Below, piece after piece: positions 1 to 59,268 of a DNA stretch of 59,268 nucleotides (position 1 is its first letter; each line of letters opens with the position of its first letter). The notes beneath the pieces were generated by a model. It searched no databases. It worked only from the letters and a program-made list of their open reading frames with translations, and was not told the origin of the DNA. A program made the position numbers and the translations under genes. This stretch comes from an uncultured Pelagibacteraceae bacterium. GTDB lineage: Bacteria > Pseudomonadota > Alphaproteobacteria > Pelagibacterales > Pelagibacteraceae. The stretch spans positions 1 through 59,268 of the forward strand of contig CACLZS010000005.1 of assembly GCA_902611465.1 (NCBI GenBank), in the 5' to 3' direction.

Positions 1-1
1 T

Positions 2-826
2 GATTTTTTAACTCTCTTCGGAATTGTTTTATTCTCATTTGTCATTTTATTCCCATTTTATATGATGCTGATAACAAGTTTTAAAACTCAAGCTGCTTTA
101 CTAATTAACCCTCTAGATTTTAGTATTAATTTTAACCAAGACTTTAAGGAATTATTTAAGTCATACTTTGTGATATTTGATACTTATAAGTTTGGTAGAT
201 ATATACTTATAAGTACGATTGTTTCGGTAGGAACAGTGATAGTTACTTTGGTTTTTGCAATCCCAGCTGCTTATGCTGTTGCAAGATTAAATTTCTTTGG
301 AAAAAACTTTTTGTCGACTTCAATATTAATTATTTATATGTTTCCTGCTATTGTATTAGTTATTCCTTTGTATACAGTTTTTAGTCAACTAGGGTTAAGG
401 AACTCAGTAGGCGGTTTATTAATTGTTTACACAGCAACTACTTTGCCAGTTGCAATTTATATGTTACAAGGTTACTTTAGAAGTATTCCCAAAGAACTAG
501 AAGAAGCAGCAATCATGGATAAATTAAATTGGTTTGGCATAATTATAAAAATAATTTTGCCTTTAAGTATACCTGCAATCTCATCAGTTGCTTTATATGT
601 CTTTATGATTGCGTGGAATGAGTTTTTATTTTCTTTGATGTTTTTAGATAATCCAAACTCATTTACCTTATCAAGAGCAATACAATATCTTAGTGGTGAT
701 GCCGAAACTCCAAGACAATATCTAATGGCAGGATCAGTGGTTGTGACAATACCCGTTTTGTTAATTTTTGTATACTTTGAAAAATATTTAGTTAGTGGTC
801 TTACAGCAGGAAGTGTTAAGGGTTAA
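2..826 (+). CDS. Sugar-type ABC transporter permease (MalG family), 5' end cut off by the window
   Basis: The reading frame is open from base 2, so the gene begins outside the window; an internal Met at base 62 is not the true start because the residues before it (FLTLFGIVLFSFVILFPFY) form a membrane helix. Several further hydrophobic helices follow. The cytoplasmic EAA loop that docks on the ATPase is visible as EELEEAAIMD followed, after a short gap, by a Pro-rich segment (ILPLSIPAI). This is the second, MalG-type permease of a carbohydrate-uptake-1 transporter. The stop overlaps the next ATG by one base, coupling it to a glycoside hydrolase and suggesting a sugar or sugar-containing osmolyte as substrate (inference). 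Confidence 0.85.
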   Translation, partial: DFLTLFGIVLFSFVILFPFYMMLITSFKTQAALLINPLDFSINFNQDFKELFKSYFVIFDTYKFGRYILISTIVSVGTVIVTLVFAIPAAYAVARLNFFGKNFLSTSILIIYMFPAIVLVIPLYTVFSQLGLRNSVGGLLIVYTATTLPVAIYMLQGYFRSIPKELEEAAIMDKLNWFGIIIKIILPLSIPAISSVALYVFMIAWNEFLFSLMFLDNPNSFTLSRAIQYLSGDAETPRQYLMAGSVVVTIPVLLIFVYFEKYLVSGLTAGSVKG

Positions 827-2088
827 TGGAAGATTTTATCAAATTAGCTAAGAAAGTTTTATTAGGCAATAAAAAAAAAGGATATACATTACCAACCAAT
901 AACAAATTGTATCCAGCACAATGGAATTGGGACTCAGGCTTCATTGCCTTAGGATATTCACATTTTAAATTCAAATATGCTCTAGATGAAATAAAGACAT
1001 TAATAAGAGGTCAATGGAAAGATGGAATGATTCCTCATATTTTATTCCATGATTTAAATACAAATTATTACCCAAACCATTCTGTTTGGGCATGTGGAAA
1101 TAAAATACATTCTTCTGGTATTACCCAACCACCAGTTCTTGCAATAATCTTAAAACGAATATTAGATAAAAAAAGAATTAATAATAAAGATAAAGCTGAA
1201 TTTAAAAAAATAGTTAAGGGAATATTAAAATATCACAAATGGTTTATTAAATTTAGAGATCCAAATAATTCAGGATTAGTCTCTATTTTGCATCCTTGGG
1301 AAAGTGGATACGATAATTCACCATTGTGGGATGATCCTATGAGCAAAGTTAAAGTCCCAAAAAATTTAAAATATAAGAGAGGAGATAACAAAGTTGTTAA
1401 TCCTGAATATAGACCACTGGATATTGATTATGATAGGTATGTAACTATTAAAAATCATTTGAGAAAAAATAATTATAATCCAAAAAAACTTTATAAAGCA
1501 TCGTTATTCAATGTTGTAGATGTTGGTTTTAATTCTATATTTATACGAGCTAATAAAGATCTTCTTAAATTATTAAATGCATTTAATTTGCAAAGTACTG
1601 AATTAGAATCTTACGTATCAAGATCTGAAAATAAAATTGTAAAATTATATAATCAGAAAAAAAATGTATTTTTCAACATTGATTTAAAAAATAAAAAAAA
1701 TATTCCATCAATTACTCATTATTTTATTTTATTTGCAGATTTAAAAGACAAAGTATTTAATAACAAAATTATTAAAAATTTAAAACAACACAGCTATAAA
1801 GAAAAATATTTATTATCAAGTGTACAATCAAACCACAAAAAGTTTGAAGAGAAAAGATATTGGAGAGGTCCAGTATGGATTAATTGTAATTGGATAATAT
1901 ATCAAGGATTAAAAAATAAGAATATTAAACTTGCTAAACAGATAAAAAGAAAAACAATTAATTTAGTAAAACAAAAAGGTTTTAATGAGTACTTTAGCTG
2001 CAAAACTGGCAAAGGATTTGGTGCAACAAATTTTTCCTGGACTGCTGCATTATTTTTAGACTTAATACTTGAAAATAAAAATGACTAA
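826..2088 (+). CDS. Glycoside hydrolase, MGH1/GH63-like (mannosylglycerate or glucosylglycerate hydrolase type)
   Basis: A 420-residue cytosolic protein with no signal peptide. It has the (alpha/alpha)6-barrel signatures of the GH63/mannosylglycerate-hydrolase group: NWDSGFIALGY near residue 35, WESGYDNSPLWDD near residue 165 (acidic residues expected to hold a catalytic Asp), YWRGPVWINCNW near residue 345 and a C-terminal FSWTAALFLDLI. Family members cleave glucosylglycerate, mannosylglycerate or alpha-glucosides. It is coupled by a one-base overlap to an ABC permease and overlaps the following alcohol dehydrogenase, so it probably hydrolyses the sugar imported by that transporter. The exact substrate cannot be read from sequence; family call good, substrate uncertain. 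Confidence 0.7.
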   Translation: MEDFIKLAKKVLLGNKKKGYTLPTNNKLYPAQWNWDSGFIALGYSHFKFKYALDEIKTLIRGQWKDGMIPHILFHDLNTNYYPNHSVWACGNKIHSSGITQPPVLAIILKRILDKKRINNKDKAEFKKIVKGILKYHKWFIKFRDPNNSGLVSILHPWESGYDNSPLWDDPMSKVKVPKNLKYKRGDNKVVNPEYRPLDIDYDRYVTIKNHLRKNNYNPKKLYKASLFNVVDVGFNSIFIRANKDLLKLLNAFNLQSTELESYVSRSENKIVKLYNQKKNVFFNIDLKNKKNIPSITHYFILFADLKDKVFNNKIIKNLKQHSYKEKYLLSSVQSNHKKFEEKRYWRGPVWINCNWIIYQGLKNKNIKLAKQIKRKTINLVKQKGFNEYFSCKTGKGFGATNFSWTAALFLDLILENKND

Positions 2089-3238
2089 TTATAATTGGAA
2101 TTATCCAACAACTGTTTGGGTAGGCAAAGATAGAGCTAAAGATCTAAAAAAGGCTTGTGATGAAGTTAAAACTTTAAAACCATTACTAGTAACAGATAGA
2201 GAATTAATAAATTTAGAATTTATAAAAGATTTAGTAAATGATTTAGAAAAGAAATTTAAATTATGTATTTTTTCTAACTTCTCTGGAAACCCAACAGGAG
2301 AGAATGTCGATGAAGGTGTTGAAGTATTCAAGAGTAATAGTTGTGATAGTGTAATAGCTATTGGAGGTGGAAGCGCATTAGACGTGGGTAAAGCTATTGC
2401 TTTTATGTCTGGTCAATCTAGACCTATTTGGGATTTTGAGGATATTGGCGATTATTGGAAACGGGCAGATGAAAAAAATATCTCTTCAATAATTGCAATT
2501 CCAACAACTGCTGGAACTGGTTCAGAAACTGGCAGAGCATCAGCAATAATTAATTCAAAAACTGGAATAAAAAAAATTATTTTCCACCCAAAATTTTTAC
2601 CATCTGTTGTCATATTAGACCCAGTTCTTACTAAAGATCTTTCTCCCCGTTTAACAGGAGCGACAGGAATGGATGCATTAGCGCACAATTTAGAGGCATT
2701 TTGTGCTCCAGGCTTTCATCCAATGGCTGATGGAATAGCGATTGAAGGAATGAGGTTGATAAAAAAATCGCTTTTGAAAGCTGTTAAAGATGGCAGTGAT
2801 CTAGATGCTAGATCAGATTTGTTAGCCGCAGCAAGTATGGGATCTACAGCATTTCAAAAAGGGTTAGGAGCTATTCATTCACTTAGCCATCCACTTAATG
2901 CTCAATTTAATCTTCATCACGGATTGTCTAATGCAATATTTATGCCTTATGTTTTAACTTTTAATAAAGAAAATATTGAGAAAAGAATTATTTCTATTTG
3001 TGATTACCTTAACTTAAGTAAAAGTTTTGATGCTTTTCTTGAATGGGTGCTAGAGTTAAGAAAAGAACTAAATATTCCACACAAACTATCAGATGTAATA
3101 GAAATTAAAAAAATGAACTTAGATGATTTATCAAAGATGGCTCTTGATGATCCATCAACATCATCTAATCCTAAAAAATTGACTATAAATGATATGAAAG
3201 CTATGTATGAGCATAGTATTTCGGGAGATTTATTTTAA
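2081..3238 (+). CDS. Iron-containing (group III) alcohol dehydrogenase
   Basis: Group III metal-dependent alcohol dehydrogenase, about 385 residues, the usual family length. The nucleotide-binding GGGSALDVGKAIA motif lies near residue 95, followed by PTTAGTGSE. Metal-ligand regions are seen as GMDALAHNLEAF (Asp and His), IHSLSHP and HHG. I start it at the ATG at 2081 rather than an in-frame TTG at 2069: the ATG gives MTNYNWNYP, and the TTG would add only four residues. It overlaps the hydrolase by 8 bases and the next gene by one, so it is in the same operon. The reaction is NAD(P)-dependent interconversion of an alcohol and an aldehyde; substrate unknown, possibly an aglycone released by the neighbouring hydrolase. 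Confidence 0.85.
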   Translation: MTNYNWNYPTTVWVGKDRAKDLKKACDEVKTLKPLLVTDRELINLEFIKDLVNDLEKKFKLCIFSNFSGNPTGENVDEGVEVFKSNSCDSVIAIGGGSALDVGKAIAFMSGQSRPIWDFEDIGDYWKRADEKNISSIIAIPTTAGTGSETGRASAIINSKTGIKKIIFHPKFLPSVVILDPVLTKDLSPRLTGATGMDALAHNLEAFCAPGFHPMADGIAIEGMRLIKKSLLKAVKDGSDLDARSDLLAAASMGSTAFQKGLGAIHSLSHPLNAQFNLHHGLSNAIFMPYVLTFNKENIEKRIISICDYLNLSKSFDAFLEWVLELRKELNIPHKLSDVIEIKKMNLDDLSKMALDDPSTSSNPKKLTINDMKAMYEHSISGDLF

Positions 3239-4023
3239 TGAAAAAAATATTAATAGTTGAGGGAAATTTAAGAGAGGAAAATCAGAGTTTTACTGATGGT
3301 GGAATTAAAACACATACAGAAAGTCTTAAAGATAGTATAGCCTATTTTACTGATAAAATTGAAATAGATGTTGTAAATCCCTCATCTGACAAAAATATTT
3401 CTGAAAAAGTTACAGATCTTAATAAATATGATGGATTAATATGGGGTGGGAGTAGTCTAAATATTTATAATGATACCATCGAAATAAGAAGACAGATCGA
3501 ATTTATGAGAGAGTGTCAAAAAAAAATTAAAAAAATATTAGCTATTTGCTGGGGACTCCAGGTTGCTGTTACTGTTGCAGGAGGGCAAGTAAAAAGATGT
3601 ACAAACGGATCTCACAGAGGTATTGCACTTAATATTGAAATAAATAATGATGGATTAAAACATCCAATATATAAAAATAAAAATAAAATTTTCAATACAC
3701 CCGCTTTTAATTTTGATGAAGTTGCAACATTGCCAAAAAATTCAAAATTGCTAGCCTCAAATCCTATAAATAAAGTTATGGGAGTAAATTTTGAGACTGA
3801 GGCAAGTGATATATGGGGTATTCAATATCATCCTGAAATTACTTATGATAAAATGATAAGCCTTATACATTTCAGAAAAGAACGTCTTTTAAACAACAAC
3901 GCTTTTGTTGATGAGCAGGAGATAAATAATCATGTAAGAATGATTGCTGAAGAAAATAAGATTACAAATAAAGATCTTAGAATGCGTGAACTTGAAAACT
4001 GGCTTAATTATCTCTTAAAATAA
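3238..4023 (+). CDS. Class I glutamine amidotransferase-like protein (GMP-synthase-like GATase1)
   Basis: A stand-alone class I glutamine amidotransferase domain of 261 residues. The nucleophile elbow is AICWGLQ (Cys near residue 103) and the catalytic His-Glu pair is in GIQYHPE near residue 200, so the triad is intact. No synthetase domain is fused. Proteins of this type hydrolyse glutamine for a partner, or hydrolyse gamma-glutamyl bonds of small molecules. It overlaps the alcohol dehydrogenase stop by one base and runs 9 bases into the end of the convergent fhs gene. Its position at the end of a sugar/alcohol operon does not reveal its partner. Confidence 0.75.
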
Positions 4024-5691
4024 ACCCTCTGTTTCACCTTTTTCATTAATACGAATTGAGTCAGCCGCCGGTACTTTTGGTAATCCTGGCATTGTCATTA
4101 TTGCTCCGCATACAACAACGATAAATTCTGCTCCAGAAGATAGTCTTACCTCTCTTATTGGCAATACATGTCCTGAGGGTGCTCCTTTTAGATTTGGGTC
4201 AGTAGAAAAACTATATTGAGTTTTTGCAATACAAATTGGTAATGATTGGTAACCTCTTTCTTCGAAAGCTTTTAATTGTTCTCTTATTTTAGTATCCGCA
4301 ACTACTTCACTTGCTCTATAAAGTTCCTTAGCAATTGTTTCTATTTTTTTAAATAATGATGTTTTATCATCATATAAAAATTTAAAATCACTATCTTTTT
4401 CACATAACTCAACCACATCATTTGCTAAATCAATTGCACCTTCTCCACCTTTTTCCCAATGCTTTGATATAGAGGCTTTAACCCCTTTTTGTTCACAAAA
4501 ATTAGTAACTTCAGCAACTTCTTTATCAGTATCTAAAACAAAGTGATTTATAGCTACTGTTACTGGTAATCCAAATTTTTGTATATTTTCAATATGTCTT
4601 TCTAGATTAACTAATCCTTTTTTAACTGCATCTACGTTTTCATTTTTTAATTCGTCTTTTTTAACTCCTCCATGCATCTTCAGAGCTCTTATAGTTGCAA
4701 CTATGACAACACAACTTGGTTTTAATCCTGATTTTCTGCATTTAATATCTAAGAATTTTTCTGCACCTAGATCAGCACCAAAACCAGCTTCTGTTACTAC
4801 ATAATCAGAGAGTTTTAATGCTGTCTTAGTTGCTAAAACAGAATTACATCCATGAGCAATATTTGCAAATGGTCCGCCATGAATTATTGCAGGATTATTT
4901 TCCAGAGTTTGTGTTACGTTTGGTCTGATAGCATCTTTTAACAATACAGTCATTGGACCATGTGCATTTAAGTCTTTTGCATATATCGGTTTTTTATCTC
5001 TAGTATAGGCAACAGTAATATTACCAATTCTATTTTCAAGATCATGTAAATCATTTGATAGACAAAAGATTGCCATTATTTCTGAAGCAACAGTAATATC
5101 AAAACCATCTTCTCTTGGAAATCCGTTCGCGACACCACCAAGATTAATATTTATAGATCTTAAAGCTCTATCATTCATGTCGAGAACTCTTTTCCAAACT
5201 ATTCTTCTGACATCTATATTTAATTTATTTCCCCAATATATATGGTTATCTATTAATGCAGATAAAAGATTGTGAGCAGATGTGATTGCATGAAAGTCTC
5301 CAGTAAAATGAAGATTTATTTGTTCCATAGGAACCACTTGGGCATATCCACCGCCAGCAGCTCCACCTTTCATTCCAAAAGAAGGACCTAGACTTGGTTC
5401 TCTTAAACAAACAATAGATTTCTTGCCTATTTTATTTAAACCATCTGACAATCCAACAGAAGTTGTTGTTTTTCCTTCTCCAGCAGGAGTTGGAGTAATA
5501 GCCGTTACTAATATTAATTTTCCATCTTTTTTTTCTTTAAATTTTTCTAAATATTCAAGCTTAATTTTAGCTATATATCTGCTTATTGGACTATATGCCT
5601 CAGCTTCATCTGGCACTCCCACTCCATCCAAAATTTCTTGGATAGGTTTCATTTTTGCTTCTCTAGCTATTTGAATATCTGATTTTGACAT
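4015..5691 (-). CDS. fhs: Formate--tetrahydrofolate ligase
   Basis: ATP-dependent ligation of formate to tetrahydrofolate giving 10-formyl-THF; run in reverse it yields ATP from C1 units. The 558-residue length is normal for the family. The ATP-binding loop [12 protein letters not shown] is at about residues 67-77, followed by [32 protein letters not shown] and the C-terminal [10 protein letters not shown], all highly conserved in Fhs. The start [12 protein letters not shown] is the only sensible one. It is divergent from soxBDAG, whose sarcosine oxidation yields methylene-THF, so the two loci sit back to back in one C1 module. Confidence 0.98.
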
Positions 5692-5709
5692 TTAGTTTAA
5701 AATTTATAA

Positions 5710-5736
5710 TTGTTTAATGTGCAAAATGTCTATACT
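5710..5736 (+). promoter_or_regulatory. Possible promoter of soxBDAG
   Basis: In the 128-base divergent region between fhs and soxB there is a TTGTTT / 15-base spacer / TATACT arrangement about 84 bases upstream of the soxB ATG. The spacer is short and the background is AT-rich, so this is only a candidate. No hairpin or operator was evident in the region. Confidence 0.25.
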
Positions 5737-5819
5737 TTTTTGGTTGGATTTTAAACATCTAAAAAATATATATATAAAAAATAAGAAAAAATTTAAGTTT
5801 AATTGGATAAAATTATAAA

Positions 5820-7076
5820 ATGCAAAAATACTCAGTTTTTAGCCTTATTAAAAATGCATTCTCAGATCATCAAAATTGGGAAGTAGCATGGAAAGACCCA
5901 ACCCCTAAAAAGGAATATGATGTTATCATCATAGGTGGCGGGGGGCATGGTTTAGCAACTGCATATTACTTAGCTAAAGAGCACAATATTACAAATGTAG
6001 CTATCATTGAAAAAGGATGGATAGGCGGAGGTAATGTTGGAAGGAACACTACAATAATAAGATCAAATTATATGCATGATGACAATGCTTTGTTTAGTGA
6101 ATTTGGCATGGATCTATGGAGAAAGATGAGCCAGGATTTAAATTACAATGTAATGTTTTCACCGAGAGGAATTATTAATCTTGCTCATTCAGATGCACAA
6201 ATGAATGCATACTCTAGAAGAGGAAATTCAATGCGCCTAAATGGAATTGACGCAGTTTTATTAAATAGGGAAGAGGTTCAAAAAAGAATTCCAATGGCAG
6301 ATTTTTCAGACAATGTTCGATTTCCAATTTTTGGAGGTTTGATGCAACCAAGCGCTGGAACTGCTAGACATGATGCCGTTGCCTGGGGATATGCAAGACA
6401 AGCAGACTCGATGGGTGTCGATATAATTCAAAATTGTGAGGTTACAGGATTTGATGTTACTAACGGAAAAATAGTTGGTGTAAGAACATCTAGAGGAGAT
6501 ATCAAAGCAAAAAAAGTTGGTTTATGTGTTGCAGGCAGTACAAATATTTTAGCAGAAATGTTAAATATGACATTACCAATTGAAACTCATCTCCTTCAAG
6601 CATGTGTGTCAGAACCCGTTAAACCTTTACTTGACCATGTTGTTACATTTGGTGCAGGTCACTTTTATTGTAGTCAATCAGATAAAGGAGAGATGGTTAT
6701 GGGTGGAGACTTGGACGGATATAATAGTTACTCTCAAAGAGGAAATTTACCAACACTCCAACATGTTTTAACAGAAGGTATTGCAATGTTTCCATTTCTT
6801 AGCAAATTGAAAATGCTAAGAACTTGGGGTGGAATTATGGATATGTCCATGGACGGGTCACCAATTATTGATAAAACACATATTGATGGCTTATACTTAA
6901 ATTGTGGCTGGTGTTATGGTGGATTTAAGGCTACTCCAGCTTCAGGGTGGACTTTTGCACACACAATTGCACAAGACAGAGTACATGAATTAAATGCAGG
7001 TTACAGTTTGAATAGATTTAATACTGGTGATTTAATTGATGAAAAAGGTCTTGGTACCAAAACTTGGATATCTTAA
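5820..7076 (+). CDS. soxB: Sarcosine oxidase, heterotetrameric, beta subunit
   Basis: Catalytic flavoprotein subunit that demethylates sarcosine to glycine. It has an N-terminal dinucleotide-binding motif DVIIIGGGGHGLATAYYLA at residues 34-52, the GGGNVGRNTTIIRSNY stretch typical of SoxB, and the covalent-FMN histidine candidate H184 in GTARHDAVAWGYAR. Length (418) fits the family (about 405-420). It is first in a tight soxB-soxD-soxA-soxG operon; soxD begins at the base after its stop. The oxidised methyl is passed to THF in the alpha subunit. Confidence 0.97.
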   Translation: MQKYSVFSLIKNAFSDHQNWEVAWKDPTPKKEYDVIIIGGGGHGLATAYYLAKEHNITNVAIIEKGWIGGGNVGRNTTIIRSNYMHDDNALFSEFGMDLWRKMSQDLNYNVMFSPRGIINLAHSDAQMNAYSRRGNSMRLNGIDAVLLNREEVQKRIPMADFSDNVRFPIFGGLMQPSAGTARHDAVAWGYARQADSMGVDIIQNCEVTGFDVTNGKIVGVRTSRGDIKAKKVGLCVAGSTNILAEMLNMTLPIETHLLQACVSEPVKPLLDHVVTFGAGHFYCSQSDKGEMVMGGDLDGYNSYSQRGNLPTLQHVLTEGIAMFPFLSKLKMLRTWGGIMDMSMDGSPIIDKTHIDGLYLNCGWCYGGFKATPASGWTFAHTIAQDRVHELNAGYSLNRFNTGDLIDEKGLGTKTWIS

Positions 7077-7346
7077 ATGCTCTATATATTTTGTCCACAT
7101 TGTGGATCAAGATCACAGAATGAGTTTGCTTATGGTGGAGATGCAACAGTAAAACGACCAGAGCTTAATAAGGAAATTAGCGACCAAGATTGGGATAATT
7201 TCGTTTACTTAAGAAAAAGTCCTAGAGGAAAACATCTAGAGTTATGGCACCATATATCTGGCTGCAGACAATGGATTAAAGTTGAAAGAGACACATCAAC
7301 TCATGAAATTTTTAAAACTTATAAAGCAGATGAGCTAACTGAATAA
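7077..7346 (+). CDS. soxD: Sarcosine oxidase, delta subunit
   Basis: Small zinc-binding subunit of 89 residues. The four expected zinc ligands are all present: C6 and C9 (IFCPHCGSR), H59 and C63 (WHHISGCRQW). It follows soxB with no gap and its stop overlaps the soxA ATG by one base, the canonical soxBDAG order. Confidence 0.96.
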   Translation: MLYIFCPHCGSRSQNEFAYGGDATVKRPELNKEISDQDWDNFVYLRKSPRGKHLELWHHISGCRQWIKVERDTSTHEIFKTYKADELTE

Positions 7347-10342
7347 TGTCCCAAGATTTTAGATTAGATAACATTGGAATGGTAAATAGAAATAAAAAAA
7401 TTTCTTTTACATTCAATGGTAAAAAATATTTTGGTTATGAAGGAGATACTATTGCTTCTGCGCTAATAGCAAATGGAGTGCACCTTGTTGGGAGAAGCTT
7501 TAAGTATCATAGACCAAGAGGTTTTTTTGGAGTTGGTGTTGATGAGCCTTATGCAATTTTACAGTTAGAAAGAAATAATGAAAGAGACCCTAATATAAGA
7601 GCTACTGAACAGGAGATTTTTGAAGGTCTAGAAGTTAAAAGTGTAAACTGTTGGCCTAGTGTAAGCTTTGATATTGGAGCAATTAATAATTTCTTAAAAA
7701 TGTTTTTTCCAGCTGGGTTTTATTATAAAACTTTTATGTGGCCACCAAGCTTTTGGTATAAAATTTATGAACCTTTTATTAGAATGGCAGCAGGTTTTGG
7801 AGAAGCATCAATCAAACATGATAAAGAAAGATATGAACACAAATATGAATATTGTGATTTATTGATTACTGGATCAGGACCCTCAGGTTTAGCAAGTGCA
7901 TACGCAGCAGCAAAAAATGGTGCGCGCGTAATTTTAGCTGAAGATAAACCAAGATACGGGGGAAGCCTATTAACTAGTGATGTAAATATTGGTAACCAAA
8001 CTGGTGTTGAATGGTCAGAGAAAATAATTACAGAATTAAAGTCAATGTCTAATGTAATTGTAAAAAATAGATCACAGGTATTTGGTTATTATGATCATAA
8101 CATGCTGGTAATGTCGGAACGAATAGGTGACCACCTACCTAAAACCCAAAAATATTTACCAAAACAACGTTTGTGGTACATAAGAGCAAAAGAAGTTTTG
8201 ATTTCATCAGGTTCCATCGAAAGGCCGTTAGTATTTGGTAACAACGATACCCCAGGCGTAATGTTATCTTCAGCAGCTAAAGAATACATGAAGGTCTATG
8301 GAGTTTTAGTTGGGAAAAAACCATTGATATTTACGAATAATGACAGCGGATATGAAACCGCTATAGAGTTCAAAAAAAATGGTGTTAATCCATTAATTTT
8401 AGATACTAGAAAAGAACCATCTTCAGACATTATTAATGAAGCAAAAAACTTAGGAATTGAAATTAAGTTTTCCTATGTAGTAGTGGCTGCTAAGGGATAC
8501 AAAAAAGTCAAATCAGCAGATATTGCAAAAATATCTGATAATAAAAAAGATTTATCAAATATAGAAAATATTGAATGTGATTGTATTTGTGTTTCAGGGT
8601 TTTGGACGCCATCAATTCACTTAGCATCCCAATCTGGAAATAAATCTGAATTTAATGAAAAGATAGATGCATTCATTCCAAAAAAATCTAAACAGAAAGA
8701 AAATACTATTGGTTCAGCAAACGGTAAATTTACTTTAGAAGAAACCATTAATGAAGCATTTGATAAAGGATACGAAGTTTCAAACAAAATAACAGAAAAT
8801 AATAATAAAGTTTCTATTCCAACTGTAGTTGAAAAAAAATCTACAGATCATGACAAGTTTTGGTGTGTTCCATTACCAAAAGGTAAATCATATAAAAGAT
8901 TTTTAGATTTTCAAAACGATGTGGCTGTAACAGACATTGAGTTGGCATTAAGAGAAGGTTTTAGATCAATCGAACATGTAAAAAGATATACTACTCTTGG
9001 AATGGCAACAGATCAAGGGAAGACAAGTAATCTTAATGGTTTACAATTAGTTTCAGACATTGAAAATAAAGTTGTACCACAAGTTGGCCATACAACATTT
9101 AGGCCACCTTATACACCTGTTTCAATAGGAGCAATTGTGGGAAGAGAAGTTGGCAAACATTCTAAGCCAACAAGAAAATCGCCAATGCATGAATGGCATG
9201 AAAAAAATAACGCAGTATTTGTTGATGCTGGAGTTTGGTTAAGACCAAGATATTACAAGCAAGGAAATGAAACATTATTTGAAGCCTCAAAAAGAGAAGC
9301 AAAAAATGTAAGAAAAAATGTAGGTGTATGTGATGTAACTACTTTAGGAAAAATAGATGTTAAAGGTCCTGATGCTGCAGAATTTTTAAATAGAGTTTAT
9401 ACTAATGCATGGCTTAAGCTACCAGTGGGAAAAGCGAGATATGGAGTAATGCTAAGAGAAGATGGAATTGTAATGGATGACGGAACAACAACAAGAATTT
9501 CTGAAAATCATTACCACATGACAACTACAACAGCTCAGGCGGCCAATGTCCTATCTCATTTAGAATATTATTTGCAACTAGTTTGGCCAGAATTAAATGT
9601 TAATGTGGTTTCAACAACAGAGCAGTGGGCTGGTGCTGCAATAGCAGGCCCAAATTCAAGAGCATTATTAATGAAATTATTTCCAAATACTGATGTATCT
9701 AATGAAGGTCTCCCATTTATGGGTTACAAAGAGGCTGATTTATTTGGTATTCCTGCAAAAATTTATAGAATTTCATTTTCAGGAGAACTTGCTTATGAAG
9801 TTAACGTGGAGTCAGACTTTGGTAATTTCATGTGGGAAAAAATTATCGAAGTTGGTAAAGAATTTCAAATACAGCCATATGGAACTGAGGCCTTATCTAC
9901 TTTAAGGATAGAAATGGGCCACGTTGCTGGCTCTGAGCTTGATGGGAGAACAATTCCTCATGATGCATCACTTGAAGGTTTAGTAAGCAAGAAAAAAGAC
10001 TTTATTGGCAAAAGGTCTTTAAGCAGATCAGCTTTCACAAAACCGGATAGAGAAAAAATAGTAGGAGTTGTTCCATTAGACAAAACAACAAGTATTCCTG
10101 AAGGTTCATATATTGTTAAAGACCCTAAAGCGAAACTTCCAAATCCTAAACTAGGTCATGTCTCAGCATCATGTTGGAGTGTTGAGTATGATAATCCATT
10201 TTCACTTGCGATAATTAAAGATGGTAAAAATATGATAGGACAAAAGCTATTTGCTATGTCACCTTTAAAAAATAAAACTATTCCTGTGGAAATCGTTTCA
10301 TCTCATTATGTTGATCCTGAAGGAAAGAGAGTAAGGGCATGA
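7346..10342 (+). CDS. soxA: Sarcosine oxidase, alpha subunit
   Basis: A 998-residue multidomain subunit. The N-terminus holds the Fer2_4-type region with GRSFKYHRPRG near residue 51. A Rossmann dinucleotide motif LLITGSGPSGLASAYAAA follows near residue 171 (NAD site). The C-terminal third, from about residue 620, is a GcvT/aminomethyltransferase fold with VDAGVWLRPRYY, EAKNVRKNVGVCDVT and SFSGELAYEVNV, where folate accepts the formaldehyde-level carbon. It overlaps soxD by one base and soxG by four. Length and domain order match the alpha subunit of heterotetrameric sarcosine oxidase. Confidence 0.96.
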   Translation: MSQDFRLDNIGMVNRNKKISFTFNGKKYFGYEGDTIASALIANGVHLVGRSFKYHRPRGFFGVGVDEPYAILQLERNNERDPNIRATEQEIFEGLEVKSVNCWPSVSFDIGAINNFLKMFFPAGFYYKTFMWPPSFWYKIYEPFIRMAAGFGEASIKHDKERYEHKYEYCDLLITGSGPSGLASAYAAAKNGARVILAEDKPRYGGSLLTSDVNIGNQTGVEWSEKIITELKSMSNVIVKNRSQVFGYYDHNMLVMSERIGDHLPKTQKYLPKQRLWYIRAKEVLISSGSIERPLVFGNNDTPGVMLSSAAKEYMKVYGVLVGKKPLIFTNNDSGYETAIEFKKNGVNPLILDTRKEPSSDIINEAKNLGIEIKFSYVVVAAKGYKKVKSADIAKISDNKKDLSNIENIECDCICVSGFWTPSIHLASQSGNKSEFNEKIDAFIPKKSKQKENTIGSANGKFTLEETINEAFDKGYEVSNKITENNNKVSIPTVVEKKSTDHDKFWCVPLPKGKSYKRFLDFQNDVAVTDIELALREGFRSIEHVKRYTTLGMATDQGKTSNLNGLQLVSDIENKVVPQVGHTTFRPPYTPVSIGAIVGREVGKHSKPTRKSPMHEWHEKNNAVFVDAGVWLRPRYYKQGNETLFEASKREAKNVRKNVGVCDVTTLGKIDVKGPDAAEFLNRVYTNAWLKLPVGKARYGVMLREDGIVMDDGTTTRISENHYHMTTTTAQAANVLSHLEYYLQLVWPELNVNVVSTTEQWAGAAIAGPNSRALLMKLFPNTDVSNEGLPFMGYKEADLFGIPAKIYRISFSGELAYEVNVESDFGNFMWEKIIEVGKEFQIQPYGTEALSTLRIEMGHVAGSELDGRTIPHDASLEGLVSKKKDFIGKRSLSRSAFTKPDREKIVGVVPLDKTTSIPEGSYIVKDPKAKLPNPKLGHVSASCWSVEYDNPFSLAIIKDGKNMIGQKLFAMSPLKNKTIPVEIVSSHYVDPEGKRVRA

Positions 10343-10926
10343 CTGTAATTTCCGCATTACAAAATGTTCATGTCGAGGGATCATTTGGAAACTTTGAAAA
10401 TAAATCTGAAAATCAATTATTAAAAATTAAAGAATTAAAAAATTTACTAATCGTTCAAGTTGTTCAGTATAAAAATTCTTCTATTAAAATTGATGATATA
10501 AATTTTAACAATTTAAAATTTGTAAACCAGTCACAAACAGTCGTTTCAAATGAAAATATAAGAGTGCTGTGGAATTCACCAAATAATTGGCTTTTAGTTT
10601 CAAATAAAAAAGAATTATTAAAAGAAATTTATAGCACTTTTAATGAAAATGATTTTGCTGTTACAGACCTTTCTCATTCTAAAGCAACGATAGAATTAGA
10701 AGGACCTTACGTAAAAGAAGTTTTAAAAAAAGGATGTCCTTTTAATTTTAATATTTTAACAAAAAATATGAGTATTAACTCAGCTTATAATGGAATTTCT
10801 TTTATAGTTGATATGATTGAAGATGAACCAGAAAAAGTAAGACTTTTTTCTCTTAGAAGTTTTGGGGAATCTCTATACCATTCTATTACCGATGCTTCTT
10901 TAGAATTTGGCTATAAGTGTAATTAG
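10339..10926 (+). CDS. soxG: Sarcosine oxidase, gamma subunit
   Basis: 195 residues, starting in an ATGA overlap with the soxA stop. It is weakly conserved, as usual for SoxG, but shows the distant GcvT-like pattern RVLWNSPNNWLLVS and FAVTDLSHSKATIELEGP in the expected order and a C-terminal FSLRSFGESLYHSI. The operon position makes the call firm. It completes the soxBDAG set and ends 3 bases before the stop of a convergent transporter. Confidence 0.9.
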   Translation: MTVISALQNVHVEGSFGNFENKSENQLLKIKELKNLLIVQVVQYKNSSIKIDDINFNNLKFVNQSQTVVSNENIRVLWNSPNNWLLVSNKKELLKEIYSTFNENDFAVTDLSHSKATIELEGPYVKEVLKKGCPFNFNILTKNMSINSAYNGISFIVDMIEDEPEKVRLFSLRSFGESLYHSITDASLEFGYKCN

Positions 10927-10929
10927 TTA

Positions 10930-12543
10930 TTATTCCTCTGTTTTAAATCGAGATTTCTGAATAAATAAAACAAATAGCACTGGTATAATTAAGGTAATAA
11001 TTGTTACTGTTATTAACAATAATCCTAGCTCAGAATAGTCTGCTGTTGTTAAAATTGCGTTTGTAACCTTATCTTTTACTTCTCTTGTAATTGTAAAAAT
11101 TTCATTGAGATATTTTGTTAATAAAGCACTTGCAGACAAAGCTAAATTAGTGAATGAGGCAAAAACTGCAAAAAAAGTTGCTTTTAAATGCGAGGGTGCA
11201 TTCTTAGCAATCCAAGCCAAAAGTGGAATCATAGATATTTGACCCAATGGAGATTCTAAAGCTGTATTAATTATTGCTATAAATTTTGCATCAACAATTC
11301 CGTTTGTTAACGAGGAGGTCCAGTTATGAAATCCATAATACATTCCCACACTTGGTAAGAATAATATTGACCCTGCAATTGATAAAATAACAATTATTTT
11401 AGCAATAGAATTTTTTGCCATGAATGGTCTAAGCATTATTATTCCAACTAATGTAAGTATAGAGGCTAATAAAGACAGTATTGAAAAAAATTGTTCATTA
11501 AATTGAAGTTCGTCAATTTCAAACCAAGATAAGCCCGGTCCAGGCCCAGGCATGGCTCTAAATATAAAAATAATTATAGCAGTTCCAACTATTGTAAACC
11601 TTAACTTTTCAGGTAACTCTTTAATAAGTTTATTCATAAGGAATAAAATTATTAACATAGAACCCAAGAAAACAATTTCTTGTGCAAAGGGCAATCCTAA
11701 CGAACCAACACTCAATGTAAAAATTACAAAAATTAAACTACCACTTAGTATCCACCAATTAACTTTCGTTTTTTCGTGATTAAAATTGTCTTCCTTGCCA
11801 GACAAACCTTGTCTAATTAAAATGTTTTTCTTTTTATTTTTTAAATACACTGCAAAAATAACACCCAAGATTGAAACCATTGGTATTATTAATGCATAAA
11901 GATATATCGAGCCGTATAATTGTATTTTTTCAGCCTGTTCAAGATTGTCTACTCCTTTAAATAATATCACGTTGGCAAGGGCAACCAAAACTGTTCCTCC
12001 TATAATTGCAAATCTTCCAAGTGTTTGCATAGTTGTATGCATAATCTTAACTTGATCTGTTGTAAATTTTTCACCATTTTCATTAATTAAAGGTACTGCT
12101 TCAACTGTCATTGCATCAGCAACAACATCTTGAACCACATATCCAATAGGAGCTAAAAGGACACTTATTACAAACCAAGTTTCAACTTTTAAATAAGATG
12201 ACATTTGCTCTGTATGAATTATTAGCCCGTACATTATTAATAAACTTACACCAATTAATGAGGCACCAACGTAAACCATGTAATTCTTTTTATTCCAGAT
12301 TAAATCTACCAAATGCCCTAGTGGCATTTTTAAAGCCCAAGGTATTCCTGCCCAGAAACCTAATCCTGCAAGAAATGCTGCAGATAAATTTAAATAGTCT
12401 TTTACAAAGAAAGTACCTACTATACCTGTTAGGCCAGATATACCTGCTGCAACATAAATCATTAAGGGAGGCAAATAAGACAATTTAAATTGTCTTCCTA
12501 AATCAAACAGTGTTGAATCTATAAATTGAACTATTTTGTTCAT
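10930..12543 (-). CDS. MFS membrane transporter, BT1 (folate-biopterin transporter)-like
   Basis: A 537-residue polytopic membrane protein with about 12 hydrophobic helices. Two features recall the BT1/FBT family rather than a sugar MFS: GIPWALKMPLGHLVDLIW near residue 66 (BT1 proteins have a PW-LK-P-G-LSD motif between helices 2 and 3) and QDVVADAMTVEAVP near residue 138 (the BT1 DVVVDA--VE motif). If correct, the cargo could be a pterin or folate, which would suit the sarcosine/C1 genes next door. It is last in an operon with a GNAT protein and a small unknown (gaps of 4 and 6 bases) and is convergent with soxG. Membrane transporter is certain, family probable, substrate inferred. Confidence 0.65.
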   Translation of the reverse strand: MNKIVQFIDSTLFDLGRQFKLSYLPPLMIYVAAGISGLTGIVGTFFVKDYLNLSAAFLAGLGFWAGIPWALKMPLGHLVDLIWNKKNYMVYVGASLIGVSLLIMYGLIIHTEQMSSYLKVETWFVISVLLAPIGYVVQDVVADAMTVEAVPLINENGEKFTTDQVKIMHTTMQTLGRFAIIGGTVLVALANVILFKGVDNLEQAEKIQLYGSIYLYALIIPMVSILGVIFAVYLKNKKKNILIRQGLSGKEDNFNHEKTKVNWWILSGSLIFVIFTLSVGSLGLPFAQEIVFLGSMLIILFLMNKLIKELPEKLRFTIVGTAIIIFIFRAMPGPGPGLSWFEIDELQFNEQFFSILSLLASILTLVGIIMLRPFMAKNSIAKIIVILSIAGSILFLPSVGMYYGFHNWTSSLTNGIVDAKFIAIINTALESPLGQISMIPLLAWIAKNAPSHLKATFFAVFASFTNLALSASALLTKYLNEIFTITREVKDKVTNAILTTADYSELGLLLITVTIITLIIPVLFVLFIQKSRFKTEE

Positions 12544-12549
12544 TAACTC

Positions 12550-12990
12550 TTAATCTAATAGGTTTAATTTAATTAGACTATTATTTTTTGTTTCTTTGCA
12601 CCACAATTCATAACTTTCGCACACTCTCCAAAGATGATTTGTAGCTCTTTGAGATATTTCCAAGGGAAAATGACTCTTTGCATAGTACAAATCAGGAAAT
12701 TTAATCAATTGTTTAATCATTGCTTCTTTTTGTAAATTCAAAAGCCTTAAAACCTCTTTAGAAATTTTTTCTCCTGAGGTCTCATCAACAAAATCGTTTT
12801 CTTTTAGTTTTTCAAACCACTCATCATGAAATTGACCACTACTTACTTTTTCATACAATTTAGAACCTATAAATCTTTCAATTGCATCTATATTGGATAT
12901 ATCAATATTCTGTTTTTTAATTTGAAATATTTCTAAATAAATTGCCTCAGCAACATAAAGTATGAAGGGTTTTTTATTTTCTTCTCCCAT
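12550..12990 (-). CDS. Conserved hypothetical protein, 146 residues
   Basis: I do not recognise a named family. It is soluble with no signal peptide or membrane helix, mostly helical in character and mixed in charge. The C-terminal part has LWRVCESYELWCKETKN. It sits 4 bases after an acetyltransferase gene and 6 bases before a BT1-like transporter gene on the same strand, so it is translated as part of that operon. Codon usage and base composition look like the neighbours. No function is proposed. Confidence 0.7.
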   Translation of the reverse strand: MGEENKKPFILYVAEAIYLEIFQIKKQNIDISNIDAIERFIGSKLYEKVSSGQFHDEWFEKLKENDFVDETSGEKISKEVLRLLNLQKEAMIKQLIKFPDLYYAKSHFPLEISQRATNHLWRVCESYELWCKETKNNSLIKLNLLD

Positions 12991-12994
12991 AAAA

Positions 12995-13465
12995 TTATAA
13001 ATCTAGTGTGTAATAACAAGAATTAGGATCCTCTTTGTAGTGAGCAAATGGTTTGCATTTAGTAAATTTAAAATGTTCAAATAATTTTCTTGCAGGTAGA
13101 AAAAAATTTCCAGATCCTGTTTCAATACTTAACTTTTTAATACCTAATTTTTTCGCCTGAATTATTAAATGTGAGATTATTTTATTACCAATACCTTTGT
13201 TTCTAAAATCATCAGATACTCTTATTGATTTAAACTCTCCATGATTTTCTCCAATTAATTTTAATGCCCCACAACCTATTAAATGATTATTATCCCACAA
13301 ACTCCAAAATTTTATACTTGAATCTTTAAGTCCAGGAATATCTAAAACATGAGTACTACCTTTAGAAGAAACAGACCTTAATTCAATAAAGTGTTTTATT
13401 AAAAGATGATTTACCTTCGGGTGGTCAAAGTTATTTTCTATTGATTTAATCATTAGCATGAACAT
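12995..13465 (-). CDS. GNAT-family N-acetyltransferase
   Basis: A 156-residue Gcn5-related acetyltransferase. The acetyl-CoA-binding motif A is SIRVSDDFRNKGIGNKIISH (R/Q-x-x-G-x-G/A type), followed by KKLSIETGSGNFFLPARKLFEHFKF, an order seen in small YsnE-like acetyltransferases. Three nearby in-frame Mets (residues 1, 3 and 5) make the start uncertain by up to 12 bases; no clear ribosome site decides it. Substrate unknown. First gene of a minus-strand operon with a hypothetical and a transporter. Confidence 0.8.
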   Translation of the reverse strand: MFMLMIKSIENNFDHPKVNHLLIKHFIELRSVSSKGSTHVLDIPGLKDSSIKFWSLWDNNHLIGCGALKLIGENHGEFKSIRVSDDFRNKGIGNKIISHLIIQAKKLGIKKLSIETGSGNFFLPARKLFEHFKFTKCKPFAHYKEDPNSCYYTLDL

Positions 13466-13501
13466 ATAATCTAAAAAAAAATTAAACCAATACGAAAAAA
13501 T

Positions 13502-14122
13502 ATGTGTGGAAGATATGTCATTACTAATGCAGTTTCAAAAACAAGCAAAATGGTTAAAACTGCAATCAAAGTCGAAGACTCAGAAAATTATAATGCACAC
13601 CCTTATCAAAATCTTCCTGTAATAAAGAAATATAATAATGGAAATACTCTTGAAAACTTAAAGTGGGGAATTGTACCTAGTTGGGCCAAAAAAAAAGACT
13701 TTAAACCACTTATTAATGCAAGATTAGAGACAATTGATGAGAAGGTTTCATTTAAAAAATTAATAAAACTTCAAAGATGTGTTGTTGTAGCTGATGGATT
13801 TTACGAATGGAAGAGAATAGAAAAAGAGAAGATCCCTCATTACTTTTTAAGAGAAGACAAGAAGCTAATCTATATCGCAGGTATTTATGAGGAAGATCAA
13901 TTTTGCATGATTACTGAGGAAGCAAGTTCAAATGTAACAGAAATTCATCACAGACAGCCAGTTATTTTAAATGAAGCCGATGTTAATAAATATTTGAATA
14001 TTGAAATTTCAGGGTCAAATTATTTAAAACAATCGCAAAAATCAAAACTTTCATTTTTTGAAATTTCTAAAGATGTGAATAAGCCAACAAATAATAATAT
14101 TTCTCTAATACAACCTATATAA
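13502..14122 (+). CDS. SRAP (HMCES/YedK-type) abasic-site crosslinking protein
   Basis: Protein of the SOS-response-associated peptidase family that shields abasic sites in single-stranded DNA by crosslinking through its N-terminal cysteine. It begins MCGRY, so C2 is exposed after Met removal. N72 in INARLET, E102 in GFYEWK and H149 in EIHHRQPVIL match the catalytic Asn, Glu and His of YedK/HMCES. At 206 residues it is slightly short but complete. It is monocistronic, wedged between a minus-strand GNAT gene and the convergent purK. Confidence 0.93.
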   Translation: MCGRYVITNAVSKTSKMVKTAIKVEDSENYNAHPYQNLPVIKKYNNGNTLENLKWGIVPSWAKKKDFKPLINARLETIDEKVSFKKLIKLQRCVVVADGFYEWKRIEKEKIPHYFLREDKKLIYIAGIYEEDQFCMITEEASSNVTEIHHRQPVILNEADVNKYLNIEISGSNYLKQSQKSKLSFFEISKDVNKPTNNNISLIQPI

Positions 14123-14124
14123 AA

Positions 14125-15168
14125 TTATATTTCAATTATTGTTAGATGACCCATTTTTCTTTTCGCTTTTATTTGTTTTTTTAAATAGTCATAAAAAAAC
14201 TCATTCTCCTTAAAAGTTTTATTTCTATAAATTGTTATGTCATCACCGATTAGATTAATCATTTGAGCATTATATATTTTTTTTGTTTCAATTTTTTCTA
14301 AACCGCAAACAGCTCTTATATGATTTTCAAATTGACTGACATTGTGTGAGTTTATTGTTAGATGACCAGAATTATGAACTCTAGGTGCAATTTCATTAAC
14401 ATATAAGTTTTCATTTTTATCAATAAAAAACTCAACGCATAAGGTTCCAATATAATCTAGTTCTTCAACAATTTGTTTTGCCCATTCTTTAGATTTCATT
14501 TTTATTGTATCTGAAATTTCAGCAGGAATTTTTGAATGTTTCAAAATTTGATCTTCATGAACATTCTCAATTGGTTCATATATTTCATATTTTTGATTAC
14601 CAAATCTACATATGACAATTGAAATTTCTTTTTTAAGATTAATGAACTTTTCTAAAATATATTCTTTAGTAAAATCAATGCTTTCATTTATGTCACTTAA
14701 ACTATTTAATTTATATTGACCTTTGCCATCATATCCAAGAGTAGTTGTTTTAAGTAATCCAGGTAAAAGGTTTTCGTTATTTTCTATTTCATCCTTATTT
14801 TTAATTAATGCATAGTTGGTTGTTCTAATATTGTTATTATTTAAAAAATCTTTTTCAGTTAATCTATTTTGTATTAAACTATTTATTTCTGGTTTTGGTA
14901 AAATACTCTTTGATTTATTTATTTCATTTAATATATCAAAGGGAATATTTTCAAATTCATAGGTTACTAAATCAACGCTATCAACAAATTCTGTTATAAT
15001 TTTAGAATCACCATAGTTTCCATATATGAACTTATTTGTAAAATTTTTAGCAGGCGCATCTGGATCATCACTAAGCACTACAGTTTTTATATCTATCTTT
15101 TTAGCAGCTTCAGAAAGCATACTACCTAGTTGACCGCCTCCAATTATTCCTAAAACTGGCTGGTTCAT
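14125..15168 (-). CDS. purK: N5-carboxyaminoimidazole ribonucleotide synthase
   Basis: ATP-grasp enzyme of purine synthesis that carboxylates AIR to N5-CAIR. The N-terminus is the PurK dinucleotide-like motif GIIGGGQLGSML. LKTTTLGYDGKGQY is the ATP-binding loop, and NEIAPRVHNSGH is a PurK signature. 347 residues is near the family norm of about 355. It follows purE directly with no gap, so both are translated from one message. Confidence 0.96.
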   Translation of the reverse strand: MNQPVLGIIGGGQLGSMLSEAAKKIDIKTVVLSDDPDAPAKNFTNKFIYGNYGDSKIITEFVDSVDLVTYEFENIPFDILNEINKSKSILPKPEINSLIQNRLTEKDFLNNNNIRTTNYALIKNKDEIENNENLLPGLLKTTTLGYDGKGQYKLNSLSDINESIDFTKEYILEKFINLKKEISIVICRFGNQKYEIYEPIENVHEDQILKHSKIPAEISDTIKMKSKEWAKQIVEELDYIGTLCVEFFIDKNENLYVNEIAPRVHNSGHLTINSHNVSQFENHIRAVCGLEKIETKKIYNAQMINLIGDDITIYRNKTFKENEFFYDYLKKQIKAKRKMGHLTIIEI

Positions 15169-15663
15169 TTATTTTGGTTTTTTTTTAACAGATTTTGATT
15201 GTTTAGATCGCCACTTGTTCAGGTTTTTTTTAACGGTATCATCAAAAGTAGAAATAATTGATGCAGCATATAATGCTGCATTTATTGCACCATCTATACC
15301 TATTGCTACAGTTCCAACAGGTATACCTTTTGGCATTTGAGCAATGGATAATAAACTATCTAGACCTTTTAGCTTTTTACTTTCTATTGGCACTCCAATT
15401 ACTGGAATTCTTGTTAGAGAAGCAATCATTCCTGGCAAATGGGCTGATCCTCCAGCTCCAGCAATTATCACAGAAATATTATTTTTTTCAGCAGATTTTG
15501 CATACTTAAACATACGTTCTGGAGTTCTATGAGCTGAAACTATATTTGTTTCATAATTAATTTTAAGCAATTTAAGAATTTTTTCACAAAATTTCATTGT
15601 TGAGTAATCAGAATTACTCCCCATAACTATTGATACTTTGTGACTATATTTTTTGTTTTTCAT
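15169..15663 (-). CDS. purE: N5-carboxyaminoimidazole ribonucleotide mutase
   Basis: Class I PurE converting N5-CAIR to [14 protein letters not shown] at residues 14-23, SAHRTPERM and [12 protein letters not shown] are the invariant PurE motifs, with the catalytic His in AHRTP. 164 residues is the standard length, with a lysine-rich tail. It is upstream of purK in the same operon and divergent from the M19 dipeptidase-like gene. Confidence 0.97.
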
Positions 15664-15750
15664 GATACGAATTTGAATTAATATAGATTATCATATTCTG
15701 TAAATTTAAACTAGTCGACAAATTATATTATACTTATATGGTCTTTAAAT

Positions 15751-16719
15751 ATGAACTATCGAATTGACAATCTTCAATATTGTAACTGGTCTAGAGATAT
15801 TTTTCTAATCAATAGGGAAGCCGGATTAAATGCAGTACACGTTACTCTAGTATATCACGAAGATTATGACGAATTTTTGCATAGAGTAAAAGAGTGGGAT
15901 AGATTTTTTGAAGAAAATTCAGACTTAATATTTTTAGGAAAAACATTTGAAGATATTACAAAAGCTCAATCAGAAAATAAAACAGCAATTTTTTTTGGTT
16001 TTCAAAATTGTTCACCAATCGAGGATGATATAAATTTAATAGAGAAAGTTCATGAGCATGGGTGTAGATTTATGCAACTTACATACAACAATCAATCTCT
16101 TCTAGCTACAGGATGTTATGAAAAAAATGATTCTGGTGTCACAAATTTTGGAAGAGAAGCAATTAAAGAGATGAATAGGGTGGGAATAGTTGTAGACATG
16201 TCTCATTCAGCAGAGAAAAGTACTTTGGATGCAATTGAAATAAGTGAAAAGCCAATTGCAATTACACACGCAAATCCCTCATTTTGGCATGAGGCTTTAA
16301 GAAACAAGTCAGATTTCTTGTTAAAGAAACTTTCTGAAAGTGGAGGTATCTTAGGTTTATCATTATATTCCCATCATTTAAAAGATGGAACAAATTGTAA
16401 ATTAGAAAACTTTTGTGAAATGGTTGCTAAAACTGCAGAAATAATGGAAGTAAAAAATATTGGTATTGGATCAGATCTATGTTTGAACCAACCTGACAGC
16501 GTTGTTGAATGGATGAGAAATGGAACTTGGTCGAAAAGTACAAATTATGGAGAGGGAAGTAAAAAAAAACCTGGATTTCCAAAACAACCTGACTGGTTTT
16601 TGGACGCTAGAGGGTTTGATAATTTAGAAAGTGGATTAAAAAAAGTTGGTTTTAATAAGCAAGAAGTAAAAGGAATTTTAGGAAATAATTGGTTTAATTT
16701 TTATAAAGGAATTAATTAA
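15751..16719 (+). CDS. M19 (renal-dipeptidase-like) amidohydrolase homologue with altered metal site
   Basis: A 322-residue TIM-barrel protein of the membrane-dipeptidase (M19) family, with no signal peptide or lipobox, so cytosolic. H152 in VDMSHSAEKST and H173 in AITHANPSF keep the 21-residue spacing of the two C-terminal-side metal ligands, and GIGSDL is the conserved barrel-end Asp motif. However, the N-terminal HxD motif reads RID (R4, D6), and the bridging glutamate is replaced by Gln (Q85 in FFGFQN). A classical binuclear zinc site therefore looks incomplete. It heads an operon with two large uncharacterised proteins. The family call is firm; dipeptidase activity is doubtful. Confidence 0.8.
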   Translation: MNYRIDNLQYCNWSRDIFLINREAGLNAVHVTLVYHEDYDEFLHRVKEWDRFFEENSDLIFLGKTFEDITKAQSENKTAIFFGFQNCSPIEDDINLIEKVHEHGCRFMQLTYNNQSLLATGCYEKNDSGVTNFGREAIKEMNRVGIVVDMSHSAEKSTLDAIEISEKPIAITHANPSFWHEALRNKSDFLLKKLSESGGILGLSLYSHHLKDGTNCKLENFCEMVAKTAEIMEVKNIGIGSDLCLNQPDSVVEWMRNGTWSKSTNYGEGSKKKPGFPKQPDWFLDARGFDNLESGLKKVGFNKQEVKGILGNNWFNFYKGIN

Positions 16720-18374
16720 TGGAAATAAGATTGAGAGATCCAAAATTTTTAATGAAACTATCTAAATTGGGATCTTTTCATCAATCAAAATTATCATTTC
16801 TAAGATCTTTTTTATCTGAATTTAAAGATTGGAAATATAGCCGAGATTTATTTCAACTAAATGACAAAGGACATGGGAGAGCAGTTTATTCATTTACAAA
16901 AGATAAAAGAACATATTCTCTCATTTGTTTTGCTAATGAAATCAAAGATGACGAGAGATCAGATAGAGTAATAGCCACTAAGTGGGATGCTGCTTTTACT
17001 TTGTTTGATGGAATTCCATCAAAAGAAGATATTGATAGACTTAACGATAATGTTCCAAAACAAGAGGTGGGAAGACTTTCGTATAAGGAATTAACACTAT
17101 CAAGAGCTAATAAGTCAGTAAGAGTTTTTGACCATGTGGTTGACAGTTTATCAAATGGAGAGCAACCTAATAAAGAGATTTTATCTAAAGTTGGTTATTT
17201 ATATAGAACAACGGCCGTTTATGGCTCTGGAAAATTTGGTTTAGCGGACAGGTTTAGAATTAAAAATAGGGAGGAGATCAGAGGACCTTTTAGATTAGAA
17301 ATGATGCTAGTTTATCTCGTTAGACAATTTACATTTGATCAGGTTAATCATATTGCAAAAAATAAAAATCCAAAATTAGCAGTAGAATTAGATCCTGCAA
17401 TTAGCAGAAACTTAGGAATAGGAAATTCCACTGGTCTTGGGATGGCTCCTTTTATTGTTAATCATCCTACTTTGTTGAATAATTGGATACATGCAAGAGA
17501 AACTGCCTTGAAACAAATAAGAGAAATAGAACAAGTTTCAAAAAATGAGATTGATATTTTTTATAATTGCCTAATTAAATCTTTAAAGAATATAACCAGT
17601 TGGCACACGGATAGTGAATTTCAAAAAGAAAAAATCAAAGGTTTAATTGAAGATTTAAAAAAGTTTATAAAATTTATGAAAGAAGATTTTAAATTTCAAA
17701 ATTCATATCAATTTAATCAAATTTACAACTGGTCAGAGGAAAATCTAAATGATGAGTGTATAGAATATATCGTGTCAATGATGATGGAACCCTACGATGA
17801 CATAGTTAATCCATTAATTTCACAAATGAGCTCGGATGAAGAAGAATATTTTAACATTCCTGTTGATAGAACCATAGAGGATTTAAGAAACATATTAGAA
17901 AATAAATATTCAGAAATATTAAAAATTGATTTTTCAAAAGGTGAAAATAACCAAAACTTTTGGTTTATATCAAAAAATAAAGAAGAGCCTAGAATAGGGG
18001 ATAGATATATTGATGAAGGATCTGACTTGGAACAGCCATTAGCAATAGCAAGAGACATTAATAAACTTTACGAGGCTGTATTTACCAAAAAAAATAGTTC
18101 TAAAATTGGAAAATTTCTAAAAGATAATAATCATTTAAGACACGTTGTTAGAAGAGCATTTATTGCTGAAAAGTTTCCTTATTCAGAAATCCAAGACAAT
18201 ACAATTGGATCAAAACTAGTTCCAATTGATATGTTAAGATTAAAATTATCATTTTTTGGGGCTATTAAATTTGATCCAAGGTCAGATAAATGGTTGCGAA
18301 TTTGCATGTTCCAAGGAGCACCTTTGCCTTCAGAATTGGGAAATTTTGATGATAAATGGATTTACAAATCATAA
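16719..18374 (+). CDS. Conserved hypothetical protein, 551 residues
   Basis: I do not recognise a characterised family. It is soluble with no signal peptide or membrane helix. The first 280 residues are basic and look the most conserved in character, with TYSLICFANEI, VIATKWDAAFTLFDG, TTAVYGSGKFGLADRFRI and GNSTGLGMAPFIVNHP. The middle (about 290-360) is charged and helical. The C-terminus ends with GAIKFDPRSDKWLRICMFQGAP. It overlaps the M19 gene by one base and precedes a DUF3726 gene by 4 bases, so the three products probably act together. Glycine-rich GSGKFG and GNSTGLGMAP could bind a phosphate or nucleotide, but this is speculation. Confidence 0.8.
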   Translation: MEIRLRDPKFLMKLSKLGSFHQSKLSFLRSFLSEFKDWKYSRDLFQLNDKGHGRAVYSFTKDKRTYSLICFANEIKDDERSDRVIATKWDAAFTLFDGIPSKEDIDRLNDNVPKQEVGRLSYKELTLSRANKSVRVFDHVVDSLSNGEQPNKEILSKVGYLYRTTAVYGSGKFGLADRFRIKNREEIRGPFRLEMMLVYLVRQFTFDQVNHIAKNKNPKLAVELDPAISRNLGIGNSTGLGMAPFIVNHPTLLNNWIHARETALKQIREIEQVSKNEIDIFYNCLIKSLKNITSWHTDSEFQKEKIKGLIEDLKKFIKFMKEDFKFQNSYQFNQIYNWSEENLNDECIEYIVSMMMEPYDDIVNPLISQMSSDEEEYFNIPVDRTIEDLRNILENKYSEILKIDFSKGENNQNFWFISKNKEEPRIGDRYIDEGSDLEQPLAIARDINKLYEAVFTKKNSSKIGKFLKDNNHLRHVVRRAFIAEKFPYSEIQDNTIGSKLVPIDMLRLKLSFFGAIKFDPRSDKWLRICMFQGAPLPSELGNFDDKWIYKS

Positions 18375-18378
18375 ATAA

Positions 18379-18987
18379 ATGAGAAGCTTTAGTGAAATAG
18401 AAGTAACTACAAAAAAAGCATCTAAAGCTATTGGTTTTTCTTGGGGAATATCAGAGGAGGTTGGAAAAAATATTCGATTACTAGAAATGTTTGGACTACC
18501 AGGTCTTAAAAATTTAAACCAATACTACAAGATTTATAAAATCAGTAATTTTGAAAATATAGATGAAATATCAGCCTCAAATACTCCAAAGACCTTTTAT
18601 TGTCCTATATTATCTGGATTAAATTTTTTTGATCAATCTTCAGCAATATCTAAATTCAATGAAATTGAAATAAATAAGATTGCTTTTCCACTTATATTTT
18701 TATCATTTGTAAGTAGAACTTCAGAAATTATTGGTAAGAGAATATTCTTAAAGATGGATGATAAAGAATTTTTATTTAATTTTAACGAGTCTATTTACTC
18801 CAACTATTTAACAGGTGATGTACTAGAAAAATCAGACAAAATTAACTTAAAATTTTTAGATAATAAGAACAGTTTTAATGAAGATGAATGGTCTGAAATT
18901 TATAATTTATCGCTAAAAACTTACGTCGATGAAAGTGATAAATCGAGGGAACGAACAGCAGGAGCCGGATTAACAGATAATGACTAA
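18379..18987 (+). CDS. DUF3726 family protein
   Basis: A 202-residue protein whose N-terminus, with FSEIEVTTKKASKAIGFSWG followed by SEEVGKNIRLLEMFGLPG, matches the start of DUF3726 as I remember it (N-E-I...KA-x-G-x-G-x-x-W-G...E-E-x-G-K...WL). No function is known for the family. It has no signal peptide or membrane segment. It follows the 551-residue unknown by 4 bases, and its last 8 bases overlap the start of the 55-residue cysteine protein. Co-occurrence with an M19 homologue suggests a shared pathway in small-molecule turnover (inference). Confidence 0.75.
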   Translation: MRSFSEIEVTTKKASKAIGFSWGISEEVGKNIRLLEMFGLPGLKNLNQYYKIYKISNFENIDEISASNTPKTFYCPILSGLNFFDQSSAISKFNEIEINKIAFPLIFLSFVSRTSEIIGKRIFLKMDDKEFLFNFNESIYSNYLTGDVLEKSDKINLKFLDNKNSFNEDEWSEIYNLSLKTYVDESDKSRERTAGAGLTDND

Positions 18988-19147
18988 AGAATATGATGCA
19001 GAATTAAATAAGAATTTAGAAGCAGATTTAAATGATATTTGTGAAGAGTGTAAAAAAGAAGATGAAAGCGTAACTCAAAATTTATTTCTTACTGGTTTTA
19101 AAATTTGCAAATCTTGCAGAACATCTAAAACTGTTTTTCCTTTTTAG
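18980..19147 (+). CDS. Small four-cysteine (zinc-ribbon-like) protein, 55 residues
   Basis: ATG at 18980 overlaps the last 8 bases of the DUF3726 gene, in the typical way of coupled genes here. The product of 55 residues has two CxxC knuckles, C21-x2-C24 (ICEECKK) and C43-x2-C46 (KICKSCR), separated by 18 residues, the layout of a small zinc ribbon. The N-terminus is acidic, the C-terminus basic. The stop overlaps the convergent Yip1-like gene by 4 bases. Paired CxxC motifs and operon coupling argue it is real. Function unknown. Confidence 0.7.
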   Translation: MTKEYDAELNKNLEADLNDICEECKKEDESVTQNLFLTGFKICKSCRTSKTVFPF

Positions 19148-19689
19148 CTAATATTACTAATTGGAATTGAATTCATTCTATTAATTATGAATGTTATAGA
19201 TAGAAAAGCTATTATTAGAAAAGATAAAAATACTATTCCAAATGATTTCAAGTTAGATTTTAAATTCAAAATTTGTTTGGTTGATATTATTAGAGATACA
19301 AATATCCAAAATTGAGTAAGGAAAATAATTGGCAGAACTAAGTCAGGTGTTACTGCAAAAAACCTAATTAAACCTGGCGCATGAGCATAACCCACAGCTA
19401 TTAAAATCTTTTTAAAAGGAACCTTACTCCCTTTATCTGGAAAAATTTTTACTCCAATTACAAAAATAAAAATAGCCCAAACAAACCATGTTAAAAGAGC
19501 TGTCAAGCCTGAGATGCCAATTGATGTTCTCACAATTGAATTTGCCGCTACTGCTCCCGCAACACCATCAAGTATCATCACAAGACCAGCAAAATAGATT
19601 GCAGCCTCACCAAAGTATTTATTATCTCTGTATAAGCTTTTATCTAATTTTAAAGATTTAAAAAAAATTTCTAAAAATTGTGCGAACAT
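19144..19689 (-). CDS. Yip1-domain membrane protein
   Basis: A 181-residue integral membrane protein with about five hydrophobic helices. It has the Yip1-family layout: a short cytosolic N-terminus, then helices containing GLTALLTWFVWAIFIFVIGV and a central AVGYAHAPGLIRFFA, the conserved small-residue/Pro motif of bacterial YIP1 proteins. The role in bacteria is undefined. It is last on the minus strand after the GcvT-like gene, separated from it by a strong hairpin, and convergent with the 55-residue cysteine protein. Confidence 0.7.
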   Translation of the reverse strand: MFAQFLEIFFKSLKLDKSLYRDNKYFGEAAIYFAGLVMILDGVAGAVAANSIVRTSIGISGLTALLTWFVWAIFIFVIGVKIFPDKGSKVPFKKILIAVGYAHAPGLIRFFAVTPDLVLPIIFLTQFWIFVSLIISTKQILNLKSNLKSFGIVFLSFLIIAFLSITFIINRMNSIPISNIS

Positions 19690-19696
19690 TTTAATT

Positions 19697-19719
19697 AGGG
19701 AGGAGCTAAACTCCTCCCT
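19697..19719 (-). terminator. Strong GC-rich hairpin after the GcvT-like gene
   Basis: Perfect 9-bp inverted repeat AGGGAGGAG / CTCCTCCCT around a 5-base loop, lying in the 39-base gap between the GcvT-like stop and the Yip1-like start. Such a GC-rich stem is conspicuous in this AT-rich sequence. The run that follows on the minus strand (AATTAAAA) is not a U-tract, so it may be a partial terminator or an mRNA 3'-end stabiliser for the proX-proW-metF-gcvT message. Confidence 0.7.
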
Positions 19720-19728
19720 TAAAGTTAT

Positions 19729-21087
19729 TTAACCTTTTACAACTTCTCTTGTATTTGCGTTGTAAGATTCTTTAAATGGTATATCTACTGTTACTGCATC
19801 AACAGGTTTGCCTGGAGTTTCAGAATATTTCTCCGGCAAATGTACCTTGAACTTAGATCCTACTTTTCCTTTTGGAAATCCATTTGCGTTCAATGTTCCA
19901 TCAAATGGAACATAACCCATAGCAATGTTCTGTTTTTTTTCAGGATGATACCAAGGAGAAGTAACAAAACCTATAGGTTCTCCACCACCCTCATCTGAAA
20001 TTAGCCAAAAGTCTGGAGCGTATTCCTCAATTGGTTTTCCACCTAATTCAAGACCAACTAATTGAAGTTTGTACGGTTTGTGACCTGCTTTTAAATCAGC
20101 TTTCATTTTTTCAAGAGCTTTCTTACCTACGTAATCTGCTTTTTTGTTCCATTCTCCTTTTCCAGATAATGATACTTGATAACCTAAATTACATTGAAAA
20201 GGATTATGTTGGTTGTCCATATCTTGACCCCAAGAAAGAATTCCGGCTTGAATTCTTCTATGGTGAGCAGGGGCAATAACCATTAGGCTATGTTTTTTTC
20301 CTGCTTCAAGAACAGCATTCCACATATCCTCAGCATACAAAGTACATTCTCTTAAATAAATTTCATAACCAGCTTCACCTGAAAATCCTGATTGAGATAT
20401 CACACAACTTCTTCCACCGATTTTAGCTTCTGCTAAACCGTAGAATGGCATATTGTCAAAATCTACTTGATCTCCACATAAATCCTTCATTAATGCTTTA
20501 GATTTTGGTCCTTGTATTTGAACAGGACTTACATCTATTTCATCAATTTCTACGTTGTATCTTTCATCAGCGTTTACGCCTTGTAAATAAAGACCTATAT
20601 CGCTATCAGATAAACTAAACCAAAATTCATCTTTTGATATTCTTAAAAGAATAGGATCATTTAATACTCCGCCATATGCATTACAAAGAATTACATATCT
20701 TGCTCTCATTGGCGAGATTTTTGTAGCATCTCTTGTGATTACATAATCTACAAATTTTTCAGCGTCTGGACCTTTTACTCTAATTTGTCTTTCTACAGCA
20801 ACGTTCCACATTGTTACGTGATTTACTATTGCATCATACTCTACCATTGCACCACCATCTTCAGGTTTTACATAGCCTCTTGGATGGTAAATACGATTAT
20901 ATACAGTTGCTCTCCAACAACCTGCTTTCATTGATAAATGCCAGTAGGGTGATTTTCTTACACGAGTTGAAATTAACATTTCAACTTTTGTTGGTCCGCT
21001 TTGTCTTAAATTATAAGGCACTTTTCTATCAGATTGATCTACTGATGTTACGTGTCTTAACTTACTATAGTCAAATTCATTAGACAT
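19729..21087 (-). CDS. GcvT/DmdA-related folate-dependent methyl- or aminomethyltransferase
   Basis: A 452-residue stand-alone protein of the glycine-cleavage-T fold. Family hallmarks in order: VEYDAIVNHVTMWNVAVERQ near residue 85 (the segment that packs folate in GcvT and DmdA), VRYVI-like and YGGVLNDPILLRI, PVQIQGPKSKALM, and SGFSGEAGYEIYL. It is longer than GcvT (about 365) or canonical SAR11 DmdA (about 370) because of an N-terminal extension of some 60 residues. It overlaps the MetF-like gene by 8 bases and is co-transcribed with a betaine-type transporter, so it plausibly moves a methyl group from an imported methylated osmolyte to THF. Donor substrate unproven. Confidence 0.8.
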   Translation of the reverse strand: MSNEFDYSKLRHVTSVDQSDRKVPYNLRQSGPTKVEMLISTRVRKSPYWHLSMKAGCWRATVYNRIYHPRGYVKPEDGGAMVEYDAIVNHVTMWNVAVERQIRVKGPDAEKFVDYVITRDATKISPMRARYVILCNAYGGVLNDPILLRISKDEFWFSLSDSDIGLYLQGVNADERYNVEIDEIDVSPVQIQGPKSKALMKDLCGDQVDFDNMPFYGLAEAKIGGRSCVISQSGFSGEAGYEIYLRECTLYAEDMWNAVLEAGKKHSLMVIAPAHHRRIQAGILSWGQDMDNQHNPFQCNLGYQVSLSGKGEWNKKADYVGKKALEKMKADLKAGHKPYKLQLVGLELGGKPIEEYAPDFWLISDEGGGEPIGFVTSPWYHPEKKQNIAMGYVPFDGTLNANGFPKGKVGSKFKVHLPEKYSETPGKPVDAVTVDIPFKESYNANTREVVKG

Positions 21088-21808
21088 AGTTATTCTCCTT
21101 CAACCACTTGTTTGTTTCCTTCAAGCCGCCGAATGTATAAATGTGAAAATAATCAGTATGCGATTTAACTTTCCCAATTAGATCATTAGGGTCTTTAGGT
21201 TTCAATAAATCTAATGCCTTACTAAAATTAGATTTAAGAAAATTAATGGAATTTTTTGCACCAACAATATTTGCAAACTTAATTAAGCTTGAAATTTTCA
21301 TGGGCCCAGTTATTCCAACATGAACTGGTATCGTTTGTTTAGAAATAAAGTCAACAATTGGTTGAGAATCTAGCAACCATTGAGTAACTATATAATCAGC
21401 ATAAGGCTTTTTATCTATCATTGCTTTTTCTAATTCTGAATCGGATATATCAGGACTACCCTCTGGATGTCCAGCAATTCCAATCTTAATTCCTTCAAAT
21501 AATCCTGTCTCTAATATTTGATATGAGCTGTCAAATTTTCCAACTGGGTCTCTACTTCCACCTATAGCCAATATTTGTCTCACACCTAAATCTTTACATC
21601 TCGAAATGTAGTCTTTAAGTTCTTCTTCATTATTTATTGATCTAGCTGGGAAGTGGGGTACTGGATTAAATCCTTTCTTAACCAAGTCACCAGATTTATC
21701 CGCAGTTTCTTTATAATCTCCTCCAGGTAGCATAGTCACATAAACATCTTTAACTTCAGGTAAAGTATCAAGATCTGTGTGAGGTCCAATTTCTAATGAA
21801 AAATTCAT
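21080..21808 (-). CDS. Methylenetetrahydrofolate reductase-like protein (short MetF family)
   Basis: A 242-residue TIM-barrel protein of the MetF family, about 50 residues shorter than E. coli MetF. Recognisable segments are FSLEIGPH at the N-terminus (the conserved Glu region), FNPVPHFPAR, VRQILAIGGSRDP, KIGIAGHPEG and PVHVGITGP, in MetF order. The expected reaction is interconversion of 5-methyl-THF and 5,10-methylene-THF with FAD. Placed directly before a GcvT/DmdA-like gene, it would oxidise the 5-methyl-THF that such an enzyme makes. Family call good; direction inferred. Confidence 0.82.
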   Translation of the reverse strand: MNFSLEIGPHTDLDTLPEVKDVYVTMLPGGDYKETADKSGDLVKKGFNPVPHFPARSINNEEELKDYISRCKDLGVRQILAIGGSRDPVGKFDSSYQILETGLFEGIKIGIAGHPEGSPDISDSELEKAMIDKKPYADYIVTQWLLDSQPIVDFISKQTIPVHVGITGPMKISSLIKFANIVGAKNSINFLKSNFSKALDLLKPKDPNDLIGKVKSHTDYFHIYTFGGLKETNKWLKENNYV

Positions 21809-21870
21809 TTTTGAATAATTATTTATTTTAAAATGTCTGTCTAGAAAAATCGTAAGCTAAAATGTCAGAG

Positions 21871-22755
21871 CTATTTTTTCTGGCCTCTGTGCTTTTGAAT
21901 TCTCTCACCATATTTCTGAGTTACCCTATCAAAGATAATTGCTAAAGCAACTATGGCTAGCCCATTCATCATTCCAAGTGCTAAATACTGATTTGAAATT
22001 GCTTGTAAAATAGGTACTCCAAGACCTTTTACCCCAATCATAGATGCAATAACTACCATAGCTAAAGCCATCATTATAGTTTGGTTAATACCTGCAAAAA
22101 TAGTTGGTAGAGAAAGAGGTATTTGAACTGATTTTAACTTCTGCATAGGTGTTGCGCCAAATGCTTCACTTGCCTCAAGTGTTTCTTTATCTACTTCTCT
22201 AATCCCAAGATTTGTTAGCCTGACTACTGGAGGTAAAGCATATATGCATACTGCTAGAAGACCAGGGACTTTTCCGATACCCAAAAGCATAATTATTGGA
22301 ATTAGATACACAAAACTCGGAATCGTTTGCATCATGTCCAATACGGGTAGAATAGTTTTTTCTGCTCTACTTGATTTTGACATTAATACTCCAATAGGTA
22401 TTCCAACAACAATACAGACAAGTGTAGAAACAGAAATTATAGCAACAGTTGCCATACAATTTTTCCACATCCCAAAATAACCTATAATTAGAAAACAAAT
22501 TACAGTTCCTATAACCAGTTTAATACTTCTTGAACCAATCCAAGCCAACAGAGCAAACGCTCCTATGACTAAAGGCCAAGGACTATTTACTAATAACTTT
22601 TCTAACCAAATTAAAAAATATAGTAGTGGATCAAAAAAACTTTCTATTCCATCTCCATAAGCTCTTGAAAACTCTTTAAAACTTAAATCAATACCCTTTT
22701 TCAGCTCCCTAAGAGCTGTTCTATCCATTACAGGTATCGAATTTAAGAAATCCAT
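21871..22755 (-). CDS. proW: Glycine betaine/proline-type ABC transporter permease (ProW/OpuAB)
   Basis: A 294-residue membrane protein of the ProW family. After a polar N-terminus with FKEFSRAYGDGIESFFDPLL, about six helices follow. The EAA loop is RLTNLGIREVDKETLEASEA with QIPLSLPTIFAGINQ. VLDMMQTIPSFVYLIPIIMLLGIG is a classic ProW/OpuAB segment. It lies 48 bases after proX. No ATP-binding ProV/OpuAA gene is next to it: the MetF-like gene follows instead. Confidence 0.92.
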   Translation of the reverse strand: MDFLNSIPVMDRTALRELKKGIDLSFKEFSRAYGDGIESFFDPLLYFLIWLEKLLVNSPWPLVIGAFALLAWIGSRSIKLVIGTVICFLIIGYFGMWKNCMATVAIISVSTLVCIVVGIPIGVLMSKSSRAEKTILPVLDMMQTIPSFVYLIPIIMLLGIGKVPGLLAVCIYALPPVVRLTNLGIREVDKETLEASEAFGATPMQKLKSVQIPLSLPTIFAGINQTIMMALAMVVIASMIGVKGLGVPILQAISNQYLALGMMNGLAIVALAIIFDRVTQKYGERIQKHRGQKK

Positions 22756-22762
22756 TTTTTTA

Positions 22763-22789
22763 ACTGAACCCGTTATAAACGGGTTCAGT
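22763..22789 (-). terminator. Intercistronic hairpin between proX and proW
   Basis: Perfect 12-bp inverted repeat ACTGAACCCGTT / AACGGGTTCAGT with a 3-base loop, placed between the binding-protein stop and the permease start. On the minus strand it is followed by TTAAAAAA, so it lacks a good U-tract. Hairpins here commonly raise binding-protein yield over permease by protecting the upstream message or causing partial termination. Confidence 0.75.
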
Positions 22790-22803
22790 AATATTTACAC
22801 TAA

Positions 22804-23814
22804 TTATAGTGCTTTTTTGATTTTTGCAGCAGCTGAACTTGTTACCCACTTAGTCCAAACGTCTTCTTGTGTTTTTAAGAATTCAATAGCTGCATCTGCA
22901 CCTTCAGCTTGGTTTTCACCCATCCAAACTAACATTCCATTCATAACTGGGCCAGGGTAAGTTCTTTTCTTAAGATAATCCATACCTTCTTTTCCAGCAG
23001 TTTTTTTGTAATTATCAGTTGCAACACTATAAACTTCAGATTTAACCCATGAAGATTTTAAAGGATTAGCACACTCTTGTTCTGGTTTAGATAAACAGTT
23101 ATCCCAGTTATCTTTACCAGCATACTCACCCATATCCACAGCTATCATTCCGTATTTTCCAATTATAGCAGTTGGTGACCAGTAGTAACCAAACCAATTT
23201 TCACCTCTTTCTGCAGCTTTTGCAATTGAACCATCAAGACCTGCTGCTGATCCTGTTTCTACTATAGCCCAACCTTTTTCTTCCATTCCCCATGCTCTAA
23301 AATGGTTTCTGTTACTTAATTCACAGTTCCATCCTGGAGGACAAATATGAAACCCACCTTTTGATGGATCTTCCGGATGTGGGAATAAATCAGGTCTTTC
23401 TAAAATTGCATCGGCAGTTGTAAGCTCTGGATGCTTCTCTAAAGTTGCTGGCAATACCCACCAACCTTCACCTAAACCTGTGATTGGTGCTTTATTAATT
23501 GAGTGAAGTCTTCCTTCAGCTACAGCAGCTTCTAATTCAACTTTTGCAGCATTTGCCCAAAATTCTGGGGCTATATCTGGTTCACCTTTTTCTTGCATAG
23601 ATGCAAAAGTTGGCTGAGTTGCACCTGGCACCAATTCCACATTACATCCATAACCTTCTTCTAATATGATTTTGTCAACTTCAGCCATTAAATTTGCAGA
23701 AGCCCAGTTCATATTAGCAATACTAATGTCTCCACATTTTGCATTAGCAACATTACCGTAAGATGTAACGCCTAAAACAAATAATGCAGAAAGTAAGATT
23801 CTTTTTAATTTCAT
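22804..23814 (-). CDS. proX: Glycine betaine-type ABC transporter substrate-binding protein (ProX/OpuAC)
   Basis: Periplasmic solute-binding protein of 336 residues. It has a Sec signal peptide (KLKRILLSALFVLGVTSY followed by GNVANA) with likely cleavage after NANA-type Ala near residue 25. Mature motifs IANMNWASANLMAEV, GCNVELVPGATQPTFASM, PDIAPEFWANA, GWWVLPATLE and GYYWSPTAI are those of the ProX/OpuAC betaine family and carry the Trp residues used to cage quaternary ammonium groups. Likely ligands are glycine betaine and related osmolytes. It starts 133 bases from the divergent bhmT. Confidence 0.93.
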   Translation of the reverse strand: MKLKRILLSALFVLGVTSYGNVANAKCGDISIANMNWASANLMAEVDKIILEEGYGCNVELVPGATQPTFASMQEKGEPDIAPEFWANAAKVELEAAVAEGRLHSINKAPITGLGEGWWVLPATLEKHPELTTADAILERPDLFPHPEDPSKGGFHICPPGWNCELSNRNHFRAWGMEEKGWAIVETGSAAGLDGSIAKAAERGENWFGYYWSPTAIIGKYGMIAVDMGEYAGKDNWDNCLSKPEQECANPLKSSWVKSEVYSVATDNYKKTAGKEGMDYLKKRTYPGPVMNGMLVWMGENQAEGADAAIEFLKTQEDVWTKWVTSSAAAKIKKAL

Positions 23815-23820
23815 TATTAT

Positions 23821-23825
23821 CTCCT
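23821..23825 (-). promoter_or_regulatory. Ribosome binding site of proX
   Basis: On the minus strand AGGAG lies 6 bases before the ATG of proX. This clean Shine-Dalgarno is unusual in the window, where most starts have none and are coupled by overlap; it fits high expression of the binding protein. Confidence 0.75.
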
Positions 23826-23947
23826 AATTAATTAATTATAATTCATCTGAACATATAGAGAGATAAATTGCAAACAAGTTTCAACTTAGAGTTGTGTGAA
23901 AATTGTCTTTATCCTAAGTTTATTTGGAAATAAATTATTAAAAAAAT
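23826..23947. promoter_or_regulatory. Divergent proX/bhmT control region with mutually exclusive pairings
   Basis: This 122-base gap carries the promoters of both divergent betaine genes. It holds a small perfect hairpin CAACT-TAG-AGTTG at 23882-23894, whose AACTTAG (23883-23889) can alternatively pair with CTAAGTT at 23914-23920, 27 bases upstream of the bhmT ATG. I could not fit a known riboswitch consensus from memory, although SAM-V riboswitches are reported ahead of bhmT-type genes in SAR11. In AT-rich DNA such pairings can be chance. Confidence 0.3.
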
Positions 23948-24988
23948 ATGAAAAGAAATTTGATATCAAGATTAGACACTGGTCCAGTTATATTTGCTGA
24001 AGGATATTTGTTTGCAATGGAAAGAAGAGGATATCTTTCTGCAGGTCCATTTGTCCCAGAAGTAGTTCTAGAACATCCTGATGTTGTTACTCAATTACAT
24101 AGAGAATTTATTAGAGCTGGTTCTGATGTTGTTCAAGCATTCACCTATTATGGACACAGAGAGAAATTAAGAATTATTGGAAAAGAACATTTGCTTGAAC
24201 CAATGCAAAAAAATGCACTTAAAATTGCAAAGGATGCGGCTAATGAATTTAAAGATTTGGATTTAATGGTTTGTGGAGATGTAGCTAACACAAACATTTT
24301 TGATCCAAATGATAAAAACTCATTCAATGAATGTCAAAAGATGTACGAGGAGCAAGTTCTTTGGGCAAAAGAGGCTGGAGTTGATTTCATAGTTGCAGAA
24401 ACAATTAATTGGGTAGATGAAATGAAAATAGCTTTAAAAGCTATTAAAGACGAAGGATTAATTGCAGTTGCAAATTACGCTATACCTCGTGGAGATTTAA
24501 CTAGAGACGGTCATACAGCCGAAGATGCATGTAAAATAATAGAAGATCTTGGTGCAGATGTTGTTGGTTTGAATTGTTACAGAGGTCCAGAAATGACCAT
24601 GAAACTTTTAAAAAAAATAAGAAAAAAAGTTTCCTGTCATGTTGCAGGTCTTCCAGTTCCATATAGAACTACAGAGGAAGAACCAGGATTTTTAAATCAG
24701 ACTGACCATGGTTGTGATTGCATTCCAGGAGGAAATGCATTCCCTGTTGCTCTAGATAATTTGTATTGTAATAGATTTGAAATGGCTGAATTTGCAAAAG
24801 AATGTCTTAAAGAAAAAATTAACTTAATCGGTATTTGTTGTGGCGCTGAGGCTCACCATGTTAGAGAAATGGCTGTTGCAATTGGTAAAAAACCAATTGC
24901 CATGAAGTACATGCCAGATATGACTAAACATTTTCACCATGGGACAGACAAGACATTGAAAGACGTCAATAAAGAAATAAAATATTAA
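23948..24988 (+). CDS. bhmT: Betaine--homocysteine S-methyltransferase
   Basis: Transfers a methyl group from glycine betaine to homocysteine, giving methionine and dimethylglycine. 346 residues of the homocysteine-methyltransferase barrel. The three zinc cysteines are C210 in GLNCYRGP and C297/C298 in IGICCGAEAHH, equivalent to the Cys triad of human BHMT. The N-terminal DTGPVIFAEGYLFAMERRGY and VQAFTYYGHREKL are BHMT-like. It is divergent from the betaine transporter and directly upstream of a dimethylglycine-dehydrogenase-like gene that would use its product. Confidence 0.92.
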   Translation: MKRNLISRLDTGPVIFAEGYLFAMERRGYLSAGPFVPEVVLEHPDVVTQLHREFIRAGSDVVQAFTYYGHREKLRIIGKEHLLEPMQKNALKIAKDAANEFKDLDLMVCGDVANTNIFDPNDKNSFNECQKMYEEQVLWAKEAGVDFIVAETINWVDEMKIALKAIKDEGLIAVANYAIPRGDLTRDGHTAEDACKIIEDLGADVVGLNCYRGPEMTMKLLKKIRKKVSCHVAGLPVPYRTTEEEPGFLNQTDHGCDCIPGGNAFPVALDNLYCNRFEMAEFAKECLKEKINLIGICCGAEAHHVREMAVAIGKKPIAMKYMPDMTKHFHHGTDKTLKDVNKEIKY

Positions 24989-24989
24989 C

Positions 24990-27395
24990 ATGCAAAATCA
25001 TGCAAAAGTAGTCATCATAGGAGGTGGCGTAGTAGGCTGTTCTATTCTTTATCATTTATCAAAGTTTGGTTTAAAAGATTGTATTCTTCTTGAAAGAAAC
25101 GAACTTACATCTGGATCTTCTTGGCATGCAGCTGGAAATGTACATGTGATTTCATCTGATCCGAATATTTCTAGAATGATGGCTTATACTATCGGATTAT
25201 ATAAAGAAATTGAAAAAGAGTCTGGCCATTCCGTTGGCTTCAAGCCAAGCGGAGGATTTTATTTAGCTTCAAATGAAGTTTGGGCGGATTATTTAAAAAG
25301 GGAGAGGTCTAAAGCTAGATATATGGGTCTAGATCAAGAGTTTGTTTCTTTAGAAGAAGTAAAAAAGAAAAATCCTTTAATTGATCCATCAAGATACCTT
25401 CTCGCATTATGGGATCCTATTGATGGGGAAGTAGATCCATCAGGTGTGACTTATGCTTTTGCTAAAGCAGCAAAAGTTCATGGTGGAAAATATTACACAC
25501 ATACAGTTGTAAAAGAGACAAAACAAAAAGAGGATGGAAATTGGGATGTGATAACTGACAAGGGTAATATTAATGCTGAAATAGTAATCAATGCTGGAGG
25601 TTTATGGGCAAGAGAAGTTGGCCAGCTTGCAGGAATTAATCTACCAGTTCAACCAATGGAGCATCACTACTTAATCACCGAAGCAATTCCCGAAATAGAG
25701 GCTATGGGCGATCAAAGAATTCCTATTGGAACAGATTTTGAGGGTAATATTTATTTTAGACAAGAAGGAAAAGGAATGCTTCTTGGAACTTATGAACCAA
25801 AATCAACACCCTGGAAGGTTGAAGGAACGCCGATGAATTTTGGTCATGAATTATTAGAACCAAAATTGGATAATATCCAAGATAGATTAGCAATAGGTTT
25901 TGAAAGAATGCCAGCATTAGAAAAAGCAGGAATTAAAAATATTGTAAATGGACCTTTTACTTTCGGACCTGATGGATCACCATTAATAGGTCCAGTTCCA
26001 GGAATGAAAAATTATTGGGTAGCAGTTGGTGTAATGGCTGGCTTCTGCCAAGGAGGAGGAGTTGGAAAATGTATTGCTGAATGGATAATTGATGGAGAAC
26101 CATCGATAGATGTTTGGGCAATGGATGTTGCAAGATTTGGAGATTATGCATCACCTCAATACGGAACAGTTAAATCTTCTGAAAATTATGAACGAAGATT
26201 TATTATGACATTTCCAAATGAAACTTTACCAAAAGGAAGAAAACAAAAAACAACAGCACTTTATGACCGGTTTGTAGATCAAGGTGCAGTTATGGGAGAC
26301 AGCTTTGGTTTAGAAAATGTTTTGTGGTTTGCAAATGATAAAAAAGATGCATACGAAGAGCCAACCATAAAAAGATCTAGATCACATAATTATGTCTCAA
26401 AAGAAGTTATTAATGTGAGAGAAAATGTTGGTTTAATTGAAGTTGCCAATTTTTCAAAACATCAATTTAAAGGAAAAGATGCAAGAAAGTTTTTAGATCA
26501 AATTATGGCAGGTAAGCTCCCTAATCCTGGAAGAATATCTTTATCTCCAATGTTATCCTATAGAGGAAAATTATGTGGCGATCTTACAGTTTCATGCCTT
26601 GATGAAAATGAATTTATGGTTTTTGGTTCGGGTGCAGCTCAAGAAATGCACAGACGTTGGTTTGAAAGTCATTTAGATAAATTTAATGTTGAATATAAAA
26701 ATAGATCAGATGAATTTCACGGGATATCTATAGCAGGACCTAATTCAAGAAAAGTTTTAGAAAAAATAGTTAGAGATGATGTATCTAATGAAAAATTTAA
26801 ATTTAGAGATTCAAGAAGAATGTTTGTTGGTGGTGTTCCAGCAATTATAAACCGTATTTCCTTCACTGGTGAACTTGGTTATGAAATATATGTTGCACCG
26901 CATTTCCAAATCAAACTTTATGAAGAGTTAATAGAGGCTGGAAAAGAATTTGATATTAAACCTTTTGGTGGAAGAGCTTTAATGTCTATGAGATTAGAGA
27001 AAAACTGGGGTGCATGGACTTTAGATTATCGACCTGATTTTACTGCCAAAGAGGCTGGATTAGATAATTTTATTAATTGGAATAAAGAATTTATAGGCAA
27101 AGAAAAAGCTAAACTTGATAACAGTTCAAATAGATTGGTTCCTTTAATTATTCAAACAAACGATATTGATGTCACAAACAATGAAGCTGTGATGAAAGGC
27201 GATAATAGCATTGGATATATAACCTCAGGTGGATTTGCTCATTTTGTAAATAAAAGTGTTGCTTTTTCATATATAGATCAAAAACATTTGTCATCCGAAG
27301 ATGGAATACAAGTTGAAATTAACGGAGATTTATTCAATTGCTCAATCATCAAAGAACCACTTTATGATCCAAGTGGAGAAAAAATGAGAGGTTAA
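24990..27395 (+). CDS. Dimethylglycine/sarcosine dehydrogenase-like flavoprotein (DAO + GcvT), paralogue 1
   Basis: 801 residues. Residues 1-390 form a DAO-type FAD domain with KVVIIGGGVVGCSILYHLS at 6-24 and the covalent-FAD histidine candidate H46 in SGSSWHAAGN. The second half, from about 420, is a folate-binding GcvT domain ending with RISFTGELGYEIYV. It oxidatively demethylates an N-methylglycine, passing C1 to THF and electrons to ETF. One base after bhmT and coupled by TAATG to the next methyltransferase gene, it is the best candidate for true dimethylglycine dehydrogenase among the three paralogues in the window (24990, 34222, 48035). Confidence 0.9.
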   Translation: MQNHAKVVIIGGGVVGCSILYHLSKFGLKDCILLERNELTSGSSWHAAGNVHVISSDPNISRMMAYTIGLYKEIEKESGHSVGFKPSGGFYLASNEVWADYLKRERSKARYMGLDQEFVSLEEVKKKNPLIDPSRYLLALWDPIDGEVDPSGVTYAFAKAAKVHGGKYYTHTVVKETKQKEDGNWDVITDKGNINAEIVINAGGLWAREVGQLAGINLPVQPMEHHYLITEAIPEIEAMGDQRIPIGTDFEGNIYFRQEGKGMLLGTYEPKSTPWKVEGTPMNFGHELLEPKLDNIQDRLAIGFERMPALEKAGIKNIVNGPFTFGPDGSPLIGPVPGMKNYWVAVGVMAGFCQGGGVGKCIAEWIIDGEPSIDVWAMDVARFGDYASPQYGTVKSSENYERRFIMTFPNETLPKGRKQKTTALYDRFVDQGAVMGDSFGLENVLWFANDKKDAYEEPTIKRSRSHNYVSKEVINVRENVGLIEVANFSKHQFKGKDARKFLDQIMAGKLPNPGRISLSPMLSYRGKLCGDLTVSCLDENEFMVFGSGAAQEMHRRWFESHLDKFNVEYKNRSDEFHGISIAGPNSRKVLEKIVRDDVSNEKFKFRDSRRMFVGGVPAIINRISFTGELGYEIYVAPHFQIKLYEELIEAGKEFDIKPFGGRALMSMRLEKNWGAWTLDYRPDFTAKEAGLDNFINWNKEFIGKEKAKLDNSSNRLVPLIIQTNDIDVTNNEAVMKGDNSIGYITSGGFAHFVNKSVAFSYIDQKHLSSEDGIQVEINGDLFNCSIIKEPLYDPSGEKMRG

Positions 27396-28024
27396 TGGCT
27401 CAAAAAGATGTAGGAAATAAAGTTCCAATTTACAAACTAAAAGAAACAAAAGAGGTAATGGATTTTTATGACGAATGGGGTCAGAATAATAAATATGATC
27501 AAGACATGGTTGATTGGAATTATACTGGTCCAAAAGAAACAGCGGAAGTTTTTAATAAACATCAAAAAGAAAAAGATATCGATATTTATGATGCCGGATG
27601 TGGAACCGGATTGGTTGGTGTTGAATTAAAAAAGTATGGTTTTGCTAATTTTTTTGGTGCCGATCTATCCCAAAAACTTTTAGATTTGGTTCCAAAAAAT
27701 CTTTATAAAAAATTAGATAAAGTTGATTTAAATAAACCAATCAATGAAAAAAATGATCAATATGATGCTTTAATGTGTGTGGGCACATTTACTTTTGGAC
27801 ATGTAAAACCACCTGCATTAGACGAGTTTATTAGAATTACTAAAAATAAAGGTTTAATTTGTTTCACTATAAATGAAGGAATATATGAGGAATATGGATT
27901 TGATAAAAAAATTAAACAATTAAAAAATGAAAATAAATGGAAAGAAATAGAGTTTTTTAAATCTGATTATATTGCCAGTAAAGATGTAAATGCATGGCTT
28001 GGCCTATATGAGTTGACAAAATAA
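27395..28024 (+). CDS. Class I SAM-dependent methyltransferase
   Basis: 209 residues with a Rossmann methyltransferase core. Motif I is DIYDAGCGTGLVGVEL near residue 68, the acidic motif II is FFGADLSQKLLDL, and the region YDALMCVGTFTFGHVKPPAL corresponds to motif IV/post-IV. The layout recalls the METTL27/Williams-Beuren-type small methyltransferases. It overlaps the dimethylglycine-dehydrogenase-like gene by one base and precedes the Rieske gene by 1 base. Substrate unknown; a role in making or using a methylated amine is inferred only from context. Confidence 0.82.
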   Translation: MAQKDVGNKVPIYKLKETKEVMDFYDEWGQNNKYDQDMVDWNYTGPKETAEVFNKHQKEKDIDIYDAGCGTGLVGVELKKYGFANFFGADLSQKLLDLVPKNLYKKLDKVDLNKPINEKNDQYDALMCVGTFTFGHVKPPALDEFIRITKNKGLICFTINEGIYEEYGFDKKIKQLKNENKWKEIEFFKSDYIASKDVNAWLGLYELTK

Positions 28025-28025
28025 A

Positions 28026-29201
28026 ATGTCAGCAATTTATAAAATAATAGATAAAAAAAAATTAGATATAGTTAAGAGACCAATTTCTAAAGCACATGGA
28101 CTTCCCAATGAATGTTATACAAGAAAAGATTATACTTTAATAGAAAGAGAAAAAATATTTGAAAATAAATGGACAGTAATAGGAGTAGCAAGTTCTTTGC
28201 CAAATATCGGTGATGTAAAACCATTTAATTTGTTAGGACTTCCATTATTTTTAATCAGAAATAAAAAAAATCAAATAAAAGTTTTTCACAACGTCTGTAG
28301 TCATAGAGGAGTAAAGTTAGTAAACAAAAAAGGTAATATTAGAAACGTTATTAGATGTCCTTATCATTCATGGTCATACACATCAGATGGAAAGCTAATT
28401 GCAACACCTCACATAGGTGGGATGAACAAACATAGTAGTGCAAAATTTAAAAAAAATAAGAACAATCTAAAAGAAATAAGATCATATGTTTGGTTAGATT
28501 TAATTTTTATTAATATTAGAAATAATGAAATTCCATTTGAAAAATATATTAAACCATTGAGTGATAGATGGTCAAAATTTTGGAAAATAAAAGATAGAAA
28601 ATTAATTAATCATGCAAGTGATTTTGGTTATTTTAAATTGAATGCAAAATGTAATTGGAAATTTGCGATTGAAAATTACTGTGAAAGTTATCATTTGCCG
28701 TGGGTTCACCCAGGTCTAAATACTTATTCAAAATTAGAAGATCATTATCATATTCAAGGATTGCCAAACCGTTTTGCAGGCCAGGGCACTGTTGTTTATA
28801 ATCCAAAATTTAAAGGAAAGGAAAAATTTCCCTGTTTTCCGAACTGGCCAAAAGATAAAGAAAATATCGCAGAATATGTAGCTTTATTTCCTAATGTTAT
28901 GCTAGGTATACATAAAGACCATTTCTACGCGTATTGGTTAGAACCTATTAATCATAAAAAAACTTTAGAACATATGGAAATATATTATGTAGGTGAAAAA
29001 GCCTCAAAAGCTCAAGAATTTAAACCACTAAGAAAACAAAATCTTAAATTGTGGGAAAGTATTCAAAAAGAAGACGTAGATATAATTCAAAGAATGCAAT
29101 TAGGCCGCAACTCCCATGCATATAATGGTGGAAATTTTTCTCCTGATATGGATAATCCAACGCACCAATTTCATAAATGGGTTGCATCTAACCTTATGTA
29201 G
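28026..29201 (+). CDS. Rieske-type oxygenase alpha subunit (choline/glycine betaine/carnitine monooxygenase-like)
   Basis: 391 residues. The Rieske [2Fe-2S] ligands C91-x-H93 (NVCSHRG) and C111-x2-H114 (CPYHSW) have the exact 17-residue spacing of the family. The mononuclear iron motif IENYCESYHLPWVHPG supplies H223 and H228. These are typical of quaternary-ammonium monooxygenases such as GbcA, which demethylates glycine betaine to dimethylglycine and formaldehyde. No ferredoxin-reductase partner (GbcB) lies nearby. Linkage to bhmT and a dimethylglycine dehydrogenase supports a methylamine-type substrate, but aromatic or other substrates are possible. Confidence 0.87.
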   Translation: MSAIYKIIDKKKLDIVKRPISKAHGLPNECYTRKDYTLIEREKIFENKWTVIGVASSLPNIGDVKPFNLLGLPLFLIRNKKNQIKVFHNVCSHRGVKLVNKKGNIRNVIRCPYHSWSYTSDGKLIATPHIGGMNKHSSAKFKKNKNNLKEIRSYVWLDLIFINIRNNEIPFEKYIKPLSDRWSKFWKIKDRKLINHASDFGYFKLNAKCNWKFAIENYCESYHLPWVHPGLNTYSKLEDHYHIQGLPNRFAGQGTVVYNPKFKGKEKFPCFPNWPKDKENIAEYVALFPNVMLGIHKDHFYAYWLEPINHKKTLEHMEIYYVGEKASKAQEFKPLRKQNLKLWESIQKEDVDIIQRMQLGRNSHAYNGGNFSPDMDNPTHQFHKWVASNLM

Positions 29202-29215
29202 AAAGAGAGATTAAT

Positions 29216-29656
29216 ATGTATAGACCTTTGCCAGACGAATTAACAATAAAGAGTTCTCCAATTGAAGGTTTAGGATTATTCGCAACTAAAGAAATTAAAG
29301 CTAACACTTTTATTGGTATAACTCACATAAGAGATGAGCAGTTTGAAAATAAATATATAAGAACTCCATTAGGTGGTTTTTATAATCATTCTGATAGTCC
29401 CACAGTTCAAAGAATGGTATCTAATATTTTACCTACATTAAAATTTGGTGATCCAATTGATCCTACTGCAAAAGCAAAGAAGTTTAATGAGAACGATGAT
29501 AACCTAGAAAACATGTATTATAATTTAAGAGAGAAACCAGACGCAAAATATTTTTTTATGGTTTCAATTAAAGATTTGAAGCCCGGAGATGAGCTTTGTG
29601 CAAATTATAATTTATACACCTATCCAAAGACAGGAGTAGGTGTACAGATGTTATAG
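29216..29656 (+). CDS. SET-domain protein
   Basis: 146 residues comprising little more than a SET domain. SSPIEGLGLFATKEIKANTF is the N-terminal SET-N motif, GFYNHSDSP the NHS pseudoknot motif, and PGDELCANYNLYTYP the C-terminal Gly-Asp-Glu-x-x-x-x-Tyr. SET proteins usually methylate lysines; bacterial ones are uncommon and few have known targets. It sits in the middle of an osmolyte operon, 14 bases after the Rieske gene and 2 bases before the DddP-like gene. An AAAGAGAGA stretch just upstream may be its ribosome site. Target unknown. Confidence 0.85.
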   Translation: MYRPLPDELTIKSSPIEGLGLFATKEIKANTFIGITHIRDEQFENKYIRTPLGGFYNHSDSPTVQRMVSNILPTLKFGDPIDPTAKAKKFNENDDNLENMYYNLREKPDAKYFFMVSIKDLKPGDELCANYNLYTYPKTGVGVQML

Positions 29657-29658
29657 GA

Positions 29659-30894
29659 ATGAAGTTTAATAGAAAAATTCTTTTAGAAACCCAACCTACT
29701 AAGAAATATATATCAAAAAAAAGATTTAGAGAAGATGAAATAGATTTCGATAAACTTAGATCTTATAGACTTGACAGAGTAAGAAATGAATTAAAGAAAA
29801 ATAATATTGAAGCATGTATTTTATTTGATCCAGTAAATGTAAGGTATGCATTAGACACCGTAAATATGAGTGTTTATAATATGCATAATCTTACAAGGTA
29901 TTGTTTTATCCCTGTTGATGGTCCTACAATATTGTATGAATATTTTAATTGTGAAATATTATCTAAAGGTCTTGATTTAATAGATGAAATAAGACCAGCA
30001 ATTACTTGGGATTATTTTAGTAATGGAGACCAATCAGAATTACAACTAAAAAAATGGGTTAATGAAGTTGATGATTTATCTAATACATATTTTAAAAGTA
30101 AAAAAATTGCAATTGATGTTATCAATGGTCCAGCTGTAAATGAACTGAATAAAAAAGGTATTAAAGTTTTAGAGGCAAAAAAAATTCTTGAGCAAGCTAG
30201 GGTAATTAAATCCTCTGAAGAAATTAAATGTATGCGTGCAGCTTTAGATGTTGCTGATGTTGGAATAATTAAAATGAGAGATTACTTGAAATCAGGAATT
30301 ACAGAGGATGAGCTATGGTCTATTTTACATAAAACAAACATTGAAAATGGTGGAGAATGGATAGAATGTAGAATTTTATCTTCGGGCTCTAGAACTAATC
30401 CTTGGATGCAAGAAAGTAGTAATAAAATTATACAAGATGGTGAAATAGTGTCTTTTGATACAGACATGGTTGGCCCGTATGGATATTGTGCTGATATTTC
30501 AAGAGCATTTGTTTGTGGAAATAAATTCAACGAAAATCAAAAGAAATTATATCAAACAGCTGTTGAGCAAATAGATTATAATTCAAGATTGATTAAAGCT
30601 GGGGTAACGTTTAAAGAGTTTACAGAAAAAGCATGGATACTTCCTAGTAAATATTATGGAAATAGATACTCTGTTATGCTTCATGGCATAGGCTTATGTG
30701 ACGAATGGCCTGCAATTAGATATCCAACTGATGGAGGAGAAAGAAGTGGTACATTTCAGAAAAATATGACAATTACTTTAGAAAGTTATATTGGAGAAGT
30801 CGGAGGGAATGAAGGAGTGAAATTAGAACAGCAATATTTAGTTGGTGAGAATGGATTAGAGTTAATGTCTCATCATCCATTAGAAAAAATTTAA
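29659..30894 (+). CDS. DddP-like M24-family metalloenzyme (candidate DMSP lyase)
   Basis: 411 residues with the creatinase/pita-bread fold. The metal ligands of DMSP lyase DddP have counterparts with matching spacing: D267-x-D269 in SFDTDMVG, D279 in YCADISR (10 residues on, whereas ordinary aminopeptidases have 11), H342 in MLHGIGLCD, E375 in LESYIGE and E390 in VKLEQQY. D348, six residues after the His, matches the proposed DddP catalytic Asp377. The IECRILSSGSRTNPWMQES stretch also resembles DddP as I remember it. The alternative is a creatinase or prolidase. It overlaps the following kinase gene by one base. DMSP cleavage would yield DMS and acrylate. Confidence 0.75.
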   Translation: MKFNRKILLETQPTKKYISKKRFREDEIDFDKLRSYRLDRVRNELKKNNIEACILFDPVNVRYALDTVNMSVYNMHNLTRYCFIPVDGPTILYEYFNCEILSKGLDLIDEIRPAITWDYFSNGDQSELQLKKWVNEVDDLSNTYFKSKKIAIDVINGPAVNELNKKGIKVLEAKKILEQARVIKSSEEIKCMRAALDVADVGIIKMRDYLKSGITEDELWSILHKTNIENGGEWIECRILSSGSRTNPWMQESSNKIIQDGEIVSFDTDMVGPYGYCADISRAFVCGNKFNENQKKLYQTAVEQIDYNSRLIKAGVTFKEFTEKAWILPSKYYGNRYSVMLHGIGLCDEWPAIRYPTDGGERSGTFQKNMTITLESYIGEVGGNEGVKLEQQYLVGENGLELMSHHPLEKI

Positions 30895-31301
30895 TGAAAA
30901 TAATTTTAATTATGGGTTTGCCTGGGGCTGGCAAAACAACATTGGCAGACGAACTAGCCCCTAAACTCAATGCAAAAAGATTAAATGCTGACGAGGTTAG
31001 AAAAGCAGCAAATGATTGGGATTTTTCAGAAGAAGGTAGAAAAAGACAGGCAAAAAGAATGGCTGACTTTGCTTTGGAATTAAAAAAACAGGGAAATTAT
31101 GTTGTAGCAGATTTTATTTGCCCAACACCTGAGGCAAGAAAATTATTTCCAGCAGATTTTGTGATTTGGGTAGATACGATCAATGAAGGAAGGTTTGAAG
31201 ATACTAATCAAATGTTTGTCAAACCTGAAAAATTTGATTTTCATGTAACTACTCAAAATGCTAAGGTTTGGACTGATAAAATAATTAAGGAGATATCATA
31301 A
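30894..31301 (+). CDS. Adenylylsulfate-kinase-like P-loop kinase
   Basis: 135 residues, shorter than CysC (about 200). The P-loop GLPGAGKTT is at residues 8-16. LNADEVRKAANDWDFSEEGR resembles the APS-kinase LDGDNVR...GFSxxDR region, and VVADFICPTPEARKLF its I-S-P/R strand. The C-terminal substrate lid is reduced. APS kinase phosphorylates adenylyl sulfate, but related small kinases act on other alcohols. It is coupled by one-base overlaps to both neighbours: the DddP-like gene and a small nucleotidyltransferase. Kinase fold is clear; substrate unknown. Confidence 0.8.
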   Translation: MKIILIMGLPGAGKTTLADELAPKLNAKRLNADEVRKAANDWDFSEEGRKRQAKRMADFALELKKQGNYVVADFICPTPEARKLFPADFVIWVDTINEGRFEDTNQMFVKPEKFDFHVTTQNAKVWTDKIIKEIS

Positions 31302-31675
31302 TGAGTTATGAATGGGATAATAAAAAACCAACAGCACAAATGCTTGGAAGATGGCAACCTTTTCATGAGGGTCACTATACATTATTTAGAGAGATCATAA
31401 AAAAAACTGGTCAAGTGTGTATTCAAATAAGAGATGTACAAGGAGTTGATGATAATCCATTCGACTTTGAAACTGTAAAAAAAAATATTGAAGATAAATT
31501 AAATCCAGAGTTTGAAGGAAGATTCAAAATAATGATGGTCCCAAACATTACAAATATTTGTTACGGAAGAGGAGTGGGCTATAAAATTGAGGAGATCGTA
31601 TTATCTGAAGAAATACAGAAAATTTCAGCCACAAAAATTAGAGCTAAAATGCGTGAAGATGGAGAATTAAAATAA
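31301..31675 (+). CDS. Small nucleotidyltransferase (HxGH superfamily)
   Basis: 124 residues. GRWQPFHEGHYTLF contains the HxGH nucleotide-binding motif (H22, H25), and ISATKIRAKM near the C-terminus is the ISxTxxR motif of NMN/cytidylyl/pantetheine adenylyltransferases. It is far too small to be ATP sulfurylase. Reaction type: transfer of AMP or CMP to a phosphorylated acceptor. Overlap with the upstream kinase suggests a two-step phosphorylate-then-nucleotidylate pair acting on one small molecule (inference). Substrate unknown. Confidence 0.82.
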   Translation: MSYEWDNKKPTAQMLGRWQPFHEGHYTLFREIIKKTGQVCIQIRDVQGVDDNPFDFETVKKNIEDKLNPEFEGRFKIMMVPNITNICYGRGVGYKIEEIVLSEEIQKISATKIRAKMREDGELK

Positions 31676-31689
31676 TTATAAACTTCAAT

Positions 31690-32463
31690 ATGAATGTAAA
31701 AACAAGAAAATTAGGTAAGGGAATTACAAATGTGGTAATTAATGATCCTAAAACCTACAATTCTCTGTCATTTAAAACTTTAAGAGATCTTTTAAATACA
31801 TTTATTCGGTTAGATAAAGATAATGATACTAGGGTAATAATATTAGAAGGTTCCGGTAAAGGTTTTAGCGCTGGTCATAATCTTAAAGAAGTAGGTGGAA
31901 TAAAAAATCGGTCAAATCACCTTAAATTATTTAATCTTTGTTCAAAATTAATGATGAAAATTGTTGAAGGAAAGAAACCAGTTATTGCAAAAGTGCATGG
32001 TGCAGCTTACGCGGCCGGATGTCAGTTAGCTGCAAGTTGTGACCTTGCATACAGCACAACAACAGCTACATTTGCAACACCTGGAGTAAATATTGGATTG
32101 TTTTGTAGCACGCCAATGGTTGCTGTTAGTAGAAAGGTGACTAGAAAAATTATGATGAAGATGCTTTTAACTGGAGAGCCAATAAATGCTAAATATGCAA
32201 AAGATATTGGTTTAATTAATGATTGTTTTTCAAGTAAAAAACTTAATTCAGAAGTTTTAAAAATTGCAAAAACCATTTCTTCAAAATCAAATTTAACAAT
32301 TAAAATTGGTAAACAAGCTTTCTACAAACAATTAGAAATGCCATTAGGAGATGCATACAAATTTACGAGTAAAATGATGACTTTAAATATGGCTTCACAA
32401 GATGCAAAAGAGGGAATATCAGCTTTTTTACAAAAAAGAAAACCTAACTGGAAAAATAAATAA
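31690..32463 (+). CDS. Crotonase-fold protein, ECHDC3-like, lacking both catalytic glutamates
   Basis: 257 residues of the enoyl-CoA hydratase/isomerase fold. The CoA-binding loop GSGKGFSAGHNL lies near residue 54, and the oxyanion region is AAYAAGCQLAASCDLAYS. The two catalytic Glu of enoyl-CoA hydratase are replaced by Q112 and G132 (ATPGVNIGLFCSTP). This matches the ECHDC3-type subgroup, not a standard hydratase. It may bind an acyl-CoA or perform another reaction. It lies 14 bases after the nucleotidyltransferase gene and 21 bases before a CoA-binding-domain gene, a suggestive pairing. Confidence 0.85.
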   Translation: MNVKTRKLGKGITNVVINDPKTYNSLSFKTLRDLLNTFIRLDKDNDTRVIILEGSGKGFSAGHNLKEVGGIKNRSNHLKLFNLCSKLMMKIVEGKKPVIAKVHGAAYAAGCQLAASCDLAYSTTTATFATPGVNIGLFCSTPMVAVSRKVTRKIMMKMLLTGEPINAKYAKDIGLINDCFSSKKLNSEVLKIAKTISSKSNLTIKIGKQAFYKQLEMPLGDAYKFTSKMMTLNMASQDAKEGISAFLQKRKPNWKNK

Positions 32464-32484
32464 TAATTATTTTAAATTTAAATT

Positions 32485-32952
32485 ATGAACGACGATCAAA
32501 TTAAATCCATTTTAAGAAAATCAAAAGTCATTGCAATGATTGGCGTAAGTTCTGAGAAAAAAGGGGAAGATAAAAAAAATCTTAAAAGAAAACCTGCAAA
32601 CGTAGTCATGAAGTATATGCAAAACTTTGGTTATAAAGTGATACCTATCAACCCTTTTGCAGTAGGTGAAATTGTAAATGGTGAACCAATGGTTGAAAGC
32701 TTGAATAATGTTAAAGAAGAGATCGATATAGTTGATGTTTTTAGACCTTCAAGCGAAGCAGAGGGCATTGCAAAAGAAGCAATTCAAAAAGGAACTAAAG
32801 TATTATGGTTACAGTATGGGATTCATAGCGATGAGGCTCAAGTGATTGCTAACAAAGAAAATATTGAATTTATTTCTAACAGATGCATAAAGCAGGAATA
32901 TCAAAAACTTTTTCAAAAATCTAATCCAGTTTTTCCAGTTCTAAAAGATTAA
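32485..32952 (+). CDS. CoA-binding-domain protein (YccU-like)
   Basis: 155 residues forming a single CoA_binding_2 Rossmann domain. KVIAMIGVSSEKKGEDKKN is the N-terminal loop, VMKYMQNFGYKVIPINPF the following helix-strand, and EIDIVDVFRPSSEAEGIAKE and VLWLQYGIHSDEAQ the later conserved segments. Members resemble the N-terminal domain of ADP-forming acyl-CoA synthetases without a catalytic domain; function is not established. It overlaps the next gene by one base. Confidence 0.88.
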   Translation: MNDDQIKSILRKSKVIAMIGVSSEKKGEDKKNLKRKPANVVMKYMQNFGYKVIPINPFAVGEIVNGEPMVESLNNVKEEIDIVDVFRPSSEAEGIAKEAIQKGTKVLWLQYGIHSDEAQVIANKENIEFISNRCIKQEYQKLFQKSNPVFPVLKD

Positions 32953-33521
32953 TGAAAAAAGTATTTTTGGTTTATGGTCATTATAATGAAAAATCTTTCA
33001 ATTCAGCAATCAAAGATGCGTTTATAAAATCAGCAGAAGAAAAAGGTCATTCAGTAGAATGTATAGATTTATATAAAGTAAAGTTTAATCCAGTATATGC
33101 TGGTGAAAAAGCTGACGAAGTAGTTCTAGATCACAGAAAAAAAATAGATGAATCTGATTTAATTGTCCTTGTAGCACCTATTTGGAACTATAGAATGCCA
33201 GCAATATTAGAGGGTTGGATAGATAAAGTATTAGCACCACCTTGGGCTTTTTCTTTTAAGAAACTTATCGGTAACCATGGATATGCTGTAGGAAAACTAA
33301 AAAGTAAAAAAGCTATAATTTTCTGCACATATGGCTCTCCAAGATTTTCAATTACAGATTTTTTTTTAAATTTACCCCTCAGAAGAATTAAAAAAGGTAT
33401 TTTTAATAAGTGTGGTATTTATGACATTGCCTATAAACGATATTTTGCTGTACCATTTGTCTCAAATGAAAAAAGAATTGAATTTTTGGAAGATGTTAAA
33501 AATACAGCCAGCAATCTATAG
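32952..33521 (+). CDS. NAD(P)H-quinone-reductase-like flavodoxin-fold protein
   Basis: 189 residues of the NQO1/KefF/MdaB flavodoxin-like fold. VFLVYGHYNEKSFNSAIKDA is the FMN/FAD phosphate-binding start, VLVAPIWNYRMPAILEGWID the W-x-x-P-A-x-L-K-G-x-x-D family motif, and AIIFCTYGSP the later flavin loop. It probably reduces quinones or electrophiles with NAD(P)H in the cytosol. Its last 29 bases overlap the start of the DUF4864 gene. Confidence 0.85.
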   Translation: MKKVFLVYGHYNEKSFNSAIKDAFIKSAEEKGHSVECIDLYKVKFNPVYAGEKADEVVLDHRKKIDESDLIVLVAPIWNYRMPAILEGWIDKVLAPPWAFSFKKLIGNHGYAVGKLKSKKAIIFCTYGSPRFSITDFFLNLPLRRIKKGIFNKCGIYDIAYKRYFAVPFVSNEKRIEFLEDVKNTASNL

Positions 33522-33966
33522 CATCTTATTTCTATTAATTTTTTCTTTAAATGAATTATCTGCCGAGATAAGAAAACCAAACCCAGAGATAAAACCAAAA
33601 GAAGTTATTGAGATACAACTGAATGCTTTAATGAGGAACGATAGTCCCGAAAAAGACAGCGGTATCATTCAAACCTGGTTTTTTGCTCACCCAAACAATC
33701 AAAGAGTTACAGGACCTATTGAGAGATTTAAAAACATGATAAAGACCGATTCTTATTCAATGCTTTTAAACCACGAAAATTATGAAATTGTAGAAGTTTA
33801 TAAATCAAAAGGTGTATCGACATTTGAAGTAACCATTATGGACAAGGATAAAAAATATTACAAATTTAAATGGCAAGTTGAAAAATACGAAGTTGATGGA
33901 TTTTTAAAAAATTGTTGGCTCACTACTGCAGTATCTCAACCAATGCCAATGGGCTCTTCTATTTAA
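33493..33966 (+). CDS. DUF4864 family secreted protein
   Basis: 157 residues from the ATG at 33493. This start is preferred to upstream in-frame Mets because it places a signal peptide (MLKIQPAIYSILFLLIFSLN, cleavage near LSA) at the N-terminus; it overlaps the oxidoreductase gene by 29 bases. The mature part with KEVIEIQLNALMRNDSPEKD and WFFAHPNNQRVTGPIERFKN fits DUF4864, an NTF2-like exported domain of unknown function. The C-terminus contains a lone Cys in KNCWLTTAV. Confidence 0.72.
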   Translation: MLKIQPAIYSILFLLIFSLNELSAEIRKPNPEIKPKEVIEIQLNALMRNDSPEKDSGIIQTWFFAHPNNQRVTGPIERFKNMIKTDSYSMLLNHENYEIVEVYKSKGVSTFEVTIMDKDKKYYKFKWQVEKYEVDGFLKNCWLTTAVSQPMPMGSSI

Positions 33967-34181
33967 TGAAAAAACCAAGTTTTCCAGTACGAATTGCAAT
34001 ACTTATGGCAATTCTTTGTATCCCACCGATTGGTGCCACCCAGATAGGTTGGTATTATTTTGGACAAACTATGGGAGTAAATTTTGGTATGGCTGCAGGA
34101 GTGGTGAGTGTAATAACTGCCGCATATTTAATGTACCAAATGGGTTGGAGAGATGACGATGATGATGATTATCCCTATTAG
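33966..34181 (+). CDS. Small two-helix membrane protein with poly-Asp tail
   Basis: 71 residues from the ATG at 33966, which overlaps the DUF4864 stop by one base; a longer start at 33912 lies inside the DUF4864 gene and is unlikely. Two hydrophobic helices (VRIAILMAILCIPPIGA and MAAGVVSVITAAYLMYQM) are followed by a cytosol- or periplasm-exposed tail RDDDDDDYPY. The run of six Asp could bind a divalent metal. No family is recognised. Confidence 0.75.
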   Translation: MKKPSFPVRIAILMAILCIPPIGATQIGWYYFGQTMGVNFGMAAGVVSVITAAYLMYQMGWRDDDDDDYPY

Positions 34182-34221
34182 AATTATGTTTAGTTTATAA
34201 GAAAAATTTAGTAAAAATCGC

Positions 34222-36657
34222 ATGATGAAAACAAAAGCAAAAGTTGTAGTAGTAGGTGGTGGAGTTGTTGGTGTTAGTGCTCTGTATCATTTAGCTAAAA
34301 AAGGTTGGTCAGATGTTGTTTTGATTGAAAGAAAAGAATTAACCTCAGGTTCAACATGGCACGCAGCCGGATTACTTCCATTATTTAATATGAGCTACTC
34401 AGTTGGCCAATTACATAAATATGCTGTCAACCTTTATAAAAGCTTAGAAGAAGAAACAGGCAAAAACGTCGGTTTCAGTGTTGTTTCAAATATTAGATTA
34501 GCAGACAACAAAGATAGAATGGATGAGTATCATCAATACGCTGGAGTTGCAAAAACTATCGGAGTAGATGTAAAATTTCTAACACCAGATCAAGTAAAAG
34601 AAATTTGGCCTTTGTGTAATACAAAGGATTTAATTGGAGCAATTCAACATCCCGAAGATGGATACATTCAACCAGCTGATTTAACGCAAGCATTAGCTAC
34701 GGGCGCAAGAAATAGAGGTGCTGAGATTTACAGAAATACAACAGTTCTGGCAATGAAACAAAATAAAGATGGATGGGTTGTTGAAACAGATAAAGGATCT
34801 ATAGAATGTGAACACGTAATTTCATGTTCAGGAAATTTTGCTAGACAAACTGGTAAGATGGTTGGTTTAGATATTCCAGTAATACCAGTTGAACATCAAT
34901 ACATTGTAACAGAACCACATCCAGAAATTCAAAAAAGAAAAAAAGAAGGTCTTCCAGAAATGGGAGTTTTAAGAGATAGCGATAGCAGATGGTACATGAG
35001 AGAGGAAGCGGGTGGTTTAATTTTAGGACCATATGAAGATGGTGCTCCTGCCTGTTATGTAGATGGTCCTTCAAAGGAATCTGAGTATGAACTTTTCCAA
35101 GAAGATCTAGATAGACTTGCTCCTCATATTGAAGGAGCTATTCATAGAGTTCCAGCATTTGGAGAGGTAGGTGTTAAAAAAGTTTACAACGGTGCTATTT
35201 GCTATACTCCAGATGGAAATCCGATAGTTGGTCCGGCATGGGGATTAAAGAACTTTTGGATTAATGAAGGTCATAGTTTTGGAATTACAGCAGCCGGTGG
35301 AGCCGGATGGCAATTAGCAGAGTGGATTGTTGATGGTGAACCTACAATTGATATGCTTGGAGTAGAACCAAGAAGATATGGAGATTATTGCTCAAAATCA
35401 TATCTTAAAGAGAAGAATGAAGAAGCTTATAGTCATGTATTTATAACTCACTTTCCAGATGAAGAAAGACCAGCTGCTAGACCTTTAAGAACAGCCCCGT
35501 GTTATGACAGAATGAAAAATCTTGGTGCAGTTTTTGGTCAAAAATTTGGATGGGAAAGACCAAACTTTTTTGCAACTGATGGCATGGAACAAAAGGATGA
35601 TTGGTCGTTCAGAAGATCTAATTGGTTTAAGGCAGTAGAAAAAGAGTGCAAAAATGTAAAAGAAAATGTTGGACTACTAGATATGACTGCATTTGCTAAG
35701 TGCAGAATTAAAGGACCTGGAGCAGAGGAATTTTTAGATAAGTTGGTGGCTAATAAACTACCAAAAAAAGTTGGTAGAATTAATTTGTGTCACGCATTGA
35801 ATACAAAAGGTGGTGTTCATTCAGAATTTACAATAATGAGAGAGTCTGAAAATAGCTTTTATCTTGTTTCTGCTGGAGCCTATCAAAGATTGGATCACGA
35901 TTGGATCTTTGGCTGGATGCCAAAAGATGGATCAGTTCAATTTGAGAACTTAACAAATAGCAAAGGTGTTCTTGTGGTATCGGGACCGAAAGCAAGAGAA
36001 TTAATGCAAAGGGTATCAAATGATGATTTTTCAAATGAAAATTTTAAATGGTTAAGTGCAAAACAAGTTGATGTTGGCTTTGCACCCGTTAATGCTATGA
36101 GAGTAAATTTTGTTGGAGAGCTAGGATGGGAACTCCACCATCCTATTGAATATCAAAATCATATTTTCGATAAACTTATGGATGCAGGTCAAGACTTAGG
36201 TTTAAAACCTTATGGTATTAGAGCAATGAACAGTTTAAGAGTTGAAAAATCCTACAAACTAGTTGGAACTGAATTATCAATTGAGTATTCACCTTACGAA
36301 AGTGGTTTAGATAGATTTATTCATCCAAATAAAGGGAGTTTTATTGGACTTGATGCTTTAAATAAATGGAGAGAAAAAGGCTTTGATAATAAGCTTGTTA
36401 CTCTAGAGGTTCACGAAACTAGTGATGCGGATGTGCTAGGAAACAACCCAATTTATGAAAATGGTAGTGTTGTAGGACGTGCAACTGGTGGTGACTTTGG
36501 ATTTAGACTAGGAAAATCTATCGCACTAGGAATGGTTAAACCTGAGTTAGCAAATGTTGGACAAAAACTAAGGATTGATATACTTGGTAAAATGCATGAG
36601 GCAACAATTTTAGAAGAAAGTCCTTACGATGCAGAAAATAAATTATTGAGAGCTTAA
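34222..36657 (+). CDS. Dimethylglycine/sarcosine dehydrogenase-like flavoprotein (DAO + GcvT), paralogue 2
   Basis: 811 residues with the same two-domain plan as the gene at 24990. The FAD motif [19 protein letters not shown] is at 7-25 and the covalent-FAD histidine is H47 in [23 protein letters not shown] and [13 protein letters not shown] complete the oxidase half. The GcvT half carries [16 protein letters not shown] second ATG three bases in (34225) is an equal start choice. It overlaps etfB by one base, so its electrons should go to the ETF encoded next to it. Substrate may be dimethylglycine, sarcosine or another N-methyl amino acid. Confidence 0.9.
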
Positions 36658-37406
36658 TGAAAATTTTAGTCGCTGTAAAAAGAGTTATTGATTATAACGT
36701 TCAAATTAGAGTTAAAGAGGACGGTAGTGGTGTAGTTACTGATAACGTTAAAATGTCAACTAACCCACCAGATGACAATGCTATTGAGGAAGCTGTAAAA
36801 ATAAAAGAGTCAGGTAAAGCAACAGAAATAATAGCAGTTACTGTTGGTGAAGAGAAAGCTCAAGAGACAGTTAGAAAAGCTTTAGCAGTAGGAGCAGATA
36901 GAGGAATTCATGTAAAGGTTGATGGTATCATTGAACCTCTTGCTGTATCTAAAATATTAAAAAAAATTGTTGAAAAAGAAAATCCAGATTTAGTATTTAT
37001 GGGTAAACAAGCAATTGATGATGACTGCAATCAAACAGGTCAAATGTTAGCGGCACATTTAAATTGGCCACAAGCAACTTTTGCTTCAAAAATTGAGGTA
37101 AGCGATAAATCATTACAAGTTACTAGAGAGGTAGATGAAGGTCTGGAAACTATAGAAGTTAATACACCAGCTATTGTTACGTGTGATTTAAGATTAAATG
37201 AGCCAAGATATGCGTCACTGCCAAATATAATGAAAGCTAAAAAAAAACCTATTGAACAGATTAATGCGTCAGATCTAGGAGTTGATACAAAACCTAGAAT
37301 AGAACATATTAAGATTGAAGAACCACCGAAAAGAAAAGCAGGTATAAAGGTTGCTAGTGTTGAAGAATTAGTACAAAAATTAAAAAATGAGGCAAAGGTA
37401 ATTTAA
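36657..37406 (+). CDS. etfB: Electron transfer flavoprotein beta subunit
   Basis: 249 residues, standard length. [18 protein letters not shown] opens the domain, [16 protein letters not shown] and [20 protein letters not shown] are invariant EtfB segments, and [24 protein letters not shown] is the EtfB signature. It takes electrons from flavin dehydrogenases such as the upstream dimethylglycine-dehydrogenase-like protein. One-base overlaps join it to both neighbours. Confidence 0.97.
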
Positions 37407-38359
37407 TGTCAGTTTTATTAATAGCAGAGCATAACAACAAAGAAGTAAAACCATTTACTTTAAATGCAATTACAGCTGCATCACAAATAGATAAAGATCT
37501 TCATGTATTGTTAATTGGAAGTAAGGCAGATGATGTTGCAAAATCATTATCTGAAGTTCCTTTAGTAAAAAAAGTTCTGCATATAGATCATGAAATTTAT
37601 GAAAATTATATTGCTGAGAATTATACTGCGGCAATTTTAAAACACGCTGATAAATATTCACATATTATTTGCTCAGCAAATACATTTGGAAAAAACCTTA
37701 TGCCACGAGTTGCAGCATTGTTAGATATTTCACAAGTGAGCGATATTATAAAAGTAATTTCTCCTGATACTTTTTTAAGACCAATTTATGCTGGAAATGC
37801 ATTTGCTACTGTTAAAAGTAATGATGAAAAAAAATGTGTTACTATTAGACCAACATCATTTGAAGCAGCTGAAACAACTGGTGGATCTGCAGAAATAGAA
37901 AAAATCGATGCAGCAGATCAAAGTGAAAATACGAAATTTATTAATAGAGAAGAAATTAAATCAGATAGACCTGAATTAGGCACTGCCAGAATAGTAATTT
38001 CAGGTGGTAGAGGCTTACAAAGCGGAGAAAACTTCAAACTGATAACCGATGTAGCGGACAAATTAAACGCTGCAATAGGAGCTTCAAGAGCTGCGGTCGA
38101 TGCAGGATATATTACAAACGAGCATCAAGTGGGACAAACAGGAAAAGTTGTTGTTCCTGATTTATATATAGCAGTTGGAATTTCTGGAGCCATTCAACAT
38201 TTAGCAGGAATGAAAGAAAGTAAAGTTATTGTTGCTATAAATAAAGATGGTGAAGCACCTATTTTTAGTGTCGCAGATTACGGCTTGGAAGCTGATTTAT
38301 TCGAAGCACTTCCTCAATTCTTAGAGGAACTGAACAAATTAAACACTATACAAAAATAA
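37406..38359 (+). CDS. etfA: Electron transfer flavoprotein alpha subunit
   Basis: 317 residues. The FAD-binding C-terminal domain is clear: VISGGRGLQSGENFKLI, GASRAAVDAGY, VGQTGKVVVPDLYIAVGISG (an EtfA signature) and INKDGEAPIFSVADYGLEAD. It forms the heterodimer with EtfB and carries the electron-transferring FAD. It lies 21 bases before the ETF-quinone oxidoreductase gene. Confidence 0.97.
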   Translation: MSVLLIAEHNNKEVKPFTLNAITAASQIDKDLHVLLIGSKADDVAKSLSEVPLVKKVLHIDHEIYENYIAENYTAAILKHADKYSHIICSANTFGKNLMPRVAALLDISQVSDIIKVISPDTFLRPIYAGNAFATVKSNDEKKCVTIRPTSFEAAETTGGSAEIEKIDAADQSENTKFINREEIKSDRPELGTARIVISGGRGLQSGENFKLITDVADKLNAAIGASRAAVDAGYITNEHQVGQTGKVVVPDLYIAVGISGAIQHLAGMKESKVIVAINKDGEAPIFSVADYGLEADLFEALPQFLEELNKLNTIQK

Positions 38360-38380
38360 CAAATACTGTAAAAAATTAGT

Positions 38381-40000
38381 ATGTCCAGAGAAGTGATGGA
38401 ATACGATGTTGTAATCGTAGGTGGCGGGCCATCGGGACTTTCAACTGCAATTAAATTAAAGCAGTTAAATCCAGATATTAATGTCTGCCTGTTAGAAAAA
38501 GCATCTGAAATAGGTGCACATATTTTATCCGGGAACGTGTTTGAAACGCGAGCCTTAGACGAACTATTGCCAAATTGGAAAGATCTTAATCCACCAATTA
38601 AAACAAAAGTTAATAAAGAAAAGTTTCTATTTTTAGGTAAGACAAAAAAAATTAGTTGGCCAACTTGGTTATTACCTAAAGTACAACAAAACCATAATAA
38701 TTATATTATCAGTCTAGCTAATCTATGTAGATGGTTAGCAGAACAAGCTGAAAGTCTTGGAGTTGAAATATTTCCAGGTTTTCCTGCAAGTGAAGTTTTA
38801 TATAAAGACGATGGCTCCGTTAAGGGTGTAGCAACTCAAGATATGGGTTTAGATAAAGAGGGCAATAAAAAAGATGGTTATGAACCAGGAATGGAGCTTC
38901 ACGCAAAAGTTACAGTTTTTGCAGAAGGGTGTAGAGGACATTTAGGAAAAGAATTAATCCAAAAATTTAATTTAGATAAAGGAAAAGATCCACAACAGTA
39001 TGGAATAGGATTTAAAGAAATATGGGAATTAAAAGAAGAAAATCACGACGAAGGTCTAGTGATGCATACAGCAGGCTGGCCACTAGATAATAATACCTAT
39101 GGGGGGAGCTTTGTTTATCATGCTGAAAATAAACAGATATTTTTAGGATATGTCATTGGTCTTGATTATAAAAATCCTCATCTTTCACCGTTTGATGAAT
39201 TTCAAAAATTTAAAACTCATCCTGCAATTAAATCAATATTAGAAGGTGGTAAAAGAATATCATATGGAGCAAGAGCACTTATAGAGGGAGGTTTTCAAAG
39301 TCTACCTAGGATGTTTATGCCAGGTGCATTATTAGTTGGTTGTGATGCTGGTACATTAAATATGCCGAAAATTAAAGGATCACATACTGCAATGAAAAGT
39401 GGAATGATTGCAGCAGAAACTATTATTGATCACATAAAATCAAGCAAAGAATTATCTAATTACGAGGAAAAATTTAAAAAAAGTTGGGTTTATAAAGAAT
39501 TATATGAAGCTAGAAATGTTAAACCTAGCTTTAGTTGGGGTTTAATTCTTGGAATAATATTTACTGGGATTGATCAAATTTTATTTAAAGGAAGATTGCC
39601 ATTTACACTTAAACATAAACATGCAGATCACGAAACTTTAAAACCAGCAAGTGAAATGCCAAAAATAGATTATCCAAAACCAGATAATGTTATTACATTT
39701 GATAAAACTAGTTCAGTTTATCTAACGGGAACTAATCATGCTGAAAATCAACCAGTACATCTTCAACTTAAAGACAAAGATTTACCAATAAAATATACTT
39801 TAGGTAAATACGATGAGCCTGCGCAAAGATACTGTCCAGTTGGAGTTTATGAAATTCAAAAAGAAAATGATGTTGAGAAATTTGTGATCAATTCTCAAAA
39901 TTGCATTCATTGTAAAACTTGCGATATAAAAGAGCCATCACAAAATATTACCTGGGTCACGCCAGAAGGTGGGGGTGGGCCTAAGTACGGAAATATGTAG
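38381..40000 (+). CDS. Electron transfer flavoprotein-ubiquinone oxidoreductase
   Basis: 539 residues, normal for ETF-QO. The FAD motif VVIVGGGPSGLSTAIKL is near residue 10. The C-terminal [4Fe-4S] region reads RYCPVGVYEI ... INSQNCIHCKTCDIK, giving four Cys, followed by WVTPEGGGGPKYGNM, the typical end. It passes electrons from reduced ETF to ubiquinone at the membrane. Together with etfBA and the preceding flavoprotein it makes a complete route from N-methyl oxidation to respiration. Its stop abuts the convergent DUF2237 gene. Confidence 0.96.
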   Translation: MSREVMEYDVVIVGGGPSGLSTAIKLKQLNPDINVCLLEKASEIGAHILSGNVFETRALDELLPNWKDLNPPIKTKVNKEKFLFLGKTKKISWPTWLLPKVQQNHNNYIISLANLCRWLAEQAESLGVEIFPGFPASEVLYKDDGSVKGVATQDMGLDKEGNKKDGYEPGMELHAKVTVFAEGCRGHLGKELIQKFNLDKGKDPQQYGIGFKEIWELKEENHDEGLVMHTAGWPLDNNTYGGSFVYHAENKQIFLGYVIGLDYKNPHLSPFDEFQKFKTHPAIKSILEGGKRISYGARALIEGGFQSLPRMFMPGALLVGCDAGTLNMPKIKGSHTAMKSGMIAAETIIDHIKSSKELSNYEEKFKKSWVYKELYEARNVKPSFSWGLILGIIFTGIDQILFKGRLPFTLKHKHADHETLKPASEMPKIDYPKPDNVITFDKTSSVYLTGTNHAENQPVHLQLKDKDLPIKYTLGKYDEPAQRYCPVGVYEIQKENDVEKFVINSQNCIHCKTCDIKEPSQNITWVTPEGGGGPKYGNM

Positions 40001-40375
40001 TTAAGAAAGATCTATTGCAAATTTTTTTAAAGTTTCAATTGGTACCAACTTTAATGTGTTAACGTGAGTTTTTTTTAAATATATAGAACATCCAATTCCT
40101 GCTTCTAAAGCTCTTGCAACCCAACTAGCACATACGCACCAGTTATCTCCATCTACCAATCCAGGAAAACCAAATTCAGGGTGAGGTGTTATTAAGTCGT
40201 TACCAGCCTCTTTGCACCATTCTAAAAATTCATCATTAACTTTTACACAAACTGTGTGTAAACCTCGATCGTTTTCATCTGTGTTACAACAACCATCTCT
40301 GAACCAGCCAGTTAATGGATTTTTAGAACATTCTTCTAAATCTTCACCTAGAACATTTTTTTGACTATTTGACAT
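40001..40375 (-). CDS. DUF2237 family protein
   Basis: 124 residues, soluble. NVLGEDLEECSKNPLTGWFR then DGCCNTDENDRGLHTVCVKV are the hallmark N-terminal segments, and DGDNWCVCASWVARALEAG the hallmark C-terminal one. The protein is Cys-rich with conserved CC and CxC. Function unknown. Its start overlaps the end of the 2OG-oxygenase gene by 11 bases. Confidence 0.9.
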   Translation of the reverse strand: MSNSQKNVLGEDLEECSKNPLTGWFRDGCCNTDENDRGLHTVCVKVNDEFLEWCKEAGNDLITPHPEFGFPGLVDGDNWCVCASWVARALEAGIGCSIYLKKTHVNTLKLVPIETLKKFAIDLS

Positions 40376-40976
40376 GTAATAATCCTGTCAATTTTTTATC
40401 AATTTCAATATTGAAAGAAAACGATCTTCTTTCTCCACTTGACTTAAATGGGTAAGCGGTATGCATTAAATAATTTGGAAATAGTATAAGATCTCCAACT
40501 TTTGGCTTGTGGTTGAAAATACTATTATTAAGAAATGATTTTGAACCATAGACAAAATCAATAGTACCATTAGTTTTAATTTTTTTATTACTTTTGGTCA
40601 AGTTACTTGGAATTTTAAGATAACCTACGCCAGACACATTTCCGTCATGAAAATGTAAAGGGTTGTATTCATTCTTAAATTGTCTAACAACCCATAAATT
40701 TTTAATTTTAATATTTTTTGATTTTTTATTAAGATTTTTTTTCAAGTATTGATTAACAGATTTTGAAACAAAATTTTTTAAATGCTTTTTTATAAATTTA
40801 TTTTTTAATTCTAATTCTTGTTGAACCTGGCCAACTAGCTTTTTAGAATAATCGTTTGATTTAGATCTTTTTTTATTTTTTATTATACTTTCTACTTCAT
40901 GATTTAATTTTTCTAAAAGATTTGATGGAATCTTTAAAATAGCAATTCTTGGTCCAAACGGACTTAAAAATTTCAT
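40365..40976 (-). CDS. Putative 2OG-Fe(II) oxygenase
   Basis: 203 residues. The pattern matches the 2OG-FeII_Oxy_5 family (PF13759-type): NPLHFHDGNVSGVGYLKIP (iron ligands H108/H110), then DLILFPNYLMHTAYPF (distal His) and GERRSFSFNI (Arg for 2-oxoglutarate). The N-terminal half is lysine-rich and helical. The substrate of this family is not defined. It is between hisI (6 bases upstream) and DUF2237. Confidence 0.78.
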   Translation of the reverse strand: MKFLSPFGPRIAILKIPSNLLEKLNHEVESIIKNKKRSKSNDYSKKLVGQVQQELELKNKFIKKHLKNFVSKSVNQYLKKNLNKKSKNIKIKNLWVVRQFKNEYNPLHFHDGNVSGVGYLKIPSNLTKSNKKIKTNGTIDFVYGSKSFLNNSIFNHKPKVGDLILFPNYLMHTAYPFKSSGERRSFSFNIEIDKKLTGLLHVK

Positions 40977-40982
40977 TAAAGT

Positions 40983-41450
40983 TTATATCTTGGTTGGATT
41001 AGGTTGACCTTTATATACAATTTCTGGGTCAAATTTTTTCTTTTCTTCTTCAAATTTCATTTCTACTTTACGTCCATTTTCAATTTTACCTGTAGGCACT
41101 GATCGATAAAAACATGATCTGTAACCAACATGGCAACTTGCACCATCACCAATATCTACAGTTATCCAAACTGCATCTTGATCATCGTCAATTCTTATTT
41201 CTTTTACTTTTTGTGTGAAGCCACTAGTTTTTCCTTTATGCCAAATCTCTTTTCTAGACCTGCTCCAGTAGTGAGCTTCTTTTGTTTCTATTGTTAATTT
41301 TAAAGCTTCAACATTCATATAACCGTGCATTAGAATCTCTTTGGTTTCTGCACAAGTTGTAATTACAGGGATTAAACCATCATTATCGAATTTTGGAGAT
41401 AATAGGTTACCTTCCTCTATATCAGCGACATTTTCTCTTTTTTTAAACAT
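40983..41450 (-). CDS. hisI: Phosphoribosyl-AMP cyclohydrolase
   Basis: Histidine biosynthesis step 3. 155 residues without a fused HisE domain. HGYMNVEALKLTIETKEAHY-type segment and WSRSRKEIWHKGKTSG are the HisI substrate motifs. DDDQDAVWITVDIGDGASCH and YRSCFYR carry the Asp and Cys metal ligands. The gene stands apart from other his genes and is divergent from folE. Confidence 0.95.
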   Translation of the reverse strand: MFKKRENVADIEEGNLLSPKFDNDGLIPVITTCAETKEILMHGYMNVEALKLTIETKEAHYWSRSRKEIWHKGKTSGFTQKVKEIRIDDDQDAVWITVDIGDGASCHVGYRSCFYRSVPTGKIENGRKVEMKFEEEKKKFDPEIVYKGQPNPTKI

Positions 41451-41530
41451 ATATAAGTCGCAATATCTAACATATTACTGAATATATTAAATATTTTAAA
41501 ATTAAGGATTTATATATATAAAAACCCATC

Positions 41531-42133
41531 ATGAAATTAGTAAAAAACGAAAATAACAAAAATACTGAAGTTGTAACAGATGAAGAGGCACGTGAAGCGT
41601 TTGTTAAAATCTTAAAATGGCTAGGTGAAGATCCATCTAGAGAAGGTTTATTAGAAACTCCAAAAAGAGTTACGAAAGCATTCAAAGAGTACTTTAAAGG
41701 TTACAAAGAGGATCCTAAAGAAATTTTAAGCAAAACTTTTGGGGATGTTGAAGGCTACAGCGATATGGTAGTTCAAAAAAATATTTCTGTGCAAAGTCAC
41801 TGCGAACATCATATGGCACCTATTATTGGTATCGCACATGTTGCTTATATTCCAAATGAGAGAGTTGTTGGACTAAGTAAAATTGCAAGAGTTGTGGAAG
41901 TTTTTTCAAAAAGACTACAAACACAGGAAAGATTAACAGTTCAAATCGCAAATACATTAATGGAGTCACTAGATGCAAAGGGCGTTGCGGTAACAATTGA
42001 TTCAACTCACCAGTGTATGACTATGCGAGGTATTAAAAAGGAACAAGCTACAACTGTTACTAATTTTTATTTAGGTCAATTTAAAGACGATCTTAGTTAT
42101 CAGAATAGATATTTGCGATTTATTGCAAAATAG
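41531..42133 (+). CDS. folE: GTP cyclohydrolase I
   Basis: First step of folate/pterin synthesis, GTP to dihydroneopterin triphosphate. 200 residues. Zinc ligands are in QSHCEHHMAPIIG (Cys, His) and STHQCMTMRG (Cys). SREGLLETPKRVTKAFKEYF and GLSKIARVVEVFSKRLQTQE are FolE signatures. Start by the ATG at 41531 after an 80-base divergent region shared with hisI. It sits 13 bases before the AcuI-like gene; folate demand of the surrounding C1 genes makes sense of its position. Confidence 0.97.
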   Translation: MKLVKNENNKNTEVVTDEEAREAFVKILKWLGEDPSREGLLETPKRVTKAFKEYFKGYKEDPKEILSKTFGDVEGYSDMVVQKNISVQSHCEHHMAPIIGIAHVAYIPNERVVGLSKIARVVEVFSKRLQTQERLTVQIANTLMESLDAKGVAVTIDSTHQCMTMRGIKKEQATTVTNFYLGQFKDDLSYQNRYLRFIAK

Positions 42134-42146
42134 AGTTTAATTATAC

Positions 42147-43151
42147 ATGCCTGAAACTTTCAAAGCTCTGGTCGTAAACCAGAATGGTGAAAATTTTTCT
42201 CAAGAAGTTAAAGAATTAAATTTTGATTTTTTAAACGAGGGTGAGGTTTTAGTAAAAATACAATACTCTGATTTAAATTATAAAGATGCTTTGATTTTAA
42301 AAGATGGTGCAAAATTAGTAAAAGAGTTTCCAAGGATTCCTGGAATTGATTTCTCAGGTACAGTAGCAGAAAGTAAGTCAGATGAATTCAAAGAAGGTGA
42401 TGAGGTAATACTTACTGGTTGCAGAGTTGGAGAATTATTTCACGGAGGATTCTCTCAATATGCAAGAGTCAAAAAAGAATTTCTTATAAAGAAACCTTCA
42501 GGTATTGATTTAAAACAAGCAATGATGATGGGTACTGCAGGCTTTACAGCAATGTTGTGCGCATTTGCTGTAAAAGCAAAAGAAGAATTATTACTTCAAA
42601 GCAAAGTTAACGATGTTCTTGTAACAGGTTCAACAGGTGGAGTAGGGATGGTTGCTGTAAATATTTTATCTAAAATGGGATGCAATGTAACCGCAATCAC
42701 CGGTAAACCTGAAAAAGCTGATTATTTAAAAGAATTAGGAGCAAAAACTGTTTTAGATCGTAAAGAATTTGAAGGTGAACCAAGATTAATTGGTAAAGGT
42801 ACTTGGGATGGTGTTGTTGACACTGTCGGTGGAAATATTTTAGCAAATGCAATATCTCAAACAAGATTAAAAGGAATTGTAGCTGTCTGTGGTAATGCGA
42901 GTGGAACTAACAAATTAAATACTTCTGTAGTTCCTTTTTATATCAGAGCTATAAAACTATGGGGTGTAGATTCAGTTAATGTCAGCAACAAAAGAAAAGA
43001 ATTTGTATGGGGTGAAGTACCAAGTTTAGTAAACTTTAGTATTATAGAAAAATCAATTAAAACAGTTGGGCTTGAGGAACTTTTGAATGTATTTCCGGAA
43101 ATGCTTGAAGGAAAATTAAAAAATAAAATTCTAGTGGATGTAAACAAATAA
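42147..43151 (+). CDS. acuI: YhdH/AcuI-family NADPH-dependent acryloyl-CoA reductase
   Basis: 334-residue zinc-free medium-chain reductase. FKALVVNQNGENFSQEVKEL, SDLNYKDALILKDGAKLVK-type N-terminus and FPRIPGIDFSGTV are characteristic of YhdH/AcuI. The NADPH loop is VLVTGSTGGVGMVAVNIL, followed by ITGKPEKADYLKELGAKTVL. AcuI reduces toxic acryloyl-CoA, formed from DMSP-derived acrylate, to propionyl-CoA. It is coupled by one base to a LysR gene. With the DddP-like gene in the same window this supports a DMSP cleavage route; physiological role inferred. Confidence 0.9.
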   Translation: MPETFKALVVNQNGENFSQEVKELNFDFLNEGEVLVKIQYSDLNYKDALILKDGAKLVKEFPRIPGIDFSGTVAESKSDEFKEGDEVILTGCRVGELFHGGFSQYARVKKEFLIKKPSGIDLKQAMMMGTAGFTAMLCAFAVKAKEELLLQSKVNDVLVTGSTGGVGMVAVNILSKMGCNVTAITGKPEKADYLKELGAKTVLDRKEFEGEPRLIGKGTWDGVVDTVGGNILANAISQTRLKGIVAVCGNASGTNKLNTSVVPFYIRAIKLWGVDSVNVSNKRKEFVWGEVPSLVNFSIIEKSIKTVGLEELLNVFPEMLEGKLKNKILVDVNK

Positions 43152-44041
43152 TGGATTGGGATAAATTAAAAATTTTTCACGCAGTTGCTGAAGCCGGTAG
43201 TTTCACAAGTGCGACTGTAATTCTTAATCTAAGCCAATCTGCAATAAGTAGACAAATTCAATCTTTAGAAGAAGATTTAAAAGTAAAGCTTTTCGAAAGA
43301 CATGCAAGAGGGTTAACACTTACGGAAAATGGTGAATATGTTTATAAAACTGCACATGAAGTTATCAGTAAACTTAAAGAGGTTGAAACAACTTTAGGAG
43401 ATCAAAAACATAAACCGACTGGAAAATTAACTATTACAACGGTTAGAAGTTTTGGAACTCATTGGTTAACACCAAGAATCCAAGAATTTATGGAGTTAAA
43501 TCCAGAAATCGAGGTAGAATTAATTTTTGATGATAAAGAGTTAGATTTAAGTACAAGACAAGCTGATATTGGAATATTTATGAGAAGGCCAAAACAGCTT
43601 AATTATATCCAAAGAAAATTGATGGATATTAATTATCATATTTATGGATCTACTAAATATTTTGAAAAATATGGGATGCCAAAAACCCTTAGTGATTTGA
43701 ACAAACATAAGTTTATTTCATTTGGTAGAGGAGCTCCATCTCCAGTATTTAATCCTGATTGGGCATTAAAACTGGGCATGAAAGATAACAAGAAAAGAAA
43801 AACTGTAATGAGAGTGAATAGTGTAATGGGTTTACTTTTAGCTGTTGAAAGTGGGGTAGGTCTTGCGGCCCTTCCAGATTATATTGTATCTTTATCAAAC
43901 AATGTAATAAAAGTTCTACCAAAGGTTGAGGGACCAATTACCGAGGCTCACTTTGTTTTTCCAGAGTCTCTTAAAAATGTTGCTAGAGTAACCATCTTTA
44001 GGAATTTTCTTTATAGTAAAATCTCAGAGTTTAAGTCTTAA
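43151..44041 (+). CDS. LysR-family transcriptional regulator
   Basis: 296 residues. The N-terminal winged helix-turn-helix is FHAVAEAGSFTSATVILNLSQSAISRQIQSLE, followed by the LysR linker helix. The C-terminal half is a periplasmic-binding-like effector domain with TITTVRSFGTHWL and VESGVGLAALPDY. It overlaps acuI by one base, so it may regulate acuI or be co-expressed with it rather than face it divergently, which is unusual for LysR pairs. Effector unknown; an acrylate/propionate-type ligand is a guess from context. Confidence 0.93.
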   Translation: MDWDKLKIFHAVAEAGSFTSATVILNLSQSAISRQIQSLEEDLKVKLFERHARGLTLTENGEYVYKTAHEVISKLKEVETTLGDQKHKPTGKLTITTVRSFGTHWLTPRIQEFMELNPEIEVELIFDDKELDLSTRQADIGIFMRRPKQLNYIQRKLMDINYHIYGSTKYFEKYGMPKTLSDLNKHKFISFGRGAPSPVFNPDWALKLGMKDNKKRKTVMRVNSVMGLLLAVESGVGLAALPDYIVSLSNNVIKVLPKVEGPITEAHFVFPESLKNVARVTIFRNFLYSKISEFKS

Positions 44042-44086
44042 TTTTTTTATAAAAGCTAGGTAATTAGGCAGAGGTGCGGCCTTATT

Positions 44087-44105
44087 GATATTGATAATCA
44101 TTATC
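44087..44105 (+). promoter_or_regulatory. Fur box upstream of the Fe(III) transporter
   Basis: GATATTGATAATCATTATC matches the classical 19-base Fur box at 18 of 19 positions. It contains a perfect 7-1-7 palindrome (TGATAAT-C-ATTATCA) at 44092-44106. It lies 61 bases before the afuA/futA start and immediately upstream of a good promoter, so ferric-uptake-type repression under iron sufficiency is expected. Confidence 0.88.
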
Positions 44106-44106
44106 A

Positions 44107-44135
44107 TTGCGAATAATTCTCAGAACCATTATAAA
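44107..44135 (+). promoter_or_regulatory. Candidate sigma-70 promoter of the Fe(III) transporter operon
   Basis: TTGCGA (-35) and TATAAA (-10) are separated by 17 bases, beginning right after the Fur box core. A Fur dimer here would block polymerase at the -35. The -10 is about 32 bases upstream of the start codon. Confidence 0.55.
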
Positions 44136-44166
44136 TAAATATAATTAACTAAATATAAAGAGAATA

Positions 44167-45195
44167 ATGAAAAAAATAGTAAATACGGCATTAATCATAA
44201 GCCTTTTTGTATCGACATTTTCGCTGGCGAATGAGGTGAACATCTTTAATGCAAGACATTATAAAGCTGATGCAGAACTTTATAGTAAATTTACAGACGC
44301 AACAGGAATTAAAGTCAACTTAATCAATGGTAAAGCTGGTGCTTTAGAAAAAAGAATGATCGAAGAAGGGGCAGACTCAGCTGCCGATCTTTACATAACA
44401 GCTGACGCTGGAAGATGTGGTGCTTTTAAGGCAAAAGGAATGACTCAATCAGGATTAGTTTCATCTACAATTAAATCATCTGTACCAAAAAGTTTTAGAA
44501 CTACACACTGGGTTGGAGTAGCAAAAAGAGCAAGAATTATTTACTACTCACCAGAAAGAGTAAGTGGTGCTGAGTTATCAGGGTTAACTTATGAAAGTTT
44601 AGCTGATCCAAAATGGAAAGGCAGAATTGCAATTAGAGCTTCTAGCAACATTTATAACAAATCTCTTGTAGCTTCATTAGTCAAAAATAATGGAAAAAAA
44701 GCTGCAGGTGAGTGGGCTAAAGGAGTTGTTGCAAACATGGCAAGAGATCCAAAAGGAAATGATAGAGCACAAATTATGGCTGTAGCAGCAGGAGAAGCTG
44801 ATATTGCTGTTGCAAATACTTATTACTTAGCTTTGATGTTATCAGGTAATAAAGGTCCAGAACAACAGGAAGCTGCAAAAAAAGTTAAAGCATTTTTCCC
44901 TAATCAAAATGATAGAGGGACACATATGAATATTAGTTGTGCTGCTTTAGTTAAACGAGCGCCTAATAAAGCTAATGCAATTGCACTTGTTGATTTCTTA
45001 TTATCACCAGAAGCTCAAGAACACTTTATAAATAATACATTTGAGTTTCCAATGATAGCTGGAGTTTCACCAAGTCCATTAGTTGTAAACAACTTAGGTT
45101 TAGATTTTAAACAAGATCTAACAACAAGTGTTGCTAGTTATGGAGCAAAGCAAGCTGACGCCTTAGAGGTAATGACGGCTGCTGGTTGGAAGTAA
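44167..45195 (+). CDS. Fe(III) ABC transporter substrate-binding protein (FutA/AfuA/FbpA type)
   Basis: 342 residues. A Sec signal peptide (MKKIVNTALIISLFVSTFSL, cleavage near ANE) precedes a mature ferric-binding protein: EVNIFNARHYKADAELYSKF, GIKVNLINGKAGALEKRM, SAADLYITADAGR, and the Tyr dyad of ferric-binding proteins in VANTYYLALM. It binds Fe(III) in the periplasm. First gene of the iron operon, preceded by a Fur box and promoter. Symbols futA, afuA and fbpA are all used for this family. Confidence 0.93.
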   Translation: MKKIVNTALIISLFVSTFSLANEVNIFNARHYKADAELYSKFTDATGIKVNLINGKAGALEKRMIEEGADSAADLYITADAGRCGAFKAKGMTQSGLVSSTIKSSVPKSFRTTHWVGVAKRARIIYYSPERVSGAELSGLTYESLADPKWKGRIAIRASSNIYNKSLVASLVKNNGKKAAGEWAKGVVANMARDPKGNDRAQIMAVAAGEADIAVANTYYLALMLSGNKGPEQQEAAKKVKAFFPNQNDRGTHMNISCAALVKRAPNKANAIALVDFLLSPEAQEHFINNTFEFPMIAGVSPSPLVVNNLGLDFKQDLTTSVASYGAKQADALEVMTAAGWK

Positions 45196-45218
45196 CATTG
45201 AAAGCAAAAAAAAAATTT

Positions 45219-45347
45219 ATGTCTGATGTTAATTTAAATAAATCAGCCAATGCATGCGTACCATGTGCTGAGGAGTGTAAAAATATTAAAAAAGACTATA
45301 TAGGTCATTTAAACTACATATATCTCTATGTTTACAAACAAATTTAA
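45219..45347 (+). CDS. Possible small cysteine-motif protein, 42 residues, within the iron operon
   Basis: The 132-base gap between the ferric-binding-protein and permease genes holds an ATG-started frame of 42 residues ending 17 bases inside the permease gene. It includes NACVPCAEEC (C13-x2-C16-x3-C20) and a His at residue 30, a plausible metal-binding cluster. An A-rich stretch precedes the ATG but no clear Shine-Dalgarno. It could instead be an untranslated spacer; short length keeps confidence low. Confidence 0.4.
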   Translation: MSDVNLNKSANACVPCAEECKNIKKDYIGHLNYIYLYVYKQI

Positions 45348-46956
45348 TATCTGGTTTTTAAGCTCACTGCTTATTTCATTGCTTGTTATAATTCCTATTT
45401 TGACAGTCTCTTTTAGTTTTTTTGAAGATACTTCTAGATATTTTGACATACTTAAAAAAACTTTTTTGTTTGAATATATTTTTAATTCTTTGTCACTTTT
45501 AGTTGGTGTCTTAATAGTAACTTTTTTTCTAGGGGTTGGATCTGCTTACGTAGTCTCTTTTTACACATTTCCAGGAGTTAACTTCTTTAAATGGGCATTA
45601 ATTTTATCTTTTGCTATACCCCCCTATATTTATGCTTATTCTTTATTTGCATTTTTTGACAATTATGGAACTGCATTTACAATATTAAAGAGTTTATTTG
45701 GCGAAGGGGAATACAATAAAAGTATACCAAAGTTTGATGGAATGTTCGGTTTAATATTATCTATTTCATTTTCTCTTTATGCCTATGTTTATATTCTTGC
45801 TAGATCTTCTTTTTTATATCAATCACAAAATTTAATAGACCTTGGAAGAAATTTAGGTTTTTCAAAATTTAAATCTTTTTATTCAATAATATTACCAGCC
45901 GCTAGACCTGCAATAGTTGCTGGTCTCTCTTTAGTTGCAATGGAAACACTAGCAGAGTTTGGGGCGGTAGATTTTTTTTCAGTTAATACGTTAACAACTG
46001 GCATATATAATGCTTGGATAACTTTTGATGATTTAGCTTTTGCTAATCGTATATCATTTTTTCTCTTGTTATTTATATTTATTCTTTTTCTGACTGAAAA
46101 TTTATCTAGAAAAAAAGCAAGATATCACTTGGATACAAAAGGTGGTTTTAAACAAAAAGAAAAAATAAAACTTTCTGGAACAAATTCTTTTTTTGCATTT
46201 TTGTTTTGTTTTTTATTGTTCTTTCTAAGTTTTCTATTTCCATTAGGGCAAATGCTTTATTGGACAATAAAATTTCCAGAAAATTTCTTTGACATAAATG
46301 TAATAAATCTTTTATTAAATACACTTTATTTAGTAGGATTATCAAGCTTAACTCTAATAATATTTGCTTTAATTTCTAATTATGGAAATCGAGTTTCGAG
46401 AAATAAAACATTAAATTTTTTATCCACATTGTCGATTTCAGGTTATGCTATACCAGGTGTTATTTTAGCCGTTGCTTTTATAACTTTTATTGCCTGGTTT
46501 GATGAAAATATAATTAAATCATTAGGTTTTTTATCAATTAAAAAATTATTTATTGGATCTATTTTAGGTTTAGTTATTGTTTATTTTGTTCGTTTTTATT
46601 CACTTGCTTTTAATGGAATAAAATCAGGATACGAAAAAATAAATATTTCTGTTGATGAGAGTGCATATCTTCTTGGTTATTCTAAAAGAAAAACGTTTTT
46701 GAATATTCATGTACCATATTTAAGAAATTCATTGTTATTTGTGATTATTTTAATATCTCTTGAAATAATAAGAGAATTGCCAATTACCCTGGTTCTACGC
46801 CCGTTTAACTTCGAAACATTTGCAACTACTGCTTATATCTCAGCATCAGAGGATATGCTTGAAGCAGCAGCGGTACCATCATTATTTTTAATTTTAATTG
46901 CTGCCTTTTTTATTACAATAACTTCAAATTATATTTTAAAAGAGAATAATGGCTAA
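45328..46956 (+). CDS. Fe(III) ABC transporter permease (FbpB/AfuB type)
   Basis: 542 residues with about 12 transmembrane helices in two homologous halves, the fused-permease layout of FbpB. EAA-type loops appear twice: NLIDLGRNLGFSKFKSFYSI with ILPAARPAIVAGL near residue 180, and VDESAYLLGYSKRKTFLNIH near residue 445. ETLAEFGAVDFFSVNT is a hallmark of iron(III) permeases. It overlaps the ATPase gene by 8 bases. Confidence 0.92.
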   Translation: MFTNKFNIWFLSSLLISLLVIIPILTVSFSFFEDTSRYFDILKKTFLFEYIFNSLSLLVGVLIVTFFLGVGSAYVVSFYTFPGVNFFKWALILSFAIPPYIYAYSLFAFFDNYGTAFTILKSLFGEGEYNKSIPKFDGMFGLILSISFSLYAYVYILARSSFLYQSQNLIDLGRNLGFSKFKSFYSIILPAARPAIVAGLSLVAMETLAEFGAVDFFSVNTLTTGIYNAWITFDDLAFANRISFFLLLFIFILFLTENLSRKKARYHLDTKGGFKQKEKIKLSGTNSFFAFLFCFLLFFLSFLFPLGQMLYWTIKFPENFFDINVINLLLNTLYLVGLSSLTLIIFALISNYGNRVSRNKTLNFLSTLSISGYAIPGVILAVAFITFIAWFDENIIKSLGFLSIKKLFIGSILGLVIVYFVRFYSLAFNGIKSGYEKINISVDESAYLLGYSKRKTFLNIHVPYLRNSLLFVIILISLEIIRELPITLVLRPFNFETFATTAYISASEDMLEAAAVPSLFLILIAAFFITITSNYILKENNG

Positions 46957-48007
46957 TAACTTTTTAGAAATAAATAACGTTGATTTCAAAGCTGGTGGAA
47001 AAACAAAAGTTAAAAATGTGTCTTTTTCTGTACAAAACGAAGGTGACATTATTTGTCTTCTAGGACCTTCAGGAATAGGAAAAACTACGATTTTGAGAAC
47101 AATCGCTGGATTAGAAAAAATTAACAATGGTTCTATAATTATCAATAATAAAACTATATCTTCAAAAAAAATTCATATTGAGCCAGAGGATCGAAATATT
47201 TCACTTGCCTTTCAAGACAATAGTTTATTTCCACATTACAATGTCGAAAAAAATATTTTAATTGGAACAGAAAAAAAAAATAAAAAAAAAACTAAAGTAA
47301 ATGTAAAAGAAATAGTAGAATTTTTAAATCTAAAAAAAATATTAAATAAATATCCACATGAGATAAGTGCTGGCGAAGCGCAAAGATCATCACTAGCAAG
47401 AGCTTTAGTTTCAAACCCTGACTTATTATTATTGGACGAGCCATTGTCCAATGTTGACCAAAGCTTTAAAGAAGAAATTCAAGTCGAATTAAAACAATTA
47501 TTAAGTAAATCTAAAATAACAACTATAATTGTGACACACGACTCTTACGAAGCGTTTTACTTAGGAAGTAAATGCGGAATAATATTAAATAAACAACTTA
47601 AACAATTTGATGATCCCTATAATGTTTATCATTTTCCTAATTCAGTAGAAGTTGTAAATTTTTTAAATAGAGGAATTTTAATTCCTGCAAAAGTTACAAG
47701 CGAAAATAGTTTAGAAAATAAAGATCTTGGAACAATTAAAGGTAATTTTGTTAAACATTATCCAAATGGTTCAGAGGTAAAACTTTTACTACAACCAGAA
47801 GATTTAGAACATGATGATAAAAGTAATTTAAAATTAGAAGTCGTTGATCGTAAATTTAGAGGAACAAATTTTATTTATACTTTAAAAACACCAAGTGAGT
47901 TACAAATTCCTGTATTTGTTCATTCACACCATATTCACCAGCATGAAATAGACGAAAAATTTGGTATTAAACGACCAATTCACATTGACCACATTGTTTG
48001 TTTTTAA
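46949..48007 (+). CDS. Fe(III) ABC transporter ATP-binding protein (FbpC/AfuC type)
   Basis: 352 residues. Walker A GPSGIGKTT near residue 33, signature ISAGEAQRSSLARAL (a variant of LSGGQ with Ala for the first Gly), Walker B LLLLDEPLSN, and the H-loop VTHDSYEA. A C-terminal regulatory (TOBE-like) domain follows from about residue 230. A lysine-rich stretch (EKKNKKKTK) sits before the Q-loop-distal helical region. Completes the three-component ferric iron importer. Confidence 0.94.
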   Translation: MANNFLEINNVDFKAGGKTKVKNVSFSVQNEGDIICLLGPSGIGKTTILRTIAGLEKINNGSIIINNKTISSKKIHIEPEDRNISLAFQDNSLFPHYNVEKNILIGTEKKNKKKTKVNVKEIVEFLNLKKILNKYPHEISAGEAQRSSLARALVSNPDLLLLDEPLSNVDQSFKEEIQVELKQLLSKSKITTIIVTHDSYEAFYLGSKCGIILNKQLKQFDDPYNVYHFPNSVEVVNFLNRGILIPAKVTSENSLENKDLGTIKGNFVKHYPNGSEVKLLLQPEDLEHDDKSNLKLEVVDRKFRGTNFIYTLKTPSELQIPVFVHSHHIHQHEIDEKFGIKRPIHIDHIVCF

Positions 48008-48034
48008 GTATTATTATACTTTAAAAATATATTC

Positions 48035-50479
48035 ATGGATAAAGATTTACCAAGAAGCACTAAAGTTGTAGTTATTGGAGGCGGCGTAGCTGGAACATCG
48101 TGTGCATATCATCTAGCTAAATTTGGCTGGAAAGATGTAGTTCTATTAGAGAGAGACCAATTAACATCTGGAACTACATGGCATGCAGCTGGTTTAATGG
48201 GTCAATTAGGGGCTTCATCTACTATTACAAAGTTAAGAAAATATACTTTGGATCTTTATCAAGAATTAGAAAAGAAAACTGAATTATCAATAGGATTAAA
48301 ACAGAATGGAGCAATTACAGTAGCTACCACAAAAGAGAGAATGCAAGAGTTGTTGAGACAAGCAACTACCGCCCAACTATCGGATGTTGAAGTACATGTT
48401 TTAGATAAAAAAGAAACAAAAGATTTATATCCTGTTGTAAATAATGATGACATTATTGGAAGTGTTTACATGCCAAAAGATGGTCAAGCTGACCCAGTAG
48501 GTGTAACTAATGTTTTAGCAAAAGCTGCTAGAATGGAAGGAGCACAAATTTTTGAAAAAACTCCTGTAACAAAAATTCTGGTTAAAAATAATTCTATAGT
48601 TGGAGTTGAGACCGATAAAGGAAAAATTGATTGTGAGTATGTAGTTTTAGCAACAGGTATGTGGTCTAGACAAATAGGTGAAAAAATGAATGTTAGTATT
48701 CCATTGTATCCCAATGAACATTTTTATGTGATCACGGAACCTATGAAAGATCTACCAAAAAACTTACCAGTTTTAAGAGATTATAATAATTGTCTCTATC
48801 TTAAAGAAGACGCAGGAAAAATGTTAGTTGGAATTTTTGAACCAAATGCAAAACCAGCCTTTAAAAATATTGGTGTTGTGCCAGATGATTTTTCTTTTGG
48901 TGAATTACCAGATGATTTTGATCATTTCGAACCTTATTTACAAAAATCATTTCACAGGTTGCCTATGTTGGAAAATGCGGGAATTAGAAAATTTTTCTCT
49001 GGCCCTGAATCATTTACTCCTGATACTCAATATCTTTTAGGTGAAACTCCTGAGATTAAAAAACTTTTTACATGTTGTGGTTTTAATAGTATTGGAATTG
49101 CAAGTTCAGGAGGTGCTGGACGAGTTATTGCAGAATGGATGATTAATGGACACATTAATGAAGATTTATTTTCATTAGATATTAAAAGATTTCAAAAATT
49201 TCATTCATCAAAAAAATTTATAATGGAAAGAGTGACTGAAACACTTGGTGATTTATATGGAATGCATTGGCCATTTAAACAACATAAAACATCAAGAAAC
49301 CAAATTGTATTACCCTACCAAGAGGAGCTAAAAAAATTAGGAGCTTGTTTTGGTACCTCGGGAGGTTTTGAAAGACCTATGTGGTATGCGTTAAAAGGTG
49401 AAAAGGCTGAATACAATTATAGTTTTGGTTATCAAAATTGGTATCCATCAGCAGAATTTGAAACTAAAAATACCAGAGAAAACGTTGGATTATTTGAGTT
49501 GTCTCCTTTTTCAAAATTTGACCTTGAAGGGAAAAATGTTCACGAAGAATTGCAAAAAATTTGTACCGCAAACATAAAAGATGTTGAGGGTAGGGCAACT
49601 TATACCCAGATGTTAAATGAAGATGGAGGAATAGAGACTGATGTTACTGTTACATGTCTTGAAAAAAACCAATTTAGAGTGATCGGTCTAGCAGCAACAA
49701 GAGAACATGATAAATTTCATATAAAAAAACATATTTCAGAAGAGGTCAATTTTAAAGATGTAACAGAAGATTTAACATGCCTAGGATTATACGGACCCAA
49801 CACAAGAAAATTACTATCTAATATCAGTAATGACGATTTTACAAATGAAGGTATAAAGTTTAGTCATGGAAAATTCGTTACTATTGACGGAGTTAAAGTC
49901 TGGGCTCAAAGATTATCTTATGTAGGTGAAATAGGATTCGAATTATATACAAACATAGATGAAAGCAAAAAATTATTTTTAGCCATTATTAAAGAGGGTA
50001 AAAATCATAGCTTATCACTTTGTGGTGCGCATGCTATGGACATTATGAGAATGGAAAGTGGTTTCTTACATTGGGGACATGATATATCCCCTGAAGAAAA
50101 TCAATATCAAGCAGGACTTAAATTTGCAATCAGTTATAAAAAAAATATAAATTTTGTTGGAAAAGAAGCATTATTAAAAATTAAAGATCAAAACCCCACA
50201 AAGTCATTAGCTATGATGGTGTTGAAAGATAACAGACCTGGAGAACCTTTGTTACTTCATGAAGAGCCAATTTACTTAGATGATAAAATAATTGGCAGAA
50301 CAACATCAGGAAACTATTCATTTAATTTTAAAAAAAATATCTCATTTGGTTATGTCAACTCTGGAAATTCTATTGAAGACTTGATTAATAAAAATTTATC
50401 TATTGAAGTTGAAAAGAAAAAATACCCTGTAACAATAATCAAAAAACCCTTAAATCAAAAAAATATAAAAGATATTTAA
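48035..50479 (+). CDS. Dimethylglycine/sarcosine dehydrogenase-like flavoprotein (DAO + GcvT), paralogue 3
   Basis: 814 residues with the same architecture as the genes at 24990 and 34222. FAD motif KVVVIGGGVAGTSCAYHLA at 10-28; covalent-FAD histidine candidate H50 in SGTTWHAAGL. The GcvT half ends with RLSYVGEIGFELYTNI and ESGFLHWGHDISPEEN. It overlaps a TauD-type dioxygenase gene by one base, unlike the other paralogues, so it may act on a different methylated amine whose processing needs the dioxygenase. Confidence 0.9.
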   Translation: MDKDLPRSTKVVVIGGGVAGTSCAYHLAKFGWKDVVLLERDQLTSGTTWHAAGLMGQLGASSTITKLRKYTLDLYQELEKKTELSIGLKQNGAITVATTKERMQELLRQATTAQLSDVEVHVLDKKETKDLYPVVNNDDIIGSVYMPKDGQADPVGVTNVLAKAARMEGAQIFEKTPVTKILVKNNSIVGVETDKGKIDCEYVVLATGMWSRQIGEKMNVSIPLYPNEHFYVITEPMKDLPKNLPVLRDYNNCLYLKEDAGKMLVGIFEPNAKPAFKNIGVVPDDFSFGELPDDFDHFEPYLQKSFHRLPMLENAGIRKFFSGPESFTPDTQYLLGETPEIKKLFTCCGFNSIGIASSGGAGRVIAEWMINGHINEDLFSLDIKRFQKFHSSKKFIMERVTETLGDLYGMHWPFKQHKTSRNQIVLPYQEELKKLGACFGTSGGFERPMWYALKGEKAEYNYSFGYQNWYPSAEFETKNTRENVGLFELSPFSKFDLEGKNVHEELQKICTANIKDVEGRATYTQMLNEDGGIETDVTVTCLEKNQFRVIGLAATREHDKFHIKKHISEEVNFKDVTEDLTCLGLYGPNTRKLLSNISNDDFTNEGIKFSHGKFVTIDGVKVWAQRLSYVGEIGFELYTNIDESKKLFLAIIKEGKNHSLSLCGAHAMDIMRMESGFLHWGHDISPEENQYQAGLKFAISYKKNINFVGKEALLKIKDQNPTKSLAMMVLKDNRPGEPLLLHEEPIYLDDKIIGRTTSGNYSFNFKKNISFGYVNSGNSIEDLINKNLSIEVEKKKYPVTIIKKPLNQKNIKDI

Positions 50480-51270
50480 TGTTTAAAATAATTTCAAAAA
50501 AAAATAGGGCTGCAGAAATTATTTGTAATCTTAACAAAATTGACAATAAGCAATTAAAACAAATTAAATCAACACTTGATAAGTATGGAATGATTTATTT
50601 TCCAAAACAAAAACTTAGTTCCAAGAATTATCTTAATTTTGCAAAAAAATTTGGTAAACCAGCTAATTATCCAAGATTGAAAGGTTTGAATAAAAAATAT
50701 CCTCAAATAACTGTTGTACAACGTAAATCTACTGACAAAGGGCCTAGCTTTGGTGAACAATTTCACACAGACTCCTCTTATACAAAAAAACCTCCTAGAT
50801 ACACGATGTTACTTTCAAAACTAGTACCTAAAAAAGGTGTTGCTAATACTGACTTTTCTTCGCAGTACTTAGCTTATGAAAAATTATCAAAAAATTACAA
50901 AAATAAGCTTAAAAAATTAAAAGGCATCTATTCTTCACATGGACCAATATCAATTACAACAGTTGAGAGAGAAAAAGAAAAAGGAAAAATATCTAAAGAA
51001 CTGATTTCCAGACATAAAATAATAAGAACTATTAAAAATAAAAAAACTATATACTGTAGCCCAGGACACTTTTTAAAATTTAATACACATATGACTAAAC
51101 AAAAAAAAGAACTAAAGAAATTCTTATTCAATCATCAGACAAAAAAAACCTTTCAATATTCATTAGAATGGGAAAAAGATCAGCTTGCTATTTGGGATAA
51201 TAGAGCCATGCTCCATCAGGCTACCCCGTTTAAAGGTAATAGAATACTTCATAGAATAACAATACTTTAA
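50479..51270 (+). CDS. TauD/TfdA-family 2-oxoglutarate-dependent dioxygenase
   Basis: 263 residues. The iron triad is H-x-D in EQFHTDSSY near residue 94 and the distal His in WDNRAMLHQATPF; the 2-oxoglutarate-binding Arg is in RILHRITIL at the C-terminus. YGMIYFPKQ and FGKPANYPR are typical N-terminal TauD segments. Family substrates include taurine, alkylsulfonates, phenoxyacids and gamma-butyrobetaine. Coupling to a dimethylglycine-dehydrogenase-like gene favours a methylated amine or betaine, but this is inference. Confidence 0.9.
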   Translation: MFKIISKKNRAAEIICNLNKIDNKQLKQIKSTLDKYGMIYFPKQKLSSKNYLNFAKKFGKPANYPRLKGLNKKYPQITVVQRKSTDKGPSFGEQFHTDSSYTKKPPRYTMLLSKLVPKKGVANTDFSSQYLAYEKLSKNYKNKLKKLKGIYSSHGPISITTVEREKEKGKISKELISRHKIIRTIKNKKTIYCSPGHFLKFNTHMTKQKKELKKFLFNHQTKKTFQYSLEWEKDQLAIWDNRAMLHQATPFKGNRILHRITIL

Positions 51271-51274
51271 TAAA

Positions 51275-52201
51275 ATGTATTCAATATTTCTTGGGTTAAC
51301 ACCTTTTATTTTTATCACACTATTTGGTTTTGTTTTTGGAAAACTTAAAATTTTTGATTTAGGTCATGCAAAAGTTTTAAATTTGTTTTTATTCTATGTA
51401 GCGGTCCCTGCCTTAATAATTAAATTTGTTGCTCAAAGTGAAATCGGTCAAGTCGATATAAAACAGATAGTTTCATATTTTTTAATGCAGGGAAGTCTTG
51501 GGTTTTTAACATTTTTATTAACATCAAAGTTTTTTAAAAGACCTATTCCAGAATCTATTATATGGGCATTGATGGTAGCACTATCTAATCATGTAACATT
51601 ATTATTACCTATTACAAAAATCTATTTTGGAACTGAAGTAATTACTCAAGTAACAAGTATAATATTAATGGATGGGGTTATTTTATTATCTGTAATTGCT
51701 TTTTTTTTAGAACTTACAACTAAAAAAAATATTCGATTAGCTGTATTTATAAAGAACATAGTTCTTAATCCAATGATATTTTCAATCTTAATTGGTCTTT
51801 TACTATTTGTGTTTGAGATAAATATCGATGATACGCCAATAGACTACGTTCTTTCTGTTTTGGCAGCTTGTGTTTCTCCTATAGGACTTTTTGCAATTGG
51901 TATCACATTATCTTTTTACACACATAAAGTTATTAATAAACTAACTGCTTCTGTATCTATATTGAAATTAGTAGTTTCCCCAATCATCCTCTTGATAATC
52001 GGATTTATCATATTTGATGCTGGACAACCTGAAAAAATTCCTGGTGCTTTTTTTGTTAGTGTTGCACCATGTGGTCATACAGCTGTCGTATTATGTTCTG
52101 CCTATAATGTAAGTCCTGAAAATATAATAAAAGCTTTATTTATCTCAACTTTTGCATCATTTGCCACCATATTTTTTGCTATTCAATATTTAACAACTTA
52201 A
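51275..52201 (+). CDS. AEC-family (auxin efflux carrier) transporter
   Basis: 308 residues with about ten hydrophobic helices in two repeats. NLFLFYVAVPALIIKFVA and the C-terminal FFVSVAPCGHTAVVLCSAYNV are AEC-type membrane segments with Pro kinks. Bacterial AEC proteins move organic acids such as malate or malonate. It starts 4 bases after the TauD gene and ends one base before the stop of a convergent tartrate/D-malate-type dehydrogenase, matching an organic acid cargo. Confidence 0.87.
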   Translation: MYSIFLGLTPFIFITLFGFVFGKLKIFDLGHAKVLNLFLFYVAVPALIIKFVAQSEIGQVDIKQIVSYFLMQGSLGFLTFLLTSKFFKRPIPESIIWALMVALSNHVTLLLPITKIYFGTEVITQVTSIILMDGVILLSVIAFFLELTTKKNIRLAVFIKNIVLNPMIFSILIGLLLFVFEINIDDTPIDYVLSVLAACVSPIGLFAIGITLSFYTHKVINKLTASVSILKLVVSPIILLIIGFIIFDAGQPEKIPGAFFVSVAPCGHTAVVLCSAYNVSPENIIKALFISTFASFATIFFAIQYLTT

Positions 52202-52202
52202 G

Positions 52203-53270
52203 TTAATTAATATTATCTAAGATTTTATTAGCACATTCTTTTGTATTGCTATCACCATCTAGATCTTTAGTTCTATTTTGTTTTTTTAGCAAAGTTTTTT
52301 CGATTGAACTTACTATTCGTGTGGCAGCTTCTTTTTCACCTAAATAATCTAACATCATAGCGCCAGACCAAATTTGACCTATTGGATTTGCAATACCTTT
52401 TCCAGCAATATCAGGTGCTGATCCATGAACAGGCTCGAATAAAGAAGGATGTTTATTTGTTGGGTTAATATTTCCTGATGGAGCTATACCAATTGTTCCC
52501 GTACATGCTGGACCCAAATCGGATAAAATATCTCCAAATAAATTTGATGCTACAACAACATCAAACCACTCTGGTGTTAAAACAAATCTTGCAGCTAAAA
52601 TATCGATATGAAATTGATCTGTTTTAATCTCAGGAAAATCTTTTTTATTTTCATAAAATCTTTGGTCCCAGTATGGCATTGTTATAGAAATACCATTTGA
52701 TTTTGTGGCATTAGTTAATTTTTTTCTATCTCTTGTTTTTGCTAATTCAAATGCAAATTTTTGAACTCTATCTATTCCATGTTTTGACATTATAGTTTCT
52801 TGTATAACAATTTCTCTTTCAGTATTTTGATACATTTTTCCACCTACCGAAGAATATTCGCCCTCAGTGTTTTCACGCACTATCATCATATCTATGTCAC
52901 CAGGTTTTTTATTTGCTAAGGGTGCATTTACTCCTTCAAATAATTTTACTGGCCTTAAATTGATAAATTGATCAAATTCTCTTCTAAACTGTAGTAGGGA
53001 ACCCCATAAAGTAATATGATCTGGGTATTTATCTGGCATACCTACTGCACCAAAAAATATTGCATCATGATTACCAATTTGTTGTTTCCAATCATCAGGT
53101 AGCATTTTTCCATGCTTTTCATAATAATCACATGATGAAAAATCAAATTCATCTATCTTTAATTTAAATTGATGTTGATTTGCTACTTCTTTAAGTATTT
53201 TTAAAGCTTCTGGAACAACCTCTTTTCCAATACCATCTCCAGCAATTGAGGCGATTTTGTATTCTTTCAT
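52203..53270 (-). CDS. Tartrate/D-malate dehydrogenase-type decarboxylating enzyme (TtuC/DmlA family)
   Basis: 355 residues of the isocitrate/isopropylmalate dehydrogenase superfamily. IASIAGDGIGKEVVPEAL opens it, DHITLWGSLLQFRREFDQ and NLRPVKLFEGV contain the substrate arginines, DMMIVRENTEGEYSSVGG is the conserved loop and SNLFGDILSDLGP the metal-binding aspartates. The WGSLLQFRR pattern is that of tartrate/D-malate dehydrogenases rather than LeuB. Mn/NAD-dependent oxidation and decarboxylation of D-malate or tartrate is expected. Two bases after guaC on the same strand. Confidence 0.88.
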   Translation of the reverse strand: MKEYKIASIAGDGIGKEVVPEALKILKEVANQHQFKLKIDEFDFSSCDYYEKHGKMLPDDWKQQIGNHDAIFFGAVGMPDKYPDHITLWGSLLQFRREFDQFINLRPVKLFEGVNAPLANKKPGDIDMMIVRENTEGEYSSVGGKMYQNTEREIVIQETIMSKHGIDRVQKFAFELAKTRDRKKLTNATKSNGISITMPYWDQRFYENKKDFPEIKTDQFHIDILAARFVLTPEWFDVVVASNLFGDILSDLGPACTGTIGIAPSGNINPTNKHPSLFEPVHGSAPDIAGKGIANPIGQIWSGAMMLDYLGEKEAATRIVSSIEKTLLKKQNRTKDLDGDSNTKECANKILDNIN

Positions 53271-53272
53271 CC

Positions 53273-54307
53273 TTACTTAGTAAAGGTATCGTTAAATTGT
53301 TTAGCTACTCTTACAAAAGTAGTACATTTACTAAGTTGTTTAAGAGAAGGGGCTCCCACATAAGTACAGCTACTTCTGACACCACCAAGAATATTATTTA
53401 TCGTATCTTTAATTTTTCCTCGATATTTAATTCTCACTGTTCTACCCTCACTACTTCTATAGTCAGACAAACCCCCGTAATGTTTCTTATTTGCTATGTC
53501 AGAACTTGATCCGTAAAATTCTATAAATTTATGACCATTTGATTTTATTAGCTTACCTTCACCTTCATCGTGACCAGCAAACATTCCCCCAAGCATCACA
53601 AAATCTGCACCTCCACCGAAAGCTTTTGCGACATCGCCCGGACAAGTACAACCTCCATCAGCAATTATATGTGCCCCTAAACCATGGGCAGCATCAGCAC
53701 ATTCAATGACAGCACTTAACTGAGGGTAACCAACACCTGTTTGAATTCTTGTAGTACAAACACTACCTGGTCCAATTCCAACTTTTACAATATCTGCTCC
53801 TGATAATACTAATTCTTGCGCCATATCAGCTGTTACCACGTTACCAGCAATAATAGTTTTAGTAGGATATTTATCTCTTACAGATTTTAAAAATTTACTA
53901 AAGTGTTCAGAATAACCATTAGCAACATCAATGCAGATAAATTTTATGAAACTATATTCTTTTAAAATTTTATCTAAATTTTCAAAATCTTCTTTTTTTA
54001 TTCCTATACTTAAAGCAATATTTGGATGAATAGATTTTATTTTTTTGAATTTTTTAATTTTTTGAATGTTATGCTGTTTAGTTAAACAAGTGATCATTCC
54101 GTATTCAGAAAGCTTTTCAGCTACACCAAGTTCACCAACACCATCCATATTTGAGGCCATGATAGGAATTCCAGACCATTCATTATTACTATACTTAAAT
54201 CTATAAGTTCTTTTTAGATTTACATCTTTACGACTTTGAAGAGTACTTCTCTTAGGTCTAAAAAGTACATCTGAGTAGTCTAATTTTAGTTCTTCTTCAA
54301 TTCTCAC
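53273..54307 (-). CDS. guaC: GMP reductase
   Basis: 344 residues, close to the 347 of E. coli GuaC, with no CBS domain, which separates it from IMP dehydrogenase. KVGIGPGSVCTTRIQTGVGY contains the catalytic Cys loop; IIADGGCTCPGDVAKAFGGG and MLGGMFAGHDEGEG are the phosphate and flap motifs. Reaction: NADPH-dependent conversion of GMP to IMP. First of a two-gene minus-strand unit with the tartrate/D-malate-type gene. Confidence 0.93.
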   Translation of the reverse strand: MRIEEELKLDYSDVLFRPKRSTLQSRKDVNLKRTYRFKYSNNEWSGIPIMASNMDGVGELGVAEKLSEYGMITCLTKQHNIQKIKKFKKIKSIHPNIALSIGIKKEDFENLDKILKEYSFIKFICIDVANGYSEHFSKFLKSVRDKYPTKTIIAGNVVTADMAQELVLSGADIVKVGIGPGSVCTTRIQTGVGYPQLSAVIECADAAHGLGAHIIADGGCTCPGDVAKAFGGGADFVMLGGMFAGHDEGEGKLIKSNGHKFIEFYGSSSDIANKKHYGGLSDYRSSEGRTVRIKYRGKIKDTINNILGGVRSSCTYVGAPSLKQLSKCTTFVRVAKQFNDTFTK

Positions 54308-54409
54308 GAGTCCGAATTTATACAGGGGCTCAAAGCAAATTCAAATTAATTATTAATATTGATGAAGCGTTTTCATTGGCTTTAATTTAAAAAATACATA
54401 TTATTAGGC

Positions 54410-55291
54410 ATGTTTAATGGTTTTAAGACAAAGTACGTAAAGGTAAAAAAGGGCAAGGTTTTTTGTAGAGTTGGTGGTGAAGGTCCACCATTACTTTTAC
54501 TACACGGATATCCACAAACACATTTAATGTGGCACAAAACAGCCCCTGAGTTATCTAAAAGATTTACAGTGGTTGCTGCAGATTTAAGAGGATATGGAAA
54601 TAGTCTTGCTCCAGCATCAGATAGCAAACATTACAACTACTCAAAAAGAGAAATGGCAAGTGACATGAAACAGATGATGATAAAATTAGGGTTTAACAAA
54701 TTTTTTGTTGCAGGACATGATAGAGGTGGAAGAGTTGCTCACAGGTTAGCAAGAGACCATAGAAAAAATATAATAGCTCTTAGTGTTTTAGATATTTGTC
54801 CAACATTAGATATGTACGAACTAACGACGAAAGATTTCGCAAAAGCTTACTTTCATTGGTTTTTTTTAATACAACCAAAATGGTTACCTGAGAAAATGAT
54901 AATGAGCGATCCACGTAAATGGATGAAAAGTTGTTTAGATAAATGGTCAGGTAATCACAAATTTGGAAAAGTTGAAGAAAATTATTTAAAATGTTTCAAG
55001 CAACCAAAAAGAATTCATGGATCTTGTGAAGATTATAGGGCGTCTGCGACTATTGATTTGGATCATGACAAACAAGATAGAAAGAAAAAACTAAAGATTC
55101 CAGTCCAAGTGTTATGGGGAAGCAAGGGAGTAATTGGAAAGCAGTTCAAACCATTAAAAATTTGGCAAAGATATACTGAAAAAAAAGTTATAGGTTATCC
55201 TATAAACTCAGGTCACTTCATTCCAGAGCAAAACCCAAAGGCAACTATTAAACATTTAACTAATTTTTTTTTAAGAAAATTAAGTAATTAG
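54410..55291 (+). CDS. Alpha/beta hydrolase, haloacetate-dehalogenase-like
   Basis: 293 residues. The order of motifs matches fluoroacetate/haloacetate dehalogenases: LLLHGYPQTHLMWHK (oxyanion), VAADLRGYGNS, the nucleophile elbow VAGHDRGGRVAHRLA with Asp, YFHWFFLIQPKWLPEKMI (His-Trp halide site), CEDYRASATIDLDHD and the catalytic His in NSGHFIPEQNP. Epoxide hydrolases share the Asp elbow, so dehalogenation is probable but unproven. It is monocistronic, 102 bases from divergent guaC and 71 bases before tldD. Confidence 0.83.
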   Translation: MFNGFKTKYVKVKKGKVFCRVGGEGPPLLLLHGYPQTHLMWHKTAPELSKRFTVVAADLRGYGNSLAPASDSKHYNYSKREMASDMKQMMIKLGFNKFFVAGHDRGGRVAHRLARDHRKNIIALSVLDICPTLDMYELTTKDFAKAYFHWFFLIQPKWLPEKMIMSDPRKWMKSCLDKWSGNHKFGKVEENYLKCFKQPKRIHGSCEDYRASATIDLDHDKQDRKKKLKIPVQVLWGSKGVIGKQFKPLKIWQRYTEKKVIGYPINSGHFIPEQNPKATIKHLTNFFLRKLSN

Positions 55292-55362
55292 CCTTACTTG
55301 ATGTGATCAATAATCGCGCATATCATTCTTGATAATATTAAATTCACCTTTAAATATAGCTA

Positions 55363-56775
55363 ATGTCTTCTTTACTTAAAAATTCAGAATTAATTTCAGA
55401 AAAAGCAGATAGCATTGTTTCTGAAACTCTAAATAATTGTGATGATGGTGAGCTTTATATAGAGGATACAAAATCTGAGACAATTGTATTAGATGATAAC
55501 AAGATTAAAAGTTCAAATTATACATCTGACTTAGGTTATGGTTTTAGAGCTGTAACAGGTGATACAGTTGCTTATTCTCATTCAAACGAAATTTCTGAAA
55601 AATCATTAAAAAATTCTAGCGAAAATCTTAAGTCAACTTTAAAAAATAATAGCGGAACATATAATTCAGAAATTAAAAAAACTAATCAGAAGCTTTATAA
55701 AGATGTTGATCCAATTGAGAGCAAGTCAATGAAATCAAAAATAGAATTACTTAATAATATGAATGAATATGCCAGATCAAAAGATAGTTCAGTTAAACAA
55801 GTAACAGCCAGTCTTCTGGCAGAAAAGAAAAACATAGAGATCTTTAGATCTGGAGGAGAATTATTATCAGATAACAGACCATTAGTTAGAATAAATATGT
55901 CAGTAATGGTTGAAAAGAATGGCAGAAAAGAAACTGGTGTTTTTGGTATTGGTGGAAGACAAGATTATGATGAATATCTTAAAAATGATAATTGGAAAAA
56001 AGTTTGCGATGAAGCTTTTAGAATTGCAAGTACAAATATAGAGAGCAAACCTTCTCTTGCAGGAGAAATGAAAGTTGTTCTAGGACCTGGTTGGCCTGCA
56101 ATTTTAATTCATGAAGCTGTAGGTCATGGACTAGAAGGAGATTTTAATAGAAAAAAAACTTCAGCTTTTCATGATTTAGTTGGTAAAAAAGTTGCGAGCG
56201 ATGGAGTTACAATAATCGACGACGGAACATTAGATAATAGAAGAGGTAGTTTAAATATTGATGATGAAGGAACGCCAACAGAAAGAACAGTTTTAATTGA
56301 AAATGGTATCTTAAAAAATTTCATGCAAGATAGACTAAATGCAAGACTTATGAATACAAAATCAACAGGAAATGGAAGAAGAGAGAGCTATAAACATGTC
56401 GTGATGCCTAGAATGAGAAATACGATAATGTTAGGTGGATCAAACACCCAAGAAGAAATGATTAAGTCAGTAGATAAAGGTATTTTTGCTGTAAGTTTTG
56501 GTGGTGGTCAAGTTGACATTACCTCTGGAAAATTCGTTTTTAACTGTACAGAAGCTTATGAGATTATAAATGGAAAAATTGGATCTCCAATTAAAGGAGC
56601 TACTTTAATTGGTGATGGACCATCTTCTTTAAAAGAAATTTTAATGGTTGGAAATGATATGATGTTAGATCCTGGCATTGGAACATGCGGTAAAGCTGGA
56701 CAGGGTGTACCAGTGGGTGTTGGACAACCATCTCTACTTATCAATAATATGACTGTTGGTGGAACTCAACTATAA
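55363..56775 (+). CDS. tldD: TldD metalloprotease subunit
   Basis: 470 residues. The HExxxH zinc motif of TldD is in ILIHEAVGHGLEGDFNRK near residue 250. YGFRAVTGDTVAYSH and PSLAGEMKVVLGPGWPA are TldD segments, and GKAGQGVPVGVGQPSLLINN near the C-terminus is the TldD ending with its Cys in GTCGKAGQ. Forms the active heterodimer with PmbA/TldE, encoded 4 bases downstream; the pair degrades unfolded or modified peptides in the cytosol. Confidence 0.96.
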   Translation: MSSLLKNSELISEKADSIVSETLNNCDDGELYIEDTKSETIVLDDNKIKSSNYTSDLGYGFRAVTGDTVAYSHSNEISEKSLKNSSENLKSTLKNNSGTYNSEIKKTNQKLYKDVDPIESKSMKSKIELLNNMNEYARSKDSSVKQVTASLLAEKKNIEIFRSGGELLSDNRPLVRINMSVMVEKNGRKETGVFGIGGRQDYDEYLKNDNWKKVCDEAFRIASTNIESKPSLAGEMKVVLGPGWPAILIHEAVGHGLEGDFNRKKTSAFHDLVGKKVASDGVTIIDDGTLDNRRGSLNIDDEGTPTERTVLIENGILKNFMQDRLNARLMNTKSTGNGRRESYKHVVMPRMRNTIMLGGSNTQEEMIKSVDKGIFAVSFGGGQVDITSGKFVFNCTEAYEIINGKIGSPIKGATLIGDGPSSLKEILMVGNDMMLDPGIGTCGKAGQGVPVGVGQPSLLINNMTVGGTQL

Positions 56776-56779
56776 TAAA

Positions 56780-58099
56780 ATGATTAAAGATCAAGAGTAT
56801 CTAAAAAAAATTGCAGATATATGCCTTAGTAAGTCAAAAAAATTAGGTTCATCTGATGCAAATATATTAGTGCAAAGTTCTGTTTCTGAAAATGTAAATG
56901 TAAGGAATAAAAAACTTGATGGATCTGAAAGGTCTGAAAATCTTGGAGTAGTCCTTACAACTTATTTAGGTAAAAAAAAGTCCTCAATAGCCTCATCAAA
57001 TCTTAAAGAAAAAAATTTAGATGAGCTTGTAAATAGATGCATTGAAACAATGAAGATTACACCTGAGGATGAATATAATTCATTACCAGATAAAGACCTC
57101 CATTTTAAAGGATTAAAAGACTTAGACTTGTATGATGAAACTCATTTAAGCAATGAAGACAAGATTAATTATATAAAAGAGGCAGAAGAGGAAGCTTTTT
57201 CAAATGATAAAATAATAAATACTAATGGATCTGGATTTGGTGAGAACAAATCAAATTTTTTATTAGCCAATTCAAATGGATTCGCTGATGGATATAAAAC
57301 TTCACAATTTACTGCATACTGTGAAGTTGTTTCAAAAAGCAATGGAAGCATGGAAAGAGATTATGAATATACAAGTAAAAGGTTTTATAGTGATATTTTG
57401 AAACCTAAACAACTAGGATCTATTGCAGCGGAACATGCAGTAAAGAAATTAAATCCAAAAAAAATAAAAAGTGAAAAAATTAGTCTAATATTTGATAAAA
57501 GAATATCAAAAAACTTTCTATCTATTTTTGCAAGTGCAATATCATCAAGTGCAATAGCAAAAGGAACAACATTTTTAAAAGATAAATTAAATCAACAAGT
57601 TTTTAACTCTGAAATAAATATATTAGATCACGGTAATATAAGAAAAGCCAATGGATCTCGTTACTTTGATAGCGAAGGTATAGCTGTAGTTAACCTTGAT
57701 TTGATAAAGAACGGTATTCTCCAAGACTATTTAATTGATACTTACAATGGCAAAAAAATAAATAGAAAATCTAATGGTAGGGCAAGTGGAACAACAAATT
57801 TATATTTTCAAAATGGATCAAAAACATTTGAAGATCTAGTAAAATCAGAAAATAAAATCTTGTATATTAAAGAAACTATTGGACATGGTACAAATATTAT
57901 TAACGGTGATTATTCTGTAGGAGCATCTGGCATGATGATTGAGAATGGAGAGTTTTCATATCCAGTAAGTGAAATTACAATTGCTGGAAACTTAAATAAT
58001 ATTTTTAAAAATATAACGTTAGCTGATGATCTAGAATTTAATTATGCAACGAATTCACCGACAATGATGGTTGAAGGTATGGTTGTAGGTGGAAAATAA
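56780..58099 (+). CDS. pmbA: PmbA/TldE metalloprotease partner
   Basis: 439 residues from the ATG at 56780, giving MIKDQEYLKKIAD; an in-frame GTG/ATG-type extension to 56756 overlaps tldD and is less likely. SEKISLIFDKRISKNFLSIF, GSRYFDSEGIAVVNLDLI and YSVGASGMMIENGEFSYPVSE are PmbA segments. It lacks the HExxxH motif, as expected for the non-catalytic partner of TldD. Confidence 0.95.
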   Translation: MIKDQEYLKKIADICLSKSKKLGSSDANILVQSSVSENVNVRNKKLDGSERSENLGVVLTTYLGKKKSSIASSNLKEKNLDELVNRCIETMKITPEDEYNSLPDKDLHFKGLKDLDLYDETHLSNEDKINYIKEAEEEAFSNDKIINTNGSGFGENKSNFLLANSNGFADGYKTSQFTAYCEVVSKSNGSMERDYEYTSKRFYSDILKPKQLGSIAAEHAVKKLNPKKIKSEKISLIFDKRISKNFLSIFASAISSSAIAKGTTFLKDKLNQQVFNSEINILDHGNIRKANGSRYFDSEGIAVVNLDLIKNGILQDYLIDTYNGKKINRKSNGRASGTTNLYFQNGSKTFEDLVKSENKILYIKETIGHGTNIINGDYSVGASGMMIENGEFSYPVSEITIAGNLNNIFKNITLADDLEFNYATNSPTMMVEGMVVGGK

Positions 58100-58106
58100 T
58101 TTCTAA

Positions 58107-58655
58107 ATGAAAAAAATAATAACCATTTTTTTTGCAATTTTTTTTATTACCAACTCATCAAACTCTAATGAATACGAAATAAGATTAAATAACTTATTTG
58201 AAAAATTAAAAATTCAAAACCACTCAATTGCAATTGATACAGAGATGAAAATTTGGGATATTTGGACAAAACATCCCACTAATCAAAATTTAACTTCTTT
58301 GCTATCAAGAGGAACAAAATTTATGAATCAAGAGCAATATTTAGTTGCTGTAGATATATTCACAACAGTAATTAAAAAAGATCCTGCTTGGGCAGAAGCT
58401 TGGAATAAAAGAGCAACTGTCTTTTATTTAATGGGCAAATATCAAGATTCTCAAAATGATATAGACAAGGTATTAAAACTAGAGAAAAGACATTTTGGAG
58501 CATTATCAGGACAGGGTCTCGTTCAAATTAAGTTAAAAAATTACGAAAAGGCTTTAAAGAGTTATGAAAAAGTGAAAGAGATTTATCCGTCCATGAGGTC
58601 ACCACAAATAATGATACCACAGATTAAAGAGTTAATTAAAAATCAATCTGTGTAA
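58107..58655 (+). CDS. Exported TPR-repeat protein
   Basis: 182 residues. A signal peptide (MKKIITIFFAIFFITNSSNS, cleavage before NEYE) precedes three tetratricopeptide-like repeats: YLVAVDIFTTVIKKDPAWAEA, RATVFYLMGKYQDSQNDIDK and GQGLVQIKLKNYEKALKSYE. TPR proteins scaffold protein contacts; the partner is unknown. It is 7 bases after pmbA and directly abuts the phosphatase gene, so all four are probably co-transcribed. Confidence 0.85.
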   Translation: MKKIITIFFAIFFITNSSNSNEYEIRLNNLFEKLKIQNHSIAIDTEMKIWDIWTKHPTNQNLTSLLSRGTKFMNQEQYLVAVDIFTTVIKKDPAWAEAWNKRATVFYLMGKYQDSQNDIDKVLKLEKRHFGALSGQGLVQIKLKNYEKALKSYEKVKEIYPSMRSPQIMIPQIKELIKNQSV

Positions 58656-59204
58656 ATGAAAAAACTACTAATAATATTTTTTATTAATATTTTTGCAGTT
58701 AATTCCGCTTATTCTGCAGAAGAAGTCCTTACTTCTTTAAAAGAGGGAGGAAAAATAATTTTTATTAGACATGCGCTTGCACCAGGGAATGGAGATCCAG
58801 AAAATTTTGATTTAAATGATTGTTCTACCCAAAGAAATTTAAATCAAAGAGGAATTGAACAGTCAAAATTTATTGGAAGTATATTTAATAAAAACCAGAT
58901 TAAAATTGAAAATGTCTATTCAAGTGAATGGTGCAGATGTATAGATACAGCTAAATTTGCTTTTAAAAATTATCAAATATTTAGCGCACTAAATTCTTTT
59001 TATGATATTAGATTTGAAGCAAATGAAGAGAGGCAAATAACTCAACTAAAAGAATTCGTCAATCAATGGAATGGTAAAGAAAATATAATTTTTGTTACTC
59101 ATTTTGTTGTTATATCTTCAATGCTAAATATAGGGACCTCTTCAGGAGAAATAGTAATAACCGATAAGAATTTAAATATTATTGGATCAATTGATACTTT
59201 GTAA
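58656..59204 (+). CDS. Exported histidine phosphatase family protein
   Basis: 182 residues with a Sec signal peptide (MKKLLIIFFINIFAVNSAYS). The RHG-type catalytic motif reads IIFIRHALAPGNGDP (Arg-His-Ala instead of Arg-His-Gly), followed by YSSEWCRCIDTA (second Arg) and IIFVTHFVVIS (second catalytic His). DPENFDLNDCSTQRNLNQRG is typical of the periplasmic phosphohistidine-branch group. Probably a periplasmic phosphatase; substrate unknown. Confidence 0.88.
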   Translation: MKKLLIIFFINIFAVNSAYSAEEVLTSLKEGGKIIFIRHALAPGNGDPENFDLNDCSTQRNLNQRGIEQSKFIGSIFNKNQIKIENVYSSEWCRCIDTAKFAFKNYQIFSALNSFYDIRFEANEERQITQLKEFVNQWNGKENIIFVTHFVVISSMLNIGTSSGEIVITDKNLNIIGSIDTL

Positions 59205-59222
59205 TATATTAACTTAAAATTT

Positions 59223-59268
59223 ATGAAAACAATATTTATTATAGGATCAAAAAAGTATACTTTAAAAT
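59223..59268 (+). CDS. Start of a further gene, cut off by the window end
   Basis: An ATG at 59223, 18 bases after the phosphatase stop, opens a frame (MKTIFIIGSKKYTLK) that is still open at the last base. The hydrophobic strand followed by GSKK could start a Rossmann-like protein, but 15 residues are too few for a family call. Confidence 0.4.
   Translation, partial: MKTIFIIGSKKYTLK

Follow-up and report, generated by a model that had tools for sequence, protein, structure and literature searches.

The window, a 59,268-nucleotide stretch of contig CACLZS010000005.1 from an uncultured Pelagibacteraceae bacterium with a SAR11-type genome, carries an open reading frame of 411 amino acids at 29659–30894 (+). 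The window's open-reading-frame list gives it the coordinates and strand stated in the first-pass annotation, and scores, tree position, residues and predicted structure identify its product as an M24B protein of the DddP superfamily. The ORF begins 2 bases past a gene for a SET-domain protein (29216–29656, +) that most SAR11 loci do not conserve, and it shares its final base with the start of a gene for an APS-kinase/AAA_33-type small kinase-like protein (30894–31301, +). This tight spacing suggests that the ORF is a member of an operon. Upstream of the SET gene lies a row of genes for a BHMT-like homocysteine S-methyltransferase (23948–24988, +), a dimethylglycine/sarcosine dehydrogenase (DMGDH)-like protein with DAO and GCV_T domains (24990–27395, +), a SAM-dependent methyltransferase (27395–28024, +) and the alpha subunit of a Rieske oxygenase of the quaternary-ammonium type (28026–29201, +), whose nearest NCBIfam model is GbcA (122 bits, against a cut-off of 670) and whose nearest solved structure is carnitine monooxygenase (110 bits). 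Divergent from this row are an OpuAC glycine-betaine-type substrate-binding protein (22804–23814, −) and an ABC transporter permease of the BPD_transp_1 family (21871–22755, −). The same strand also encodes a weakly matching MTHFR-like protein (21080–21808, −) and a DmdA-like GCV_T-family protein of 452 amino acids (19729–21087, −) that scores 237 bits, under the DmdA cut-off of 410. Downstream of the kinase-like gene are a cytidylyltransferase-like gene (31301–31675, +; a weak match, just under its cut-off) and genes for an enoyl-CoA hydratase (31690–32463, +), a second dimethylglycine/sarcosine dehydrogenase-like protein (34222–36657, +) and ETF beta, ETF alpha and ETF-ubiquinone oxidoreductase (36657–40000, +). 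The transporter, BHMT-like, DMGDH-like and Rieske genes that surround the ORF bear out its earlier placement in a betaine operon; the role of SAR11 Bhmt is treated in PMC12478193. Elsewhere in the genome two other proteins exceed the DmdA cut-off, so the cell probably uses DMSP, and a search of this genome (an assembly 80% complete) for the PF16867 cupin DMSP lyase, a family search with DddK outside its scope, found none.

The seven residues that had been proposed as DddP metal ligands and catalytic aspartate (D267, D269, D279, H342, D348, E375 and E390) are all present in the ORF. Aligned to DddP, for which the metal-ligand numbering is that of PMC4108388, they correspond to D295, D297, D307, H371, D377, E406 and E421, respectively, and the motif spacings of 10, 6 and 15 are equal in the two proteins. 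To these can be added Y337, the counterpart of Y366, the second proposed active-site residue, which was missing from the earlier list. The 10-residue Asp–Asp spacing, which had been read as a difference from ordinary M24 peptidases, is present but does not describe the homologous pair, since peptidases have no residue that corresponds to D269; the residues homologous to the peptidase pair are D267 and D279, with a spacing of 12 in the ORF versus 11 in the aligned Thermotoga protein 2zsg. The catalytic histidine of 2zsg aligns to D348, so that the ORF has an aspartate there and not the peptidase histidine. With the DddP superfamily taken as M24B proteins that have an extra aspartate ligand and an aspartate in place of the catalytic histidine, the ORF shows both the fold and the motif pattern of the superfamily. 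However, neither the six metal ligands nor Y366 varies across the 65 superfamily rows tabulated, and D377 is kept in 62 of the 65 (lost in three). Being common to nearly the whole superfamily, these residues do not tell DddP apart from the other members. The match that had been offered as a mark of DddP therefore places the ORF in the superfamily and not in DddP, and we rejected it as proof of a DMSP lyase.

Against the NCBIfam DddP model NF043017 the ORF scored 349.6 bits, with the next best of 11 models at 75.6 bits. This is 250 bits below the curated DddP cut-off of 600 bits, and the first 49 positions of the model were unmatched; two comparison proteins above the cut-off scored 882.9 bits (L043) and 787.8 bits (L179). 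In a search of the PDB, four DddP sequences came out on top (272–276 bits) and the next M24 protein followed at 69 bits. The AlphaFold2 model of the ORF, built on a 31-row alignment, had a pLDDT of 89.4 and a pTM of 0.86, and its superposition on DddP, one of the checks proposed earlier, gave a TM score of 0.89 at 1.9 Å, while the other 46 matches among the 50 listed were at or below 0.75. The closest solved relatives of the ORF are DddP. M24B prolidase/aminopeptidase P, creatinase and the ectoine hydrolase DoeA are alike in fold, with TM scores of at most 0.75 among the matches listed, but did not exceed 69 bits in the search of the PDB or 75.6 bits among the non-DddP NCBIfam models: the PepQ model gave the 75.6 bits (cut-off 630), and two models of the ectoine hydrolase DoeA/EutD gave 40.3 bits (cut-off 575) and 22.3 bits (cut-off 613). 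Of the order's 247 genomes searched, 53 have the DddP-like gene, and all 53 belong to the genus of the window's genome; apart from the window's own copy, the match is full-length and free of internal stops in 51 of them and split over two contig-end pieces in one more. Comparison of the ORF with four relatives gave dN/dS values of 0.04–0.13, at dS values up to 1.95, near saturation. The DddP score in the PDB set, the conservation across the genus and the low dN/dS show that the gene is more than a chance reading frame.

Compared with DddP (RlDddP, 4rzy, 4s00 and 4s01; RdDddP, 4b28), the ORF is alike in predicted fold, in the six ligands, in the counterparts of Y366 and D377 and in motif spacing. 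It is 35% identical to RlDddP over 390 residues and differs at W95 (Tyr in the ORF), W115 (Tyr), F140 (Asp) and F155 (Trp), while W248, W262 and W277 are kept. W95 is invariant in the 27 DddP-clade rows tabulated and W115 is present in 26 of them, whereas both positions are Tyr or Phe in 10 SAR11 rows; F140 is Asp in all 21 SAR11 and related rows. According to a review (PMC5395565), the sulfur of DMSP is bound by one Trp and one Tyr, although the passage concerned does not number the Trp. Some superfamily branches outside the DddP clade keep W95, which weakens the loss of this residue as a DMSP marker.

In a first tree of 93 rows, from which the copies L094 and L081 were left out, the SAR11 proteins grouped together, apart from the DddP clade, which had 33 rows and included RlDddP. 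The root of this tree was not relied on, because long branches meet in it (L036 with L066) and its outgroups are very distant. In a more careful, unrooted tree of 57 chosen rows, a branch with 100/100 support parted 20 DddP-clade rows from the remainder, and an AU test, for a group picked after the first tree had been seen, rejected a tree in which SAR11 and DddP together make up one side of a branch (p = 1.7e-5, log-likelihood 125 lower). The trees were drawn without the DddP2 of Oceanimonas doudoroffii and the DddP of Fusarium graminearum, both ratified distant DddPs, and without other fungal DddPs. By its sequence, then, the ORF falls within the DddP superfamily, in a subfamily other than DddP. 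The first-pass annotation had read it as a DddP-type DMSP lyase and had itself named placement outside the DddP clade as the refuting result. Of that reading, the DddP-type M24 protein in the betaine operon of a SAR11-type genome stands, whereas the assignment as the DMSP lyase DddP is not supported, given the separate clade and the score below cut-off. To these two differences from DddP is added the setting of the ORF in a Rieske and betaine operon.

Neighbouring genes were scanned over 8.5 kb on each side of 85 loci, in which the 23 SAR11 loci counted had been picked for flank length from the SAR11 loci fetched. A Rieske gene was present within this distance in all 23 (16/16 of the main type and 7/7 of an alternative type), in 14 of the 42 loci of other superfamily members that fall outside the DddP clade, and in none of 20 DddP-clade loci. 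The other 28 of the 42 had no Rieske gene within 8.5 kb, some of them being cut by contig ends, and it is likewise because of contig ends that several shorter SAR11 loci (e.g. L126, L133, L148 and L150) show none. The window's genome and two other SAR11 genomes (26 genomes searched) each have a single Rieske gene of the PF00848 type, which lies near the DddP-like gene in all three. An MttB-type methyltransferase gene lies beside the gene in every locus of one Rhizobium-type branch (4/4) and of Sinorhizobium/Mesorhizobium (2/2); in the DddP clade the count is 1 of 20. The DMGDH link is not exclusive, since 5 of 20 DddP-clade genes also have DMGDH-like genes nearby. The 42 loci include some from Rhizobium, Paraburkholderia and Caballeronia that combine a Rieske gene, a hybrid-cluster reductase gene and an M24 gene. 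The proteins annotated there as 'Xaa-Pro peptidase family' (Rhizobium leguminosarum WSM1689, P. largidicola and C. grimmiae plasmids) are 43.8–44.3% identical to the ORF and share its key residues and its Rieske neighbour, but belong to another superfamily branch, keep W95 and have no BHMT gene in the three annotated regions.

The set of flanking genes (SET, kinase-like, hydroxylase) varies between SAR11 loci. In many main-type SAR11 loci, though not in the alternative type, the DddP-like gene is followed by the kinase-like and cytidylyltransferase-like genes (30894–31675, + in the window), and carnitine-dehydrogenase-like genes adjoin it at other loci of SAR11 and at L166. A gene of the FrhB type (F420 hydrogenase beta-like) lies near it in some SAR11 loci and in Pseudomonas sp. 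MPC6 (L156:10841-12067 and L034:13258-14487). The SAR11 loci within a set of at least 80 (L099–L178) come from single-cell or metagenome assemblies as far as their titles tell, with no isolate named among them, and a cultured host may therefore be hard to find.

A 2OG hydroxylase gene (Pfam HalD-related) was present in 50 of the 53 genomes that carry the DddP-like gene versus 7 of 194 that do not (Fisher p = 8e-41), and a Rieske gene in 52 of the 53 versus 53 of the 194; p-values of this kind ignore shared descent. The hydroxylase gene directly follows the DddP-like gene in all seven alternative-type SAR11 loci, where its product matches Pfam HalD/WelO5 (e.g. L118:9243-10091). An H-x-D motif denotes a hydroxylase, not a halogenase. 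The motif was seen in 12 rows displayed from an alignment of 25, which led us to reject the halogenase reading of this neighbour; the HalD-type 2OG enzyme is probably a hydroxylase. A HalD-type 2OG gene is also found near the DddP-like gene of Pseudomonas sp. MPC6. In the window's genome the hydroxylase gene sits on another contig (contig 9; L238, 1–18000), in an island that also encodes a gamma-butyrobetaine-dioxygenase-like protein (322 bits, cut-off 415), an L-carnitine-dehydrogenase-like protein (350 bits, cut-off 414), a betaine-type transporter, BKACE, a class II aldolase and a thioesterase. With enzyme assignments that lie below the cut-offs, this set would be fit to convert gamma-butyrobetaine and carnitine to glycine betaine.

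Bona fide DddP does occur in the order, in 15 of the 247 genomes, all of one genus (g7), at 786–788 bits to the DddP model. In the two g7 genomes inspected (G002 and G008; L179, 8574–9941, +, and L180) it lies in a gene order of BKACE, carnitine-dehydrogenase-like, gamma-butyrobetaine-dioxygenase-like, DddP, BHMT and DMGDH. The g7 protein shares 89% identity with one encoded in G827, a genome of family f24, which we infer to be Rhodobacteraceae because RlDddP is 85% identical to an f24 protein. This identity, together with the position of the g7 protein among f24 proteins in the tree, suggests transfer of DddP between the two, and the arrangement as a whole suggests that the betaine-locus slot in this order attracts enzymes of the DddP superfamily. 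With DddP in such a locus, it becomes more probable that the window's enzyme shares DddP's chemistry, but the question of a betaine substrate for DddP itself also arises.

Our leading explanation, to which we give about an even chance, is that the ORF encodes a putative two-metal lyase, or less likely hydrolase, for a trimethylammonium osmolyte, acting with an M24B pita-bread fold in quaternary-ammonium catabolism. DddP has a two-metal site and a proposed beta-elimination mechanism with Asp377 as the base (PMC4108388, PMC5395565), and since the ORF keeps all the residues of this site and mechanism, it most likely catalyses an elimination beside a carboxylate. The neighbouring genes favour a substrate with a trimethylammonium group over one with a sulfonium group. 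A trimethylammonium carboxylate would be bound by the two metals through its carboxylate group, D348 would take the proton adjoining this group, and Y337 would face the onium or the leaving group. The bond cut may be C–N, with release of the amine, or C–O, with hydrolysis as an alternative, and the beta-elimination could then feed or drain the pathway leading to glycine betaine, BHMT and DMGDH. This explanation draws on the fold and site, the placement outside DddP, the Rieske and MttB neighbours, the transporter, BHMT and DMGDH genes, the hydroxylase co-occurrence, the carnitine island and the match of the Rieske protein to carnitine monooxygenase. Against it stand the g7 DddP in the same kind of BHMT/DMGDH locus (genes for DMSP and for betaines may simply collect in one osmolyte island), the two DmdA genes over cut-off, and the retention of all eight key DddP residues. 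The 28 other loci with no Rieske gene nearby and the DMGDH-like genes beside DddP-clade genes also count against it, as do the disregard of descent in the co-occurrence p-value and the position of the hydroxylase and carnitine genes on another contig.

Several of these points would fit a divergent DMSP/DMSOP lyase, which would perform a DddP-like di-metal beta-elimination to DMS (or DMSO) and acrylate within an island for imported osmolytes in SAR11. The eight residues, DddP as the nearest solved relative, the g7 locus and the enoyl-CoA hydratase gene downstream of the ORF are all in keeping with such an enzyme. In its favour, too, O. doudoroffii DddP2 is described as active though phylogenetically distinct, and F. 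graminearum DddP as active in E. coli though 32% identical to RdDddP (PMC10989825, PMC4108388). Nevertheless, the position of the ORF outside the DddP clade, its score under the cut-off and the changes at W95 and W115 argue against DMSP as the substrate, as do the relatives that adjoin Rieske oxygenases in soil and plant bacteria. To our knowledge DMSP is not an expected substrate in such bacteria, and we consider a DMSP/DMSOP lyase unlikely.

Less likely still, in our view, is an ordinary M24B-type hydrolase, a peptidase or amidohydrolase that acts on a peptide or amide of an osmolyte pathway. The M24 fold, a Pfam Peptidase_M24 match of 110 bits and the 'Xaa-Pro peptidase family' annotation of the relatives all speak for it, but the ORF has D348 at the catalytic-histidine position of 2zsg and the extra aspartate ligand, as in DddP, and scores poorly against the peptidase models. 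RlDddP, which has the same residues, shows no Val-Pro activity according to a review (PMC5395565). We think it similarly improbable that the substrate is unrelated to betaines and that the operon position is historical. The variable flanking genes in SAR11 and the many loci elsewhere that have no Rieske gene in reach would be expected on this account; the recurrence of betaine-type neighbours in distant lineages and the co-occurrence with the hydroxylase across 247 genomes would not.

In the open-access literature we found no paper on the SAR11 DddP-like subfamily, which may have been described elsewhere, nothing on a combination of Rieske, M24 and betaine, and no lead for a homarine pathway, which was dropped as a candidate. 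DddP serves as a marker gene for DMS production, and how the ORF is counted depends on the rule applied. One survey, which lists DddP among Pelagibacterales enzymes, used an HMM threshold of E 1e-30 (PMC8520302); at an E of 2e-104 to another DddP model, the ORF would probably be counted. Another required 40% identity (PMC6309047), a rule that would probably exclude it, given its 35% identity to RlDddP. If the ORF acts on betaines, counts made by the first rule overstate the potential of SAR11 for DMS production and miss a nitrogen-osmolyte route. The betaine neighbours across the superfamily and the g7 DddP in a carnitine operon offer concrete alternative substrates. More speculatively, and with doubt outweighing confidence, the DddP superfamily may at its root consist of onium-betaine lyases tied to quaternary-ammonium catabolism, with DddP specialised for sulfonium compounds. 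On this view the SAR11 protein would be a C–N (or C–O) betaine lyase on the M24 fold that opens a route for trimethylammonium osmolytes in abundant ocean bacteria, and part of what is counted as SAR11 'dddP' in metagenomes would not be DMSP lyase.
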